DNA of 64,000 nucleotides from Nesterenkonia pannonica (GTDB lineage Bacteria > Actinomycetota > Actinomycetes > Actinomycetales > Micrococcaceae), in assembly GCF_019575955.1 (NCBI RefSeq), contig NZ_CP080575.1, positions 2,108,001-2,172,000 of the forward strand. Direction: 5' to 3'. Positions 1-64,000 of this stretch are shown piece after piece (position 1 is the first letter of the stretch; the number at the start of each line of letters is the position of its first letter). Below the pieces are notes generated by a model. The model was given only the letters and a program-made list of their open reading frames with translations, did not search any database and had not been told where the DNA came from. Position numbers and translations under genes: made by a program.

Positions 1-1
1 C

Positions 2-1032
2 CGCCCGGGGCGGGTGCTCATCAAGGACCGGCTCGCCCTGGAATCGATGCGCACCGTGGACGCGGTGCTGTTCGACAAGACCGGCACCCTCACCAAGGGA
101 CAGCCCACCGTCACCGGTGTCGAACCTGCCCAGGGCTGCGCCGACAATGAGGTCCTGGCCCTGGCTGCGGCAGCCGAGAGCGACAGCGAGCACCCGCTGG
201 CCCGGGCCATCGTCGGCGCAGCGCAGCATCGCAGTCTGGAGGTTCCCGCTGCCGAAGACTTCTCCTCATCCCCAGCCGTCGGCGTGCGCGCCACAGTTCA
301 AGGGAGGGCGATTCAGGTCGGCGGTCCCCATCTGCTCGCCGGAAGCCGCCGGGAGGAGCTTCCCGTCGCCGACACCTGGCGAAGCGAGGGGGCGATCATC
401 CTCCACGTGCTCGCCGACGGCGAGGTGATCGGCGCCCTGCGCCTGGCCGATGAGATTCGCCCCGAGTCTCACGCCACCGTCGAAGCACTGCACGCCGTCG
501 GCGCCGAGGTGGTCATGATCACTGGAGACGCCCAGGCCGTCGCCGAGACAGTCGCGGCCGAGCTTGGCATCGATCGGGTCTTCGCCGGAGTCCGCCCCGA
601 GGACAAAGCCGCCAAGGTCAAGGAGCTCCAAGAGGAAGGGCAGAAAGTGGCCATGGTCGGCGACGGAGTCAACGACGCCCCGCCCTGGCTCAAGCCGACG
701 TCGGAATCGCCCTCGGGGCAGGCACCGATGTGGCCATCGGTTCGGCCGGGGTCATCCTCGCCAGCTCCGACCCGCGATCGGTGCTTTCGGTGATCGACCT
801 CTCCCGCTCCAGTTATCGGAAGATGAAGCAGAACCTCTGGTGGGCCGCCGGGTACAACCTCATCTCCGTGCCGCTGGCCGCAGGAGTGCTCGCTCCCATC
901 GGGTTCGTGCTGCCGATGAGCGTCGGCGCGATCCTGATGTCCGCCTCCACCGTCGTCGTCGCCCTCAACGCCCAGCTGCTGCGCCGCCTGGACCTGCGGC
1001 CCGACGTCTCCACCCGCAGCCTCACCACCTAG
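2..1032 (+). CDS. Heavy-metal (copper-type) P1B ATPase, C-terminal part
   Basis: Cytoplasmic and C-terminal part of a metal-exporting P-type ATPase; the 5' end lies outside the window. The reading frame is already open at base 2. The phosphorylation motif DKTGTLT is near base 77, a TGDxxxxA-like hinge lies near base 523, and the GDGVNDAP hinge near base 660. Two hydrophobic helices follow at about 840-985. One base is missing at about 683-690: restoring it gives [20 protein letters not shown], as the family expects. It sits 8 bp upstream of a CsoR-type regulator, which favours Cu(I) as substrate. A different soft metal is possible because the membrane metal-binding motif is not in view. Confidence 0.9.
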
Positions 1033-1040
1033 GAGCCACC

Positions 1041-1343
1041 ATGCCCACAGAGACCCCCACCGGCCACGGCTACATCAGCGACAAAGACCGGTACCTCACA
1101 CGCCTGCGACGCATTGAGGGCCAAGCCCGAGGCATCCATCGCATGGTCGAGGAGGACACGTACTGCATCGACATCCTCACCCAGATCAGCGCGCTGACCT
1201 CCGCCCTCGAGAACGTCGCTCTGGGACTTTTGGACGACCACCTCAAGCATTGCGTCGCAGACGCCGCCAGAGCAGGCGGGGCAGAGGCCGACGAGAAGAT
1301 CAACGAAGCCTCTGCGGCGATCGCTCGTCTCGTGAAGTCCTGA
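1041..1343 (+). CDS. csoR: CsoR/RcnR-family metal-sensing repressor
   Basis: Intact 100-residue DUF156 protein, an all-helical tetrameric repressor that leaves DNA when it binds metal. The Cu(I) ligand set is visible as C42 (TYCIDIL), H67 and C71 (DHLKHC). The spacing of 25 and 4 residues is the same as in Mycobacterium tuberculosis CsoR C36-H61-C65. The N-terminal RLRRIEGQARGI helix is the conserved DNA-contact region. It lies 8 bp after the P-type ATPase gene and is probably cotranscribed with it, as in many actinobacterial copper operons. It is one of the few undamaged genes in the window. Confidence 0.95.
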   Translation: MPTETPTGHGYISDKDRYLTRLRRIEGQARGIHRMVEEDTYCIDILTQISALTSALENVALGLLDDHLKHCVADAARAGGAEADEKINEASAAIARLVKS

Positions 1344-1444
1344 ACCCGCGAGCGGCCGTCCACGGCCCTTCGACCGGCTGAGGCACTTCGATAGACTGCG
1401 CATCCGGCCTGACAAGGGGCTGGTCCGATTCTTAGGGGTATGAG

Positions 1445-2926
1445 ATGGACGAGCTGGTGGACACGCTGGAAGCCGTGGAGGATCCGGCCTGGCAATGGGT
1501 GGGCATCCCCGTCATCACCATCGCGGCCCTGTACCTGACATTCGGCACCCGCGTGGTGCAGCTGCGGCACCTGCCCAACATGTTTCGGGCCATCACCCAG
1601 CGCGCACAGCGGGACGACGGCGGACGCACCCGGTCACTCTCAGCCTTCCAAGCCTTCGCGGTGACCGCCTCGGCTCGGGTGGGCACCGGCAACATCGCCA
1701 AGCGTATCCGGGGCGATTGCGATGGGCGGTGCCGGTGCCGTGTTCTGGATGTGGGTGATGGCGCTGTTCACCGCCTCAGCGAGCTTCGTCGAATCCACGC
1801 TGGCCCAGCTCTACAAGACCCGCCGGTTCGACACCTTCAAAGGCGGGCCCGCCTACTACATCCAACGCGGGCTCGGCTCCCGCAAGGCTGGCATGGTCTT
1901 CGCGGTGCTCTTCATCTTCTGCTTCGCACTGAGCTTCACCTCACTGCAGGCCAACACCATCGTCGACACCGTCACCGGTGCTGCCGCGACCGCCGAGATG
2001 GGTGACGAGGCGACTCTCACATGGGCACTCGCGATCATCCTGGTTCTCCTGACGGGCACGGTCGTCATCTTCGGCGGGCTGCGCAAAGTGGCCCAGGTGG
2101 CCCAGAACGTAGTCCCCTGATGGCCACTCTCTACCTGGTGCTCGGCATCCTCGTGGTCATCATCAACATCGACCAGCTGCCAGCTGTCATCTCCTCCATC
2201 TTCAGTGAGGCCTTCGACTTCGGTGCGATCGCCGGTGGAGCATTCGGTGCGATGATCGTTGCTTGCGTTCAGCGCGGCATGCTCTCCAACGAGGCTAGGC
2301 ATGGGCTCAGTGCCCAACGTAGCCGCCACCGCAGACGTCTCCCACCCCGTCAAGCAGGGACTCGTGCAGACGCTCGGGGTGTACTTCGACACCTGGCTGA
2401 TCTGCTCGATCACATCCTTCATCATCCTCGTCACCTACTCGGACCCCATGGAGGCGGACGCGAACGTCGGTGCCGAACTGACACAGAGCGCGCTGGAACA
2501 GGCCTTCGGAGTCTTCGGCGCCATCGCCTTGGCAGCGATCATCTTCCTTGTCGCCTTCACGTCCATCCTGGGCAACTACTCCTACGGCGAGGCCAACGTC
2601 CTGTTCTTCTCGAGCTCGGAGACGGTCCGGAAGACGTTCGCCGTGGTGCTCACCGCCGTCGTCTTCATCGGTGCCACCATCGCAGTCGACCTCGCCTGGG
2701 CCATCGCGGAGTCGCGATGATCATCATCGCCCTGTTCAACCTGGTGGTCATCTGCATCCTCTCGCCGAAGGCGTTCAAGCTGCTGCGGCACTACGAGGAC
2801 CAGCGCAGGCAGGGGCTGCAGCCCGTCTTCACCGACACCGACCTCCCGGAGCTGAAGAACGTCGAATGCTGGGGCAAGGAGGACGTCCAGTACTACATGG
2901 ACGAGCGCTCCGCCGCACGGACGTAG
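1445..2926 (+). CDS. Sodium:alanine/glycine symporter, AGCS family (frameshifted)
   Basis: Integral membrane amino-acid symporter of the AGCS (AlsT/DagA) family, about 490 residues when the frames are joined. Family hallmarks are GTGNIAG (about 1687), GGPAYYI (about 1846), SNEAGMGSVPN (about 2286) and a C-terminal KAFKLLRHYEDQ tail. Frame changes occur near 1705, 2116, 2296 and 2712. The one at 2296 reads GAGGCTAGGCATGGG where GAG-GCC-GGC-ATG is expected. The ATG at 1445 follows a purine-rich AGGGGT. The hydrophobic profile continues unbroken across every frame change, so sequence error is more likely than decay. Substrate among Ala, Gly or Ser cannot be told. Confidence 0.88.
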
Positions 2927-2942
2927 CCGTCCAGACGAGAGC

Positions 2943-3579
2943 TCAGGCCAGGAGGGCTGTGGCCAGGGCCGCGCCCAGCACCATGGACGGTCCGAAGGGA
3001 ATGTCGACGCCCTGACCCCGGCGCCGGATGAGCACCACAATGAGGGCGACGACTCCGTTGAGGATGAACCCGAGCAGCGTCCCCGCGCCGACGTGCGTCC
3101 ACCCGAACCAGCCGAGGAAGAGGCCGATCACGGCCGCGAACTTCACATCGCCGAGCCCCAGGCCCGAGGGGGCGATGAGCGCAAGCACAAAATAGCCCAG
3201 CACCAGGGCCAGTGCTGCAAGCAGACCCCGACCAAGACTCCCCACTCCCCTGGACGGCCGCAGCGACAGTCAGCGGCAGCGCCAGAGCCGCGAACGTGCC
3301 CATCACCAGAGGGTCAGGCAGGCGTCGCTCGGCAAGGTCGACGACCACCAGCAGCGAGCACCCCACGCCGGCGGCCGCGAACGCCACCAGCTCCGCGGCA
3401 CTTCCGGCCAGCCATGCAGCGCCCGCACCGGCCAGCGCCGCGCACGGTACGTGGGCTCGCACCCTGAGCCACACGGACCCGGCCTCGTCGTAGGTTCTCA
3501 CGGCAGGGGTGAGGAGCCAGGCGGCCAGCGCCGCGACGACGACCGCAGCCAGCAGAGCCCAGAGCGGGTCCACCGTCAC
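2943..3579 (-). CDS. tadV: Prepilin peptidase, A24 family (TadV/CpaA type; one frameshift)
   Basis: Polytopic aspartic protease that processes Flp prepilin and the pseudopilin-like TadE proteins. Both catalytic aspartates are in recognisable settings: D in VVDLAERRLPDP and D in GLGLGDVKFAA. Joined length is about 211 residues with mostly hydrophobic segments. A single frame change near 3240 lies between the two motifs. The GTG start at 3579 overlaps the tadC stop by four bases (GTGA), which supports translational coupling. It is the last gene of the Tad locus. Confidence 0.88.
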
Positions 3580-4475
3580 ATGCCCCCGAAGGTGTCAGCG
3601 ATGTTGATGGCAGCCGGGCCCATGACCACGATGAAGATCACCGGAAGGATGAACAGCATCAGAGGCGGAAGCACCTTCACAGGAATCTTCTGAGCCTTCT
3701 CCTCAGCCCGCTGCCGGCGCTTCAGGCGCATCTCATCGGCCTGAGTGTTCAGCACTCCAGCGATGGAGACCCCATAGGCGTCGGCCTGGATCACGGCGCG
3801 GACGAACCGGCGCAGGTTCGTCACGGTGGTGCGTTCGGTGAGGCTCTCGAATGCCTGGCGCCGTGAGCTGCCCATCTGAATGTCCTGCAGGGTGCGCACC
3901 AGCTCCTCCGCGAGAGGCCCCTTGCCGTTCTCGGCGGCACGCGCCATGGCGGCGTCGAACCCGAGGCCTGCCTCCACCGCGATGGTCATCTGATCCAGGG
4001 TATCGGCGAGCTCCAGTTCGATCTGCTGGCTGCGCTTCTGCCCGTGGCTGTTGAGCAGCAGCTCGGGCAGAAAGTACACCACCACTGTGACCAGCAGTGC
4101 GATTAGAACCGTCAGAGGCGCCGGGCCGGAAAGCATAATCAGCACGTTCAGCACGAGGGCCGTCGGAATCCACAGGAGCTTCAGCGTGAGCAGCTTCTCC
4201 AGGGTCCAGGCTGCGGGCCGCCCGGCCAGCGTGTGCTGACGGTCCAGCACGCGGACGACCAGGTCCGGCGTCATTCGCCGGGCCAGCGACACAGACGCCC
4301 GGCCTGACCTGGTGCCCTGGTCATCACTGGTGGCGGCTATGAGGCTCACGCCGCCGCGCCGCAGGTTGGCCCGGGCACCGCGGCGGACCGGGTCCACGAC
4401 GGTCCATGTCACCCATGCGCCGAGCCCCGCGGCCAGTGCGGCACATGCGGCGGCGATCAGAACGATGTCAGGCAT
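3576..4475 (-). CDS. tadC: Tad secretion inner-membrane platform protein TadC
   Basis: Intact 299-residue type II secretion F-domain protein (GspF/TadC). It forms the inner-membrane platform with TadB and couples TadA ATP hydrolysis to Flp pilin polymerisation. An N-terminal transmembrane helix (residues about 3-25), a central helix pair (about 100-145), the F domain (about 150-265, with LADTLDQMTIAVEAGLGFD) and a C-terminal helix (LMLFILPVIFIVVMGP) are visible. It starts 5 bp after the tadB stop and overlaps the prepilin peptidase gene. Confidence 0.93.
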   Translation of the reverse strand: MPDIVLIAAACAALAAGLGAWVTWTVVDPVRRGARANLRRGGVSLIAATSDDQGTRSGRASVSLARRMTPDLVVRVLDRQHTLAGRPAAWTLEKLLTLKLLWIPTALVLNVLIMLSGPAPLTVLIALLVTVVVYFLPELLLNSHGQKRSQQIELELADTLDQMTIAVEAGLGFDAAMARAAENGKGPLAEELVRTLQDIQMGSSRRQAFESLTERTTVTNLRRFVRAVIQADAYGVSIAGVLNTQADEMRLKRRQRAEEKAQKIPVKVLPPLMLFILPVIFIVVMGPAAINIADTFGGM

Positions 4476-4480
4476 GGCGA

Positions 4481-5430
4481 TCAGAACTTGACCTCGACGG
4501 TCTTCCGCAGCCAGAGTCCCCGATGATAAGCATCAGCACGGCCGTGACCATCAGCCCGTATCCGAGCAGACTTTCGGTGAACGGGGCGAGGTAGCTGGGG
4601 TTGGTGACGAGCAGAAACGCCGCCAGTCCGAAGGGAAGCACCATGAGGATGAGGGCAGAGAGCCTTCCTCGGCGCTGAGGGTGGCGACCTGCCCGCGGAT
4701 CTCGTTGCGCTGACGGATGGTGTCGGCCACCCCGTCGAGGACTTCGGCGAGGTTGCCGCCGACCTCACGGTTGATGGCGATGGCTTGGGTGACCCAGGAG
4801 AAGTCTTCGCTGGCCATGCGCTCCGCGGTGACGTCCAGGGCGAGACCGAGGTCCCGTCCCACGCGCGTCTCGTTGACGATGCGCGCGAACTCCTCAGCCG
4901 TCGGGCTGTCTGCCTCTTTGGCCACGGAGGACAGCGCCTGCGGAAGGCTGTGGCCTGCGCGCAGGTTGGATGCCATGAGCTGCAGGGAGTCGTCGAGCTG
5001 CTCGGCGAACTGCTTCTGACGCTTCGTGATGCGGATGCTCAGCGTGATCCTGGCGCCCAGCGGCACCACGGCCGCGAGGACGATCGCCAGCAGCGGGCCG
5101 TTCAGCAGAAGTCCCAGGCTGCGCCGACCAGTGAGCCGACGAGGATCAGGAACACGAAGTCCTGCGGTCGGGTCTTCATCCCCGCCAGCTCCAGGGTGGA
5201 TTCGCTTACCGGGGTGCCGCGGCGCCCCATCGCGCGCTCGATGGCACCGGTGGCAGCCGCCGCACCCCGCTGCAGCGCACTGGGCCTCGGGACGTATCCG
5301 GGCCGTCTGCGACTGACAGGAATGCGGACCGGCCCAGGAGACAGCAGCAGATAGCAGAGAAGCCCGACGGCCAGCGCGCCTGCCACCACGGCGACGGCAA
5401 CTGCGGATGCCGCTCCAGCAGCTCGTTCAT
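4481..5430 (-). CDS. tadB: Tad secretion inner-membrane platform protein TadB (frameshifted)
   Basis: Second GspF-domain platform protein of the Tad machine. The F domain contains LDDSLQLMASNLRAGHSLPQ and VTQAIAINREVGGNLAEVLD, and is followed by two hydrophobic helices and the basic tail LRKTVEVKF. The ATG at 5430 follows GGACGGGG and lies 14 bp after the tadA stop. Frame changes fall near 5400, 5110, 4665 and 4520. Joining them restores a protein of about 315 residues, the usual TadB size. Apparent truncation is therefore probably technical. Confidence 0.87.
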
Positions 5431-5444
5431 CGCCCCGTCCCGGC

Positions 5445-6908
5445 TTATGGCTGAGCGAAGACGTGCGGAGACACCGTGATGCCCATCTCCTCGAAACGAT
5501 CGGTGAAGCGCGGCCGGATGCCCGTGGAGACCGGTTTGCCGAGGAAGGTGCCGGATTCGTCGACGCCTGCGGAGTAGTCGAAGAGGAAGACGTCCTGGAG
5601 GGTGACGGTCTGGCCCTCCATGCCGTGCACCTCGGTGACCGCGGTGACGCGCCGGGTGCCGTCCCGGAGTCGGGTGAGCTGCACGATGACGTCCACCGCT
5701 GAGGCGATCTGCTCACGGATGGCGCGCAGCGGCAGGTCCATGCTTACCATGAGCACCAGGGTCTCCAGGCGTGAGATGGCGTCCCTCGGGAGTTGGCGTG
5801 CACCGTGGAGAGGGAGCCGTCGTGGCCGGTGTTCATCGCTTGGAGCATGTCCAGGCTCTCCCGCCGCGTACCTCGCCGACCACAATCCGGTCCGGGCGCA
5901 TACGCAGGAGTTGCGCACCAGATCTCGGATGCTGACCTCGCCTTTGCCTTCGACGTTGGGGGACGGGACTCGAGCCGGACCACGTGGTCCTGCTGCAGCT
6001 GCAGCTCCACGGCGTCCTCGATGGTGACGATGCGTTCGCCCTCGGGGATGAAGGAGGAAAGGACGTTGAGCAGGGTCGTCTTGCCGGAGCCGGTGCCCCG
6101 GAGACGATCACGTTGAGCTTGGCCGCCACACACGCATCCAGCAGTTCGACCATCTCGGGGCTGAGCGTGCCGAACCGGACGAGGTCAGCAGCCTTGAAGG
6201 GGTCTTTGCTGAACTTCCTGATGGTCAGGGATGAGCCGTTGAACGCCAGCGGGGGTATGACGGCATTGACACGCGAGCCGTCGAGGAGCCGGGCGTCGAC
6301 CATGGGGGCGGACTCGTCGATGCGGCGCCCGATCCGGGAGACGATCCGTTCGATCACCAGACGCAGGTGCTCCTCCGAGGCGAACCGGCTGGCGGCCTGC
6401 TGCAGCTGGCCGGACTTCTCGATGTAGATCTTCTCGGGCCCGTTGACCATGACCTCAGTGACCTCGGGGTCATCGAGCAGGCGCTGCAGCGGACCGTAGC
6501 CGAGGACGTCGTCCTGAACCTCTGCGGTGAGCCGTCGTCGCTCCTCGCTGCTGAGCGGGATGGAGGACTTCTCGATCACGGTGTTCAGCTCGGCCCGGAC
6601 CAGAGAGTGGAGCTGGTGCTCGGCCAGGGAGGGGTCGTTCAGCCGTGCCCCGATCCTTTTAAACAGCGTGGCGGCGGCGTCGTCCTTCAGCTGCCGCAGC
6701 GCGTCGTCGGGTTCTGACTCGGCTTTGGGGGCCGCGGGCTTCTTGGTGCCGCCGCCTGCCTTGCGGATGGCCGCCCGGGTGACTGGGGCGGGCCGGAATC
6801 CTCAGGGGTCTCGGCGTCGGCGGAGGTGTCTGCGGACTTCTGGGCGGAGCGGCCGTTGGACTGCTGCTGACGCCGCTGCGCCGCTTGGAGCCGTTCGGAC
6901 AGGCTCAT
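5445..6908 (-). CDS. tadA: Tad pilus assembly ATPase TadA/CpaF (frameshifted)
   Basis: Hexameric secretion ATPase that powers Flp pilus assembly. Order of elements: a low-complexity Q/S/P-rich head (about residues 1-60), the conserved N-domain (VLGYGPLQRLLDDPEVTEVMVNG), Walker A GTGSGKTT near 6090, the Asp box (TIEDAVELQL), Walker B-type RPDRIVVGEVRGG, and a His box (GHDGSLSTVHAN). Frame changes lie near 6790, 6100, 5955, 5865 and 5785. The ATG at 6908 overlaps the tadZ stop (ATGA). Joined length of about 487 residues fits the actinobacterial CpaF type. Confidence 0.9.
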
Positions 6909-8093
6909 CGTGATTTCCTCCGTCGCTCGCGAACCCGTCCGCGCCGGTCCAGGTCGACGCCGTCGGGCAGCAGGCTGCTCGCCAGCGGAGCCAGCGCCTT
7001 CACCAGGGGGTCTCGGATGCCCGACTGCATGAGGGGCACGCCGACGTTCAGTGAGGCGGGCGCCGCCTTGGACACAGGTATTGAGGTTTCGACCGCAACG
7101 CCCAGCGTCTCGTCGACGTCCTTGCGGGTGACGCCGTGGGTGGTGTCCGCGAAGTTGACCACCACGTGGTAGTTACCAGTGAACATCTGCAGCACGGAGA
7201 GGGTGTCCACCACTTTGCGCAGCCCGGAGACCCCGGGCACGCTCAGCGTGGTGAGCAGCAGCGGGTCGGTGGTCTGGTCGAGGGCGCCGAGCGTGTGATC
7301 GGAGATGCCGGGTGAGGTGTCGACCACCACGTACTCGAACTCGCGGCTGAGCAGTTGGAGCAGTTGGCTGATCTGGCCGCTGGTGATGCTGTCCCCTGCC
7401 GCCGGGCTCTCCGGTGCGGGGACGACGTAGAGCCCGGTCTCGTGCAAGGTGAGCCGCGTTTTGAGCGCGATGGTGTCGCCGCTGGCTGCGCTCTGCAGCA
7501 CATCGGGGAGGAAGTGCTCGGGGGTGAGGTTCAGGGCGGTGGCCACGTCGCCGAACTGCAGGTCCAGGTCGACGATGACGGTGGAGTGCGGCACGGCGAC
7601 GGCGCAGGCTACGGCGAGGTTGGTGGCGATGGTCGTCTTGCCGGCACCCCTTTGGGCGAAACGACGGTGATGACACGGCCGGTGGGCTCCTGGTCCTGGG
7701 CGGCGGCGTGCCGGGCGGTGAGCTTCTCTGCCAGCTGGACGGCGCTGCCGAGTGCCTGTTCCACCTGGTGCTCGTCGGCGTCGGAGGGCACCAGGTCTTT
7801 GACGCCTACCCGCATGGCTCGCAGGCCCAGTGTTTCGGCGTCGTCGGCGATCATCAGCAGCACGGTGTCAGGGTGCTCGGCCGAGAATCGTGCGGCCAGT
7901 GAGAGGGCCAGCTCTGGGTCCTCCCGGGCGTCGAGGACCAGAACTTCGGGGGCTGAGGCACCGTTGAGCCGTCCCAGCAGGTCCGATGGGGCCTCCGACT
8001 CGGGTGCGGGCAGCGGCATGTAGGCCACGCCTACCGCCTGGGCGTAGGCGGCTTCGACGTCGAGGCCTGCGCCACCACGGCGATGCGGATCAT
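6905..8093 (-). CDS. tadZ: TadZ/CpaE-like pilus localisation ATPase (frameshifted)
   Basis: MinD/ParA-family protein with an atypical receiver-like N-terminal domain, which places the Tad machine in the cell. The start ATG at 8093 overlaps the upstream cpaB stop, and the first residues read MIRIAVVAQ. A receiver-like domain (EVLVLDAREDPELALSLAARF) is followed by VITVVSPKG-GAGKTT (deviant Walker A, interrupted near 7650), IVDLDLQFGDVA and VVDTSPGISDHTL. Frame changes occur near 8062 and 7650. Joined length is about 396 residues. Confidence 0.87.
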
Positions 8094-8801
8094 TCGAGCA
8101 CATCCTCGGGGCTGACGGGACCGGTCTCATCCTCGGGGCGTCGTCCGGTTCCAGGGACAGCCAGATCCCGTGGAATTCGGCGGCGTGGGCGACGAGCTTG
8201 GCGTCCGGCGCCTCGACGGCGAGCGTGACCATGAGGCTGTCTGCCGCTGCTTCGGTGGTCTCGTTGCCTTCTTCGTCCTCCACGACGCTGACCCCGCCCT
8301 GCACCCGGGTGACGAGGACCTTCTGGAGCGTCAGCTGGGTTTCGGTCTCTCCGGCGCTGACGAAGAACCCGACGGTGTCCCCGGCGGCGAGGTGGCCGCC
8401 GATGACCCGCGTGGTGGGGAGCTGGACGGTGATCTGGTGGTAGCCCTCAGGTGCTTGGACTTCATCATCGGGTTCGAGGTCCTCGGGGCGAGCGAACCGT
8501 CCCGGGACGAGCTGCTCACCGGGGTAAAGGGCGGTGATGGTGACCTCACCGGAGACGTCCTCGAGCGAGGTGAGCGCACCCTGCACCACGGTGGCGGCGG
8601 GCACGTCGTCGGCGGTCACGTACTCCCCAGCTCGGAGGCCGGTGTGCCTTCGGGGACCTGGTCGGAGACGACGAGCACCGTCTCCGGCTCCATGTCGGCC
8701 ATCGCGCGCTCATCCGCCTGGGTGACGTAGTTGATGACGAGTACGGCAGCTATGACTGCGAGGACTGCTGCAATGAGGGCGGCCAGAATACGACGGGACA
8801 A
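8090..8801 (-). CDS. cpaB: Flp pilus assembly protein CpaB/RcpC, SAF domain (frameshifted)
   Basis: Single-pass envelope protein with a SAF/CpaB domain, thought to help pilus passage through the cell wall. An N-terminal transmembrane helix (LAALIAAVLAVIAAVLVINYV) precedes the SAF-like region (YVTADDVPAATVVQ, LYPGEQLVPGRF) and the CpaB segment with GDTVGFFV. The start appears to be TTG at 8801. Frame changes near 8625 and 8145 are single-base losses. The stop overlaps the tadZ start (ATGA). Joined length is about 237 residues and the C-terminus is acidic. Confidence 0.82.
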
Positions 8802-8811
8802 TCAGTAATCC

Positions 8812-9850
8812 TTACTCGGAAGCGCTCGGGGTCAGGGCCACCACGGAAGCCCCGAGGCGCGGTCCGTCGGGGCTGTAATCAAAGTTTTCGGTCAGATCGA
8901 CGAAACGCACGAAGCTGCCGCTGATGCAGCGGCTACTGCCGCTGCAGGGTGCTTGGTAGCTCGCACCGGAAAAGCGGTAACCCGTGAGTTTGAAGGCCGC
9001 GTATCCGAAAATACGGTACTCCCTGCTCCGACCTTCGCCCCGAACCTCAGAGAAGATCGGCAGCAGCACGGTCTCCCCACTCGGCTCTTGATGTCGTTCT
9101 CATCATTGCAGGGAAGTTGTTGCCGGGGTCAGATCCGACCCACCCCCGATGGCCGACGTGTTCTCCCCGCACTGCCCGCTGGTATCCACCCAGCCGAAAC
9201 CGCCCGGGAGCTTCTGGTCCTCCCCACTCTGCGCACCTCCGAAGGGATCCTCGCAGTCGGCGTCCAACTCCTCGTCGAAGTCGGCGCGTTTGATTACGCG
9301 TTCTGGAGTTGAGGAAGGTATGTCGACTCCAGTCACGGCGTTGGTCTCGGGGTCCCGGAGCACCGTGATGCCGTCAGAGCCACCATCGAGCTCGCACCAG
9401 GAGATCACAAACGGCAGAACGGAAGTCCCACCCGTGGGGTAGCCCCAGCGTGCGCTGGACTCCGCCTCCAAAGGGGTCTCATCAATGCCGACGATGGGTC
9501 CGAACCAGTGATCGAAGACACTCGCAGTCTCGACCGCGACTGTTCCTGCGGACGTGTCGAGACCGTCTGGGCCGATCCCCGTCTGCCGAACCGATGGTGA
9601 CGTTGGCTGTGGCCATCTGCTGCGCCGTACCAGCCGCAGTGCCTGCATCACAGTTGGCATCGTCCTCATATCGGGCACAGTCCTGCGCGATGGCCAGCGC
9701 TCCAGCATCCGCCCCAGTCTGCAGCTGCTGCTTCGTCGCATGCATCGCGGCCACGTCGATAGCGAGTGCGGCAAGAATCATGATCGGCACCAGCATCAGC
9801 GCCACGATGACGCCGACCGCACCACGGTCGTTGTTCTTCAGCCGTTGCAT
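8812..9850 (-). CDS. TadG-like pseudopilin/minor pilus protein (frameshifted)
   Basis: Membrane-anchored Tad protein. After MQRLKNNDRGAVGVIVALML, a TadE/TadG-type leader with GA|VGVIVALMLVPIMILAALAIDVAAMHATKQQLQTGAD, follows a long extracytoplasmic domain rich in Asp, Ser and Gly with several cysteines. The Flp-like start resembles prepilin leaders processed by the A24 peptidase. The ATG at 9850 overlaps the end of tadE. Frame changes near 9590 and 9108 divide it; joined length is about 346 residues. It fits the 'pilus assembly protein TadG' class, but the C-terminal domain has no motif I can name. Confidence 0.75.
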
Positions 9851-10224
9851 CGCATGGTTCCCTTGCCCGTCAGCGTGATGGGAGTGCCCAGGCCCAAGAG
9901 TTCCAACGGGTAACGGATCACGAGGGTGGCCGTGTCGCCTGCTTCGCACGAGGAAGGCGACACTGTGATCTGGGACGAGGCGACGCTGGCCGACGGAGAA
10001 GCCGATGAGATGGCCGTCTCGCTTGCCTCGTCGGAGTCGTCGCTCAGCGCCATGATCCTGACCCCGTCACGTGCAGCGTTCGAGAGCACCGACTGCACAT
10101 GAAATGCGTGGCCGAACGCGGTGATCCCCAGAAGGAGGGCGACAAGGACCGGAGCAACCAACGCGAACTCCACCGCCGAAGCCCCACGGTCACGCTCGCG
10201 TGTTCTCATTTGGGTCCTCTTCAC
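9838..10224 (-). CDS. tadE: TadE-like pseudopilin
   Basis: Intact 128-residue (or 123-residue) small exported protein with the TadE signature RDRGASAVEFALVAPVLVALLLGITAFGHAF: a basic head, a Gly-Ala processing site, a Glu at +5 and one hydrophobic helix. It probably serves as a minor pseudopilin of the Tad pilus. GTG at 10224 or ATG at 10209 can start it. Its 3' end overlaps the following tadG-like start by 13 bases. The remainder is Ser-rich with two cysteines. Confidence 0.85.
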   Translation of the reverse strand: MKRTQMRTRERDRGASAVEFALVAPVLVALLLGITAFGHAFHVQSVLSNAARDGVRIMALSDDSDEASETAISSASPSASVASSQITVSPSSCEAGDTATLVIRYPLELLGLGTPITLTGKGTMRCNG

Positions 10225-10321
10225 GGGGCTGGGTTATCAGTGGGGTGACCGTACGCCAGTTGCCGGTGGACCCTGATGCGGGCCCACCGGCAACTCACCG
10301 CCTAGCGGTTCCGAAATGGCC

Positions 10322-10543
10322 TTATCCTCCTGGGTTGACTTCTGAGTCCAGGGTTGTCTCTACATCTGTGAAGATTCCATCGAGCGTCCCACCGAGGAGG
10401 ACAACTGCTCCAATGATGATCGCTGCGATCAGGCCGACGAGCAGGCCGTACTCCACGGCGGTGGCGCCGCGGTCCTTACGGCTGTCCACGCGCTCAGAAA
10501 CCATGGACTGGAGGGTTGCGAAAAGTGAGTATGCGCGCATCAT
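10322..10543 (-). CDS. flp: Flp-family type IVb pilin
   Basis: Major subunit of the Tad pilus, 73 residues. The prepilin motif is RGATAVEYGLLVGLIAAIIIGAVV: cleavage is expected after Gly, leaving ATAVEY with the conserved Glu and Tyr, followed by the polymerisation helix and a short acidic tail. I chose ATG 10543 (second ATG at 10540) because AAAGGA lies 7 bases upstream; an upstream in-frame extension lacks a ribosome site. It is the first gene of the nine-gene Tad operon. Confidence 0.9.
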   Translation of the reverse strand: MMRAYSLFATLQSMVSERVDSRKDRGATAVEYGLLVGLIAAIIIGAVVLLGGTLDGIFTDVETTLDSEVNPGG

Positions 10544-10868
10544 GAGGCATTCCTTTACATCAAGGTAAGTGGTAGGGCGGCGGAGCGAGATTCCTGCATC
10601 CATGCGTGATCAAGATCCAAAAGAATTCTGACATCTGTTTGCATGGTCTGCAAGTTTGCATGTTAGGCCCAGTTTCATAGTGTGCATAGTTGCCAGTTCT
10701 GTGGTCAGATCTCAGGCAGCTTGAGCTCACCGGGATCGCACCACTTGACCCCACCGCTGTTGCAGGCTCGCAAATGCGCCGATTCCGCATCTTCGCGTCA
10801 CCCACAAGAAGAATCTTGCTGAACGGGAAAAGGGTTGAGCAGCACAGTCACGCGGTATAATCTCCTGC
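10544..10868. promoter_or_regulatory. Divergent intergenic region between flp and the TetR gene
   Basis: About 325 bases with lower GC than the flanks. On the minus strand TTGCAG and CAGAAT with 17-base spacing (about 10651 to 10623) could be the flp promoter. The 9-mer GTTTGCATG occurs twice in direct orientation (about 10638 and 10654) next to it and could be a regulator site. On the plus strand TATAAT lies at 10856-10861 with TTGAGC at 10835. The predicted transcription start is practically at the ATG at 10869, so the TetR mRNA is probably leaderless. No gene was recognised here. Confidence 0.5.
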
Positions 10869-11552
10869 ATGGATATGGGGCGCTTAGGTCTGCGCGAGAT
10901 GAAGAAGCAGATGACACGCAAGACGATCGCTGACGCCGCACTGCAGCTCACCGAGGAAAAAGGCCTCGATGATGTCACCATCGACGACATCGCCCGTGAA
11001 GCCTTCGTCTCACCCCGGACCTTCTCCAACTACTTTGCGTCAAAGGAAGAAGCCGTGCTCGGCGCGTTCAACCTGGGCGTGGACCAAGTACTCGATGACT
11101 TCTCGTCCCGCCGCCCCGAGGGCCCACCACTTCAGACGCTCTGCGAGCTCATGTACGACTACGCTCGCGAAAACCCGACCCAGCTGCGACAAGCCGCCCA
11201 GGTAACTGCTCTGGAGCTGAAGAATCCAAGTCTTCGGAAATTCCGTGTCGAGCGGGAGGTGGAGATGATCGGACAACTCTCCTACCGCCTCGGTGAGTGC
11301 ACCGGAACTGATGCGAACACCGACCTCTATCCATCCCTGGTCGCCGCCGCCGCCATCTCGGCAGTCAGCGCATCGCTCGCGATCTGGTCCCTCCGCGGGC
11401 TGCCTGACGAAGACCTCCCCGGCCTCATTCAGGACGCCTTCAACATGGTCAGCGACGGCTACCCCACCCAGCGAAGAACGCGCCCGACCAGACCGCTCCG
11501 GAACCCGTCTGATCCCCCTCAAGACCTAGGCATCGCCGCTGATCGGCCGTAA
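10869..11552 (+). CDS. TetR/AcrR-family transcriptional regulator
   Basis: Intact 227-residue regulator. The N-terminal HTH is clear: TRKTIADAALQLTEEKGLDDVTIDDIAREAFVS with recognition helix PRTFSNYFASKEE. The C-terminal half is a helical ligand domain and the tail is basic and Pro/Arg-rich. It lies 89 bp upstream of the TPP-enzyme and ABC exporter genes and is oriented with them, so it may control the exporter. The start is set by a TATAAT box just upstream, suggesting a leaderless message. Confidence 0.88.
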   Translation: MDMGRLGLREMKKQMTRKTIADAALQLTEEKGLDDVTIDDIAREAFVSPRTFSNYFASKEEAVLGAFNLGVDQVLDDFSSRRPEGPPLQTLCELMYDYARENPTQLRQAAQVTALELKNPSLRKFRVEREVEMIGQLSYRLGECTGTDANTDLYPSLVAAAAISAVSASLAIWSLRGLPDEDLPGLIQDAFNMVSDGYPTQRRTRPTRPLRNPSDPPQDLGIAADRP

Positions 11553-11641
11553 TGTCGGAACCAACGTCACGGAAACCCGTGCGGTACTGAGATCACGCGC
11601 CGAGCAGCCACTGCCCCACGCGCGGTCAGGAGGAGAGACAA

Positions 11642-13453
11642 ATGACCGAGCAGCAGCCCAACGGCGCCGATTTCGTCGTCTCACGAGTGCAGCAGTGGGG
11701 CGTGGACCACGTCTTCGGCTACCCCGGGGACGGCAACAACGCTCTGGTCGGCGCCATCCGACGCTCCCAGCACCACCAGCAGCCCCTCGAATTCATACAG
11801 GCCCGGCACGAGGAGTCCGCAGCCTTCATGGCTGTCGGCTACGCCAAATACTCCGGACTCCCCGGCGTCGTCACCGCCACGCAGGGACCAGGGGCGCTGC
11901 ACCTCCTCACCGGCCTCTACGACGCCAAGCTCGACAGCGTCCCCGTCGTGGCGATCATCGGGCAGCAGCCCACCACCACACTCGGCTCGGGTGATCAGCA
12001 GGAAGTCGATCTCCACACGCTCTTCCAAGACGTCTCCGGGTTCACCCTGCAGGTCTCCACCCCGAACAGCTCCCACTGGCCCTGGACAAAGCATTCAGGG
12101 AGGCCCTCAGCTCCTCAGGCCCTGCGGTGGTGATCATCCCTCAGGACGTGCAGTCCGGACCTGCCCCGAGATCCCGCACGAGCACGGCTACGTCCAGACC
12201 ACCCCCGCCTGGCAGCCGCCGCGCGTGGCCCGAGGAATCGGACCTCGAACGCGCAGCCGAGGTCCTCCGTGCAGGCAGCCGGATCGCCTTCCTCGTCGGC
12301 CAGGGCGCCCGCGCCTGCGGACCCCAGGTCCTGGAGCTGGCGGAGAAAGTGGGCGCCGGCGTCACCACCAGCCTGCTGGGCAAGCCCTACGTGGACGAGT
12401 CGCACCCGCTGGCGGCCGGAACCATGGGCCACCTCGGCACCACGGCGAGCGCGCAGGTGCTCCTGTCCTGCGACACCCTGGTGATCATCGGATCGAACGA
12501 CCCCTGGACGGAGTACTACCCGGTCCCCGGCTCGTGCGTCACCGTCCAGATCGACAACGATCCGGCCAAGGTGGGCAACCACTACCCCGTCGATGTGGGC
12601 GTCGTCGCCGATGCGAGGGCCGCCGTGGAGCGCCTGACCGCTCTGGTGGAGCCGCAGGGCGCCGATGAGTGGCGTGACACCGTCCACCGTCTGGTCCAGG
12701 AGGAAGCGCTCACCGCCGAGCGGCGCGCGGAGGTGAGGATGAGGGCCGTCAACCCGGAGGCAGCAGCACGCACCCTGAGCGCCCACCTGCCGGAGGATGC
12801 TCTCCTGGCTCTCGACGTCGGGAGCAGCGTGTACTGGTACGTGCGGCAGATGACCGTGCCGCGGGCAGGCACCGCGCACCTGTCGAGCACTCTGGCCAGC
12901 ATGGGCTGCTCGATCCCCTACGGCATCGCAGCCAAGGAGGCCTTCCCGCAGCAGCCGGTGGCGGCCCTCAGCGGGGATGGTGCCATGCAGATGCTGGGCA
13001 TCAATGAGCTCATCACCCTCGGGCGACGGTGGCACCAGTGGGCGAACCCTCGCTTTGTGGTGACCGTCCTGAACAACAGCGACCTCGCCGAGGTCAGCTG
13101 GGAGCAGCGGGAGAAGGAGAATGAGCCGCGGTTCCCACAGAGCCAGAGCCTCCCCGCTTCGACTATGCGGCATTCGCAGAGCTCAACGGCCTGCTGGGCA
13201 TCACCGTCCGATCGACGGCCGAGCTTGAAGGAGCATATCGGCAGGCCTTCGCTGCTGATCGGCCCGTCGTCGTCGACATTCACACGGACCCGGACGCTCC
13301 CCTGCTTCCGCCGGTTCCGTACGCTTTGTCCATGGCGCCGGGCATGGAACAGGGCCTGGCGCATGAGCCCGAGGCGGGAAGTGCCGCCGCCCTCATGCAG
13401 CAGTACCTGGCCATCGAACAGGATCGCTCTCTCCCCACGGAGCAGCACCCTAA
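11642..13453 (+). CDS. Thiamine pyrophosphate-dependent enzyme, pyruvate oxidase/acetolactate synthase-like (frameshifted)
   Basis: Three-domain TPP enzyme of about 600 residues. N-terminal PYR domain with the catalytic Glu (IQARHEESAAFMAVGYAK), a central nucleotide-binding-like domain (RIAFLVGQGARACG), and the PP domain with GDGAMQMLGINEL leading to LNNSDLAEVSWEQR, the metal/TPP motif. Most like bacterial pyruvate:quinone oxidases (PoxB) by layout, but substrate is not determined by the sequence. Frame changes are near 12075 and 13145. The TAA at 13451 becomes in frame only if one C is restored in the preceding C run; that same TAA forms part of the ribosome site of the next gene. Confidence 0.82.
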
Positions 13454-13466
13454 GGAGGACACCGCG

Positions 13467-14394
13467 TTGGGACACATTTCGCCGGTCATCCATACCCGGG
13501 ACCTCGTCAAAAGTTCGGCTCGCTCCGCGCGCTGGATCGCGTGAACCTCGACATCGAACCGGGTGAGATCCACGGCTTCCTCGGTCCCAACGGCTCCGGC
13601 AAGTCCACCACCATGCGCGTGCTGCTCGGGCTGCTGCGGCCGGACTCCGGCACCGTCACCCTGTTCGGCCGCGACCCGTGGAGGGACGCCAGCGAGCTCC
13701 ACCGGCGCCTGGCCTATGTGCCGGGAGACGTCGAGCTCTGGCCCAACCTGACCGGCGGAGAAGTGATCGACATGTTCCTTCGCCTGCGCAGCCGATCAGC
13801 CGGGTCCAAGCACACCACGCAGCGGCGGGACGAGCTGATCGAGCGCTTCGACCTGAATCCGCGGAAGAAGACCCGAACCTACTCCAAAGGCAACAGGCAG
13901 AAGGTCGCACTGATCTCAGCGCTGGCGACCGACGTGGATCTGCTGATGCTCGACGAGCCGACCTCAGGCCTGGATCCGCTGATGGAGCATACGTTCCAGG
14001 AAGTCATCAAGGAGGCCGTGACACAGGGACGATCAGTTCTGCTCTCCAGCCACATCCTCGCCCAGGTGGAAGCCCTTTCCGACCGCATATCGATCATCCG
14101 CGCCGGACGCATCGTCGAGTCCGGCACCCTCTCCGGGCTGCGGCACATGACCCGCACCACCATCGAAGTCGAGACGGCGAAGCCCAGCCGGCGCGCTGGC
14201 CGAGACTCCCGGCGTCCACCACTTTCGTGGTGGCGAGCGCACCATCTTTGAGGTGGACGGGGACCGGATCGATGCTGTGATGCAGCAGGTCACCGCCCTG
14301 GGTGTCCGCTCCTGGTGGCTCATCCCCCGACGCTGGAGCAGCTGCTGATGCGCTACTACGGGGACGCCGACCCTGAGGGACAGAGCAGGAATGA
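13467..14394 (+). CDS. ABC exporter ATP-binding protein (frameshifted)
   Basis: ATPase of an ABC-2-type multidrug or antibiotic exporter. Walker [10 protein letters not shown] (near 13590), a degenerate signature region ([15 protein letters not shown]), Walker [13 protein letters not shown] and the H-loop SSHILAQ are visible. The TTG at 13467 follows a strong AAGGAGG 8 bases upstream and opens as [15 protein letters not shown]. One A is missing at about 13509, and further frame changes are near 14190 and 14325. The end is inferred as the TGA overlapping the permease ATG at 14391. Confidence 0.83.
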
Positions 14395-16049
14395 GCACCG
14401 CCCTGGGTCACGACTCCGCACGAACGGCGAGCCCGGGCGCGCGCAGATCGACGCTGGTAAGCACCGGCACGCTGCTGCGGCTCATGCTGCGCCGCAACCG
14501 GGTCTACACCCCAGCATGGGTCCTCGGCATTGCGCTGATGGGCTTCTACGTGGCCCACGCGATCCAGATCGTCGCAGAGACCGATCAGGAGCTGGCGAAC
14601 CTGACCACCATGTTCACCGACCCGGTGGGGCGGATGATGACCGGCCCCGCCTTCGGCATGGACGCCCCCACGCATGAGCGGTTCTTCGCCGCCGGGTACG
14701 TGCTGTTCATCTACATCCTCACCGCACTCATGAGCGTCTTCACCGTGGTGCGCCACACCCGCGCCGAGGAGCAGAGCGGACGAGCCGAACTGGTGCGGTC
14801 CAACGCGGTGGGCCGCCATGCCATACTCACCGCCACTCTGGTCCTGGTCACGGCCGCGAACATCATCGCCGCTAAGCTTCGTCTTGGTCGCCGCGCTCAC
14901 AGCGGGCTACTCCCTGGAAGGATCTGCCCTCGTGGCTGCGGGCGGCCTGGCCGTGGGGCTCTTCTTCGCGGGGGCGGCAGCCGTCAGTGCGCAGCTCAGC
15001 GAGTCCTCCCGCGGCGCCTCGGCGATGGCCGGAGGTCTGCTGGGACTCGCCTATCTGATCCGCATGGGAGGGGATGCCGTCGAGGTGGGCGGCAGCGTCC
15101 TCTCGTGGTTCTCGCCGCTGGGATGGGCCCAGCAGAGCGCTCCCTATGTTGAGGATCAGTGGTGGCCGCTCGCGCTGCCCGTCGGGTTCGCGGTGGCGCT
15201 CATGTCCTTGGGGTTCTGGCTCTCCACGAGGCGTGACCTCGGGGCGAGTCTCATGCACACCCGACCGGGCCGACCCGAAGCGTCGGCCGCCTTGGGCACC
15301 CCGGCAGGGATCGCTGCACGCACTCTGCGCGGCACCCTGCGCGGGTGGGCGATCGCACTGGTGATCACCGGCCTGATGTACGGCGGATTCGCCCAGACCA
15401 TGCTCGACACCGCCGACGACCTGTAAGCGGAGATGGCACAGATCTTCGCAGGCGATGACATCATGCTGGGCTACCTGGCCTACATGGCCGTTTTCATGGG
15501 GTGTTCGTCGCCGCCGCTGGGGTCGGCGGCCTCCAGCTGGTCAGAGGCGAGGAGGCCAGCGGCCGTGCCGAATACCTCATGTCAGCGCCCCTGAGCCGCA
15601 GCGCCTGGCTCGGCGCGCACGTTGCGGTGCTGCTGACCGGCCTTCTGCTCATCCTGGCGCTGGTCGGCGTCGCCATGGGAATCAGTGCTTTCGCCTCACT
15701 CGAAGAGGACGGCGGCAGACACTTCGGTCAGATTCTTGTGGGCTCCTTGGCGCAGGCCCCTGCAGTGCTGGCTGTGATCGGCATCGTGATCGCACTCTTC
15801 GGGTGGGCCCCGCGCTTTGCCGTCCCTGCGGGCTGGGTCGTCGTCGGGTTCGCCGGCTTCATGTCGACCTTCGGCGGCCTCCTGGAGCTGCCTGAGTTCG
15901 TGGAGAGCCTGAACCTCTTCGGGCACCTGGCTGAGTACCCGGTGGAGGAGATCGCGTGGCCGCCGGTGCTCTGGCTGACCGGCATCGGCGCAGCCGGGAT
16001 CGCGGTCGGCTTTCTGGGGTGGAACCGTCGCGAAATCAGCAGGGCCTGA
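14391..16049 (+). CDS. ABC exporter permease, two-bundle ABC-2 type (frameshift and internal stop)
   Basis: About 550-residue polytopic permease made of two homologous six-helix halves, like tetronasin-type exporters. Each half carries a similar motif: EEQSGRAELVRSNAVGR in the first, GEEASGRAEYLMSAPLSR in the second. The first interruption (about 14874) reads GCTAAGC where GCC-AGC is expected. TAA at 15424-15426 falls in a GTAAGC where Leu-Pro-Ala-Glu suits the family, and the frame stays open beyond it. Another frame change lies near 15500. Overlap with the ATPase gene shows they form one exporter. Confidence 0.83.
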
Positions 16050-16054
16050 ACCGC

Positions 16055-17045
16055 GTGATAGCACGCGTATCGCGCGACTACCTGGAGCAGCATCAGGTCT
16101 GGATATACCTCGCAGGCCTTCTCCTCGGCGCGGGCATGGGGATGGCCTGGCCGGAGGGCAGCCAACGGCTCGACGCGCTGCTGTGGCCCGCCTTGGCGCT
16201 GCTGCTCTATACCACCTTCACTCAGATGAACCTCGCCGATGTGCCCAGGGCGCTGCAGGACACCTGGTTCCTCCTCGCTGCCCTGGCGGGCAACTTCATC
16301 ATCATCCCCGCGGCAGTGTTCGGGATCGTCTCCCTGGTCCCGTCCCAGGACGCGCTGACCCTTGGACTGCTTCTGGTGCTGCTGGTGCCGTGCACCGACT
16401 GGTTCATCACCTTCAGCAGTTTGGGGCGCGGCGATGCCGTGCGCGCCTCCGCTCTGACCCCGGTGGCGCTGTTCCTTCAGCTGGGCCTGCTGCCGCTGTA
16501 TCTGCTCCTCATGACGGACTTCGACCTGGGCGGGGTCTTCGACATCCGGGCCGTGTGGCCTGCGGTGATGGTCCTCGCCCTCCCCTGGCGGCCGCGATCC
16601 TCACGGAAGCCGGGTCCTCACGCATTGAGTCTTTGGGTCAGGTGCGTGAGCGGGCTGGGTGGTTCCTGTGCCGCTGCTGGCAGTGGTCATCCTGTTCGTG
16701 TCTGCTTCGCACATTGGGCCGGTCCAGGAGCATCTGGCCCTGCTGCCGTGGGTGGGACTCGTGCGGCGGGATGTTCCTCGTGGCCGCGCTGCTGATCTCG
16801 AGGGTCATCGCCTCGGTTCTCCGGCTGCTTAAGCCCAGCAGGGACGAACGCTGGCCTTCTCACTCGGCACCCGCAACTCGTTCATCGTCCTGCCGTTTGC
16901 GCTCTCGCTGCCCGAAGGGTGGGAGATCGTGCCCATGGTGATCGTCATCCAGTCGCTGGTGGAGCTGCTGGGGATGATCTTCTACGTGTGGTTCGTCCCC
17001 AGGGTCTGGTTCCGGGACCGCACCGTCAGTGCACGCCAAGGCTAG
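16055..17045 (+). CDS. Arsenic-resistance/bile acid:sodium symporter-like transporter (ACR3/BASS; frameshifted)
   Basis: Ten-helix transporter of the BART superfamily, about 330 residues when joined. Helices are evident from 16110 onward; the segment LLVLLVPCTDWFITFSSLG carries the conserved Cys of ACR3-like arsenite carriers, and GTRNSFIVLPFALSLP matches the paired inverted repeat in this family. The GTG at 16055 begins 6 bases after the exporter permease. Frame changes are near 16585, 16665, 16760 and 16850. No arsR or arsC is adjacent, so arsenite export is only one possibility. Confidence 0.75.
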
Positions 17046-17067
17046 GGCGACGCCTCGAGCATGCCGG

Positions 17068-17507
17068 TCAGTCGATGGCGCCTTCGGCCTCTTTGAGACA
17101 GTCCAGCACCTGATCCGCCCGGCGCTGCACAGAGGCCACTTCGGAGTGCTGCAGCCTCACCATCGCCTCCGCCTCCGCCGTGGTTGCCACGTGGTTGGCC
17201 GCCCGCGAGAGGGCTGCGTGGAGATCTCGTGAGCCGCCGGGGATCTGGAGTGAGTTCCCCGGCCACCGTTCGTTGGCACGGCGGCAGAGGTCATAGACCA
17301 CGGGCAGCTGGTCGGCGAGCTGGTCGCCGATGACGACGAGCTGGTTGTGCACCGCGTCGTCCTGCACGCCCCCAGAATCTGGTGGTAGCGGTCGATGCCG
17401 CGCTCGAACCTGTCGTACGCCTGGCGCCACAGCCCGGCTCCGAGCTCGCGCTCTTTGCGGCGAGCCTGGCGGCGGCCTGCGAAGAGGCCCGGCGGGATGA
17501 TCTTCAT
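17068..17507 (-). CDS. Uncharacterised helical protein (one frameshift)
   Basis: About 146-residue soluble protein with no family I can name. It opens MKIIPPGLFAGRRQARRKERELG, is highly helical, and ends LDCLKEAEGAID. The middle reads VQDDAVHNQLVVIGDQLADQLPVVYDLCRRANERWP, suggestive of a helical bundle. One base is missing near 17370, joining two strongly coding frames. It faces the tRNA-Ser gene across a 52-bp gap containing a perfect palindrome, and converges with the upstream transporter gene. Confidence 0.6.
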
Positions 17508-17519
17508 AACGCAATGAGT

Positions 17520-17536
17520 CTATACGTCGCGTATAG
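17520..17536. promoter_or_regulatory. Palindrome CTATACG-TCG-CGTATAG upstream of tRNA-Ser
   Basis: Perfect inverted repeat with 7-base arms and a 3-base centre between the divergent uncharacterised gene and tRNA-Ser. Its right arm contains TATAGT (17532-17537), a plausible -10 box about 22 bases before the tRNA 5' end. The same element read on the minus strand could be the -10 of the protein gene. It may be simply two back-to-back -10 hexamers or an operator. Confidence 0.45.
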
Positions 17537-17559
17537 TGGTGCGTCGGCGTTCACGCCAA

Positions 17560-17647
17560 GGTGCGGTGTCCGAGCGGCCGAAGGAGACGGTCTTGAAAAC
17601 CGTTGAGCAGCAACCCTGCTCCGTGGGTTCGAATCCCACCCGCACCG
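17560..17647 (+). tRNA. tRNA-Ser (anticodon UGA)
   Basis: Acceptor stem GGTGCGG pairs with CCGCACC. The D-arm is CCGAGCGGCCGAAGG-like; the anticodon stem-loop ACGGT-CTTGAAA-ACCGT carries TGA. A long variable arm (GAGCAGCAACCCTGCTC) gives the class II fold typical of serine tRNA, and the T-arm GTGGGTTCGAATCCCAC is perfect. The discriminator is G and the CCA is encoded at 17648-17650. Confidence 0.97.
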
Positions 17648-17669
17648 CCATACGAAAAGAACGGCTCGG

Positions 17670-18524
17670 CTACGACTGGTCCTTGAACACCACGAGGAAG
17701 CGGTGGGCCTCCTCCTCGGTCAGCGGAGAGTTCGAGGCGAGCAGGAAGCCGCCTCATCCACGTGATCATCGCGCAGCAGCGCATAGAGCTGATCATGCAC
17801 CCACGGCTCAAGATCCTCGTGGGACAGGGTGATCTTCTCCTCACCCCTCTGCACCTCCAGGTGGAAGCCTGCTTAAGCTCATCGTCAGCCTCGGGCGCCG
17901 CCCACTCGTCAGGGATGGTCAGCTCCGCCTCCGGGTCGAATCCGGACTCCCGCATCAGCTCGCGGGCCCTGGCATCCACGTCATCGCCCTCCCGCTGCGA
18001 CGAATCAGCGCCCGGGATGTTCGGGACATTCTGCTCGTTCTGGCCGATGATCTCGCCCGTGTTCGGATCAGCCTCAGCCAGAGGCCCCTCATCGGTAAGC
18101 CTCTCCTCCTCGAACGGGCTGGAGTCCGTGTCCTCACGCACCGCATCGATCGAGTCCTCGAGGTACTCCTCATCGAAGGAGCCGCCCCCATCGAGCTCCT
18201 CATCCAGCCGAAGCTCCGAAGGCGACGGCTGCGGATACTGGTTCAGCGCGTGGATGGCGACCACCGAATCGCGCAGCCCCACCCCGGTAAACTCCTTATA
18301 GGACGCCATCGCCTGGCGCCCATTGCCCGCGGCAATGTGCCGGTACACCGCCTTGTGCTGCTCGTCGTCCAGAGCGAGCGCCGCCTCACGGGCCATTCGA
18401 GGGTGACCTCCTGCTGCAGCCGTTCGGCCACCTTAGGCGCCTGTCGCTGTGCGAGCAGACGAAGACCCAGGAAGACCAGAACGCCAAGGACCATCGCGAT
18501 CGCCAGAAGCTCCATGCGCGCCAT
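17670..18524 (-). CDS. Uncharacterised membrane-anchored acidic protein (frameshifted)
   Basis: About 280 residues. An N-terminal transmembrane helix (MELLAIAMVLGVLVFLGLRLLA) is followed by a positively charged, helical segment, then a small domain (QHKAVYRHIAAGNGRQAMASYKEFTG), a long acidic low-complexity linker, and a C-terminal region with HEDLEPWVHDQLYALLRDD. Frame changes are near 18400, 17875 and 17750. The conserved part resembles short helical modules seen in actinobacterial hypothetical proteins, but I cannot assign a function. Starts are ATG 18524 or 18515. It lies divergent from the phosphomannomutase gene (47-bp gap). Confidence 0.6.
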
Positions 18525-18571
18525 TCTACGCGGGCACCTCGCCGTCCCGCCGGTGCGCCTAGGATGGGCGG

Positions 18572-19969
18572 GTGAGCATCGATCTGAGCGAATCCTTCAT
18601 GGCCTATGACGTCCGCGGTCTCGTCGGTGAGACCATCAGCGCCGAATCCGTCCGCGCCGTCGGCGCCGGATTCGTCGACGCCCTGCAGCTCGCAGGAGAG
18701 CAGGTGCTCGTAGGCGGCGACATGCGCCCCACCTCGGCCGAGTTCATCGAGGCCTTCACCGAAGGCGCCACCGCTCGCGGAGCCAACGTCACCCAGCTCG
18801 GCATGATCTCCACCGACATGCTCTACTTCGCATGCGGGAAGCTCAACGCCCCGGGGTCGTGTTCACCGCCTCCCACAACCCCGCCGGGTACAACGGCATG
18901 AAGATGGCCAAAGTAGGCGCGGTGCCCATCAGCGCCGACACCGGCCTCGAAGACATCCGCGTGATCTCGCAGGCCTACCTGGACAACAGGGAGATCCCTC
19001 ACTCGGAGAGCCCACCGCCGTGGACGCCGAGAGCATGCTCACCGACTATGCGACGTACCTGCGCGAACTCGTCGACCTCTCCTCGATCCGCCCGCTGAAG
19101 GTCGTCGTCGACGCAGCCAACGGCATGGCAGGCCTGACCACCCCCATCGTGCTCGGCGGCGAACGCCTCCCCAGCCTCCCGCTGGAGATCGTCCCGATGT
19201 ACTTCGAGCTGGACGGCACGTTCCCCAACCACCCGGCGAACCCGCTCGAGCCGGAGAACCTGCGCGACCTCCAAGCCGCCGTGCTGGAGCACGGTGCGGA
19301 CATCAGGCTGGCCTTCGACGGCGACGCCGACAGATGCTTCTTCATCGACGAGAAGGGACAGCCCGTCTCCCCCTCCGCCGTGACCGCCCTGGTGGCGCGC
19401 CGCGAGATCGCCCGCGCGAAGGCTGCGGGTGAGGCGGAGTAAACCATCGTGCACAACCTCATCACCTCAAGGCGGTGCCGGAGCTCGTCGCAGCGGAGGG
19501 CGGACGCGCCGTCGAGACGCGCGTGGGCCACAGCTTCATCAAAGCGGTCATGGCATCCGAGGCAGCCGTCTTCGGCGGAGAGCACTCCGCCCACTACTAC
19601 TTCCGCGACTTCTGGAACGCAGACACCGGCATGCTCGCGGCGATGCACATGCTCGCCGCGCTGGGCCAGCAGAGCCTGCCGCTGAGCGAGCTCAGCCGAG
19701 AGTTCAGCCCCTACGTCGCCTCCGGCGAGATCAACTCGAAGGTCCAGAGCAAAGAGGACGCCATGGCGACCGTCGAGGCGGCCTTCGAGACGCGCGACGT
19801 GCTGGTCGACCGGATGGACGGGCTGCGTGTCCAGGCGGAGGACGGAACGTGGTGGTTCAACCTTCGGCCCTCCAACACCGAGCCGTACCTGCGCTTCAAC
19901 GGAGAGGCCCGCACGGCCGAAACGATGGAGCGCACCCGCGACGAAGTGCTTGCGCTGGTGCGCCGATAG
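18572..19969 (+). CDS. manB: Phosphomannomutase/phosphoglucomutase (frameshifts and one internal stop)
   Basis: Alpha-D-phosphohexomutase interconverting hexose 6- and 1-phosphates for GDP-mannose or UDP-glucose synthesis. All four domains are present: the phosphoserine loop FTASHNPAGYNGMK (about 18860), metal loop DGDADRCFFID (about 19320), sugar loop GGEHSAHYYF (about 19576) and phosphate-binding RPSNTEPYLR (about 19867). Damage: frame changes near 18852, 19008 and 19467, plus TAA at 19440-19442 just ahead of TIVHNLITS. Joined length is about 465 residues, normal for the family. The start is GTG 18572. Confidence 0.9.
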
Positions 19970-20247
19970 AGGGCGCAGCCCACCCGCAGGAAACATTCGC
20001 GAAACATTAGGCTCTCTCAAAGAGCTAATTCGCGCGGACCTAAAAGTATTCTCGATTCGCAAGTCAATTCCGCAGGCTGATGCACATCCGAAGTCAATGC
20101 GGATCGTGACAGCATTACGGTGCACAGAACGCCGATCTACCGTGCAGATGCGCAGATGATCCGTCACTCTTCGCCGGATGGGGATTGAACTGGTAAGCGC
20201 TGGCCCTAAGTTCATGCATATCACTCGCACACTGAAGGGCTGAGAGC
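19970..20247. promoter_or_regulatory. Intergenic region upstream of NCS1 permease
   Basis: 278 bases, noticeably richer in A+T than the flanking genes. It contains a small hairpin GCTCT-N5-AGAGC at 20011-20025, shortly after the manB stop, which could be a weak terminator without a clear U run. The promoter of the downstream permease and catabolic cluster should lie here, but I see no convincing -35/-10 pair or known operator. No gene was recognised. Confidence 0.4.
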
Positions 20248-21624
20248 ATGAACCTGTACCGTCGACTCGACGCTCACCTGCACGAGCACTCCGAGACCGG
20301 AGAGCCCGTTCCCGGCACCCTCAGCGGGGCCCGGATCTTCATGATCTGGCTCGCCGCCAACCTCGTCGTCACCACCATGCTCACCGGCACGCTCTTCGTG
20401 CCGGGAGTGGACTACTCCACCGCTGCGCTCGGCATCCTCGTCGGCACGCTGCTGGGTGCCGTCGTGCTCATCACCATCGGCTCCATCGGCACCCGCACCG
20501 GGCTGGCCACCATGGCCCTGACCCGTGCGCCCTTCGGACTGCGCGGATCCATGCTTCCGGTGGCGGCCAACATCATCATCCTCATGGGCTGGTCCTGGGT
20601 GCAGGCCATGCTGGTAAGCATCACCGTCGACCACCTCATCTCCACCTACACGGGCGCCGCCTCGAACCCCATCCTCTGGTCAGTGATCTGCCAGACCATC
20701 GTCGTCGCCCTCGCCATCTTCGGCCACCAGGGCATCGCCAAGATCGAGCCGTGGCTGGCCGCGCTGATCCTGGGCCTGATGGGCTTCGTCTTCTACACCG
20801 CCTTCTCCGCATTCAGCCCAGCAGATTTCCAGAACCTGCCCACGGACCCGGCACTCGGCCTCGACGGGGTCGTGGTCCTGGACATCGTCATCTACACGGC
20901 CATCTCGTGGACCGTCCTCTCCGCAGACCTGAACCGATTCGCCCGCTCGCCGCGCGCAGGAGCCGTCGGCGCCGGCCTCGGATACACCGCCTCGACGACT
21001 CTGGCCATGCTCATGGGCCTCACCGGCATCTCCTACTTCCTGGCCCGCGGCCAGGGCGCAGCAGAGTTTGACCCGACGCCGTTCGTCGACAGCTTCGGCA
21101 CCGTCGTGGCCCTGGTCATCTTCCTCTCCGTGATGGCCACGAACACGATGGTCGTCTACGGCATGACCACCTCCGCCGTCACCTCCCACACCGGGCGCCA
21201 CCTGCGGCTGCGCTTCCTCCCCACCGCACTGGGACTGGGCCTGATCAGCATCATCGGCGCCACCTGGATGGCGCTGCTGGACGCGTTCGCGGACTTCCTC
21301 GCCCTGATCGGCGCGTTCTTCATCCCGGTGTTCGCCATCATGCTCGTCGACTACTTCATCATCCGCCGCGCCAGCTACGGCCGTGACATCCTCAAGGCGC
21401 GCGACGGCGCCTACTGGTTCTCCGGCGGGGTCAACTGGGCGGCCATCGTCGTGTGGGTCATCGGGGCCGCAGCCACCTACATCCTGGGCTACATCTGGGT
21501 GCCCCCGGCCGTCGGATCCGCGATCCCCGCCTTCGTCCTCTCCGCGGTGCTCTACCTCGCGCTCTCCTGGAACAGGCGTGCCAAGCGAGCCGACACCGGC
21601 GAATCTCTGGAAGCGTCTCGCTGA
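20248..21624 (+). CDS. NCS1-family purine/cytosine permease (CodB-like)
   Basis: Intact 458-residue nucleobase:cation symporter-1 with about twelve helices. Typical features are the early GxxxG region (LSGARIFMIWLAANLVVT), RAPFGLRGSMLP in the position of the NCS1 'RxxFG' motif, and the ADLNRFARSPRAG loop after helix 6. Substrates of the family include cytosine, purines, allantoin, hydantoins and thiamin precursors. It is the first gene of the cluster containing the Lrp-type regulator and ureohydrolase and could import a nitrogen-rich substrate for that pathway; this is inference from position. Confidence 0.9.
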   Translation: MNLYRRLDAHLHEHSETGEPVPGTLSGARIFMIWLAANLVVTTMLTGTLFVPGVDYSTAALGILVGTLLGAVVLITIGSIGTRTGLATMALTRAPFGLRGSMLPVAANIIILMGWSWVQAMLVSITVDHLISTYTGAASNPILWSVICQTIVVALAIFGHQGIAKIEPWLAALILGLMGFVFYTAFSAFSPADFQNLPTDPALGLDGVVVLDIVIYTAISWTVLSADLNRFARSPRAGAVGAGLGYTASTTLAMLMGLTGISYFLARGQGAAEFDPTPFVDSFGTVVALVIFLSVMATNTMVVYGMTTSAVTSHTGRHLRLRFLPTALGLGLISIIGATWMALLDAFADFLALIGAFFIPVFAIMLVDYFIIRRASYGRDILKARDGAYWFSGGVNWAAIVVWVIGAAATYILGYIWVPPAVGSAIPAFVLSAVLYLALSWNRRAKRADTGESLEASR

Positions 21625-21626
21625 CG

Positions 21627-22556
21627 ATGCGCGAGGGCTCCCGGAACAGCTCATCCACGCCCTGCAGCACAACGGCCGGGCCACCTACAACGAGCTTGCG
21701 ACAGAGCTGGGAGCCCCGCGCAACCTTGTCTCCAGCACCGTCCGACGGCTGCTGCAGACTGGGCAGATCCGCATCGTGGCCACCGCGGCGCACGGCGCCA
21801 CCGGCCACCACGTGCTGGCGCACGTCGCGCTGCGGTGCGCGCCGAACGCGGAGGACGCGATCGGGCACCTCATGGACCAGGAGGACATTCCCTGGTCTCT
21901 GCGGTCGCAAGCACCCACGACCTCGTCCTCGAAGTCAGGGCGCCCACCGTGGAGGCGCTGCACAGCGCGCTGCGCAGAGTCCGATCGCACCCCAGCGTCC
22001 GCACGGCAGCCGTGACCCTCTACCACCACGTGGTCAAGAGCGCCTTCAGCACCCACCCTCCGGGGACGGGAGACTCGATGCGACGGACACCGCGCTCATC
22101 GAGCTGCTGCGCACCGACGGCAGGATGAGCTTCAACGACCTCGCCGCGACGGTCCACCTCTCCCCACCTCCGTCAGAAGCCGGGTCCGGCGCATGCAGGA
22201 GGCGGGTCTGCTGCGGATCAGCGCGCAGATCCCCACACGCCCCAGAGCGGCCGCGTGAAGGTGGGAGTGGGCCTGTGCCTCACGGGAGAGGACCACGACG
22301 CGGTGGCCGCGGCCGTGCAGATGCCGGAGGTCGAGTTCGCCGCCGAATCCCTCGGCCGGTTCGACCTCATTGCGACGCTGAACTCTTCCGACCCCGCGGA
22401 GATCGCGGGACGATTGGAGCAGCTGCGCTCACTGCCCGAGGTCCACCACATGGAGACCTGGATGCATGTCAGGACCCATAAGGAGGACTACTCCCAGCCG
22501 ATGACCACCCCCACCCGCCCCCACCGACAGACCCTGATGGAGAGCAGCACCCGATG
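21627..22556 (+). CDS. Double-module Lrp/AsnC-family regulator (frameshifted)
   Basis: Transcription regulator with two tandem Lrp units. Module 1: [38 protein letters not shown] then a ligand-binding RAM-like half. Module 2: [41 protein letters not shown] followed by a second RAM domain ([17 protein letters not shown]...FDLIATL). The ATG at 21627 is chosen because restoring one C after MREGS joins it to the HTH. Other frame changes are near 21895, 22070, 22165 and 22235. The stop overlaps the ureohydrolase ATG (22554), so it is likely a local amino-acid-responsive regulator. Confidence 0.8.
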
Positions 22557-23571
22557 ACACAGACACCCTCCGGCACCACGCCGACAGGACCCCGCGACAG
22601 CAGCGCGACGCCTCGCTACGCAGGCCAGGCCACCTACGCGCTCCTGCCCTCCCTGGACCAGGTGGGCACCGCCGACGTCGCCGTCGCCGGCATCCCGTTC
22701 GACTCCGGGGTGAGCTACCGTCCAGGGGCTCGGTTCGGGCCCAGCCACGTGCGGGAGGCCTCCCGGCTCCTGCGCCCCTACAACCCAGCCCAGGACGTCT
22801 CCCCTTCGCCGTGCAGCAGGTCGCGGACGCCGGCGACATCGTGGCCAACCCTTCGACCTCGACGAGGCGATTCAGCAGGTCTACCAGGGCGCAGCGGACC
22901 TGCTGCAGCGCGCGGGACGCTTCGTCATGATCGGCGGGGACCACACCGTCGCCTACCCGCTGCTGAAAGCGATGTACGAGAAGCACGGGCCCATCGCCGT
23001 GCTGCACGCGGACGCCCACCTGGACACCTGGGACACCTACTTCGGCGCCCCCATCACCCACGGCACCCCGTTCCGCCGCGCCAGTGAGGACGGGTTCATC
23101 GACCTCACCGCCAGTGCGCACCTGGGCATCCGCGGGCCCCTGTACGGCAAGGGGACCTGGAGGACGACGCCACGCTCGGCTTCGAGATCACCACCACCGA
23201 GTTCATCGAGGAGCACGGGGTCCACGCGGCCCTGGAGCGGCTGCGGGCTCGACTCGGGGACAGGCCGGTGTACATCTCGATCGACATCGACGTGCTGGAC
23301 CCCGCCCACGCCCCCGGCACAGGGACCCCGAAGCCGGAGGCATGACCAGCCGCGAGCTGCTGCGGATCATCCGCGGCCTCGCGGACCTCAACATCGTGGG
23401 CGCCGACGTCGTCGAGGTCTCCCCGCCTATGACCACGCGCAGCTGACCGCGGTGGCGGCATCGCACGTCGTCTACGAGCTCGTCTCAGCCATGGGAAGAC
23501 CGGCCCACACAGCGCTCCCGCAGCAGCGGCCTCCTCACCCGAAGGCCCGAACGCATGAGCGCCCCGGCTGA
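22554..23571 (+). CDS. Ureohydrolase: agmatinase/guanidinobutyrase-type (frameshifted)
   Basis: Arginase-superfamily Mn-dependent hydrolase that releases urea from a guanidino compound. Metal ligands appear in order: [18 protein letters not shown] and SIDIDVLDP followed by [12 protein letters not shown]. Joined length is about 335 residues. Frame changes are near 22800, 22852, 23150, 23335 and 23427. The family motif cannot separate agmatine from 4-guanidinobutyrate. Its neighbours are a flavin amino-acid monooxygenase and an amidase, which would supply 4-guanidinobutyrate from arginine, so guanidinobutyrase is my preferred reading. Confidence 0.85.
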
Positions 23572-23955
23572 GCCGAGCGTCACCGACGTCGAGGCCGCGG
23601 CGGAACGCATCGTCGATGCCTTCGCCGCCAACGATGGGCCTCGCTACTTCGCCGGCTTTGCACCCGAGGCAACGTTTATCTTCCATCCTGAGCCGCAGCG
23701 GCTCCCCAGCCGCGACGCCTACGAGCAGCTCTGGAACAGCTGGAGGGCGGACGGCTGGCGCGTCGTCTCCTGCACCTCGACTGACCGTCACGTGCAGACC
23801 TTCGCCGGGGCGCGGTCTTCTCGCACACCGTCCACACCGCCGTCGAGACCCCACAGGGCCCAGAGTCCTACCGTGAGCGCGAGACCATCGTCTTCGCGCT
23901 GCAGGACGGCAGACTGCTCGCCGTTCACGAGCACCTCTCAGCCCACGATGCCTGA
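23555..23955 (+). CDS. SnoaL/NTF2-like small protein (one frameshift)
   Basis: About 133-residue alpha+beta cone-fold protein. Helical start [21 protein letters not shown], then [16 protein letters not shown] and [21 protein letters not shown], and strands ending [18 protein letters not shown]: the layout of nuclear-transport-factor-2/SnoaL-like domains. A frame change near 23812 separates the last three strands. The ATG at 23555 overlaps the 3' end of the ureohydrolase gene. The exact role is unknown; members of this fold act as small isomerases, hydrolases or binding proteins. Confidence 0.75.
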
Positions 23956-23976
23956 GCGACGAGCAGGAGCGGCAGC

Positions 23977-24646
23977 ATAGGCACAGAGATTCTCCATGAT
24001 CTGAGCCATCCGATCCGTGACTCCATGATGACGTACCCGGGAGACCCCGCCGTCGCCGTCGCACCCGCGCTGAGGATCCCCACCGACGGCGTGGAGGTCG
24101 CCCGTCTCACCCTCGGCTCCCACAGCGGAACTCACGTCGACGCCCCAGCGCACACCGTTGCGGGCGGCCCCACGATGGCCGACGTGGACCTGCACGAGCT
24201 GTTCGGGAGGCCGCCGTGCTGCGGGCACCCCATGCAGGCGAGGGAGAGCCGTACGGCCTGGACGACCTGGAGTTCGACGGGTCCTCGGTGCCTGACCGTC
24301 TGCCGTCGATCGTCCTGGTCGACACCGGATGGGCGCCGAACTTCGGCAGCCCGCGCGCCCTGAACCATCCGTGGCTGCTTCCCCGCGCTGCTGATGAGCT
24401 GTGGAGCCGCGGCATGCGCGTCCTCGGAGTGGACACGCTCAGTCCCGACCCCACGGACGACCCGACGTCTGCCTTCCCTGTCCATGAGGTGGTGCTCGGA
24501 CGGGACGGGCTCATCGTGGAGAACCTGCGCGGCCTCGAGCACCTCCCTCGTACGTGAAGGTGGGCATCTTCCCGCTGCGCTATGAGGGCGACGGCGCTCC
24601 CGTCCGAGCCGTCGCCTTCACTCATGACCCACGCACGGCTGGCTAG
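23977..24646 (+). CDS. Cyclase-family metal-dependent hydrolase (kynurenine formamidase-like; frameshifted)
   Basis: Cyclase superfamily (KynB, isatin hydrolase relatives) that hydrolyses amide or lactam bonds. Early LHDLSHPIRDSMMTYPGDP and the metal motif SHSGTHVDAPAH (H-x-G-T-H-x-D-x-P) are clear; VDTGW, LGVDTLSPDP and VHEVVLGRDGLIVENL follow as in the family. Frame changes are near 24212 and 24550. No ATG or GTG precedes the conserved start in frame. ATA at 23977 lies 7 bases after AGGAG, so the true start may be an ATG miscalled there. Substrate is unknown. Confidence 0.82.
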
Positions 24647-24694
24647 AGTGATGAGCATCCGCACCGCACGCCGCTTCGCCCCCGAGGAGCCCCT

Positions 24695-26357
24695 TTGACG
24701 ACTCAGCCGCTCACGATGCTCAGCCCGGACTTTCCTTCAGCTATGACCACTACCTGGAGGATCCGCACGGGCTCGGCGCCGTCCCCGAGAGCGCACGAGG
24801 CACAGAGGTGGCCGTGATCGGAGCGGGGCCGCGGGACTGGTGGCCGCCTTCGAACTGATGAGGATGGGGCTGAAGCCGGTCATCTACGAGGCTAAGCAGC
24901 ATCGGCGGACGGCTGAAGACCGAGAGGTTCGACGCCGCCCCAGGTGGCGGCGGACCTCGGCGGCATGCGCTTCCCCACATCCGGGCGCGCCTTCTACCAC
25001 TACGTGGACATGCTGGGCCTGGAGACCCGCCCCTTCCCGAACCCGCTCTCGGACGCGACCCCTCCACGGTCATCGACCTCAAGGGGAGCCGATTTGGGCC
25101 CGAACCGCCGACGATCTCCCGGAGTTCTACCGCGAGATGGCCGAAGGGTGGAAGAGCGCCCTGCAGCAGGACGCTCAGCTCCATGCTGTGCAGGACGCGA
25201 TCCGCGCTCGAGACGTCGACACGCTGAAGCGCCTCTGGAACGACCTGGTGGAACGACTCGACGACCAGTCCTTCTACGGATTCCTGGCCGGATCCGACGC
25301 CTTTCGGCAACTGAGCCACGAGCACCTCGAAACGTTCGGGCAGGTGGGATTCGGCACCGGAGGCTGGGACACCGACTTCACCAACTCCATTCTGGAAGTC
25401 CTGCGCGTGGTGTTCACCGACGCCGACGACAACCACCGCAGCATCGTCGGCGGCGCACAGCGCCTCCCCGTCGAGCTCTGGCACCACACGCCTGAGGACC
25501 TCGTGCACTGGCCGAAGGGGACCTCACTCGCCAGCCTGCACGGCGGCGCGCCCCGAGGCGCAGTGACAGGAATCCACCGCGGCCAGCGTGCCGACCTTCC
25601 GCCGCGGCATCAGCATCACCGAGAAGTGGGGCAGAACCAGAGAGTTCGCGGCCGCGGTGGTCACGTGCCAGTCATGGCTGCTGTCCTCACGGATCGACAC
25701 CGACGAGGCGCTCTTCACCCCGTCGATGTGGCGCGCCATCGAGAAGAGCCACTACATGCTCTCCTCCAAGACGTTCGTGCTGGTGGACCGTCCCTTCTGG
25801 CGGGACACCGACCCTGAGACGGGCCAGCCGGTGATGTCGATGACGCTGACCGACCGGCTCCCCGCGCCACCTACCTCCTGGACGAGGGCGGAGACGAGGG
25901 CCCCGCATCGATCCTGCTCTCCTACACGTGGAACGACGACGCGCTGAAGTGGCTGGCGCTCGACGCATCGGAGCGCACGCGCCTCATGCTCCACTCTCTG
26001 CACAAGATCTACCCGACCATCGACATCGGGGCGCACATCATCGGTGAGCCGCTCACCGTCTCGTGGGAGGCCGACCCCAACTTCATGGGGGCGTTCAAGA
26101 ACAACCTGCCCGGCCACTACCGCTACCAGGAGCTGCTGTTCGGGCACTTCGTCCAGGATGGGTTCCCGGAGCACCAGCGCGGCCTGTTCCTGGTAAGCGA
26201 CGACATCTCATTCACCGCCTACTGGGCCGAAGGGGCGGTGACCACAGCACTGAATGCCGTGTGGGGCGTGGTGCACCACCTCGGCGGCGCAAGCCATCCC
26301 GACAACCCGGGCCCGGGCGACATGTGGTCGCACCTGGCTCCGATCCGCCTGAGCTGA
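24695..26357 (+). CDS. Flavin amino-acid 2-monooxygenase/amine oxidase (DavB/IaaM type; frameshifted)
   Basis: FAD-dependent enzyme of about 550 residues, the size of lysine 2-monooxygenase (DavB) and tryptophan 2-monooxygenase (IaaM), which turn an L-amino acid into the one-carbon-shorter amide plus CO2. The dinucleotide motif VAVIGAGPAGLVAAFELMRMG, SSIGGRLKTERFD and LGGMRFP are typical; the C-terminal FAD region is FLVSDDISFTAYWAEGAVTTALNAVW. Frame changes occur near 24830, 24893, 24940, 25062, 25580 and 25862. The TTG at 24695 follows GAGGAG. Next to a nitrilase-type amidase and a ureohydrolase, arginine is the most economical substrate. Confidence 0.82.
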
Positions 26358-26373
26358 AGGAGCCGAACCCCCA

Positions 26374-27162
26374 ATGACACGCATCGCCGTCCTGCAAGCC
26401 CAAGCCGAGCCCCTGAGCATCGACGCCAACCTCTCGGCCGTGCAGCGCGCGGCAGCCGACGCGAAGCAGGCTAGGCGCCGAGCTGCTGGTGACGCCGGAG
26501 CTGTTCGTCACCGGCTACGCACCAGCCCGTATCCGTGCCGAACTCGGCCAGGAGCCCGTGCACGCAGCGGAGGATGCCCTGCGCCGCATCGCCCGGGAGC
26601 ACAGCATCAGCATCGTCGCGAGCCTGCCCGGGCGGGAGAGCCCCGAGGAGCGGGGCATCACTGCCCTGCTGATCGCAGACGACGGGGCGGTGCTCGCGCG
26701 CTACCAGAAGGTGCAGCTGTTCGGACCCGAGGAGAAGGCCTCCTTCGTCGCAGGCGAGGAGCCCCTGCCGTGGTGGAGCACCTGGGCCGCAGACTCGGTC
26801 TGCTCGTCTGCTACGACGTGGAGTTCCCGAAATGGTCCGAGCCGCGGCCGCGCAGAGCGCCGACCTGCTCCTCGTTCCCACCGCGCTGGCGCAGGAGCCT
26901 ACCGTGCAGGACATCCTGCTTCCGCCCGCGCCCTCGAAAGCCGCGTGGCACTGGCGTATGCGAACCACTGCGGCACCGAGGACGGGCTCACGTTCGACGG
27001 CGGCAGCGTCGTGCTCGACATCAGCGGGCATCCTCTGGCGGCCGCCGCAGCCGAGCCTGACCTGCTGATCGTTGACGTGCTTAAGCACCCTCAGAAGCAG
27101 GCCCTGAGGGCCCCTGGTACCGGCAGGACCGTCGGGCCCACCTGCACCGCCGCTGGCTCTGA
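26374..27162 (+). CDS. Nitrilase-superfamily amidase (frameshifted)
   Basis: Carbon-nitrogen hydrolase with the Glu-Lys-Cys triad: E42 in LVTPELF, Lys in RYQKVQLFG (about residue 115) and Cys in LLVCYDVEFPE (about residue 150). Length is about 262 residues. It starts 16 bp after the flavin monooxygenase; in Pseudomonas putida the same pair (DavB, DavA) converts lysine to 5-aminovalerate through an amide. Here it would hydrolyse 4-guanidinobutyramide. Frame changes are near 26469 (GCTAGGC where GCC-GGC is expected), 26775, 26830, 26925 and 27105. The end is set by RRAHLHRRWL-stop in the third frame. Confidence 0.83.
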
Positions 27163-27227
27163 GAGCGGCATCGGGGCTGTCCGGGCGGGCGAAAATGTAA
27201 ACAGTTCATTAAATGCGCAGTCCGCTA

Positions 27228-27279
27228 TTGACAGGCATGTGTGACGCACACGACACTCTTAACCAAATCGCATTTGGTT
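27228..27279 (+). promoter_or_regulatory. Promoter with two inverted repeats upstream of the second permease unit
   Basis: TTGACA at 27228-27233 is a good -35 box; the -10 is not clear (GACACT at 18-base spacing is weak). Two inverted repeats follow: GTGTG-ACG-CACAC (27239-27251) and the perfect AACCAAAT-CGC-ATTTGGTT (27261-27279). The second has 8-base arms and would sit at or just after the transcription start. This is a candidate operator for a dimeric regulator of the small membrane protein, permease and dehydrogenase genes. Confidence 0.55.
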
Positions 27280-27345
27280 TCTGAGGCAGGGACCATGCGT
27301 GCTCCGGGCACCTCCGGGGCTGTCACTAGCGAAGGGGAACACACC

Positions 27346-27576
27346 ATGAGCGAACCGCGTGCCGAAGCGGCCCCGCAGGCGAATCCATTCGTCGACACGC
27401 TCCTGCAGAAGGGAATGGAGCCCGTCGTCGCCGAAGAGCTCGAGCGTCGCATCCAGATCATCGAAAGCGACGAAGCCGACGACGCAGCGCACAGGGCGCT
27501 CACTCCCGTCGACATCGCCGTGTACCTTCTCGTCTGCGCCGGAATCTGCGCCGTCGCCCTGGGAGTCCTCGCATGA
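27346..27576 (+). CDS. Small single-helix membrane protein coupled to NCS1 permease
   Basis: 76-residue protein with an amphipathic acidic N-terminal half (LLQKGMEPVVAEELERRIQIIE) and one C-terminal transmembrane helix (DIAVYLLVCAGICAVALGVL). ATG 27346 follows GAAGGGGA. Its stop overlaps the permease ATG in ATGA (27573-27576), so the two proteins are probably made in stoichiometric amounts. I know of no family name. A small accessory subunit of the permease is a reasonable inference. Confidence 0.72.
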   Translation: MSEPRAEAAPQANPFVDTLLQKGMEPVVAEELERRIQIIESDEADDAAHRALTPVDIAVYLLVCAGICAVALGVLA

Positions 27577-29023
27577 GCGCCAAGGCTTCGAGCACAGAGA
27601 CAGACCGCCTCCTCAGCGAAGAGCACAGGTTCGGCACCTTCCCCTCCTGAAGAAGGAGCGCGTGTGGTCATTCGCCGACTTCACGTGGGTCAACACCTCC
27701 CTCGCCATCGCCACCTGGGCGTTCATCGTCGGAGGCTCCACCGCACTGATGGTCGGATTCCGCGACGGCGTGCTCGCCATGATCATCGGCAACGCGATCG
27801 GCCTGTCCTTCATGGTCCTGGCGGCCACCGCCGCCTCCCAGCGCTACGGCTCGGAACAGTACACGATGCTGCGCGGGGCGTTCGGAGTCGTGGGCGTCGG
27901 CGTCCTCGTCTTCACCATCGTGCTGATCACCGAGATGGGCTGGTCCTCACTCCTGGCCGTGATGGCTTACCGTGCCGCCAGCCAGATCACCGGGGAGGTG
28001 ACGGGGCGGAGCTCTCCCAATACGGCCCGCTCGTCACCGTGGGAGCGCTGGTCGCCATCGGCCTGGCCTGGTTCATCCTCTCCCGCGGCCCCATCACCAT
28101 CGGGCGTCTCAACGCCATCGTCGCCCCCGGTCTGGCGCTCATCGTCGCTTAAGCATGATGATCTTCCTCGTCATGAACACGTCATGGGACGCGCTCAACT
28201 CAGCTGCACCCATCGCGCCGTTCGAGGACGACACGCTGAACTTCATGATCGCCGTGGAGTTCAACATCGGCGTCGGGGTCTCCTGGTTCCCATCATGGGC
28301 TCCCTCGCCCGCATGGCCAAGAGCCGACGAGCCGCCCTCTGGCCCTCATTCCTCGGACTGTTCCTCGCCACCGTGCTGGCCCAGACCGTCGGCCTCGCCG
28401 CGGCACTGACCCTGGGCGAGTCCGACCCGACCGTGTGGATGGTGCCCTTCGGCGGACCCCTGCTCGGCATCGGGATCCTGGCCTTCATCGCCTTCGCGAA
28501 CATCACCTCGATGTCATCGATCGTCTACTCCACAGTTCTCGCGATCCGACAGTCATCCGGGCAGGCACTGGCGAAGGTGCCGTGGAAGGGCCTCAGCGCG
28601 CTCTTCTTCATACTCCCCGCGATCATGACGTTCTTCCCGCAGTTCATGTACGAGCAGTTCATGCTGTTCGTCACCTACTCCGGAGCGTTCCTCACCGCAG
28701 TGTGCGGCGTTGCGCTGGCCGACTACTTCATTCTGCGCAGACAGCGCATGAACCTGCGTGAGCTGCACCTCGGGCAGCAGGGAACCCTCTACGCGTACAA
28801 GGGCGGGGTCAACATCGCCGGACTGGCCAGCGTCGCCGTCGGCGCCGTCCTGTACGTCTTCCTCTACGACCCGGTGAGCCTCGAGACGAACGCGGCCTTC
28901 TCCTACGTGACTGCCTCCATTCCCACCGTGCTCATCGCGGCCATCTCCTACCTCGTCCTCAGCAAAGTCCTCTACGGCCGAGGAACCTCGAAAGAGGCCG
29001 CACCGAAAGTGAGCGCCTCATGA
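27573..29023 (+). CDS. NCS1-family permease, second copy (frameshifted)
   Basis: Purine/cytosine permease-family transporter of about 485 residues. Typical start WSFADFTWVNTSLAIATWAFIVGG, then RGAFGVVGVG in the RxxFG position, and C-terminal YLVLSKVLYGR. Frame changes near 27640, 28003, 28148 (GCTTAAGC where GCC-AGC fits) and 28290 break it. Translation is coupled to the preceding 76-residue membrane protein and the stop overlaps the dehydrogenase start (ATGA). Divergent from the first copy at 20248; the substrate is unknown. Confidence 0.87.
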
Positions 29024-30111
29024 TCAGCGCACGAGCAGCGTTCCACCCCTCCCCGCGGCCCGCGAGCTGACCGTGGACACCGTGGAGGTCGCTGAGCCGG
29101 GTCCGGGCCTCGTCCGGGTGCGGCTGGGCGCCTCCGGGGTGTGCGGCTCCGACCGGCACGTCCTGGACGGGGAGTGGAGCATGCCCTCGCCCACCGTCCT
29201 GGGGCACGAGGGGCCGGCACGGTCGAAAGCATGGGTGAGGGGGTCACCGACCTCGAAGAGGGCGACCACGTGATCATCACGTGGTTTCAGCCGTGCCTTC
29301 GCTGCAGCTCCTGCGCCGAGGGCCGCACATGGGTGTGCGACAACGCCTCCAGTGAGGGCTGCTTACTCCCCGACGGAAGCACCCCCTGCGCAAGGATGAC
29401 CGAGAGGCCTTCCCTACCTCGCCGTGGGCTCCATGGCGGAGTACGCCGTCGTCCCCGTCACGCTCTGGTCCCGATCAGCCGTGAGGTGCCGTTCGACGTC
29501 GCCGCGCTCATCGGCTGCTCCGTGGTCACAGGGTTCGGCGCAGTGGTCAACGACGCGGGCGTGCAGGCAGGACGCTCAGCACTGGTGATCGGGGCGGGCG
29601 GCGTGGGGCTCTCGCTCATCATGAGCCTGGTCGCCGCGGGCGCGGGCAAGATCATCGCAGCCGACATCAATCCGGAGGCCCTCGCGCTGGCGGAGGAGTT
29701 CGGGGCCACCCACACTGTGCTGTCGAATGGTGACCTGCCGGACACGGTGCGGGAGATCACGGGCCACGGCGTCGACTACGCCTTCGAAGCGATCGGCCTA
29801 CCGGAGACCATCGGCATCATGCCTGACTGCGTTCGCCGCGGCGGAAAAGCGGTGATCGTCGGGCTCCCACCTGAGGACGCTCCGGTGTCGATCGATGCGC
29901 TCGCACTGGCCGAGCAGGGAAAGACGCTGATCGGCTCCAACTATGGCAGCACGGTGCCGGCCCGAGACTTCCGCTGCTGGCGCAGCTGTACCTCAGCGGC
30001 TTACTGCCGATCGATCGGCTGATCACGCGTCGCTTCGCTCTCGAGGACGTCAATGAGGCGTTCTCCCTGATGCGCGCCGGGGCCGCCGGACGCAGCGTGA
30101 TCGTCTACTGA
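29020..30111 (+). CDS. Zinc-dependent medium-chain alcohol dehydrogenase (frameshifted)
   Basis: About 360-residue MDR-family NAD(P) dehydrogenase. Catalytic zinc site GVCGSDRH and VLGHEGAG, structural zinc segment PCLRCSSCAEGRTWVC, and Rossmann motif VIGAGGVGLSLIMSL are present. The ATG at 29020 overlaps the permease stop. Frame changes lie near 29055, 29213, 29390, 29455 and 29970. Class III-like layout. It could oxidise an aldehyde or alcohol intermediate in the same pathway, but no specific substrate follows from the sequence. Confidence 0.85.
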
Positions 30112-30169
30112 TGAGCTGAGACGCCGGGGACGCGGCAGGGCATTCCGGCCTGCATGAAAGGATCGGACC

Positions 30170-30818
30170 ATGCCGCGTCCCCGTCAGAACATCCTCTCCG
30201 CACGCAAGATCGCACGCGCGGCGCTGACGATGACCGAACGTGAGCAGGACTTCACCATTCCGGGTATCGCAAAGGCTCTGGGGGTGAACCCTCATCCCTT
30301 TACCACCACGTCCCAGGAGGGCGCCAGGAGATCATCGCGCTGATGCGCAGGGAGCTCTATTCGGCCATCGACCTGGATCTCTCGCCGACCGCTCCCGCCC
30401 CTGGCAGGAGCGCCTGGCAGCGTGGATACGAGAGTTCAGGGACGCGTCAGCATCGGTTCCCGGTTCGATTCCCCTGTTTGTGCGCGCGCCGGTGGACGAC
30501 GACGCCACCCTGCAGATCTACGAGGACCTCTTCGGGATTCTTCGCGACGGAGGCGTTCCGGCTGACCGGTGGCCCGCAGCGGCAGCCATGCTCGACGCCA
30601 TCGTTCTGGGCTCCGCCTTGGACGAATCGAGCCCTCTGCCTCTGTGGCGCCCGCCGGGCACCGACGGCTACGCACTGATCCGCTCCGTGACGGAGACGGC
30701 AGAGCGCCCCGCGAAGGGCTCGAGCTCGCGCTGCAGGCAGCGGTCGCGGCCGTGGCCGCTTTGGCTGAGGACGCCGGAGACGCCCCGGCGCCGATCAGCT
30801 GCCGCGTTCGGCCTGACG
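30170..30818 (+). CDS. TetR-family regulator (frameshifted)
   Basis: N-terminal HTH: RQNILSARKIARAALTMTE, then FTIPGIAKALGVNPSSLYHHV after a frame correction near 30300. The ligand domain has FVRAPVDDDATLQIYEDLFGILRDGG and LDAIVLGSALDE. Further frame changes are near 30405 and 30715. The 3' end is uncertain because it runs into the convergent APC permease gene; a stop after DQLPRSA in the other frame would end at 30818. ATG 30170 has AAAGGA upstream. It probably regulates the adjoining permease/dehydrogenase unit. Confidence 0.75.
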
Positions 30819-32251
30819 CTTGTCCAGTGCCTCCAGGAGTAAGCGCTCCGCATCGGCACCTCCTTGATGCCGCCCGGCAGCCGCAGGGCGAAAATGATGC
30901 CCAGGGTCCACCATGCCAGGAAGATGATCCACGGCTCGAGCGTCAGGAACGCCGGAAGGCCGGGCAGGTAGAGAGCCAGCATCACTGCAGTGGAGATCAC
31001 GGCGACGACGCCGACGGCCATTCCCAGCTTCCGACCGCCGACCCTCAGGGGACGGTCCATGCTCGGCTCGCGGCGACGCAGAATGACGAAGGTGATGGAG
31101 ACCATCAGGAAGGTGATGACGACGGCCGGTCCGGTGGCGTCGACCGCCCAGTCCAGCATGGCCAGGCCGAAGAACGGGGCGATGGTGGTCAGCCCGCCGA
31201 GGAAGAGCAGCGCATTGACAGGCGTTCCGTGCTTCGGGTGCATGCGGCCGAACCAGGCTTAGCACCATCCCCGTTGGACAGCGCCCACAGCAGGCGCGAA
31301 GCTCCGACGAGGAATGCGTTCCAAGACGTGATGACGTAAGCGAGCCCGCCGGCGATGACCAGCTGGCCCCAGAATTCGTGTCCGAGCATGTACGCCATGG
31401 CGTCGCCCGTGGCGAGGTCGAAGCGTCCGAGCTCGTCTGCGGGCGCGCCCAGCGCAGTGGTGCTGACGATGACGATGTAGAAGACGGTGGCGGCCACCAC
31501 AGAGACGACGATCAGCTGGCCCATCTTCCGGGGTGCCAGGTTCGCCTCCTCCGCGGACTGAGGAATCACGTCGAAGCCAACGAACAGGAAGGGAACCACC
31601 ACGAGCACCGCGATGATGCCACCCGCCGCCGGTGAACATGGGTTCGATGTACTCGGGCTCTCCGCCGAAGAAGGACGCGAAGAGCATGACGACGGCGACG
31701 ACCAGCAGGAATATGACCGCTGAGGACTGCAGCAGGCCTCGACTGGCGGATGCCCTGAATGTTGAGGAACGTCAGCAGCACAGAGGTCCCGGCGCCCAGC
31801 AGCGCCCACGTCAGGTACACCTCGGTGCCAGCGATCGTGTACATCGGAATCTGCGCCAGATCGGGAACAGGTAGGTGGCCGAACGCGGCACGGCCACCGA
31901 CTGGAACATCGAGACGGTCACGTAGCCGCCGATGATGCCCCACGAGCCCAGCAGCGCCAGCCTGGGGCCCATGCCGCGCAGAAGGTAGTTGTGCTCCCCG
32001 CCCGCGAAGGGCATGGCAGCTGCCAGCTCTGCGTAGACGAGCCCCACCAGGGCCATGATCGCCCCGCCGATGAGGAAAGCGGCGACGGCGCCGCCCACCC
32101 CTGCGTCCTGGATCCAACCGCCGGTCAGGGTGATCCACCCGAAGCCGATCATGGAGCCGAAGCCCAGGAAGAACAGCTCGTACTTGCCCAACGTCTTCCG
32201 GAAAAGGCGATCCGCCCGTCCCTGGTGCTCTGCTGCGGCCTCTGTAGCCAT
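30795..32251 (-). CDS. APC-superfamily amino acid permease (GABA/amine type by context; frameshifted)
   Basis: Twelve-helix amino acid/polyamine transporter of about 485 residues. FFLGFGSMIGFGWITLTGGW is the conserved helix 1 motif, followed by ELAAAMPFAGGEHNYLLRGMGP; FVGFDVIPQSAEEANLAPRKMG is the typical helix 6-7 loop. Frame changes near 31860, 31740, 31630 and 31262. Start ATG 32251. It lies downstream of gabT and gabD on the same strand with a 114-bp gap, so GABA or an arginine-derived amine is the likely cargo; this is inferred from position only. Confidence 0.85.
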
Positions 32252-32364
32252 CAGTGTGATCCTCTCCCTGCGAGTGATGCGTCCCACAGATTCTGAGGCC
32301 ACGAAGGACGCAAGCGCTAATGCGACCGAGCTATCCTACATATGCTTCTGAGGCATCCTTGCAG

Positions 32365-33741
32365 TCAGCTCCAGTCGACGCTGAGGTACTGCGGCTCGGT
32401 GAACTCCTCGATGCCGAACTGCCCTCCCTCGCGGCCGATGCCTGACTGCTTCACACCGCCGAACGGCGCACTCGGGTCCGAGACGATGCCGCGGTTGATC
32501 CCAACCATCCCCGCCTCGAGGCGTTCGCCGATCTGCATGGCCAGCTTCAGGTCGCCCGCGTAGACGTAGGACGCCAGTCCGACGGCGGCGCGGTTGGCCT
32601 CAGCGATGACCTCATCCTCGTCGCGCCACGTGACCAGAGGAGCGACAGGACCGAAGATCTCCTCCCCAGGATGGCTGCGTCTGCGGCGACCCCGGTGAGC
32701 AGCTGGGGCGCCACAAAGGTGGGGCTTACTGACGGCGGCAGCTCAGCCTGAGCGCGCACCTGGGCACCGTCTGCCGCTGCTGCCTCCACCAGGGTGCGGA
32801 TGCCGTCCGCCGCCTTCTCACTGATGACCGGCCCGATCTCCGCACCCTGCGCCGCGTCGCCGACCCGCAGAGCTGCGATGCGTTCGCCGAACTTCGCGCT
32901 GAACTCCTCAGCCACATCCTCGTGGACGTAGAAGCGGTTCGCCGCGGTGCAGGCCTGACCGCCGTTGCGGAACTTCGCCACCATGGCACCAGCCACAGCA
33001 GCGTCGATGTCCGCGTCGGCGGTGACGATGAAGGGGCGTTGCCGCCCAGCTCCATGGACGTGTTGATCACACGCTCGGCGCACTGGCGCAGCAGCACGCT
33101 GCCCACCCCGGTCGAGCCCGTGAAGGAGAGCTTGCGGACCCGGTCATCGGCCAGCCACGCGGAGACGACCCCGCCGCATCAGAGGTCGCTGCCACCTGCA
33201 CGAGACCTTCGGGAGCCCGGCTTCGCGGAGGATCTCAGCGATGGCGAAGGCGGTCAGCGGAGTTTCGGCAGCTAAGCTTGAGCAGCACGGAGCAGCCTGC
33301 GGCCAGCGCCGGACCGATCTTCCTCGTGGCCATCGCGGCGGGGAAGTTCCACGGGGTGATGAGCACGGCCACCCCCACCGGATGCCGGGTCACGACGTTG
33401 CGCACTCCCGGCGGGTGCTTCGGCGTACTGGCCGGGAGTCCGGACAGCCTCTTCGGCGTACCAGCGGAAGAACTCTGCCGCATAGGTGACCTCCGCCGTC
33501 GCGTCGGCCCGCGACTTCCGTTCTCCGCAACAATCAGGTCCCGAAGCCGCTCCGCCTGCGCATGCATGCCGTGGAACGCGGCCATGAGCACCTCCGCACG
33601 GTGACGCGGTGCGGAGGTCCGCCACTGCTCGAAGGCGGCCTGAGCCGCGTCCACCTGAGCCGCGGCCTCGTGGGGCGCGGTGTCGGCGACGGTGCTGATG
33701 GTCTCCCCGGTGGCGGGGTTGGTGACGGTGAGCGTCGTCAT
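32365..33741 (-). CDS. gabD: Succinate-semialdehyde dehydrogenase-type aldehyde dehydrogenase (frameshifted)
   Basis: NAD(P)-dependent ALDH of about 458 residues. Cofactor and catalytic motifs in order: [43 protein letters not shown] (general base Glu) and [13 protein letters not shown] (catalytic Cys). The C-terminal [14 protein letters not shown] segment matches the SSADH subfamily. Frame changes are near 33515, 33430, 33273, 33170, 33045 and 32670; that at 33273 is a GCTAAGC. It follows gabT directly, so succinate semialdehyde is the expected substrate. Confidence 0.88.
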
Positions 33742-33785
33742 GTGCGGTCTCTCTCTGGTCGTAGGAACGAAGCGGTTCGGGCGGC

Positions 33786-35117
33786 TCAGTGTGCGGCAAG
33801 CGCGTCAGTGATGACGCTGAGCCCTTCGCGGAGCAGCTCGTCGCTGATGGTCAGGGGCGGAAGGAGGCGAATCACGTTGCCGTAGGTGCCGCAGGTCAGG
33901 GTGATGACGCCCGCGCTGCGCGCTGCGGCGGCGACGGCGGACGTCAGGGCCGCGTCGGGCTCTCCGGTGCCGGGGTCGACCACTTCGAAGGCGAGCATGG
34001 CGCCGCGGCCGCGGATCTCACCGATGCGGGCGTCCTGCTTCTGGGCGGCGCGCAGGTGCTCCATCGCGATGGCCTCGATGCGAGAGGCCTCCTGGAGCAG
34101 GTCGTCCTGCTCGATGGTCTCGATGGCGCCCAGTGCTGCCGCGCAGGCCACAGGATTGCCGCCGTAGGTGCCGCCCAGGCCGCCGGGGTGCGCGGCGTCC
34201 ATGATGTCCGCGCGCCCGGTGACGGCCGAGAGCGGCATGCCGCCGGCGATTCCTTTGGCGGTGGTGATGACGTCGGGCTGGATGCCCTCGTGCTCGGAGG
34301 CGAACCACTGTCCGGTGCGCGCGAAGCCCGTCTGGATCTCATCGGCGATGAAGACCACGTCGTTGTCGCGGCACCACTGGGTGATGCGCTGAAGGAAGCT
34401 CGGGGCGGGCACGATGAAGCCGCCCTCTCCCTGGATGGGCTCCATGATGACGGCGGCGAGGCTGGATGCTCCGATCTGCTTCTCGAGCTGGTCTATGGCG
34501 CGATCGGCGGCCTGATCTCCGCTGAGTCCGTCCCGGTAGGGGTAGGAGCCCGAAACGCGGTAGATCTCGGAGGCGAAGGGGCCGAAGCTGTGCTTGTAGG
34601 GCATCGACTTCGAGGTGAGAGCCATGGTGAGCGTGGTCCGCCCGTGATAGGCGTGGTCGAAGGCGGCCACTGCCTGCTTGCCGGTGAAGGCGCGGGCGAC
34701 CTTCACCGCGTTCTCCACGGCCTCCGCCCCGGAGTTGAACAGCGCTGTGCGCGTGGGTCCCGGCACCGGCGTGAGCTCTCCGAGCTTTTCGGCGACGGCC
34801 ACGTATCCCTCGTAGGGAGTGACCATGAAGCAGGTGTGCGTGAACTGCTCGACCTGCTCCTGCACGCCTACCACGACCCTGGGCGCAGAGGCGCCGACGG
34901 ACGTCACCGCGATGCCCGAGCCGAGGTCGATCAGCCGGTTGCCGTCGACGTCCTCGACGATGCCGCCCTCTGCGCGCACGGCAAAGGTCTGCATCAGGGA
35001 CGCGACGCCCGCGGGCACGGCGGCCTTCTGGCGGCTGAGGAGCTCGGCGGCCTTGGGGCCGGGGAGGTCGGTGACGAGGCAGCGGGACTGGGGCAGGGGC
35101 GTGGAGGCAGACGTCAT
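33786..35117 (-). CDS. gabT: 4-aminobutyrate aminotransferase
   Basis: Intact 443-residue class III PLP aminotransferase that converts GABA and 2-oxoglutarate to succinate semialdehyde and glutamate. Motifs: [34 protein letters not shown], the Glu/Asp pair EPIQGEGG and [13 protein letters not shown], and the PLP lysine in [16 protein letters not shown] 44-bp gap separates it from gabD, forming gabTD. It is divergent from a LysR regulator with an inverted repeat between them. Confidence 0.94.
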
Positions 35118-35153
35118 ACTCCGATGATCAGGGTGAGCTGTTCATGCCGTCCA

Positions 35154-35190
35154 ATGCCTGATTGGGCGTTTGAGTATACGCTTCAGGCAT
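35154..35190. promoter_or_regulatory. Inverted repeat ATGCCTGA-N21-TCAGGCAT between gabT and lysR
   Basis: Perfect 8-base arms (35154-35161 and 35183-35190) separated by 21 bases in the 71-bp divergent promoter region. The right arm covers the lysR start codon, and TATACG at 35175-35180 could be the lysR -10 box, giving a nearly leaderless message. The arm spacing of about three helix turns fits a LysR tetramer site and autorepression. Confidence 0.55.
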
Positions 35191-36091
35191 GGAACTCCGT
35201 CTGCTCCGCTACTTCGCCGCCGTCGCTGAGCACGGCACCGTCTCTGAGGCCGCGTCGGTCCTGCGGATCAGCCAGCCCTCGCTCTCGCGGCAGATGAAGA
35301 AGCTGGAGCAGGATGTGGGCCTTCAGCTGTTCACACGGGCAGGCACGCGCAACATTCTCACCTCGGAGGGGCGCGAGTTCCTCGGCGCCGCACGGGCTGT
35401 GCTCGCCAAGCAGGCCGAGGCCTCGCAGCTGGCGCAGGTGCTGGCTCAGGGGCAGCTCTCCAGCGTGTCGCTGGCGGCGCCGCGGACCACGCTGATCGAC
35501 ATCGTCGCACCCTTTGTGGCCACTTTCCGCCAGCAGGACCCCGTGCCTGATGTGAGCGAGATCAGCATCGACCCCGACCTGGAGCGATCACTCTCCGAGC
35601 ATGACCTGGTGGTCACCGCCCGCCCCGCATCAGCGCTTCCCACGGGGCTGCCCGCCCAGACGCTTGATCTGGCGCGCCTGCCCGTGTGGGCCTACGTCCC
35701 CGCTCATCACCGGTGGGCAGAGCGTGAGGCCGTCGAGACGGCGGACCTGGCCCAGGAGGTCATCATCACCCCGTCCGGCGAGTTCAGGGCGCGGGAGCTG
35801 CTGGACGCGGCCCTGCAGCTGGAGGGGACAGCGCCGTTGGGCCGCGTGGAGACCAAGCACGGCCGGGTGGCGCAGGCACTAGCGGCTGCGGGCCGGGGCG
35901 TCGCAGTGGTCTCGGACGACGCACACTTCGACCTTCGCCCGCTGCGGCTGCATCACCGGGGCAGCTTACTCACCGTCGGACTCAGCGTCCAGTGGCGCAC
36001 GGACCACCACGCAGCGGAGGCACTGCACGAACTGGCTCTGCGGCTGCGGAGCTTCTGCGGCGAGCGCTACGGGCACACGCTGCCGGACTGA
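35189..36091 (+). CDS. LysR-family regulator of gabTD
   Basis: Intact 300-residue LysR-type protein. The N-terminal winged HTH is textbook: LRYFAAVAEHGTVSEAASVLRISQPSLSRQMKKLEQDVGLQLFTR. The substrate-binding-fold domain occupies residues about 90-290. Divergent from gabT over 71 bp containing the inverted repeat described separately, so it most likely activates gabTD in response to GABA or succinate semialdehyde. The inducer is not visible from sequence. Confidence 0.92.
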   Translation: MELRLLRYFAAVAEHGTVSEAASVLRISQPSLSRQMKKLEQDVGLQLFTRAGTRNILTSEGREFLGAARAVLAKQAEASQLAQVLAQGQLSSVSLAAPRTTLIDIVAPFVATFRQQDPVPDVSEISIDPDLERSLSEHDLVVTARPASALPTGLPAQTLDLARLPVWAYVPAHHRWAEREAVETADLAQEVIITPSGEFRARELLDAALQLEGTAPLGRVETKHGRVAQALAAAGRGVAVVSDDAHFDLRPLRLHHRGSLLTVGLSVQWRTDHHAAEALHELALRLRSFCGERYGHTLPD

Positions 36092-36327
36092 GCCCGGAGC
36101 GGACCAAGGCGGCATCGTCCCGCGTCGTCAGCCCGTTCGGAGGGACGCCGTATATATTGTGCGGTGCACCTGACGCGGCACCGTGCTTCGCTGCAGCGGG
36201 TGCAGGCGCGGCGGCGGCCAGCCTCTCGGCTCACCTAGCGATCTGCACGCCCTACCACCGTTAGGAGGGCCCCGAAGAGAGGCGGGAAGCCGCCGCGCCG
36301 CCTCCGGACGAGCCGATGCTCCGCGGC
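36092..36327. other. Convergent intergenic gap
   Basis: 236 bases between the ends of lysR and dppB. It contains TATATATTGTG at about 36150-36160, a promoter-like AT island that is surprising between convergent genes, and GC-rich short repeats after it. No convincing terminator, RNA gene or coding region was seen. Confidence 0.35.
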
Positions 36328-37324
36328 TCAGCTGACTGCAATGCGCGGGTCGGCCACTGACTGAAGAACATCCGCTGCCGTGTTGGCCACCACGTACACT
36401 GCGCCGAGGATCAGCGTGACGCTTACCACCGCAGGAAGTCCGCCACGTTGAGGCTTGCGCCGAGGTAGGAGCCCATGCCGCCCCAGCTGAACACCTCCTC
36501 GACCACCAGAACCCCGCCGAGCATGAATCCCAGCTGCAGAGCCCCATCGACAGGGCCGCATTGACGGAGTTCCTCAGCACGTGACGGAACAGCACACTGG
36601 TCCCGCGCAGACCCTTGGAGTCAGCGGTCCGGATGTAGTCCTGACCGTAGGTCTCCATCAGCGAGGAGCGCAGAACCCGTCCTACGGCGAGCGCCGGGGC
36701 CAGTGCCAGCGCCACCGCAGGCATAGCCATGTGGTGGAGCGCCTGAGACAGAAGTTCCAGCTGGCCGGTGAGCAGGGCGTCCAGCGTGTAGAACCCGCTG
36801 GGACCATCCGGACTCGGGCCTCGCCCCTCGAGGGAAGGATCCCGAGGTTGCGATAGAAGATGATGAGCCTGAGGATGCCGACCAGGAACGTGGGAATGGT
36901 CGAGCCGACGAAGAGCAGCCCCGGAAGAGTGAGGCGCCGGGCCAGCGAAGCATCGAGGAGACCGCGAACGCCACCCCCAGGATCAGCGCCAGCACGAAGG
37001 CGAAGAGGACCAGTTCGAGGGTCGCGGGCATGTAGGCCAGCAGATCGTCCATCACCGGCCGTCGGGTGCGGAAGGACATGCCCAGGTCTCCCACCAGGAG
37101 CCCTCCTAGGAAGCTGACGTAGCGGACCAGAAGCGGGTCATCGAGTCCGTAGCGCTCCCTGGCGGCGGCGATCGCCTCCGGGGAGGCGGTCGCACCGATG
37201 GTCGCGGCCACCGGGTCCTGCCCCGAGATCTCCTGAAGAATGAACATCACCGTGGCCAGCACCCAGAGCAGACCGATCAGGAGGCCAAGCGAATGAGCAG
37301 AAAGCGCAGCCGTGCGGAGATCAT
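36328..37324 (-). CDS. Peptide/nickel-type ABC importer permease (DppB-like; frameshifted)
   Basis: Inner-membrane permease of a family-5 (dipeptide/oligopeptide/nickel) importer, about 330 residues. Start MISARLRFLLIRLAS, then the DppB-typical ATIGATASPEAIAAARERYGLDDPLLVRYVSFLGGLLVGDLGMSF (given in parts: AARERYGLDDPLLVRY, GDLGMSFRTRRPV) and C-terminal helix VVSVTLILGAVYVVANTAADV with VADPRI. ATG 37324 overlaps the DppC stop (ATGA). Frame changes are near 37272, 36950, 36830, 36545 and 36430. Last gene of the LacI-controlled operon. Confidence 0.83.
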
Positions 37325-38244
37325 CGGATCAGCTCCTGTTCGCGAGACGATTGCGGACGCCGTCGCCGCGAGGTTGGAGATCAGGCTGAGCAGGGCCACG
37401 CAGGCACCCGGGATGACCGGCACCCACCAGGCGTTGAGGATTTCGGCCATGCCCCGCGAGGTGTCAGCGCCCAGCTCCGGGGCCGGAGCGGGCTGCCCCA
37501 GCCCCAGGAAGGACAGGGTGGCCAGCACGAGCACTACGTTTCCGATGTCCAGGCTGGCGGTCACGATCGCCGTAGGCACCGTGCCCGGCAGCAGATGCCG
37601 CCACATGATGCGGAACCAGCCGACGCTTACCATCCGTGCGGCCTCAACATGCGGACGCACAGCCAGTGCGCGGACCTCGCTGCGGATGATGCGCGCGTAG
37701 TAGGGCCACCAGACGATCGTCACGGCTATGAACGTGTTGGTCAGCCCGGGACCCAGAGCCGCGGCGACCGCTACGGCGACGATCATCGACGGCAGGGCGA
37801 GGAAGACCTCCGTGAACCGCATCAGCACGGTGTCGACCCAACCGCCGTGCATCCCGGCGACCAGGCCGACGACCATTCCGATGATCAGCCCGACGACGGT
37901 GACGATCATCGCCAGCAGCCATGAGGTGCGCAGTCCCATCAGGGTGCGCGAAAGGAGGTCACGGCCGAGCATGTCCGTTCCCAGAAGGTGACCGTCGCTG
38001 AACCACGGCTGCCGCGGCGCGCCGACCGGCTGGACCGGGTCGTGAGGTGCAAGCCAAGGAGCTGCGACAGCCACGAGGGTCATGATCACCAGCAGGCTGA
38101 TGAACGCCCAGTCTGCTGCGGCCCCGCGGCTGCTCCACCACGCGACCGGACTCATCCGACCCAGCATCCGGAACCTGGGCTCCGGGGAGGCGGGCCCTCG
38201 GGTGCGGCACCCGCTGCCGTGGAGAGAGGGGGCGCTGCGGTCAT
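37321..38244 (-). CDS. Peptide/nickel-type ABC importer permease (DppC-like; frameshifted)
   Basis: Second permease of the importer, about 307 residues. LLGTDMLGRDLLSRTLMGLRTS is the conserved DppC segment after helix 1; the EAA-type loop is around EVRALAVRPHVEAARMVSVGW. An N-terminal Pro-rich head opens at ATG 38244 and changes frame near 38190. The last residues most likely read REQELIR in the alternative frame, so the TGA overlaps the DppB start. Substrate specificity lies in the binding protein. Confidence 0.83.
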
Positions 38245-38316
38245 CGTCCGCTCCCTCGGGGACGAAGCAGGCCACGGAATGCCGGAGCGCACGGGGCACT
38301 GCGGTGCTGAGCGCTA

Positions 38317-39160
38317 TCAGGTCAGCTTCCTGGTCATCAGGAAGCGGACCTTCTCCGTATCCTGCCGGACGGTCGAAGGTGTGCCCTCGGGCGGGCTAGG
38401 CGCCCTGATGCGCGACGACCGCATCGCCTGGGGCGCCTCGGGTCCGGCACGGCGGCCAGCAGCTGGCGCGTATAGGGGTGCCGGGCATCATCGATGATGC
38501 TGTCAGCTGGGCCGAGCTCGACCACACGGCCGTGGTGCACCACAGCGATGCGGTCGCTGACCATGCGGGCGACCGCGAGGTCGTGGGTGACGAAGACGAC
38601 CGCGATGCTCAGCTCGATGCGCAGCTGATTGATCAGCTCGAGCACCTCAGCGGCGACCGACACATCCAGGGCGGAGGTCGGCTCGTCGCAGAGGAGCACC
38701 TTGGGCGGGACGATGGCGGCACGGGCCAGAACCACTCGCTGCCGCTGACCGCCTGAGAGCTCCCCGGCTTCGCGTCCAGCACGGAGAGCGGCAGACCTAC
38801 GTGTCCGATCATGTCAGCGATGCGCTCCCGCCTCTCGTCCGCGCCCACGCTGCGGGGAAGCGCTCGAGCAGCATCTCCTGACCGTCATCCAGGGAGTCAG
38901 AGAGGATCCGGCGTCCTGGAAGACCATCTGCACATCGGGGCTGGTGGGCCCGGTGATCGTGCCGGAGGCGATCTTCTTCTGCAGGCCGCCCACGGCTCGC
39001 AGAATGGTGGACTTTCCGGAGCCGGACTCCCCACCACTGCGATCGACTCGCCGGGCTGGACGTAGAGCGTCACCCCACGCAGAGCACGAAGGGTGGTGCG
39101 GCGGCCCTTCTCGTCCCTGACCGCGAAGGTGCACTCGATGTCATGGGCGGCGATCAGCGG
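38317..39160 (-). CDS. ABC importer ATPase (DppF-like; frameshifted)
   Basis: ATP-binding subunit of the importer. FAVRDEKGRRTTLRALRGVTL, Walker A ESGSGKST (interrupted near 39028), Q-loop MVFQDAGSSLTPWMTV, signature LSGGQRQRV (interrupted near 38760), Walker B VLLCDEPTSALD and H-loop VFVTHDL are seen. The start is unclear: reading begins around LIAAHDIECTF at about 39160, overlapping the DppD stop, with no standard start codon at the expected distance from AAGGGGAG. The C-terminus probably ends RFLMTRKLT in the third frame at 38317. Confidence 0.78.
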
Positions 39161-40013
39161 CTCCCCTTCGAGGTCACGCCCGGGGCAGGAGGCGGGCCCG
39201 GCACGTCGAGGGAGAGCCTGGCCGCGAGCAGTCGTTTCGTATAGTCGGCCTTCGGGGCCGAGAGGATCTGGTGGCTGGGTCCCTGCTCCACGATCTCGCC
39301 CGCGTTCATCACCACGATCCGGTCCGCGATCTGGCCGGCGACCCCAAGGTCGTGGGTCACCATGACGACGCTGCACCCCAGCCGCTGCTGCGTCTGCTTC
39401 AGCAGCGCAAGGACCTGCGCCTGCACCGTGACGTCCAGCGCAGTGGTGGGCTCATCGGCGATGATCAGCTCCGGGTCGCCTGCCACAGCCATCGCGATCA
39501 TCGCCCGCTGACGCTGTCCGCCGGAGAGCTCGTGGGGATAGGACCTGTACCTTCGGCGGGGCTCAGGGATGCCGACCGCCTCCATCAGGCGGATGGACTC
39601 CTCGGCCGAACCTGACTTCTCCGTGATCTGGCTGCCCACGTGCATGGTGGGGTTCAGTGAACTCATAGGATCCTGGAATACGACGCCGATCCGGTGCCGT
39701 CTCAGCTCCCGCAGCGCCTTTGGGCTGATGGCGCTCATGTCGTGCCCAGCAGCTCGTATCTCGCCGTCGATGTGCGGACGGGACGATTCCGGCAGCAGCT
39801 TCATCATCGACATGGTCATCACGGATTTTCCGGAGCCGGATTCTCCGACGATGCCGACGATTTCACCTCTGCCGATCTCCAGATCGATGCCTTTCAGCAC
39901 ATCAGAGCGGACCCCATTGCGCTCGAGGCTGATGTGCAGATTCTTCAGGCTGGCGACCGGCTCTGCGGCTCTCTGCGTCGGAGCGGGGCTTACTTCTCCT
40001 TCAAGGCTGTCAT
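39154..40013 (-). CDS. ABC importer ATPase (DppD-like; one probable frameshift)
   Basis: First ATPase of the importer, about 287 residues. Walker A GIVGESGSGKSV, Q-loop VVFQDPMSSLNP, signature ELSGGQRQRAM, Walker B LIIADEPTTALD and H-loop VMVTHDL are all intact. I place the start at ATG 40013, which has AAGGAAGAG 5 bases upstream and overlaps the MFS stop (ATGA). This requires a small indel at 39989-39993, inside the recurrent TAAGC pattern. The domain itself is undisturbed. Confidence 0.85.
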
Positions 40014-41380
40014 CGCGTCTCTTCCTTCGTCGTTCGGACAGAATGGTGTTCCCAGGCACGCTGCTTGGCGGCCTCTCGTTGGGAGATGTCCGCAGCGACG
40101 ATCTCCTCGACTCGCTGCTGCCTGACCGGGACGTGAGCATCAGCAGGCTTAAGCAGCGATGGCGCAGAAACCGGCCGCTCCGAGCCAGAGCACTGAGGCG
40201 CCGAACGTTTCGAGCACGAATCCGCCGAGCACGGGCCCGATCACCATCGCCAAGGACTTATGCATGGAGAAGATCCCTGGTAGCGGCCCCGTCGAGCGGG
40301 CTCTGCGAGGTCTGCGGCCAGGACTGGGCCTGCGGGTGCGAGCCCATCTCCCCAGCGTCCAAATCGTCACTGCTATGAAGTAGACGACCAAGGTGGTCGC
40401 CGCGGCCTGGAGCCCCACCCCAGAGCCGTCACCAGAATGAACAGCGCCACGCACACATTTCGCGGAAGTCGCCCGAAGAGCCGAGCAGTGGGGATCTGCA
40501 GGATGCACAGCAGCACCCCATTGAGGGTCAGCAGCAGCCCGTAGGCCGAGGAGGGGAACCCCTGCTCGGCCATCACCAGCGGAAGGGTGGTGGTCGACTG
40601 CACGTAGACGATCGAGTAGATGAGCATCACCAGGCCGAATGTGATGAACGTTCTGTCCCTGAGCACCTGGCGCAGCCCGCCCTTCTCCACCGGCGGGCTG
40701 TTCTGGATGCTTACGCGCATCGAGGCGTCCGGCTCCTGCCCGCGGCGGCGCCGGCGCTTTCCCGCCACGGCTCCCGCAGCGTTGGAGTCGGGCACTTTGG
40801 CCACCAGCACAGCCATTGAGGCAGTCAGCATGGCCGCCTGCCCGTAGAAGATGAGCTCGATGCGACTGTCTGCCATGAATCCCGCGAGCAGCGGACCGAT
40901 CGCGTAGCCGAGGTTCACCGCCCAGTAGTTGTAGTTGAAGGCCAAGCGTCGGTGCGCGGGCTCCACGAGGTCACCGATCATGGTGGCGATCACCGGGTAG
41001 GAGCAGCCGTTGAACAGCCCGTAGAGCGCCAGCAGCCCGGAGATCAGCAGAGGGCCCTCCGCCGCCGGAATGAACAGCAGCACGACGACGGAGAGCAGCT
41101 GGCTGCCGACCAGGGTGATCTTGCGGCCGATGCGGTCGGCCAAGACGCCGCCGACCAGCCCTGAGACCACCACACCGACCCCGAAGGCCGCGACGACCAG
41201 GCCCGCCGATCCCGCCGTCAGCCCAACCTCGGACGTCAGGAAGATGGTCATGAAGGGGACCACGAAGTGCCCCACCATGATGATCAGTCGGACGAGCCAG
41301 AGCCACCAGAAGGGACCGGGGAGGTCTCTCAGACGACTGCTGGTCGACGCGGCCTCCGAGAGGCTCGGTGCGGTGGCCAC
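40010..41380 (-). CDS. Major facilitator superfamily transporter A (frameshifted)
   Basis: Twelve-helix MFS carrier of about 455 residues. GGVLADRIGRKITLVGSQLLS is the A-loop motif between helices 2 and 3. The stop TAA at 40149 lies in GCTTAAGCC; past it, the frame RVEEIVAADISQREAAKQRAWE ends at TGA 40010, overlapping the ATPase start, and corresponds to the natural C-terminus. Other frame changes are near 40430 and 40320. It is a close paralog of the MFS gene at 44427. An MFS gene inside an ABC-importer operon is unusual; export of a product or alternative uptake are both possible. Confidence 0.82.
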
Positions 41381-41392
41381 TGGGAATCCGGA

Positions 41393-43056
41393 CTACTCGT
41401 CGATGGACAGTCGGGCGAAGTCCACCGTCGCCGGTGCCGCGATGCTGTGAGCCTCTTCGACGCCTGAGATCCAGGGCTGGAACACCATGAAGTCGCTGAC
41501 CCAGGCGAAGGTCGGTGCACAGCCGTATTCGTAGGCCGCCTCACCCGCCTCGTTGAAGATCTCGGCGTCATCGGTGACCAGGGCCTCGTCGAGCAGCTCG
41601 TCGATCTCCTCATTGGAGCACTGCAGGTGGTTCAGGCCGCCGGACTCGCCCCAGAAGACGTGGCCGTGCATATAAGGGTTGTTCGAGTCGGGCCAGGTGC
41701 CGGAGTAGACGAACGCGTCGGGGACGCGGTCGCGTCCTCGTAGAAGTCCCCGAAGATCTCGGAGGACTGGTGAGAGGTGACCGTGGCATTCAGGCCCATA
41801 CCCTGCAGCTCTGCGGCGACCAGGTTCGCCATCTGCTCGGAGTCGGTGGAGGCGGAGCTGTGCCCGATGACGATCTCCTCCCCTCGTTCTCCGCGGCCCA
41901 CTCAGCCAGGGCCTCGGGGCTGTGCGTGAGCTCCCGGTCCTCGTAATCAGGGAGGGCGCCCTGCGGAAGTCGCCCGTTGCTGGCACGGCACTGTCACCGA
42001 GGATGTCCTCGGTGTACTGGTTCCAGTCGATCCCTTCGAAGAGGGCCACGCGTGCCTCCGGATCGGAGAGGATCTCCTGATTCGGGTTCATCAGGAAGTT
42101 GGAGAGCTGGTAGGAGGGAAGAGCGAACGCCGACAGCGCCTCGTCGTCCGTGTAGTCACCGCGCGACGAGGACGGGACTCCCTGCAGCAGGGCATGCAGA
42201 TCACCCTGCTCCAGCTCCAACTGCATCGCCGAGATCTCGGTGTAGACGGGCAGGTCGATGGTGTGGAACTCCGGGTCAGCCAGGTCCTCGTCCCAGTAGT
42301 CCTCGAAGGCCTCCAGGGTGTAGCCGTCGCCGACGGAGGCCTCAGCCAAGGTGTATGGCCCGGTGCCCGCAGAATTCTCCGCGATGTAGCCCTCAGCGTT
42401 GTCCTCGTCGTGCTCCTCGATCACCTCGGGGCTGATCATCCGCGGCCCGTACGGCGACGCCAGGTAGTCGAGGAACGCGGAGTTCGGCTCCTCCAGCACC
42501 ATCGTGACCGTGTACTCGTCCTCAGCCTGCACATCCACGCCCGCAGCCATGTAGGCAGGGCTTAAGATCAACATCGAGGCGCCGCTGGAAGGACGCTTCG
42601 ACAGCCTCCGCGTTGAACGCGGCGCCGTCGTGGAATGTCACCCTCACGCAGCTGGAAGGTGAATTCGGTGAACTCGTCGTTGATCTCCCACTCCTCGGCC
42701 AGCAGCGGAATCACGGTGGCCTCGTCGTGATTGCCGGGCTCGTAGCGGACAAGGCCCTCGTAGAGATTCGTGGTGAGCGCGAGGCCGTTGCCGGAGTAGT
42801 AGATGTCCGGGTCCGGCGGCTGACCGATGTCGTCAAGGACGCCCAGTCTCAGCACCCTGTCCTCGGGCGGCTCCTGCGCAGCCTGGGCGGTGTCGCCCCC
42901 GGCGGTGTCCGGGTCAGCTTCGGCCTCGCCCCCATTCCCGCATGCTGAGAGGGTCAGTGCAGCAATGGAGAGAACACCGGCTGCCTTCAGCGTGCCGGGC
43001 AGGCATCGTCGTCGCAGGAGTGTGTCTTCCTCAGGCTGGAAACGTGCGTTGTTCAT
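41393..43056 (-). CDS. Family-5 ABC substrate-binding lipoprotein (DppA/OppA-like; frameshifted)
   Basis: Extracytoplasmic binding protein of about 555 residues. Signal peptide with lipobox LTLSACGN, then an acidic linker and the SBP family 5 fold (LTTNLYEGLVRYEPGN, TFQLREGVTFHDGAAFNAEAV, GTGPYTLAE). Very acidic overall. Frame changes near 42645, 42560 (CTTAAGC), 41965, 41900 and 41735. The ATG at 43056 overlaps the ureohydrolase stop. Positioned between a ureohydrolase and the importer genes, it may bind a guanidino compound or a peptide containing one; this is inferred. Confidence 0.85.
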
Positions 43057-44367
43057 GGTCTTCCTTCACTGGTGCGATGCGAATGATGAATAGGGGTCGG
43101 TGTGCGGTCATCGGGCGCGGAAGGTGCGGTTCCTCTCCTTCCCTGGCTGTCCAGTCCTTCTCCGAGCGCATACGGGTGCACGAAGTTGGGCTCCGTGAGT
43201 CCCTGTCGGCGCATCGCGATGCCGGTCATCGCCTCACGGATGGCCCGGTTGGCCAGCAGCGCGGTGATCTCACCCTTGTCGTCATAGGGCGGGGAGACCT
43301 CCACCACGTCCACGCCGACCACGCCGACCTCCGCGCAGAGGCGCCGCACTGCGGTGAGCACATCGACGCTGGTCAGCCCCGGGCTCTGGGGTCCCGGTGC
43401 CCGGGGCGAAGGCCGGGTCAGCGACGTCGATGTCCAGGGACAGGTACAGGTAGTCCGCCTGGTCGAGAGCTTCGTCCACGGCCCGCTCGAGCACCTCGTA
43501 GAAGCCGCGATGGTTGATCTCCGCCATGAAGTGCGTCCGCATCTCCTGCTCGTCCATCCAGTCGAGCGTCTCCTGGTCCGGCCAGTAGCCGCGCAGCCCC
43601 ACCTGCACGAAGTTCTTGCCGGGGACCGCGCCCGACTCGATGAGCTTGCGCATCGGGGTGCCGTGGGAGGCCAGTGAGCCCGGCATGTCCGTGCCGGTGT
43701 CTGCATGGGCGTCGAAATGGACGATGCCGACCTTGCCGTACCCGTAGTGGTCCGCCACCGCTGTGGCGGCAGGCCAGGTGATGGCGTGGTCGCCGCCCAT
43801 GATGATGGGGATCGCACCGGAGTCGACGATGGTGCCGACGAACTTTCTGATCTCCTCGAACGTGCCCGGGGTGTTGCCCAGCATGATCGGCGAATCCCCG
43901 TAGTCGCACATGTTCAGCTCAGCGAAGGCATCCACATGGGTGTCCAGGGAGAAGTGCGGGCGCGGCCCGTAGCCGCCCTTGTAGTCGCAGGAGCGGATAA
44001 CCATCGGGCCGTGGTTCGTGCCGCTGCGACCGCCTGCAGTGGAGTCCCAGGGCACACCGCAGACCGCGACGTCGATCTCCGCGGCCTTCAGGTCCTCGGG
44101 GGTGAGTGCCACGGGCAGCTTGGCGAAGGTCTGGATGCCGGCGAAGCCTCCTCGCGCTGACGGTTGACGTGGAGAAGGCCGGGCTTGCGGTCCACGTTGT
44201 AGCTGTCCACCGCGCCATGTCCTTCGAGTCCCTCCCAGCCGACGGGGCTGCTCCCAGAACCCTTCAGGCCAAACATCATGGTTGTGGTCGTGGCTGTGAT
44301 CGTGTCCCACGGGCGGGGCCTCCATATCTGCGGTGCTCCGGACAGGCGCCGGAGTGCTGTTGGACAT
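43053..44367 (-). CDS. Ureohydrolase (agmatinase family) with His-rich N-terminus (frameshifted)
   Basis: Arginase-fold hydrolase of about 437 residues, longer than the usual 300-330. The N-terminus holds GHDHSHDHNHDVW, a likely metal-binding tract. Core motifs: MGGDHAITWP, HFDAHADTGT, LSLDIDVADPAFAPGTGTPEPG. Further family features are GGFAGIQTFAKLPVALTPEDL and VCGVPWDSTAGGRSGTNHGP. Frame changes are near 44255, 44150 and 43395. It opens the LacI-controlled operon, 14 bases downstream of a 16-bp operator. Substrate could be agmatine, guanidinobutyrate or guanidinopropionate. Confidence 0.87.
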
Positions 44368-44380
44368 TAAGACTGTGGTT

Positions 44381-44396
44381 GGCGAAACGTTTCGTC
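44381..44396. promoter_or_regulatory. LacI-type operator A, GGCGAAACGTTTCGTC
   Basis: Palindrome with the CpG centre typical of LacI-family sites, 14 bases upstream of the ureohydrolase ATG. One mismatch in 16 to operator C at 46902 in front of the lacI-type gene. It should control the seven-gene operon from the ureohydrolase to dppB. Confidence 0.75.
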
Positions 44397-44426
44397 AATG
44401 GCTTTCACAGGATGTTTACACGTCTT

Positions 44427-45762
44427 TTACAGGGCAGCTTCAGCGTCATATCTTCGTAACCTGTCCTCTTCATAGCGTTGGCCCAGACGGCGTCGTCTCG
44501 CCGGTCCTGTCACCGCCAGCAGGACCGCTGCAAGCACGCAGACCCGCTTGCTGCCGAGCCAGAGGGCCTCGTGCCCAAACCCATCCAGCACCGCCCTGCC
44601 GAGAATGGGGCCGACGACCATCGCTATCGAATGATTCAGCGAGTACACGCCCTGATACCTGCCGTGCTGCGTGTGGTCCGCGAGGTCGGCCGCAACCGAC
44701 TGGGCCTGGGGGTGGGATCCCATCTCTCCCAGGGTCCATACCGCCACCGCCGCACAGTAGTAGAGGAATGTGGCAGCCGCTGCCTGAGAGCCGACCCCAG
44801 ACCGGTGACAAGAATTGCCACCACAATGACGGCGTCACGGCTGAACCGGTTCAGCCACTTGGCCGTGGGGATCTGGAGGAGGCAGAGCAGGAGGCCGTTG
44901 AGCGTGAGCAGATACCCGTAGGACACCGGGGAAAAGCCTTGGTCGGCCATCACCAGCGGAAGAGTGGTCATCGACTGCACGTAGACGATGGAGTACAGCA
45001 GCATGACACAGGCGAACGTCATGAAGACCCCATCCGTGAGGACTCTGACGATGCTCCCCTGCCCGGCTGGGGAACGGGCGGGGAGGACTGAATCGATTCT
45101 GCAGTGTTGGACGCCGCATGGTCGCCGCTGGAGCATGCGGCGGCGGGGGCTCCGCCGCGCCCGTCCCGCGCTGTGCGACTCCGGCACCTTGGCCGCGACA
45201 ATGGCGGTGGCGGTCAGCAGCAGCGCCGCCTGGCCGAAGAAGACGAGCACGAAGGTGCGGTCGGCCATGAATCCTGCGATCAGCGGACCGATGGCGTACC
45301 CGAGGTTCACCGCCCAGAAGGTGTAGTTGTAGGCGGTGCGGCGGTGCCTGGGCTCCACCATGTCGCCCACCATCGTCACCATCACCGGCTGGGCCGCCCC
45401 GTTGAACAGCCCGTAGACGAACAGGAGGATGCAGATCAGAAGGGCTTCCTGCGCGAAGGGGATCAGCATCACGGTGGCCGCTGAGAGGACCAGGCTGCCG
45501 AGCAGGGTGCGTTTGCGGCCCAGCCGATCGGCGAGAATCCCGCCCACCATCGCAGAGACCACCACCCCAGCCCATAGCCGGACACCACCAGCCCGGCGGC
45601 AGAAGCGGACAGACCCACATCACGCGTCAGAAAGAGCGTCATGAACGGGACGACGAACCGTCCTATCCAAATGACGAGCTCGGCGAACCACAGCCACCAG
45701 TAGGCAGCGGACAGGTCTCTCAGCCGGGTGTGCTGGACCTCATGGGCAGGGACCTTTCCCAC
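44427..45762 (-). CDS. Major facilitator superfamily transporter B (frameshifted)
   Basis: Twelve-helix MFS protein of about 445 residues, paralogous along its length to transporter A at 40010 (shared LRDL-WWLW start, GGILADRLGRKRTLLGS, SIVYVQSMTTLPLVMADQGF, WTLGEMGSHPQAQS). Frame changes near 45565 and 44795. A LacI-type operator lies 50 bases upstream of ATG 45762, so it belongs to the same regulon but has its own promoter. The central cytoplasmic loop is Arg-rich. Substrate unknown. Confidence 0.84.
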
Positions 45763-45811
45763 AGCGCACCTCCTGGAGCGTGACGAATGATGATGGCTCC
45801 AGACTGCGCAT

Positions 45812-45827
45812 GCCGAAACGATTCGTC
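45812..45827. promoter_or_regulatory. LacI-type operator B, GCCGAAACGATTCGTC
   Basis: Second copy of the palindrome, 50 bases before the MFS transporter B start. It deviates from the perfect copy C at two positions (second base and the base after the central CG). It should make transporter B part of the LacI regulon. Confidence 0.7.
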
Positions 45828-45867
45828 AATGGGGTGGGCAACCCCTGGCCAGGATTTAACGCAGTGT

Positions 45868-46875
45868 TTACTGCGGGAGATGCACAGGCGCTTGGATGAG
45901 CGTGGTGCCGGAGACCCGGGCTGAGCCTACCAGCCTCCAAGAGTTCGATGAGCCGTTCGGCGCAGGCCGCTCCCAGAGCCCGGGCAGGAAGATCCACGAA
46001 CCCCACCTCGGGAACGTGGTCGAGCAGCCCGCCGACGTCGGGTCCCGCACTGGCGAAGCGGACGGCTCGCGTGGGCGAATGCTCCGCCAGGAACTCCAGG
46101 CCAGCCAACACCCCGTAGGGACTTGAGACCAGCACAAAGTCGGCCTCCTCATCAGCCTGCAGCATCGGCTGAAGCACCTCCCGGAACCCCTCTTTGTCGT
46201 CCCAGCCGCCGAACCGCACATACCCGTGAGCCGGTGCAGCGCCGAGGTCCGCAGCCCAGGCATCGAAGACATCGCGGAGCAGGTTGCCCCACCCGGAATG
46301 CTCGTCGGGCGCCACCAGCAGCGGCCGCGTGACGCCGCGCGCGGCCTCGGGGGCCAAGAGCTCACTCAGCGCCCTGCGATGGTCGACGGCGACGACTTCG
46401 CACTCGGGCAGGCCTGGAGGCAGATGCTCGCCTGCAACGACGGGCAGAGCAGAGAGCATCAGCTCACGGGCGCGCAGATCGTCGCTGAGGGGGTCCACCA
46501 CGATGACCCCGTCCACGCGCGCTGCAGTGCTGCGGGGCATGTCGGCGTTGGCGGACAGTATGGAGACATCATAGTCGTGACGCTGCCCCACTTCGAGCAC
46601 CCCGGCAAGAAACTGCCGAAAATATGGCTTGTCGAGCTGCTCCGTCGGGGATTGGCGGTGCAGCCCGATGGTGCGCGTGCGCCCCGTGCGCAGTCCGGAG
46701 GCGAGCGCATTGGCGACGTAGCCCAGCTCCGCTGCGACGTCGGCGACCTTCTGCCGCGTCTCCCCGTGATTCTCCCGCGGCCGGAGAGGGCATCCGAGGC
46801 GGTGCCCACCGAGACGCCCGCCTTCTCAGCTACGTCCTTCAGCCGGACGCGGCGAGGCTGACGGGAGGCGGACAT
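45868..46875 (-). CDS. LacI-family transcriptional regulator (frameshifted)
   Basis: About 335-residue repressor. N-terminal LacI HTH VRLKDVAEKAGVSVGTASDALSGRG with hinge region ALASGLRTGRTRTIGL, then a periplasmic-binding-protein-like effector domain (VDGVIVVDPLSDD, RPLLVAPDEHSGWGN). Frame changes are near 46765, 46600 and 45915; the true end reads TTLIQAPVHLPQ-stop. It starts 27 bases from operator C, so it is probably autoregulated. Effector likely a guanidino compound or its importer ligand. Confidence 0.88.
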
Positions 46876-46901
46876 AGGCCAACTATAAGCTGAAACGGAG
46901 T

Positions 46902-46917
46902 GACGAAACGTTTCGTC
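46902..46917. promoter_or_regulatory. LacI-type operator C, GACGAAACGTTTCGTC
   Basis: Perfect 16-bp palindrome 27 bases upstream of the lacI-type start codon, in the divergent gap with the methyltransferase gene. The flanks extend the symmetry (GTGACG...CGTCAC), giving 20 symmetrical bases. Best copy of the three sites. Confidence 0.78.
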
Positions 46918-46955
46918 ACTGAAACAGCGGCGTAACCCAGGATCTCTAGTCTTCT

Positions 46956-46970
46956 TGCAACAATGTTGCA
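46956..46970. promoter_or_regulatory. Palindrome TGCAACAATGTTGCA, copy 1
   Basis: Perfect 7-1-7 palindrome 57 bases upstream of the methyltransferase start. A nearly identical copy lies at 47848-47862 before the FecCD permease gene. A dimeric repressor for the methyltransferase/importer genes is expected; I cannot match it to a known regulator consensus. Confidence 0.65.
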
Positions 46971-47026
46971 GAACCTTGAGTGACGGTCCCAAGCGCCTCA
47001 CCCGTGCGGACCAGGAGGGCACCCCG

Positions 47027-47841
47027 ATGAAGAACGCATCCGAGCTCGCCCACGACGTGAGACTCACAGCCGCGGAGAAGGGACACCAGATGGCGTCGCA
47101 CACGGCGGAGCAGCGTCGCATCAACGACTACTGGTCGCGGTGGGCGAGGGACTACGAAGCCCACCAGGCCGCCCGCCGTGAGACGGACGGAGGCACCTCT
47201 GTCTGGGAGGACGTATGGAACGCCGCTCTGCCCCAGCCGCCTGCGCAGGTCCTCGATCTCGGAACCGGCTCGGGAGCGGTCGCATTTCTTCTGGCGGGCA
47301 TGGGGCATCAGGTCACGGGCATCGACCTTGCGGAGGGCATGCTGGCTGAGGCCCGGCGACGCTCCGGCTACTCCTCCAACCCGATGTTCGGACGGGGCGA
47401 TGCCTCCACGCCGGAGTTCGACGACGAGACCTTCGACGCACTCACCGCCCGGTACGTGCTCTGGACCCTGCGCGGGCCGGAGCAGGCCCTCGCCGAATGG
47501 CTGCGCATCCTCAGGCCCGGGGCGTCCTCGTCGCTGTGGACTCGCTCTGGTTCCCGCAAGGATTGGCCTGCCAGGGAGAAGCCAGCAGCGAACGTGCACG
47601 CGACTTTCGGGAGACCTACCGGGGCCAGGAGCAAGACCTGCCGCTGGCTGAGGCGGATTCCATCGACGCGTTCGCCAGCCGCATCCGGGCGGCCGGGTTC
47701 GTCGATGTCACTGTCGATGAGCTGCCCGCCGTCATGGAGGCCGACAGAGCGCACGGCGTCGCTCCCGGTCACGACGTCCAGATGCAGTACCGCATCCGCG
47801 CCAAGAAGCCCGAGGCCGCGTCGTCATCTCTCACCCTCTAG
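47027..47841 (+). CDS. Class I SAM-dependent methyltransferase (one frameshift)
   Basis: About 271-residue methyltransferase. Motif I VLDLGTGSGAVAFLLAGMGHQV, motif II region GIDLAEGMLAEARRRS, then FDALTARYVLWTLRGPEQALAEWLRILRPGG. It resembles small-molecule methyltransferases of the UbiE/Methyltransf_11 type. The frame change near 47520 follows RPGG. ATG 47027 has GGAGGG upstream. Both its promoter and the following importer operon carry the same palindrome, so the methylated product and the imported ligand may be connected. Confidence 0.82.
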
Positions 47842-47847
47842 GCTAGC

Positions 47848-47862
47848 TGCAACGATGTTGCA
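47848..47862. promoter_or_regulatory. Palindrome TGCAACGATGTTGCA, copy 2
   Basis: Same operator-like sequence as at 46956, differing only at one central base. It begins 6 bases after the methyltransferase stop and actually covers the probable ATG (47855) of the FecCD permease gene. A bound repressor would block both transcription start and, if leaderless, the start codon region. Confidence 0.65.
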
Positions 47863-48943
47863 GAAGGCGAACACCTCAGGCCCGGAGGCCTCCACAGCTG
47901 GCGGCCTCGGACGGGGCACGCGCCGACGGGCCGCCCTGTGGACCGGCGGACTGATGCTCCTGCTCCTGGTGACCATTGCTCTCTGCGTCGGCATTGGGCC
48001 CGTTCCCGTCGCCCCCACCACCGTGCTGGCCATCATCGGGCACGGCATCGGCCTGCCCATCGAGCAGACATGGACCGATGCCGAGCAGTCCATCGTCTGG
48101 GAGATGCGCACCCCGGGTCCTGATGGGCCTAGCAGTCGGCGCGGGCCTGGCCGTATGCGGTGCCGCCCTGCAGGGCATGGTCCGCAACATCCTCGCGGAC
48201 CCCTACATTCTCGGAATCTCGGGGCGCCTCCACCGGAGCGGCGGCATCGATCCTCTTCGGCTTCGCCGCCGGAGCGGGGCAGTACGCCCTGCCGGTCAGC
48301 GCCTTCCTCGGCGCACTGGGAGCCTCCCTGCTGGTGTTCTTCCTCGCCCGCGCCAACGGGCACGTCACCTCCATCCGGCTGCTGCTGGCAGGCATTGCTG
48401 TGGGCTACGCGCTCTCAGCGACCACCAGCTTCCTCATCTTCGCCTCAGACAACGCCGAAGGATCCCGGTCGGTGATGTTCTGGCTGCTGGGATCACTTGC
48501 CCTGGCACGCTGGGATGCTTTCCTCATGCTGGTGCTGGCCATCGCTCTGGCCAGCACCGCATTCCTGGTTCTCTGGGCCCGCCGCCTCGACGCCCTCTCC
48601 ATCGGCGACGACACCGCACGTGCCCTCGGTGTGCCGCCGATGGCCACCCGCATCCAGCTGCTGACCGTGGTCTCGCTCTGCACCGGGGCGGTGGTCGCCG
48701 CCGCTTACGCCATCGGCTTCGTCGGCCTGGTGGTCCCCATCTCGGCCGCCGCCTCGTGGGAGCCGCACACGGTCGGCTGATCCCTGTCGTCGCCCTGATC
48801 GGGGCCATCCTGCTGATCTGGGCCGACGCAGGCGCCCGAGTCCTCATGCAGCCGCGCGAACTGCCCATCGGCATCATCACCGCCCTGGTGGGCGCCCCTT
48901 CCTTCTGATTCTGATCCGCCGCATGAATGCGCGCATGCCATGA
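47855..48943 (+). CDS. FecCD-type ABC importer permease (frameshifted)
   Basis: Permease of an iron-siderophore/cobalamin-type importer, about 360 residues with nine to ten helices. Family segments: [40 protein letters not shown], split here as [20 protein letters not shown] and [33 protein letters not shown]; and C-terminal PRELPIGIITALVGAPSFLLL. Frame changes near 48115, 48222 and 48745. The ATG at 47855 lies in the palindrome and has no ribosome site, suggesting a leaderless transcript or a different start. Confidence 0.85.
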
Positions 48944-48972
48944 CCTCCCACCCCTTTGCCTGAGAGCCCACC

Positions 48973-49991
48973 ATGACCCAATCCCGCACGCGCCGCACCA
49001 GCACAGCACTCGCCGTCGCAGGGATCGCGGTGCTCACCATGACGTCCTGCGGCGGCGCGGACGACGCAGCCGCGGACGACGCAGCCGGAGCGCACGAGGA
49101 CACCGGCCAGGACTACCCGCGCACCATCGAGAACTGCGGCCAATCGGTGACCTTCGACGCCGAGCCTGAACGGATCATTCTCCTGGAGACCGCACCGGTC
49201 ACCATCCTCGACGGGCTCGGCCTCATGGACCGTGCGGTGGCCCGCGCCGGCGCGTTCCCTGAGGAGTACTACGACGAGGAGCTCTACAGCCGGATCCAGA
49301 GCATCGAGTCCCTTTCGGAGGAACTGGATGCCTCCGGCCACCTGATGATCTCCCAGGAGGAGGTCGTCGCACACGACCCGGACCTCGCCCTGGGCCAGCC
49401 CGACGGCGTGAGCCGTGAGGGCCTCGCGCCCGCGGGGATCAGCATGCTCATCCAGGAGCTCTACTGCCCCGAGCCGACCGTGGACGCCTCCTACGAGACG
49501 CTCTATGCCGAGATCGAGACCTACGGGAGATCTTCGGCGCAGAGCAGGAGGCCGCATGAGCTCATCGCCGAGCTGGACGCCCGTGTGGAGGACGTCGCCG
49601 AGCGCGCCGAATATGAGGACCGGACCGCCGCCGTGCTGTACCCCACAGTGGGCGGCGGCAGCTCCTACGCCTACGGCAGCCGGTCGATGGCCCAGCCGCA
49701 GCTGGAGGCCGCCGGGTTCGAGAACGTCTTCAGCGACACGGACGAACGCGTCTTCGAAGTCCAGATCGAGGAGCTCGTCGACCGGGATCCTGACGTGCTC
49801 ATCCTCCTCTACCAGGGTGATGTCGACGGGGTCGAGGAGACCATCGTGGAGCTGCCCGGCGCGGAGACGATGACAGCCGTGCAGGAGGAGCAGATCCACA
49901 CCCAGCTGTTCAACTTCACCGAACCCGCCACTCCCCTCTCCGTCGACGGGCTGGAGATCATCTCCGAACGCTTCCAGGGAAGCGGGACGGA

Positions 49992-49995
<4 letters not shown>
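48973..49995 (+). CDS. FecB-type ABC substrate-binding lipoprotein
   Basis: Binding protein of 340 residues with signal peptide and lipobox MTSCGG, an acidic linker and the class III (helical-backbone) fold: RTIENCGQSVTFDAEPERIILLETAPVTILDGLGLMD marks the first lobe (ENCGQSVTFDAEPERIILLE). Ligand could be a siderophore, cobalamin, haem or F420-0, as actinobacterial relatives of this organisation are varied. Around 49528-49555 two compensating indels shift a dozen residues out of frame; the corrected reading is EIFGAEQEAAE. The ATPase ATG overlaps its stop. Confidence 0.85.
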
Positions 49996-50753
<758 letters not shown>

Positions 50754-50888
50754 AGCAGCACCACAGTGAAAATCCCATCCCCTGCCCGGAATGCCATGTG
50801 CCCGAGTGTATTAGCCATAGGCTAGTGCCGTTCGGAGCATCCACCATGAGGGATGCGATGCTCACATCACTCACAGTTTGAAAGACGC
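50754..50888. promoter_or_regulatory. Intergenic region upstream of lipoprotein gene
   Basis: 135 bases. Contains a short inverted repeat TAGCC-ATA-GGCTA at 50812-50824. This loosely recalls the core of DtxR/IdeR iron boxes but lacks their outer arms. Possible promoter of the next gene; no coding sequence seen. Confidence 0.35.
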
Positions 50889-51757
50889 ATGCAAAGACAT
50901 TTCCGACCCCTTATTCCTGTGACGCTGATTGGAACGCTCGGGTTCGTTGCCTGTGCTTCCGACCCGGAGACCGCCATATCTGACCAGGAGACTCGCGAAC
51001 CTCAGGGCCAGGCCAGCAGTGAAGATGAGATGAGTGGGGCCTCCACTGCGGCACGGACCCCGGAAGCGACCCATGAACAGGGTCTCCCTCGGACGAGGAC
51101 GTCGAAGCGTATATGGAAGCAGTGGTAAGCAACTCACCCTCCGAACTTGAGGACGCTGAGAGCCTCACAGCACTTGGCAGCCCCGCGGAGGGTTATCTGA
51201 TCTATCTGCGCCACTTAGGCGAGTCCTCGCGCGACGCCGGACTCGGCCCAGAACCGCAGTCCCAGCTGGACCACGACGACGAGAGCTTCGAACTGTGTGA
51301 GTCCTACTCCACTTCGGAGGAGTGTCTGACGTTCACCGACTTCAGCGGTGACGAGGGGCTGATCGAGAGTCTTTACATCGAAGACCGCCCACTGGAGGAG
51401 CGCCTGGTGGCCGATGGTGAAAGCACCTTTGACGGGCCCGCAGGGAGCGAAGTGACGTTCATATCTGCGTACGAAAATGGTGCTGGTACGCATCTCCTGA
51501 TCGGCTACGAGCTGCGCAGCGGCAGTTCCGGAATGATGATGCCCTGGGGCAGTTACAGGAATCCCTCGGGACGGCAGAGCCAATCAGAAATGACCCAGGG
51601 CACTCCCACCCTGGCCCCCGACTCCATGAGCTACTACGTCGAGTCGATCCCAGGCGGCGAACTCGGGGGCGAGCATTACCTGGAGCTCATCGATGACGAG
51701 GGCTTCTCCATGGAGACCATCGTGATCCCTGTTGGTGCAGAGGACCCCGAAGACTGA
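50889..51757 (+). CDS. Uncharacterised acidic lipoprotein (one frameshift)
   Basis: About 289 residues. Signal peptide MQRHFRPLIPVTLIGTLGFVAC suggests lipidation at Cys 22, although the residue at -3 is Phe rather than Leu. An acidic Ser/Thr-rich linker follows, then a conserved-looking domain from DEDVEAYMEAVVSNSPSELE to the end (ELIDDEGFSMETIVIPVG). One base is missing near 51093. No family recognised. It has its own upstream gap and is followed after 6 bases by a hairpin repeat. Confidence 0.68.
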
Positions 51758-51763
51758 CCGCCG

Positions 51764-51836
51764 CCGTTCGGTGCTGGAAAGCTGCAGCGATTGAGCCTCT
51801 CAGCCGGTCAACCGCTGCGAAAGTCCAGCACCTAAC
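51764..51836. repeat. Structured intergenic repeat, copy 1
   Basis: Long imperfect inverted repeat: CCGTTCG-GTGCTGGA-AAGCT-GCAGCG ... CGCTGC-GAAAG-TCCAGCAC. The 8-bp and 6-bp helices are interrupted by a 5x5 internal loop and capped by 23 nt. A second copy at 53602-53676 keeps the same helices and internal loop with different apical sequence. It begins 6 bases after the lipoprotein stop, between convergent genes. No U-tract, so not a classical terminator. Confidence 0.7.
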
Positions 51837-51919
51837 GACGTGGGCGGCCGAAGGGGCGCACGCGTGGGGCCGAAGCAGTGTACGGCGCTCAGCGCGGGGC
51901 TTACCGACGGAGGGCGGTG

Positions 51920-53176
51920 TCAGAGCGAGGGATTGGCCGCCCTCGGCACCGGCACGCCCTGCGTGACTTGGGCTTACCCGTCCGCGGAGGGCCGCAGGTC
52001 CAGATCGAAGATCTCGGTGGGGATGTACACGGTCGCGCAGGAGTTCGGGATGTCGACCACTCCGGAGAACCGCCCCTCGATGGGCGCCGCTCCGAGAAGC
52101 AGGTACGCCTGCTCGCGCGTGTAGCCGAAGGTGGTCAGGTAGTCGATGGCGTGGAGGATCGCGCGCTGGTAGGCGAGCTGCGAATCCAAGTACTTCTGCT
52201 CCCCTCAAGCGTCACGGAGGTGCCTGAGAAGGCGAGCCACTCTGAGTACTGCGGGTCGGTGCGCCCCGGCATGAAGATCGCGTTCTCCGAGACCCCGTAG
52301 GTCTCCATGCCGCCCTTGATGATGTCGACGTGCAGATCGATGAAGCCGCCCATCTCGATGGCACCGCAGAACGTGATCTCCCTGTCGCCCTGGGAGAAGT
52401 GCAGATCGCCCACTGAGAGGTGACCGCCCTCCACAAATACCGGGTAGAACACCCGCGAGCCTTTGGTCAGATTCTTGATGTCCTGGTTTCCGCCGTTCTC
52501 ACGCGGTGGCGCGGTGCGCGCGGCCTCCCCCTGCGACGCGGCCGAACTCCTCCGCGGGCACGCCGCCGAGGATCGCCTGGTCCGGCTCCGGCGGCAGGGC
52601 CAGCGGAGGGACGCGCTGGGGGTCGGTGGCGATGAGGTCGCCCTCACGCTTGTTCCACTTGGCCAGCAGCTGCGCTGAGGGCGCCGTGCCCATCAGTCCG
52701 GGGTGGGTCATGCCGGTGTAGCTGACGCCGGGGATGTGGCGGGAGGTCGCGGTCTGCCCGGAGAAGTCCCACACGGCTTTGTACGCGTCGGGGAAGTGCT
52801 CGGTCAGGAAGCCGCCGCCGTTGTTCTGGGGGAACACGCCGGTGTACCCCACCCCTGACCGGCCAACGGGCCCTCCTCCTGGGGAATCGGACCGATGTCG
52901 AGGATGTCCACCACTAGAAGGTCCCCGGGCTGCGCACCCTCCACGGCGAAGGGGCCGGACAAGCAGTGGACGCTGTTCAGCGGAGCGTCCCGAATGTCCT
53001 CCGCGGAGTCATCATTCTTAATGGCCCCGTCGAACCATTCGCGCACTTCGGCGCGGAAGCTGTCGCCTGGCTTCACGGTGGCCACCGGAGGCACCTCGGG
53101 GTGCCACCTGTTGTGGCCGAGCTTCTCCTGCTCGGTGAACGGCTTGGATGAGTCCAGCGGAAAGAGCACTTCAGGC
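51920..53176 (-). CDS. fmdA: Acetamidase/formamidase (frameshifted; probable false stop near the end)
   Basis: Amidase of the FmdA/AmdA family releasing ammonia from formamide or acetamide, about 418 residues. Motifs: KPGDSFRAEVREWFDG, VHCLSGPFAVEGAQPGDLL, GYTGVFPQNNGGGFL, and GGNQDIKNLTKGSRVFYPVFV with SVGDLHFSQGDREITFCGAIEM. Frame changes near 52855, 52545 and 52205. TAA at 51974-51976 sits in GTAAGC; reading it as GCCGGC continues as PAQVTQGVPVPRAANPSL to 51920, a plausible C-terminus. If the stop is real the protein ends at 51974. Followed in the operon sense by nothing; preceded by fmdB. Confidence 0.87.
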
Positions 53177-53224
53177 ATGACATTCCTCTCGTTTCTGCAG
53201 TTCTGCGCGGACGGCGGACGGGAA

Positions 53225-53504
53225 CTAGGGGCGAGGCAGCTTGAGGTGCCTCGGATCAGAGGTGACGGGCGAGGCACGACGCCGACCAGCGGGTCCTTGC
53301 ACGACCTCCGGCTCAGAGGCGGATCTGCGGGCGTGGTCGATGGCCTTGGCCCGGGGTCGCTCAGGCGGGTGAGACCGGCGGCGGAGAAGATGCGACGCGC
53401 CGGTTCGGCGCACTGGGGGCAGGCTCGTTCCTTGGGCACCTCGGCCATGGGGTGCTGCGCGTCGAAGACCCGCAGTAAGCGCACTGGAATTCGTAGAGCG
53501 GCAT
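53225..53504 (-). CDS. fmdB: FmdB-family zinc-ribbon protein (frameshifted)
   Basis: Small regulatory-type protein commonly paired with formamidase. It opens MPLYEFQCAYCG, then VFDAQHPMAEVPKERACPQCAEPARRIFSAAGLTRL: two CxxC knuckles of a zinc ribbon. The C-terminal part reads AKAIDHARRSASEPEVVQGP in another frame, ending KLPRP at 53225. Frame changes near 53478 and 53355. AGGAGG precedes ATG 53504. It lies 48 bases upstream of fmdA on the same strand. Confidence 0.82.
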
Positions 53505-53601
53505 GTGAACCTCCTGCTCCTCAGGCTAGCGGCGACCTATTACGCCCAGGTCACATGCTGGTTCAAGCGGCGGGGATTCGAGTCTCAGCGGCTTAATGGC
53601 C

Positions 53602-53676
53602 CCGTTCGGTGCTGGAAAGCCGCAGCATCCAGGCCGTTCAGCAGGCGATTCGCTGCGAAAGTCCAGCAGCGAACGG
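53602..53676. repeat. Structured intergenic repeat, copy 2
   Basis: Second copy of the element at 51764. CCGTTCG (53602-53608) pairs with CGAACGG (53670-53676); GTGCTGGA/TCCAGCAG and GCAGC/GCTGC form the inner helices around the same internal loop (AAGCC opposite GAAAG). The basal helix is complete here, longer than in copy 1. It lies in the 298-bp gap between fmdB and the fur-family gene. Confidence 0.7.
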
Positions 53677-53802
53677 AAGGGGTCCGCGCGCGAGCGGTGG
53701 AGCGAACAGCAGGGCGCGGGGCGGACGGCAGGGCGCGGCGACAGCCGTTTGGGCGATCACCGGACGGGGTAGGAGACGGGACAGAGCGAGAGGCGGTCCA
53801 GC

Positions 53803-54253
53803 TCAGCGGCAGTGCGCGCAGAGGCCCGTGATGGTGGACTGGTGCAGATCCAGCTGGAACCCCGCGTCCGCCTCGAGCGCCTCTGCGGCCGCGGCGAAGC
53901 TCTCCGGGGCAGCGCCACCACGGCCTGGCAGCTGCGGCAGTGGCCGTGCACATGGGTGGAGGTCGCCAAGTGGAAGGATGCGGCTTCCCGGCCACCTGTC
54001 GCACAGCCACGATCCCGAGCTCGGCGAACCGCTCCAACGCTCGGTAGACAGTGGTGCGGTGGATGCTATGACTGCTCAGCTCCTCGGCGACCTCGTCCGC
54101 GGACAGGTGCCGGTGATGCGTCGCCAGTGTCTGGAGCACCGCCTGCCGGGCGGAGGTGGCGCGCTCGCCGTGCTCCCGGAGCGTCTGCAGGGCGGTCTCG
54201 ACGAGCTCCTCCGTCTGCCCGTGGTGGTGACGGTGGTGGGCGCGCCCGCTCAT
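53803..54253 (-). CDS. Fur-family metalloregulator (Zur/Fur-like; frameshifted)
   Basis: About 150 residues. His-rich head (HHRHHHG), winged HTH with RATSARQAVLQTLATHHRHLSADEVAEEL and IHRTTVYRALERFAELGIV, then the dimer/metal domain HLATSTHVHGHCRSCQAVVALPESFAAAAEAL ending GLCAHCR. The CxxC pairs (CRSC, CAHC) form the structural zinc site of Fur proteins. Frame changes near 53985 and 53920. Zur, Fur or Nur cannot be told apart from this. It could be the controller of the FecBCD-type importer, but its site would have to be tested. Confidence 0.85.
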
Positions 54254-54257
54254 CCGC

Positions 54258-54847
54258 TCACCGCCCGGGAGCGCAGGGGTTCAGCACAGCTTCGGCCGTC
54301 CAGGCAGCAGCATCGGCGACGTCGATGGCCGCCATGCCGAATTCGCGGCGCAGCGCGGCCCACGCCCCAGCAGAGTCCAGGTGGCACAGGGCTGCGGCAA
54401 CCCGTTCGCGCTCCTCAGCGCCGAGGTCAGGGATCTCCGCGTCGAGAAGCTGCTCCACGTGGACGCGGGAGGGAGCCGGATTCGCTGCAGCGGCCCCGCG
54501 CATGGTCGTCTCAGCAACGAGGAAGGCAAGCTCGGGCCTCTGGCTGTAGGCGGCCATCGTCTGGCGCAGCGCCAGCGGAAGGTCGAATACGGAGTCGAAG
54601 CTGGGCCGCGCGAACACCACATGGTCGGCCCACGCCACGGCTCCCAGGAGCAGGTCCGAGCGGGTCGGATAGTGGCGGAAGATGGTCCGCTCCCCACGCC
54701 AGCCCGCCGGGCAATCAGCTTCAGGGACACATCATCGGTGCCGAGCTCCTCGATCAGCTCCACATAGGCGGCGAGGATCCCCGCGGAGGTGCGGCTGAGG
54801 CCCAGCCGCTCGGCAATTTCGTCCGCTTCAGGCGTCTGGCCGATCAC
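54258..54847 (-). CDS. TetR-family regulator (one frameshift)
   Basis: About 196 residues. AERLGLSRTSAGILAAYVELIEELGTDDVSLKLIARRAGV-GERTIFRHYPTRSDLLLGA is a TetR HTH, with a frame change near 54692 in the turn. The ligand domain runs through RPELAFLVAETTMRGAAAANPAP and DLGAEERERVAAALCHLDSAGAW. It lies 4 bases before the fur-family start and 7 bases after the next TetR gene, so the three regulators form a cluster. Confidence 0.8.
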
Positions 54848-54854
54848 GGGCGCC

Positions 54855-55457
54855 TCAGCTCACGACGCCGTCGTATGCGGGGTGAGGCCAGGTCCCCTCG
54901 GGCACCGCGCGGAGGACCTGGTGGGCCGCCGCCCGAAAGTGGCGCATCGCAGCCTCCGCATCCAGGTCGAAGCCCACCCGTACGCGCACCCAGAACTGCG
55001 CGGAGGCGAAGTAGCACAGAGCCGATGCGGTGCGCCGGCGATCGCGCGGGTTCAGCCCCGGAGCAGACTCGTCGACGAGCGCCCCCACAGCGCCCGCGAA
55101 GAAGGAGTGCGACTGTCCTGCTGGGCTGGCGGTGTGGACCGGGGACAGGGAGGCGGAGCGGGCCAGGATGAATGCCTCGGCCGGATGTGCGTCGAAGGCG
55201 TCGAAGCGTGCCGCGACGGCCCCGTAGAGCCCCTCCCATGTGGTGAACGCCGAAGGAGCGAAGAGTCGCGATTCCACAGTCTGCGCCACACAGACCAGCA
55301 GGTGCGCGCGTGTGGGGAAGTGCCGGTAGACCGTGCGTTCGGAGACACCGACCTCGGCGCCGAGGGCCTTGTAGGTGATCTCGTCGAACTCTGTCCGGCC
55401 GAGCTGGGCTGCCGCGGCGGCGACGAGGGCTCCGGCGGTGTCAGCTGCGTCGCTCAT
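54855..55457 (-). CDS. TetR-family regulator
   Basis: Intact, 200 residues from ATG 55457. HTH: TAGALVAAAAAQLGRTEFDEITYKALGAEVGVSERTVYRHFPTRAHLL. The ligand domain includes FILARSASLSPVHTASPAG and ALCYFASAQFWVRVRVGFDLD. It resembles the neighbouring TetR protein in organisation (EVGVSERTVYRHFPTR versus GERTIFRHYPTR), suggesting an old duplication. It lies 17 bases downstream of the third NCS1 permease gene and may control it. Confidence 0.85.
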   Translation of the reverse strand: MSDAADTAGALVAAAAAQLGRTEFDEITYKALGAEVGVSERTVYRHFPTRAHLLVCVAQTVESRLFAPSAFTTWEGLYGAVAARFDAFDAHPAEAFILARSASLSPVHTASPAGQSHSFFAGAVGALVDESAPGLNPRDRRRTASALCYFASAQFWVRVRVGFDLDAEAAMRHFRAAAHQVLRAVPEGTWPHPAYDGVVS

Positions 55458-55474
55458 CGCTCTCCGTCCGGGTC

Positions 55475-57104
55475 TCAGGGGCAGCACATGGTGTTCGGAG
55501 TAAGCATGAGGGTCAGTGCCAAGGAGGAGACGTACTGAGTCTCTCCCAGCGGTCCGCGCACCGCTGATGCCAACATGTCTGGGCGCTCAAAAGTGTATCC
55601 GGTCACATGGCAGCGCAGACGTTCGGCGGAGGGGTTTCCATCCTCGTCGTACATGGGCAGGTCCACGCCGTCACTGCGGCGACGCAGGTAGTACCGTCCT
55701 CGTGTGGCCGCGGCCGTCAGCGGCGTGAGCAGTGCTGCGGTGCCGATGGAGATGAGCACAGCGAAGGGCTGAACGACTGCTCCGAAGAGCCCGAAGAACG
55801 CCGCGAGCGACAGCACCGAGGCGGCGGTCACGGAGACCAGGCCCACCGGGTTCCAGTTGTGGAGCATGCCCCGTCGGAACTCGGGCCGCATCGGGGACAG
55901 CCTCAGCATGTACTTGTTGATCGCAATGTCCGCAGAGATGGTCACCAGCCACGCCATGACGAAATTGGCGTAGAGGCTGAGCACCCAGGCCATCAGGCCG
56001 AAGACGTCCATGAGCATCAGCCCCAGCGCAATGGAGAGGTTGAAGAGCACGAACACGGTGCGTCCGGGGTACCGCCGCGTCACCCGGGTGTAGGCATTGA
56101 GCCACGCCAAGGAGCCGGAGTACCCGTTGGTCACGTTGATCTTCACCTGGGCGATGACAATGAGCAGCAGCGCCAGGATCACGGCGAGCCAGTCCGGCAT
56201 GAGCTGCTCGTACACGCCCAGGAACTGCACCACCGGCTCCGCCGCCCGGGAGCCGAGCGTGGGGTCGATCTTCACCAGCACGTAGACGGCGAGCAGCACG
56301 CCGAGGAGCTGCTTGGTCCCGAGAAGATCACCCAGCCCGGGCCTAACCAGCAGCATCGATGCCCACCAGACCTTCCGGTTGGCGCGCGTGCGCGGCGGCA
56401 TGAATCTGATGTAGTCCAGCTGCTCGGCCAGCTGCGGCATGAGTGCGAAGCAGACCGCCGCGGAGGCGACGACGGCCCCGAGCTCCAGATCTCCGGAGTA
56501 GCGCCTTCGAAGGTGAGGAAGGCTTCGACGACCTCCGGCTCAGTCAGCACCACCCCCACCAGCGGCACCAGTGCCAGCACCAGCCACAGGGGTGTGGTCC
56601 AGAACTGGAGCCGTTCCAAGGCTCGCATGCCGTAGATCACGATCGGAATGACCACCACGGTGGAGAGCAGGTAGCCCAGCGGCAGCGGGACGCCCAGCCC
56701 GGCGTAGAGCCCTGAGCCATGATCGCCCCCTCGAGGGCGAAGAAGATGCAGGTGAAGCCGCCGAAGATGACCGTGGTGATGACGGAGCCGTGGTATCCGA
56801 AGCCGGAGCCGCGGGTGAGCAGATCCACGTCGAGGTTGAATCGCGCCGCGTAGTAGGCGATGGGCAGCCCGACGGTGAAGATGATGGCTGAGGCCAGGGC
56901 GATGCCGGCGACCGCGTTCAGCGTGCCGTGCTCCAGTCCCACGGTGGCGCCCATGGAGAAGTCGGCGAGGAACGCCATCGATCCCAGGGCTGCGCCCCCG
57001 ACCGCGGGCGCTGACCAGCGGCGGAAGGTGCGCGGAACGTAGCGGAAGGCGTAGTCCTCGAGGCTGTCCTCCGCCGCTCGTCGTGCCCGCGAGGCGTCCG
57101 GCAT
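55475..57104 (-). CDS. NCS1-family permease, third copy (frameshifted)
   Basis: About 543-residue purine/cytosine permease-like transporter with a longer N-terminus. Segments: DYAFRYVPRTFRRWSAPAVGGAALGS, LTRGSGFGYHGSVITTVIFG, VKINVTNGYSGSLAWLNAYTRVTRRYPGR (given as NVTNGYSGSLAWLNAYTRV) and TGYTFERPDM. Frame changes near 56720 and 56500. ATG 57104 starts MPDASRARRAAEDSLED. It lies next to urtE on the same strand with a 13-base gap, so it may be cotranscribed with the urea importer, fitting uptake of a urea-yielding compound such as allantoin or a purine. Confidence 0.86.
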
Positions 57105-57117
57105 GCTCTGAATCGTC

Positions 57118-57814
57118 TCAGATGGCCATGGCGTCGCGAACCTGGTCCTGGGCCGCGCTGCCTCCGTCACCGGTGCTGGTGATCCTCCCGGAAGCGAGGA
57201 CGAAGTACTTCGACGCGCTGTTCAGGGCGAAGCCGACGTGCTGCGCGGCTAGGAGCACGGAGAGTCCGTCCTCGGCGGCGAGACCGGTGATCGTCCGCTC
57301 GATCTCAGTGACCACTGAGGGCTGGATTCCTTCGGTGGGCTCGTCGAGGATGAGCATGCTGGGCTCGGTGATGAGTGCGCGCGCGATGGCCAGCTGCTGA
57401 CGCTGCCCCGGAGAGCAGCCCTGCCTTCTTGTCGATCACCTCGTTGAGGGCGGGGAACCGCTCGCGGGCGTGGTCGACGAGCTTTCGGCGCCGGGAGCGC
57501 GGCTTGCCGTCGGCGACGACCTGGAGGTTCTCCAGGGTGCTGAGCTGCTCGAACGACTGCTGCCCCTGCGGCACGTAGGCCATACCCATTTTGACCCTCT
57601 TGCTCGGGGCGGCCTGGGTGATGTCTTCGCCGTTGAACGTGATGGTGCCGATGGTGGGCCTGATGATGCCGACGACGGCGCGCAGCAGGGTGGTCTTGCC
57701 TGCACCGTTGTGTCCCAGGACGGCTGCGATGCCGTTGTCGGCGCTGGTGAGGCTGACGTCGTTGAGCACCTGGGTGCGCTCGTAGCCTGCGTGGACGCTG
57801 CTGAGCTCAAGCAT
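57118..57814 (-). CDS. urtE: Urea ABC transporter ATPase UrtE (one frameshift)
   Basis: LivF-like ATPase, about 232 residues. Walker A LGHNGAGKTT, Q-loop AYVPQGQQ, signature LSGGQRQQLAIARAL (frame change near 57412) and Walker B LILDEPTEGIQPSVV. The phrase EPTEGIQPS is characteristic of UrtE, where LivF has EPSLGLAP. ATG 57814 overlaps the end of urtD. Confidence 0.9.
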
Positions 57815-58611
57815 GGGTGCCTCCTGGATTGGCTGCGGCGAGCGCTGGGGCCTGCGCCGCGTCGTCCTCGGACATGGATGCGGTGCCGAGGTAGACCTCT
57901 TGGACCTTGGGGTCGGCCTGGACCTCTTCCACGGAGCCTGCGGAGAGGACCTGGCCCTGGTGCAGCACGGTGACCCGGGAGGCGAAGCTGCGCATGAATT
58001 CCATGTCGTGCTCGACGACGACGACGGCCCGGTCCTTCTTCACCCGGTGCAGCAGTTCGCCGGTGGCGTTGCGCTCCTCCAGGCTCATGCCGGCGACGGG
58101 CTCGTCGAGCATCAGAACGCGGGCGTCCTGGACCAGGAGCATCCCGATCTCGAGCCACTGCTTCTGCCCGTGGGAGAGGATTCCGGCGGGCTGGTGCTGC
58201 AGGTCCTCCAGCTGGGTCTGCTCCATGGCGTCTGCGATGCGGCTGTCGATGCTGCGGCGCCGCCCGAGCAGCGACCAGGCGGACCGGTGCATTCCGGCGG
58301 CGATGTCGAGGTTCTGCAGGACGGTCAGCTGCTCGAAGACGCTGGCGGTCTGGAAGGTCCGTCCGACCCCGAGCCGGGCGATCTTCTGGACCGGCCTGCC
58401 GAGCACGTCGTCGGTGCCGAGCTTCACGCTGCCGGTGCCTCGCACCAGGCCGGTGATCGCATCGACGCAGGTGGTCTTGCTTAGCCCCGTTGGGGCCGAT
58501 GAGGAAGTGGACCTCGCCGGGGTCTGCGCGGAAGCTTGCGCCGCCGACGGCGGTGAAGGCGCCGAAGGTCACGTTGAGGTCCTCGACGCTGAGTGTGGCG
58601 GGTGCTGTCAT
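57807..58611 (-). CDS. urtD: Urea ABC transporter ATPase UrtD (one frameshift)
   Basis: LivG-like ATPase, about 268 residues. Walker A IGPNGA-GKTT is interrupted at 58484, where the minus strand reads GGGGCTAAGCAAG instead of GGGGCxGGCAAG. Signature-type LSHGQKQWLEIGMLL and Walker B VLMLDEPVAGMSLEE; the SHGQKQWLEIGM form is diagnostic for UrtD. Overlaps urtC and urtE at its ends. Confidence 0.9.
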
Positions 58612-59757
58612 GCCTCTGCCTTCTTTCGGAAGTTGCTTCCTGCTCGTCTCCATCGGAAGTACCGGCCCACCGAGGCGATGCCGCCGGGGAGCAGCGCGAT
58701 CACCAGGATCAGCAGCAGGCCTTGGAAGTAGGACCAGCCGGAGGGAAGTTCTCGGCCAGTGTGGTCTCGGCCCAGGCGACGGCGAACGCTCCCAGCACGG
58801 GGCCGAAGAGGGTGGCCCGGCCTCCGATGGCCACACCGATGACGAATGCGATGGAGGGGACGACTCCGATGCCTACTTACGAGATGATCCCGACGAGGGG
58901 GACGAACATCGCTCCGGCCACTGACGCCATCACCGCCGCCACCACAAACGTGATGGTCTTGATCATGGCGGGGTCGTAGCCGAGGAAGCGGACTCGCTCC
59001 TCCGCGTCGCGGGTGGCCACCAGCAGTTCGCCGAATCGGCTGCGCATCATCCAGTAGGCCACCAGCAGCATGACGATCAGCAGGTAGGCGGCGATCATGT
59101 AGATCATCTGTCGGTTGGCGGGGTCGTTGATGGCGAAGCCGAAGAACGACTGGAAGCCGGAGAGCCCGTTGGAGCCGTTGAGCGTGGCCTGCTGCCCCAC
59201 CAGGAGGGTGACGAACGCGAACACCATGGCCTGGTTCAGGATGGCGAAGTACGCGCCCTTGACGCGTCGTTTGAACACCGAGAACCCCAGGGCGAAAGCC
59301 AGGGCGGTAAGCAGCAGCAGAATCAGCAGCACGGTGAGGATGGGCGAGTGGAACGGCTCCCAGAACCAGGGCAGGTCCACGCCGAAGGTGGACATGAACT
59401 GGGGCGTCTCCTCCCCGCGCAGGGCGGCGTCCTCGAGCTGCATGTGCATGGCCATGCAGTAGGCGCCGATCCCGAAGAACACGCCCTGGCCCAGGGTGAG
59501 CATTCCGCCTCGGCCCCATGCGAGGCCGATGCCGACGGCGACCATGGCGTAGCAGACGAAGCGGCCCATCTGCCTCAGCTCGAAGGGCGTCAGCAGTGCG
59601 GGAGCCAGGACGAGCAGGCCGAGGGCGATCAGGCCGATTCCGATGTAGGCGGTGCGCGGCCTGGGGACCCCGGGGCTGGGTAAGCCGCACTGATGGCGGC
59701 GAGCTTTCCCTTCGTGGGGGTGGAGGCGGCTTTGGGTGCTGCGGCGGTGGCTGTCAT
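58608..59757 (-). CDS. urtC: Urea ABC transporter permease UrtC (frameshifts and one internal stop)
   Basis: LivM-like permease, about 383 residues. N-terminal Ala/Thr/Lys-rich head, then MGRFVCYAMVAVGIGLAWGRGGMLTLGQGVFFGIGAYCMAMHM (key part WGRGGMLTLGQGVFFGIGAY), typical of UrtC. The stop TAA at about 58881-58883 on the minus strand is in frame with the rest (GVVPSIAFVIGVAIGGRATLFGP); family members have Pro-Ala-Asp-Ile here. Frame changes near 59675 and 58750. ATG 59757 overlaps urtB. Confidence 0.9.
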
Positions 59758-60646
59758 GCGAGGCTCCTTGTGCGGACGCTGAAGAGACCCTGCGGCCTGA
59801 TCTGGAGGAAGGCGACGACGATGATCAGCACGAGGAACTTCGCAATGGACGCAGTCGTCGACAATTCGATGAACGCCTGCAGGATTCCGAGGCTGAAGGC
59901 GGCGATGACGGCACCCTTGATCTTGCCGATGCCTCCGGCGACCACCACCAGGAACGCGTCGACGATGTAGCTGGTGCCGATGGTGGGGCTGGTCGCGCCG
60001 ATGAGGGTGATGGTCACTCCGGCGACTCCGGCGAGTCCGGAGCCGATGAAGAACGTGGTCCGGTCGGTCCGCCGCGTGGAGATGCCGGACGTTTCGGCGA
60101 GGCTGCGGTTGAGCACGGTGGCGCGGATGCGGCGGCCGAGGCTGGTGTAGGCCATCAGCGCGGAGAGTCCTGCGACCACAACGATGACCAGGCCCAGGAT
60201 GAAGATGCGGGTCAGGGGCACGTTGGTCCCCAGAATCTGCACCGAGCCGGAGAGCCAGGCGGGGTTGGCCACCTCCACAGCGGGGCTCCGAAGATGTCCC
60301 GAGCCAGCTGCTGGAGGATCAGTCCGACGCCGAACGTGGCCAGCAGGGTATCCAGAGGGCGGTGGTACATGTGCCGGATGAGGATCTGCTCCAGCAGCAC
60401 CCCGAAGATTCCTCCGACGAGGAATGCCGCCGGTATCGCGACGATGAGGCTGATGCCCGCGCCGAAGAGCCCCTGCATGACGAAGGCCACGTAGGCCCCG
60501 ATCATGATGAACTCCCCGTGGGCCATGTTGATGACGCCCATCTGACCGAAGGTCAGTGCCAGGCCGATCGCTGCGAGAAGCAGGATCGACCCGACACTGA
60601 TCCCGGCGACGAGCTGAGGAAGCAGCGCGTCCATGGAAGACGTCAC
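59754..60646 (-). CDS. urtB: Urea ABC transporter permease UrtB (one frameshift)
   Basis: LivH-like permease, about 297 residues. [27 protein letters not shown] is the hallmark of UrtB (GVINMAHGE). [19 protein letters not shown] and [21 protein letters not shown] follow. Frame change near 60288. GTG 60646 overlaps the urtA stop in GTGA; ATG 60634 is an alternative. Confidence 0.9.
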
Positions 60647-61958
60647 TCGTCCTCGGTGTCGGCGTCGGCGTCTTCCTCAGCTTCCTCGGCGAACTCTGCG
60701 GCCTCTTCGTCGTCAGCCCACTCGTAGGTGTCGAGGAACGGGTCCGGGTCGGTGAGCTCGCCCTCCCAGACTGCGTCGATCAGGCCTTCGGAGTTGATGA
60801 CGCCGATGCGGGGCGTCTTGGTGACGTGCTGGGTCTCCCCGTCGATGGTGACGGTGCCCTCAGGCGCGTCGAAGCTGGTCCCGTCGGCGACGTCACGGAT
60901 CTCATCGACGTCGAACGAGTAAGCCTCCTCAGCCATCGCGGCCCAGAGGAAGAGGCTGTTGTAGGAGGACTGCATCACGTCCGAGGTGACCCGGTCGTCG
61001 CCGTAGGCGTCCTGGAACGCGGAGACGAACTCTTCGTTCTCGGGGTTGTCGAGGGTCTGGTAGTAGTTCCAGGAGGTGAGCTGCCCCTCGAGGTTGGAGG
61101 CCCCGATGCCGTCGACCTCCTCCTCGGCGATGGAGACTGACATGACGGGCATCTCCTCGGCGGAGAGTCCGAGGTCGTTGTACTGGTTGAAGAACGCGAC
61201 GTTGGAGTCGCCGTTGAGCGTGTTGAACACAGCGTCGGCGTCCGATGAGGCCACCTGGTTGGCGATGGTGGTGAAGTCGGTGGAGCCCAGCGGGGTGTAG
61301 TCCTCGCCGAGGATCTCGACGTCGTTCTCATCGGCCCACTGCTGGATGATCATGTTGGCCGTGCGGGGAAGACGTAGTCGGAGCCGACCAGGTACATCGA
61401 CTCGATCTCCTCCTCCTCCAAGAGGTACTCCAGAGCGGGGATGATCTGCTGGTTGGTGGTGGCGCCGGAGTAGAAGATGTTGTCCGACGCCTCGAGGCCC
61501 TCGTACTGGGTGGGGTAGAACAGCAGACCGTTGTTGCCCTCGAAGACGGGAAGCATGGCCTGACGGGAGGCAGAGGTCCAGCCGCCGAACACCGCTGCCA
61601 CGCACTCCTGGTTCAGCAGGGCGTCGGACCGCTCCGAGAAGGTGGCTGGGTCGGACTGGCCGTCCTCTTCGACGATCTCGAGCTCGTAGCCGAGCACTCC
61701 TCCGTCCTCATTGATCTGGTCCGCGGCCAGGTGCAGCACGTCGTTGACGGTGGTCTCCGAGATCGCCATGGTGCCGGAGAGCGAGTTGATGAAGCCGATC
61801 TTGATGGTGTCGCCGTCGGTGTCGACGCAGGACTCTGCGGCGGCACCATTCTCTGCGTCATCCCCGGCGCGTGCACCGCAGGCCGACAGCAGCAGGGTTC
61901 CCGCTGCGCCGAGCGCGGCATATGCTTTGAGGCGGGAGTGACTTCTCTTTTCCCTCAT
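60643..61958 (-). CDS. urtA: Urea ABC transporter substrate-binding lipoprotein UrtA (one frameshift)
   Basis: Binding protein of about 437 residues. Signal peptide with lipobox LLLSACGA, then [43 protein letters not shown] (key: [10 protein letters not shown], typical of UrtA), [19 protein letters not shown] and [10 protein letters not shown]. The last 35 residues are almost all Glu, Asp and Ala, an unusual acidic tail. One frame change near 61360. First gene of urtABCDE, divergent from ureABC. Confidence 0.92.
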
Positions 61959-62225
61959 GTTGCTCTCCGATCGTCAAGAATGCGAGTGGTGGCTGCTCAA
62001 GCTCCCTGAAGGCCGAATCCTTCAGCGGGCTGGCAACAGCCTGCGTCAGTGGCATTACTCTGACGTTGCTCGGCCATTTCCTGGATGTAAACGAATATCG
62101 CTGCTGAGAAGCCTGCTTCCCTTTCCAGAAAAGGGATCAAAGCCCGACGTGGGGATACGCGGAAAATTCCGTGAAACATTCCCGTGGCAGGATCCTGACA
62201 GCGATACGACACCGGAAGGACTCCT
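61959..62225. promoter_or_regulatory. Divergent urtA-ureA control region
   Basis: 267 bases between urtA (minus) and ureA (plus). Two inverted repeats stand out: TCCCTTT-CCAGA-AAAGGGA at about 62118-62136 and the perfect palindrome CGGAAAATTCCG at 62160-62171, both close to ureA. A nitrogen regulator would be expected here; I do not see a full GlnR or AmtR consensus. GGAAGGA precedes the ureA ATG. Confidence 0.5.
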
Positions 62226-62527
62226 ATGCACTTCACCCCGCCGAGCAGGAGAAGCTGATGCTCGCCACTGCCGCCATGGTGGCCCGGGACCGCTTCTCCC
62301 GCGGCGTGAAGCTCAACTACCCGGAGTGCGTGGCTCTGCTCTCCTCCTGGGTCATCGAGGGTGCCCGCGAGGGGCGCACCGTGGCCGCCCTGATGGAGGA
62401 CAGGCGCACCGTGCTCACCCGGGATCAGGTCATGGAGGGTGTCCCGGAGGCCCTGACCGACATCCAGGTCGAGGCGACGTTCCCGGACGGACGCAAACTC
62501 GTGACGCTCCACCACCCCATCGACTGA
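62226..62527 (+). CDS. ureA: Urease gamma subunit UreA (one frameshift at the start)
   Basis: 100-residue small urease subunit. The reading MHFTP then [34 protein letters not shown] is conserved; one base is missing right after the fifth codon (about 62240). [21 protein letters not shown] and the C-terminal HHPID are standard for UreA. ATG 62226 has GGAAGGA 7 bases upstream. Confidence 0.92.
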
Positions 62528-62549
62528 TCCGACGAGGAAGGCAGAGACA

Positions 62550-62903
62550 ATGGCAGGCGCATCCTCAGCAGGACCCGGCGCAGTCCGGGTGAAGCCGGGC
62601 ACGATCGAGCTCAACGCAGACCGGCGCGACGACGAGCGCATCACTTTGGTCTTCACCAACACCGGCGACCGACCCATCCAGATCGGCTCCCACCTGCATC
62701 TTCCGGCCGCCAACCCGGCCCTGGACTTCGACCGGGAGGCCGCCGAAGGCTTCCGCCTCGACGTGCCCATGCGCGCGTCCCAAAGGTTCGAGCCCGGGGC
62801 ATCGCGGCAGCTCGACTGCGTCGCACTCCGAGGCCGCCGACACGTCGCAGGCCTGCAGATCCGACGAGACTCCGACAGCACCTCGAACGGGGAGGAATCC
62901 TGA
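62550..62903 (+). CDS. ureB: Urease beta subunit UreB
   Basis: Intact 117-residue subunit. Conserved [28 protein letters not shown] and [14 protein letters not shown] are typical; the usual SHFHFFE is replaced by SHLHLPAAN, a small local difference. The ATG at 62550 lies 22 bp after ureA, and the TGA overlaps the ureC ATG. Confidence 0.93.
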
Positions 62904-64000
62904 TGGTCAGCATCGACCGCAACGCCTACGCAGTCATGTTCAGGCCCACCATGCGCGATCAGATCAGGCTCGGCGACACCGACCTGTGGATCGAGGTGGA
63001 GAAGGACCTCACCGTGGGCGGCGAGGAGGCCGTCTTCGGCGGCGGCAAATCCATCCGCGAATCGATGGCCCAAGGAACGGCCTCCCGGGCAGAGGGCGCC
63101 CTGGACACGGTGATCACCAACGCGATCATCCTCGACTGGTGGGGAATCGTGAAGGCCGACATCGGCATCCGTGACGGGCGGATCGCGGGGATCGGCAAAG
63201 CGGGCAACCCGGACATCGCCGACGGCGTGGACCCGCACCTGATCATCGGACCGGGCACCGATGTGATCGCCGGGGAGGAAGATCGTCACCATGCGCGCCA
63301 TTGACTCCCACGTCCACCTGCTCTCCCAGTCCCAGCTCCACGAGGCCCTGGCCACCGGCATCACCACGGTGGTGGGCGGCGGCACCGGGCCCTCAGAGGG
63401 CTCGAAGGCGACCACGGTGACTCCCGGGCCGTGGCATCTGGAGAAGATGCACCGCGCCCTGGACTCCATCCCCGTCAACGTCCTCCTGCTCGGCAAGGGC
63501 AATACGGTCTCGACCGCCGGTCTCGCGGAGCAGGCCCTCGGCGGGGCTGCCGGATTCAAAGTCCACGAGGACTGGGGCTCCACCCCGCCGCCGTGGACGC
63601 CGCGCTGACCGCCGCGGAGAAGTGGGGGCTGCAGGTCGCCCTGCACTCGGACTCGCTGAATGAGTAGGCTACGTGGACTCCACCATCCGCGCCATCGACG
63701 GCCGCTCCATCCACGCCTTCCACATCGAGGGAGTAAGCGGCGGGCACGCCCCGGATATTCTGACGCTGGCCTCGCTGCCGCACATCATTCCCGGTTCGAC
63801 GAACCCCACCCTTCCGCACACCACCAACACGGTCGCGGAGCACCTGGACATGCTGATGGTCTGCCACCACCTCTCCCCAACGTGCCGGAGGATCTCGCAT
63901 TCGCCGAGTCGCGCATCCGCGGGACCACCATCGCGGCCGAGGACATCCTCCACGACATGGGGCCCTGTCGATCACCTCCTCCGACGCTCAGGCGATGGGC
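62903..64000 (+). CDS. ureC: Urease alpha subunit UreC, 5' part (frameshifted, cut by window end)
   Basis: Catalytic urease subunit; about two thirds is in the window. Nickel-site residues are visible: HVH in AIDSHVHLL, the lysine to be carbamylated in GFKVHEDWG, His in VALHSD and in FHIEG, the flap Cys-His in MVCHHL, and the Asp in SSDAQAMG. The first metal loop reads [11 protein letters not shown] where most ureases have a GGIDTHIHFI-like sequence. Frame changes near 63278, 63588, 63667 (TAG in GAGTAGGC where GAG-GCC-GGC is expected), 63877 and 63960. The 3' end and the accessory genes lie outside. Confidence 0.92.

Follow-up and report, generated by a model that had tools for sequence, protein, structure and literature searches.

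Arginine 2-monooxygenase activity has been known for decades, and the excerpts of the literature that we searched tie few genes to it. L-Arginine degradation by this enzyme (EC 1.13.12.1) appears as the pathway ARGDEG-V-PWY in the excerpted table of PMC9441920. A pair consisting of an arginine monooxygenase and a 4-guanidinobutyramide hydrolase is established in azalomycin-producing Streptomyces (Hong 2013, by way of excerpts of PMC5082578 and PMC10322714). According to the available sections of PMC5832979, the L-amino acid oxidase/monooxygenase of Pseudomonas sp. AIU 813 (AIU 813 below) acts as a monooxygenase on lysine, ornithine, and arginine, converts arginine to 4-guanidinobutanamide, and uses Asp238 to bind basic side chains; its kcat/Km is higher with ornithine, its best substrate, and with lysine than with arginine, and changes to Cys254 shift oxidase versus monooxygenase activity, with C254I losing the monooxygenase activity. 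A zinc guanidinobutyrase of Arthrobacter sp. KUJ 8602 is cited in the excerpt of PMC11271267, and the crystallised Nesterenkonia AN1 amidase is reported, in the text available, to be active on short-chain amides. The accessible part of PMC12462448 states that lysine enzymes of the monooxygenase's family tend to carry a wrong tryptophan-enzyme annotation, and it uses the partner amidase (PF00795 versus PF01425) to separate lysine from tryptophan enzymes. Among the titles and abstract openings listed for arginine monooxygenase, guanidinobutyramide, and guanidinobutyrase, we found no description of a gene cluster of the kind presented here.

The window analysed here is a 64,000-nucleotide stretch of the Nesterenkonia pannonica genome (NZ_CP080575.1, positions 2,108,001 to 2,172,000). 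Judged from sequence comparison, its plus-strand genes very probably constitute an L-arginine 2-monooxygenase operon, which would be read as a single transcript. In the route that we propose for the cell, the monooxygenase (FMO) would oxidatively decarboxylate L-arginine to 4-guanidinobutyramide, the amidase (AMD) would hydrolyse this to 4-guanidinobutyrate and ammonia, and the ureohydrolase (UH) would yield GABA and urea. Convergent GabT and SSADH genes would then carry GABA to succinate, and a urease at the right end of the window would split the urea. The pathway chemistry is already known, and the locus is a well-resolved further example, whose gene set is mapped here. Set against ARGDEG-V-PWY, candidates for the monooxygenase, the 4-guanidinobutyramide hydrolase, and the guanidinobutyrase, each with a presumed substrate, all lie in the locus; the window adds a SnoaL-like ORF, a PF04199 hydrolase, and NCS1 permeases, with urease and a urea transporter about 30-35 kb off. 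The first two proposed reactions are the same as those of the azalomycin Streptomyces pair, going by the excerpted reaction descriptions. There, the product primes a polyketide, whereas in the window the ureohydrolase would make the route catabolic.

Gene content and order of the locus

The central part of the window contains the following features:

20248..21624, + strand: NCS1-type permease, opening the syntenic block (86% identity to L009 3206-4582; PF02133 in the G013 orthologue)
21638..22533, + strand: tandem Lrp/AsnC-type regulator, frameshifted (pieces match the L009 regulator, which has AsnC domains)
22554..23493, + strand: UH, proposed 4-guanidinobutyrase, frameshifted, in several frames (pieces 70-83% identical to G013 UH)
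23588..23943, + strand: SnoaL-like ORF in two frames (PF13474; a relative lies near UH in L128 and L129)
23998..24548, + strand: PF04199-type metal-dependent hydrolase, frameshifted (pieces 44-51% identical to the L128 PF04199 protein)
about 24701..26357, + strand: FMO, proposed L-arginine 2-monooxygenase, split over three frames by frameshifts (matches L009 FMO)
26374..about 27159, + strand: AMD, nitrilase-superfamily amidase, proposed 4-guanidinobutyramide amidohydrolase, frameshifted (PF00795)
27641..28981, + strand: second NCS1-type permease, frameshifted (pieces 69-77% identical to L129 8646-10106; PF02133)
29141..30022, + strand: zinc-type alcohol dehydrogenase (PF00107, PF08240)
31189..32302, - strand: APC-type permease pieces, possibly a GABA or amino-acid permease (PF13520/PF00324 in piece 31189-31809; neighbouring ORF 31811-32302)
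about 32368..33756, - strand: SSADH-type aldehyde dehydrogenase, frameshifted (PF00171 in two pieces)
33786..35117, - strand: GabT, GABA aminotransferase, intact (TIGR00700, 614 bits, cut-off 506.65)
35183..36121, + strand: LysR regulator, divergent from gabT (PF00126, PF03466; 53% identity to the LysR adjoining gabT in L128)

A sequence-only reading of this DNA had listed UH, FMO, AMD, an APC permease, an SSADH-type dehydrogenase, and GabT in one cluster, with the amidase 16 bp behind the monooxygenase. All six are present in that order, and the gap is as given (the FMO stop ends at 26357 and AMD starts at 26374). They do share one neighbourhood, but UH, FMO, and AMD lie on the plus strand and the permease, SSADH-type dehydrogenase, and GabT on the minus strand, so that the single cluster resolves into two convergent units. 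Four genes come in addition to those of that reading: the SnoaL-like ORF and the PF04199-type hydrolase between UH and FMO, and the second NCS1 permease and the zinc alcohol dehydrogenase between AMD and the minus-strand genes.

The majority of the locus genes are interrupted by assembly frameshifts, and the window's genome as a whole is frameshift-rich, with an estimated completeness of 62%. In a syntenic relative (genome G013, locus L009), the plus-strand block is intact and has the same order of NCS1 permease, Lrp regulator, UH, FMO, and AMD; there, UH and FMO are 66 bp apart, and FMO and AMD 4 bp. This shared order shows that the arrangement in the window is more than chance. NCS1 permeases are also found near UH in L010, L012, L128, and L129, and a related Lrp/AsnC-type regulator, in divergent orientation, adjoins FMO or UH in L010, L012, L031, and L033; we regard the tandem regulator of the window as the putative regulator of the cluster.

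Sequence and residues of the monooxygenase

The intact FMO orthologue in L009 carries PF01593 (159.5 bits), and no NCBIfam model scored above its own cut-off for FMO. Its best PDB match is the L-amino acid oxidase/monooxygenase AIU 813 (3WE0/5YB6-8; 744 bits, about 57% identity). If FMO were instead a tryptophan 2-monooxygenase of the IaaM type, the shared superfamily would account for its 189.5-bit match to 4IV9. The 744 bits to a basic amino-acid enzyme, the retention of Asp238, and a partner amidase of PF00795 rather than PF01425 all argue against this reading, which we consider hardly credible.

Seven residues of AIU 813 (Arg102, Trp235, Asp238, Tyr416, Trp418, Phe473, and Trp516) are shared by the intact FMO orthologue. 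The sequence-only reading had called for a search for an acidic residue that could bind the guanidinium group, and Asp238, which binds the side chain in AIU 813, is kept: the window piece reads GGWDTDF, and the aspartate is present in all 114 rows of our residue table. Because the kcat/Km of AIU 813 favours ornithine and lysine over arginine, Asp238 alone is no proof of arginine as the substrate. Three further positions differ from AIU 813, in that Cys254, Gln258, and Ala515 are replaced by Ala, His, and Gly in the intact orthologue, and a partner ureohydrolase is found on the FMO side of this comparison. The Ala254/His258/Gly515 signature was present in 104 of the 113 loci read, a set that includes near-duplicates such as L014/L028, L017/L030, and L015/L032. 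(The reading covered 113 of 116 loci, L009-L126 minus L025 and L026; L010, L019, and L124 were dropped for having no single stretch of more than 500 residues.) Cys/Gln/Ala was found in AIU 813 and five loci, and other combinations in four. The window FMO itself reads Ala254, His258, and Tyr515, with tyrosine in place of glycine at 515. The hexamer GCCGGC occurs 42 times where 197 occurrences would be expected, and GTAAGC 29 times where 2.5 would be, a pattern indicative of systematic base-calling error; the triplet for residue 515, within GCCTAC, is however not among the clearly enriched products.

In a phylogenetic tree, AIU 813 and lysine-type enzymes from the same genus form a clade of nine rows with support of 100/100, and no row with the Ala-His-Gly signature falls inside it. 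The L009 orthologue, which stands for the window FMO as the latter is too broken to be placed, also falls outside. With midpoint rooting, three rows of the large-genome family f21 and L111 group with L119 across the root from the other Ala-His-Gly rows, so a single clade for the signature is unsupported. The three f21 genomes read, of 11, have the same FMO signature and an amidase upstream. A predicted structure of another intact orthologue (L027, with 12 relatives) reached a mean pLDDT of only 40.3.

These comparisons bear on the possibility that FMO is a lysine 2-monooxygenase of the DavB-DavA kind, with FMO producing 5-aminovaleramide, AMD producing 5-aminovalerate, GabT acting as the 5-aminovalerate transaminase, and UH a bystander. 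FMO has the same fold as lysine-type enzymes and is 56-60% identical to them, AIU 813 is itself more efficient with lysine than with arginine in the published excerpts, and GabT and SSADH genes are close by. On the other hand, the window FMO has Ala, His, and Tyr where AIU 813 has Cys, Gln, and Ala (we infer that this triplet marks lysine enzymes from the six rows that carry it), and its orthologue lies outside the AIU 813 clade. The genus also has separate FMOs with mostly lysine-type residues, whose amidase is more distant (34-44% identity to the AMDs) and near which a UH was found at none of seven loci, one of them (L019) too broken for residue reading; at one lysine-type locus (L118), GabT is immediately upstream. 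A point against the arginine reading is that one row of the AIU 813 clade, L120, has a distant ureohydrolase (42%) at 1.4 kb. Taken with the distribution of UH described below, we consider a lysine enzyme improbable.

Co-occurrence and linkage across genomes

The sequence-only reading would have been contradicted by a ureohydrolase that was not conserved together with the monooxygenase. We found the opposite: UH is present in 17 of 17 genomes of the genus with FMO and in one of 13 without it (p = 1.5e-7, with genomes counted as independent of ancestry), where genomes were placed in the arginine class at FMO identity of at least 76%, the window genome by pieces and not all by signature, and where the UH match in G745 spans only 129 residues. 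AMD, at 48% identity or more, gives the same counts (17/17 versus 1/13, p = 1.5e-7, on the same assumption). UH does not track the lysine-type FMO, occurring in 4/8 genus genomes with it and 14/22 without. As to whether related genomes keep the enzyme set together, UH and AMD are co-conserved with FMO in the genus, and GabT is not specifically so (12/17 with versus 6/13 without, p = 0.26). GabT had no match at E <= 1e-80 in five of the 17 genus genomes with FMO; G013 lacks a match at that cut-off.

In a wider set, UH was found genome-wide in 39 of 40 genomes chosen among FMO-bearing loci (taken from 80 loci kept out of 260 relatives; the genus set shares four of these genomes). An order-wide sample has 28 genomes with FMO, and in 16 of them UH is no more than 5 kb away from it; G089 and G219 were excluded from the FMO class of this sample by signature, G105, G133, G175, and others being unread. 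These neighbours occur in four families: f7 (6/9), f14 (7/7), f17 (2/2), and f1 (1/10, the window's genome). E-value cut-offs differed by search, at 1e-30 for the order-sample and 40-genome searches and 1e-80 for another. Two counts speak against the arginine reading: UH without FMO is frequent, at 53 of 269 order-sample genomes, and of the 104 signature loci, which are of unequal length, only 20, as a lower bound, carry UH at a distance of up to about 8 kb. AMD is that close in at least 77 of these loci.

Two other readings are affected by these counts. FMO could be an arginine oxidase, producing 2-ketoarginine and hydrogen peroxide, with guanidinobutyrate arising by decarboxylation and oxidation. 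The alanine in place of Cys254, the residue that sets the balance between oxidase and monooxygenase in AIU 813, would fit such an enzyme, as would the Arthrobacter globiformis UH, which adjoins a TPP enzyme; the best NCBIfam model for the latter is a hypothetical protein, and ketoarginine decarboxylase is second-best (318.5 of 500 bits, below cut-off). An oxidase would make the amidase superfluous, yet AMD accompanies FMO throughout the genus and at most signature loci, and we judge this reading unlikely, a little more so than the lysine one. FMO could also act on ornithine or another basic amino acid, leading from ornithine through 4-aminobutyramide to GABA. Ornithine does head the AIU 813 substrates by kcat/Km in the available text, but this would leave UH unexplained despite its presence in every genus genome with FMO, and we hold it to be very unlikely.

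Arginine is therefore the best-supported of the candidate FMO substrates. The sequence-only reading had assigned the genes to arginine by inference, and the presence of Asp238, a residue signature outside the AIU 813/lysine clade, the co-occurrence of UH and AMD, and the proximity of FMO and UH in four families lend that predicted assignment independent support.

The amidase and the two ureohydrolases

The Nesterenkonia AN1 aliphatic amidase (3HKX, 4IZS) is nearly identical (98.5%) to the AMD of L013 (genome G012). In that locus, 81 bp separate AMD and an arginine-type FMO, and UH is 4.5 kb off. This proximity suggests that 4-guanidinobutyramide may be the natural substrate of the crystallised enzyme. 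Yet the window AMD is only 48% identical to the AN1 amidase, and 51% identical to L009 AMD, over the matched part.

PF00491 is found in the UH piece at 22927-23571. The best PDB match of G013 UH is the guanidinobutyrase GbuA (3NIO, 259 bits), but UH has Tyr at the position of GbuA Met161, and the NCBIfam name for UH is agmatinase (TIGR01230, 238.6 bits against a cut-off of 174.3). Arthrobacter genomes contain UH orthologues of about 60% identity.

The window encodes another ureohydrolase:

43134..44367, - strand: UH2, a second, long ureohydrolase with an N-terminal extension (pieces 78-86% identical to L009 17411-18679)

The best PDB matches of the L009 UH2 orthologue are 7ESR/7OI1 (191 bits) and 9FEK; 7ESR/7OI1 is listed as 'probable agmatinase 2', an entry that we take to be the guanidine hydrolase GdmH.

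GABA and urea genes

The sequence-only reading had carried the route through to succinate. The genes for the GABA half are present, on the opposite strand and, for GabT, with the unspecific distribution described above. The SSADH-type dehydrogenase pieces are 37-56% identical to a dehydrogenase of L128, for which SSADH is the top-scoring NCBIfam model, at 574.5 bits and thus under the cut-off of 646.35; the SSADH name thus derives from PF00171 and from relatives that score under the NCBIfam SSADH cut-offs.

Toward its right end, the window contains:

47027..50747, + strand: methyltransferase and FecCD-type ABC importer (matches L127 4266-7966; Pfam of some of these and L131 relatives)
57121..61958, - strand: urea ABC transporter (Urt), frameshifted (matches L127/L136)
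62237..64000, + strand: urease gamma and beta subunits and the first part of alpha, truncated at the window end (matches L136, with NCBIfam urease gamma/beta/alpha there)

We lean, by a modest degree, toward a broader proposal: that Ala254/His258/Gly515 enzymes are a widespread actinobacterial type of arginine 2-monooxygenase distinguishable from the lysine type by sequence, that the AN1 amidase is its 4-guanidinobutyramide amidase, and that the route in the window is part of a guanidino-nitrogen island ending in urease. If so, arginine nitrogen could be fully released by the genes of one locus. Combined with ureohydrolase linkage, the three residues offer a rule, open to testing, by which arginine and lysine enzymes may be distinguished in actinobacteria at large, and the crystallised amidase gains a candidate natural substrate. 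In L127/L136, UrtA, UrtC, and UrtD pass their NCBIfam cut-offs, and UrtE scores just under its own (284.0 versus 285.8).

A probable arginine 2-monooxygenase pathway and its intact counterpart

The sequence-only reading proposed that this region encodes a complete arginine 2-monooxygenase pathway, in which a flavin amino-acid monooxygenase would convert arginine to 4-guanidinobutyramide, a nitrilase-type amidase would yield 4-guanidinobutyrate, and a ureohydrolase would release GABA and urea. This proposal is well supported and likely to be correct. The chemistry is not new, because an arginine monooxygenase and a 4-guanidinobutyramide hydrolase are described as established in azalomycin producers (PMC5082578). 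What we add is a gene-level assignment backed by a natural-experiment test within the genus, a sequence signature that distinguishes the arginine type from lysine-type enzymes, and a candidate substrate for an amidase that has been crystallised. We found every gene of the proposed set, in the proposed order. The ureohydrolase, monooxygenase and amidase share the plus strand; the last three genes lie on the minus strand.

22554-23493, plus: ureohydrolase
Between ureohydrolase and monooxygenase: SnoaL-like ORF and PF04199-type hydrolase
About 24701-26357, plus: monooxygenase
26374 to about 27159, plus: amidase (PF00795), starting 16 bp after the monooxygenase stop
Between amidase and minus-strand genes: NCS1 permease and zinc alcohol dehydrogenase
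Minus strand: APC permease, SSADH-type dehydrogenase, GABA aminotransferase (GabT)

The window's genome (2.7 Mb) has an estimated completeness of only 62%, and its genes are broken by indels. On both strands together, the whole window has 42 GCCGGC sites where relatives predict 197, and 29 GTAAGC sites where they predict 2.5; some G/C runs are likewise scarce. This skew looks like systematic miscalling of bases, for which a modified GCCGGC site could be responsible; some of the frameshifts and odd residues may stem from it.

An unbroken block in a relative, G013 (locus L009), encodes an NCS1 permease, a tandem Lrp/AsnC regulator, an aldehyde dehydrogenase (top NCBIfam model SSADH, score under the cut-off), the ureohydrolase, the monooxygenase and the amidase. 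The window lacks the aldehyde dehydrogenase between regulator and ureohydrolase, whereas L009 lacks the SnoaL/PF04199 pair. No GabT match was found in G013 at E <= 1e-80.

A residue signature in the monooxygenase

The closest PDB match of the L009 monooxygenase (phmmer) was the L-amino acid oxidase/monooxygenase of Pseudomonas sp. AIU 813 (3WE0; 5YB6-8) at 744 bits, followed by tryptophan monooxygenase at 189.5 bits. In the report on AIU 813 (PMC5832979), the wild-type enzyme monooxygenates Lys, Orn and Arg (kcat/Km 74, 200 and 24 per s per mM, respectively), Asp238 touches the charged end of all three, and Cys254 governs the oxidase/monooxygenase balance, C254I abolishing monooxygenase activity. 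When we tabulated these positions for 113 loci and AIU 813, Asp238 was present in every row. The combination Ala254, His258 and Gly515, the proposed signature of the arginine type, was common to 104 of the 113 loci; Cys254/Gln258/Ala515 occurred in AIU 813 and five loci, and other combinations in four. The pieces of the window's monooxygenase show Asp238, Ala254 and His258, with a Tyr at 515 that is doubtful because of the apparent systematic base-call errors.

In a 41-row tree, AIU 813 and eight other rows formed one clade (support 100/100), and every Ala-His-Gly row fell outside it. Under midpoint rooting, the rows of family f21 and locus L111 grouped with the long-branched L119 across the root from the other Ala-His-Gly rows, and a single clade of the latter type is not established.

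The amidase of Nesterenkonia AN1

The amidase of Nesterenkonia AN1 has been crystallised (3HKX), and is reported to act on short-chain amides (PMC3968332); a mutant with butyramide bound is also described (4IZS; PMC6214922). It is 98.5% identical to the amidase of G012 (L013), which lies 81 bp from an arginine-type monooxygenase with a ureohydrolase 4.5 kb away, and 48% identical to the window's amidase over the matched part. We propose that its natural substrate is 4-guanidinobutyramide, which is butyramide with a guanidino end.

Co-occurrence within Nesterenkonia

If the enzymes form a pathway, relatives might be expected to keep them together. Among 30 Nesterenkonia genomes, by Fisher tests uncorrected for shared ancestry, this held for the ureohydrolase and amidase and was not supported for GabT. 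The ureohydrolase was present in 17/17 genomes with an arginine-type monooxygenase, counting a 129-residue piece in G745 and the pieces in the window's genome, versus 1/13 without (G005; p = 1.5e-7). The amidase, at 48% identity or more, gave the same figures (17/17 versus 1/13, the exception being G008; p = 1.5e-7). GabT did not track the arginine-type monooxygenase (12/17 versus 6/13, p = 0.26), nor did the ureohydrolase track the lysine-type monooxygenases of the same genus (4/8 versus 14/22, p = 0.68). At L118, a lysine-type gene is preceded by GabT at 80 bp and followed by an amidase at 18 bp, probably a DavT-DavB-DavA cluster.

Distribution beyond the genus

In an order-wide sample of 297 genomes, the ureohydrolase (at least 50% identity) was present in 26/28 genomes with the monooxygenase versus 53/269 without. 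Since it is frequent without the monooxygenase in families such as f6, f15 and f19, adjacency of the two genes is more telling than presence. In 16 of these 28 monooxygenase-bearing genomes the two were no more than 5 kb apart.

Genomes with monooxygenase and ureohydrolase within 5 kb, by family
f7: 6/9 (G024, G105, G119, G133, G161, G175)
f14: 7/7 (G032, G050, G066, G096, G110, G166, G194)
f17: 2/2 (G068, G220; distance 2-4 kb)
f1: 1/10 (G000, the window's genome)

On the 41-row tree, proximity to the ureohydrolase switched five or more times over branches with good support, so the link was gained or lost repeatedly. Within about 8 kb of the monooxygenase, the 104 signature loci encode the amidase 77 times, an APC permease 76 times, a PucR-type regulator 71 times and the ureohydrolase 20 times. 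Lysine-type loci had an amidase in 7/7 cases and a nearby ureohydrolase in 0/7; at L120, in the AIU 813 clade and outside these seven, a distantly related ureohydrolase (42%) lies at 1.4 kb. Arthrobacter-type loci share a core of amidase, divergent PucR regulator, APC permease and monooxygenase, with the ureohydrolase elsewhere. It was found in 39 of 40 genomes picked from 80 monooxygenase loci, although at L043 the match is a piece of 129 residues; the exception is Sinomonas humi. Kocuria palustris (L105) encodes GabT, amidase, APC permease, monooxygenase and ureohydrolase in one stretch. In a phylum-wide sample the monooxygenase occurred in 16/396 genomes, 11 of them from one genus with 6-10 Mb genomes (f21/g95). 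All 11 encode the ureohydrolase, either on a separate contig or at a distance above 1 Mb; the three that were read each have the signature, with an amidase upstream.

The substrate of the ureohydrolase

The L009 ureohydrolase best matched GbuA guanidinobutyrase in the PDB (3NIO, 259 bits); proclavaminate amidinohydrolase and guanidinopropionase ranked next. NCBIfam names it agmatinase. One 12-residue motif, with a Tyr in place of GbuA Met161, is common to 28 of the 29 relatives examined, so the substrate cannot be assigned by sequence only.

Neighbouring genes do favour a guanidino acid: a related ureohydrolase of G012 and G018 lies beside an aldehyde dehydrogenase, a LysR regulator, GabT and another dehydrogenase, which is SSADH-like. 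These genes form a separate cluster (G018, L128 6051-12503; G012, L129 4338-15463), and no monooxygenase was found in the stretches examined. An Arthrobacter Zn-guanidinobutyrase has also been described, as cited in PMC11271267. In A. globiformis the ureohydrolase adjoins a TPP enzyme resembling ketoarginine decarboxylase, under the cut-off, so the ureohydrolase may be active in more than one arginine route.

An NCS1 permease, a SnoaL-like protein and a PF04199 hydrolase recur near the ureohydrolase in this genus (window 20248-24548; L128 2755-5208; L129 1041-3599). They possibly import a cyclic guanidino compound or a lactam and open its ring.

A wider island to the right

43134-44367 (L009 17411-18679): second ureohydrolase
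47027-50747 (L127 4266-7966; L131 7901-11582): FecCD-type ABC importer and methyltransferase
53984-54286 (L127 9278-9781): FUR-family regulator, between the ABC importer and urea transporter genes
57121 to about 62 kb: urea ABC transporter
About 62.2 kb to the window end (64000): urease genes

All of these have counterparts in the same G013 stretch. The second ureohydrolase of L009 has 422 residues and a His-rich N-terminal extension, its nearest PDB entries being 7ESR/7OI1 and 9FEK; solute-binding, MFS and peptide-type ABC genes neighbour it in both window and L009. The FecCD-type importer and methyltransferase lie near it in G013 and directly after the first ureohydrolase in N. cremea; the importer occupies one strand in the window and the other in G013. 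Our guess is that its cargo is a metal for ureohydrolase or urease. The L127 FUR-family regulator carries a histidine run. The order of the urea transporter and urease genes is the same in G013, and their presence in this region offers a possible sink for urea from the ureohydrolase.
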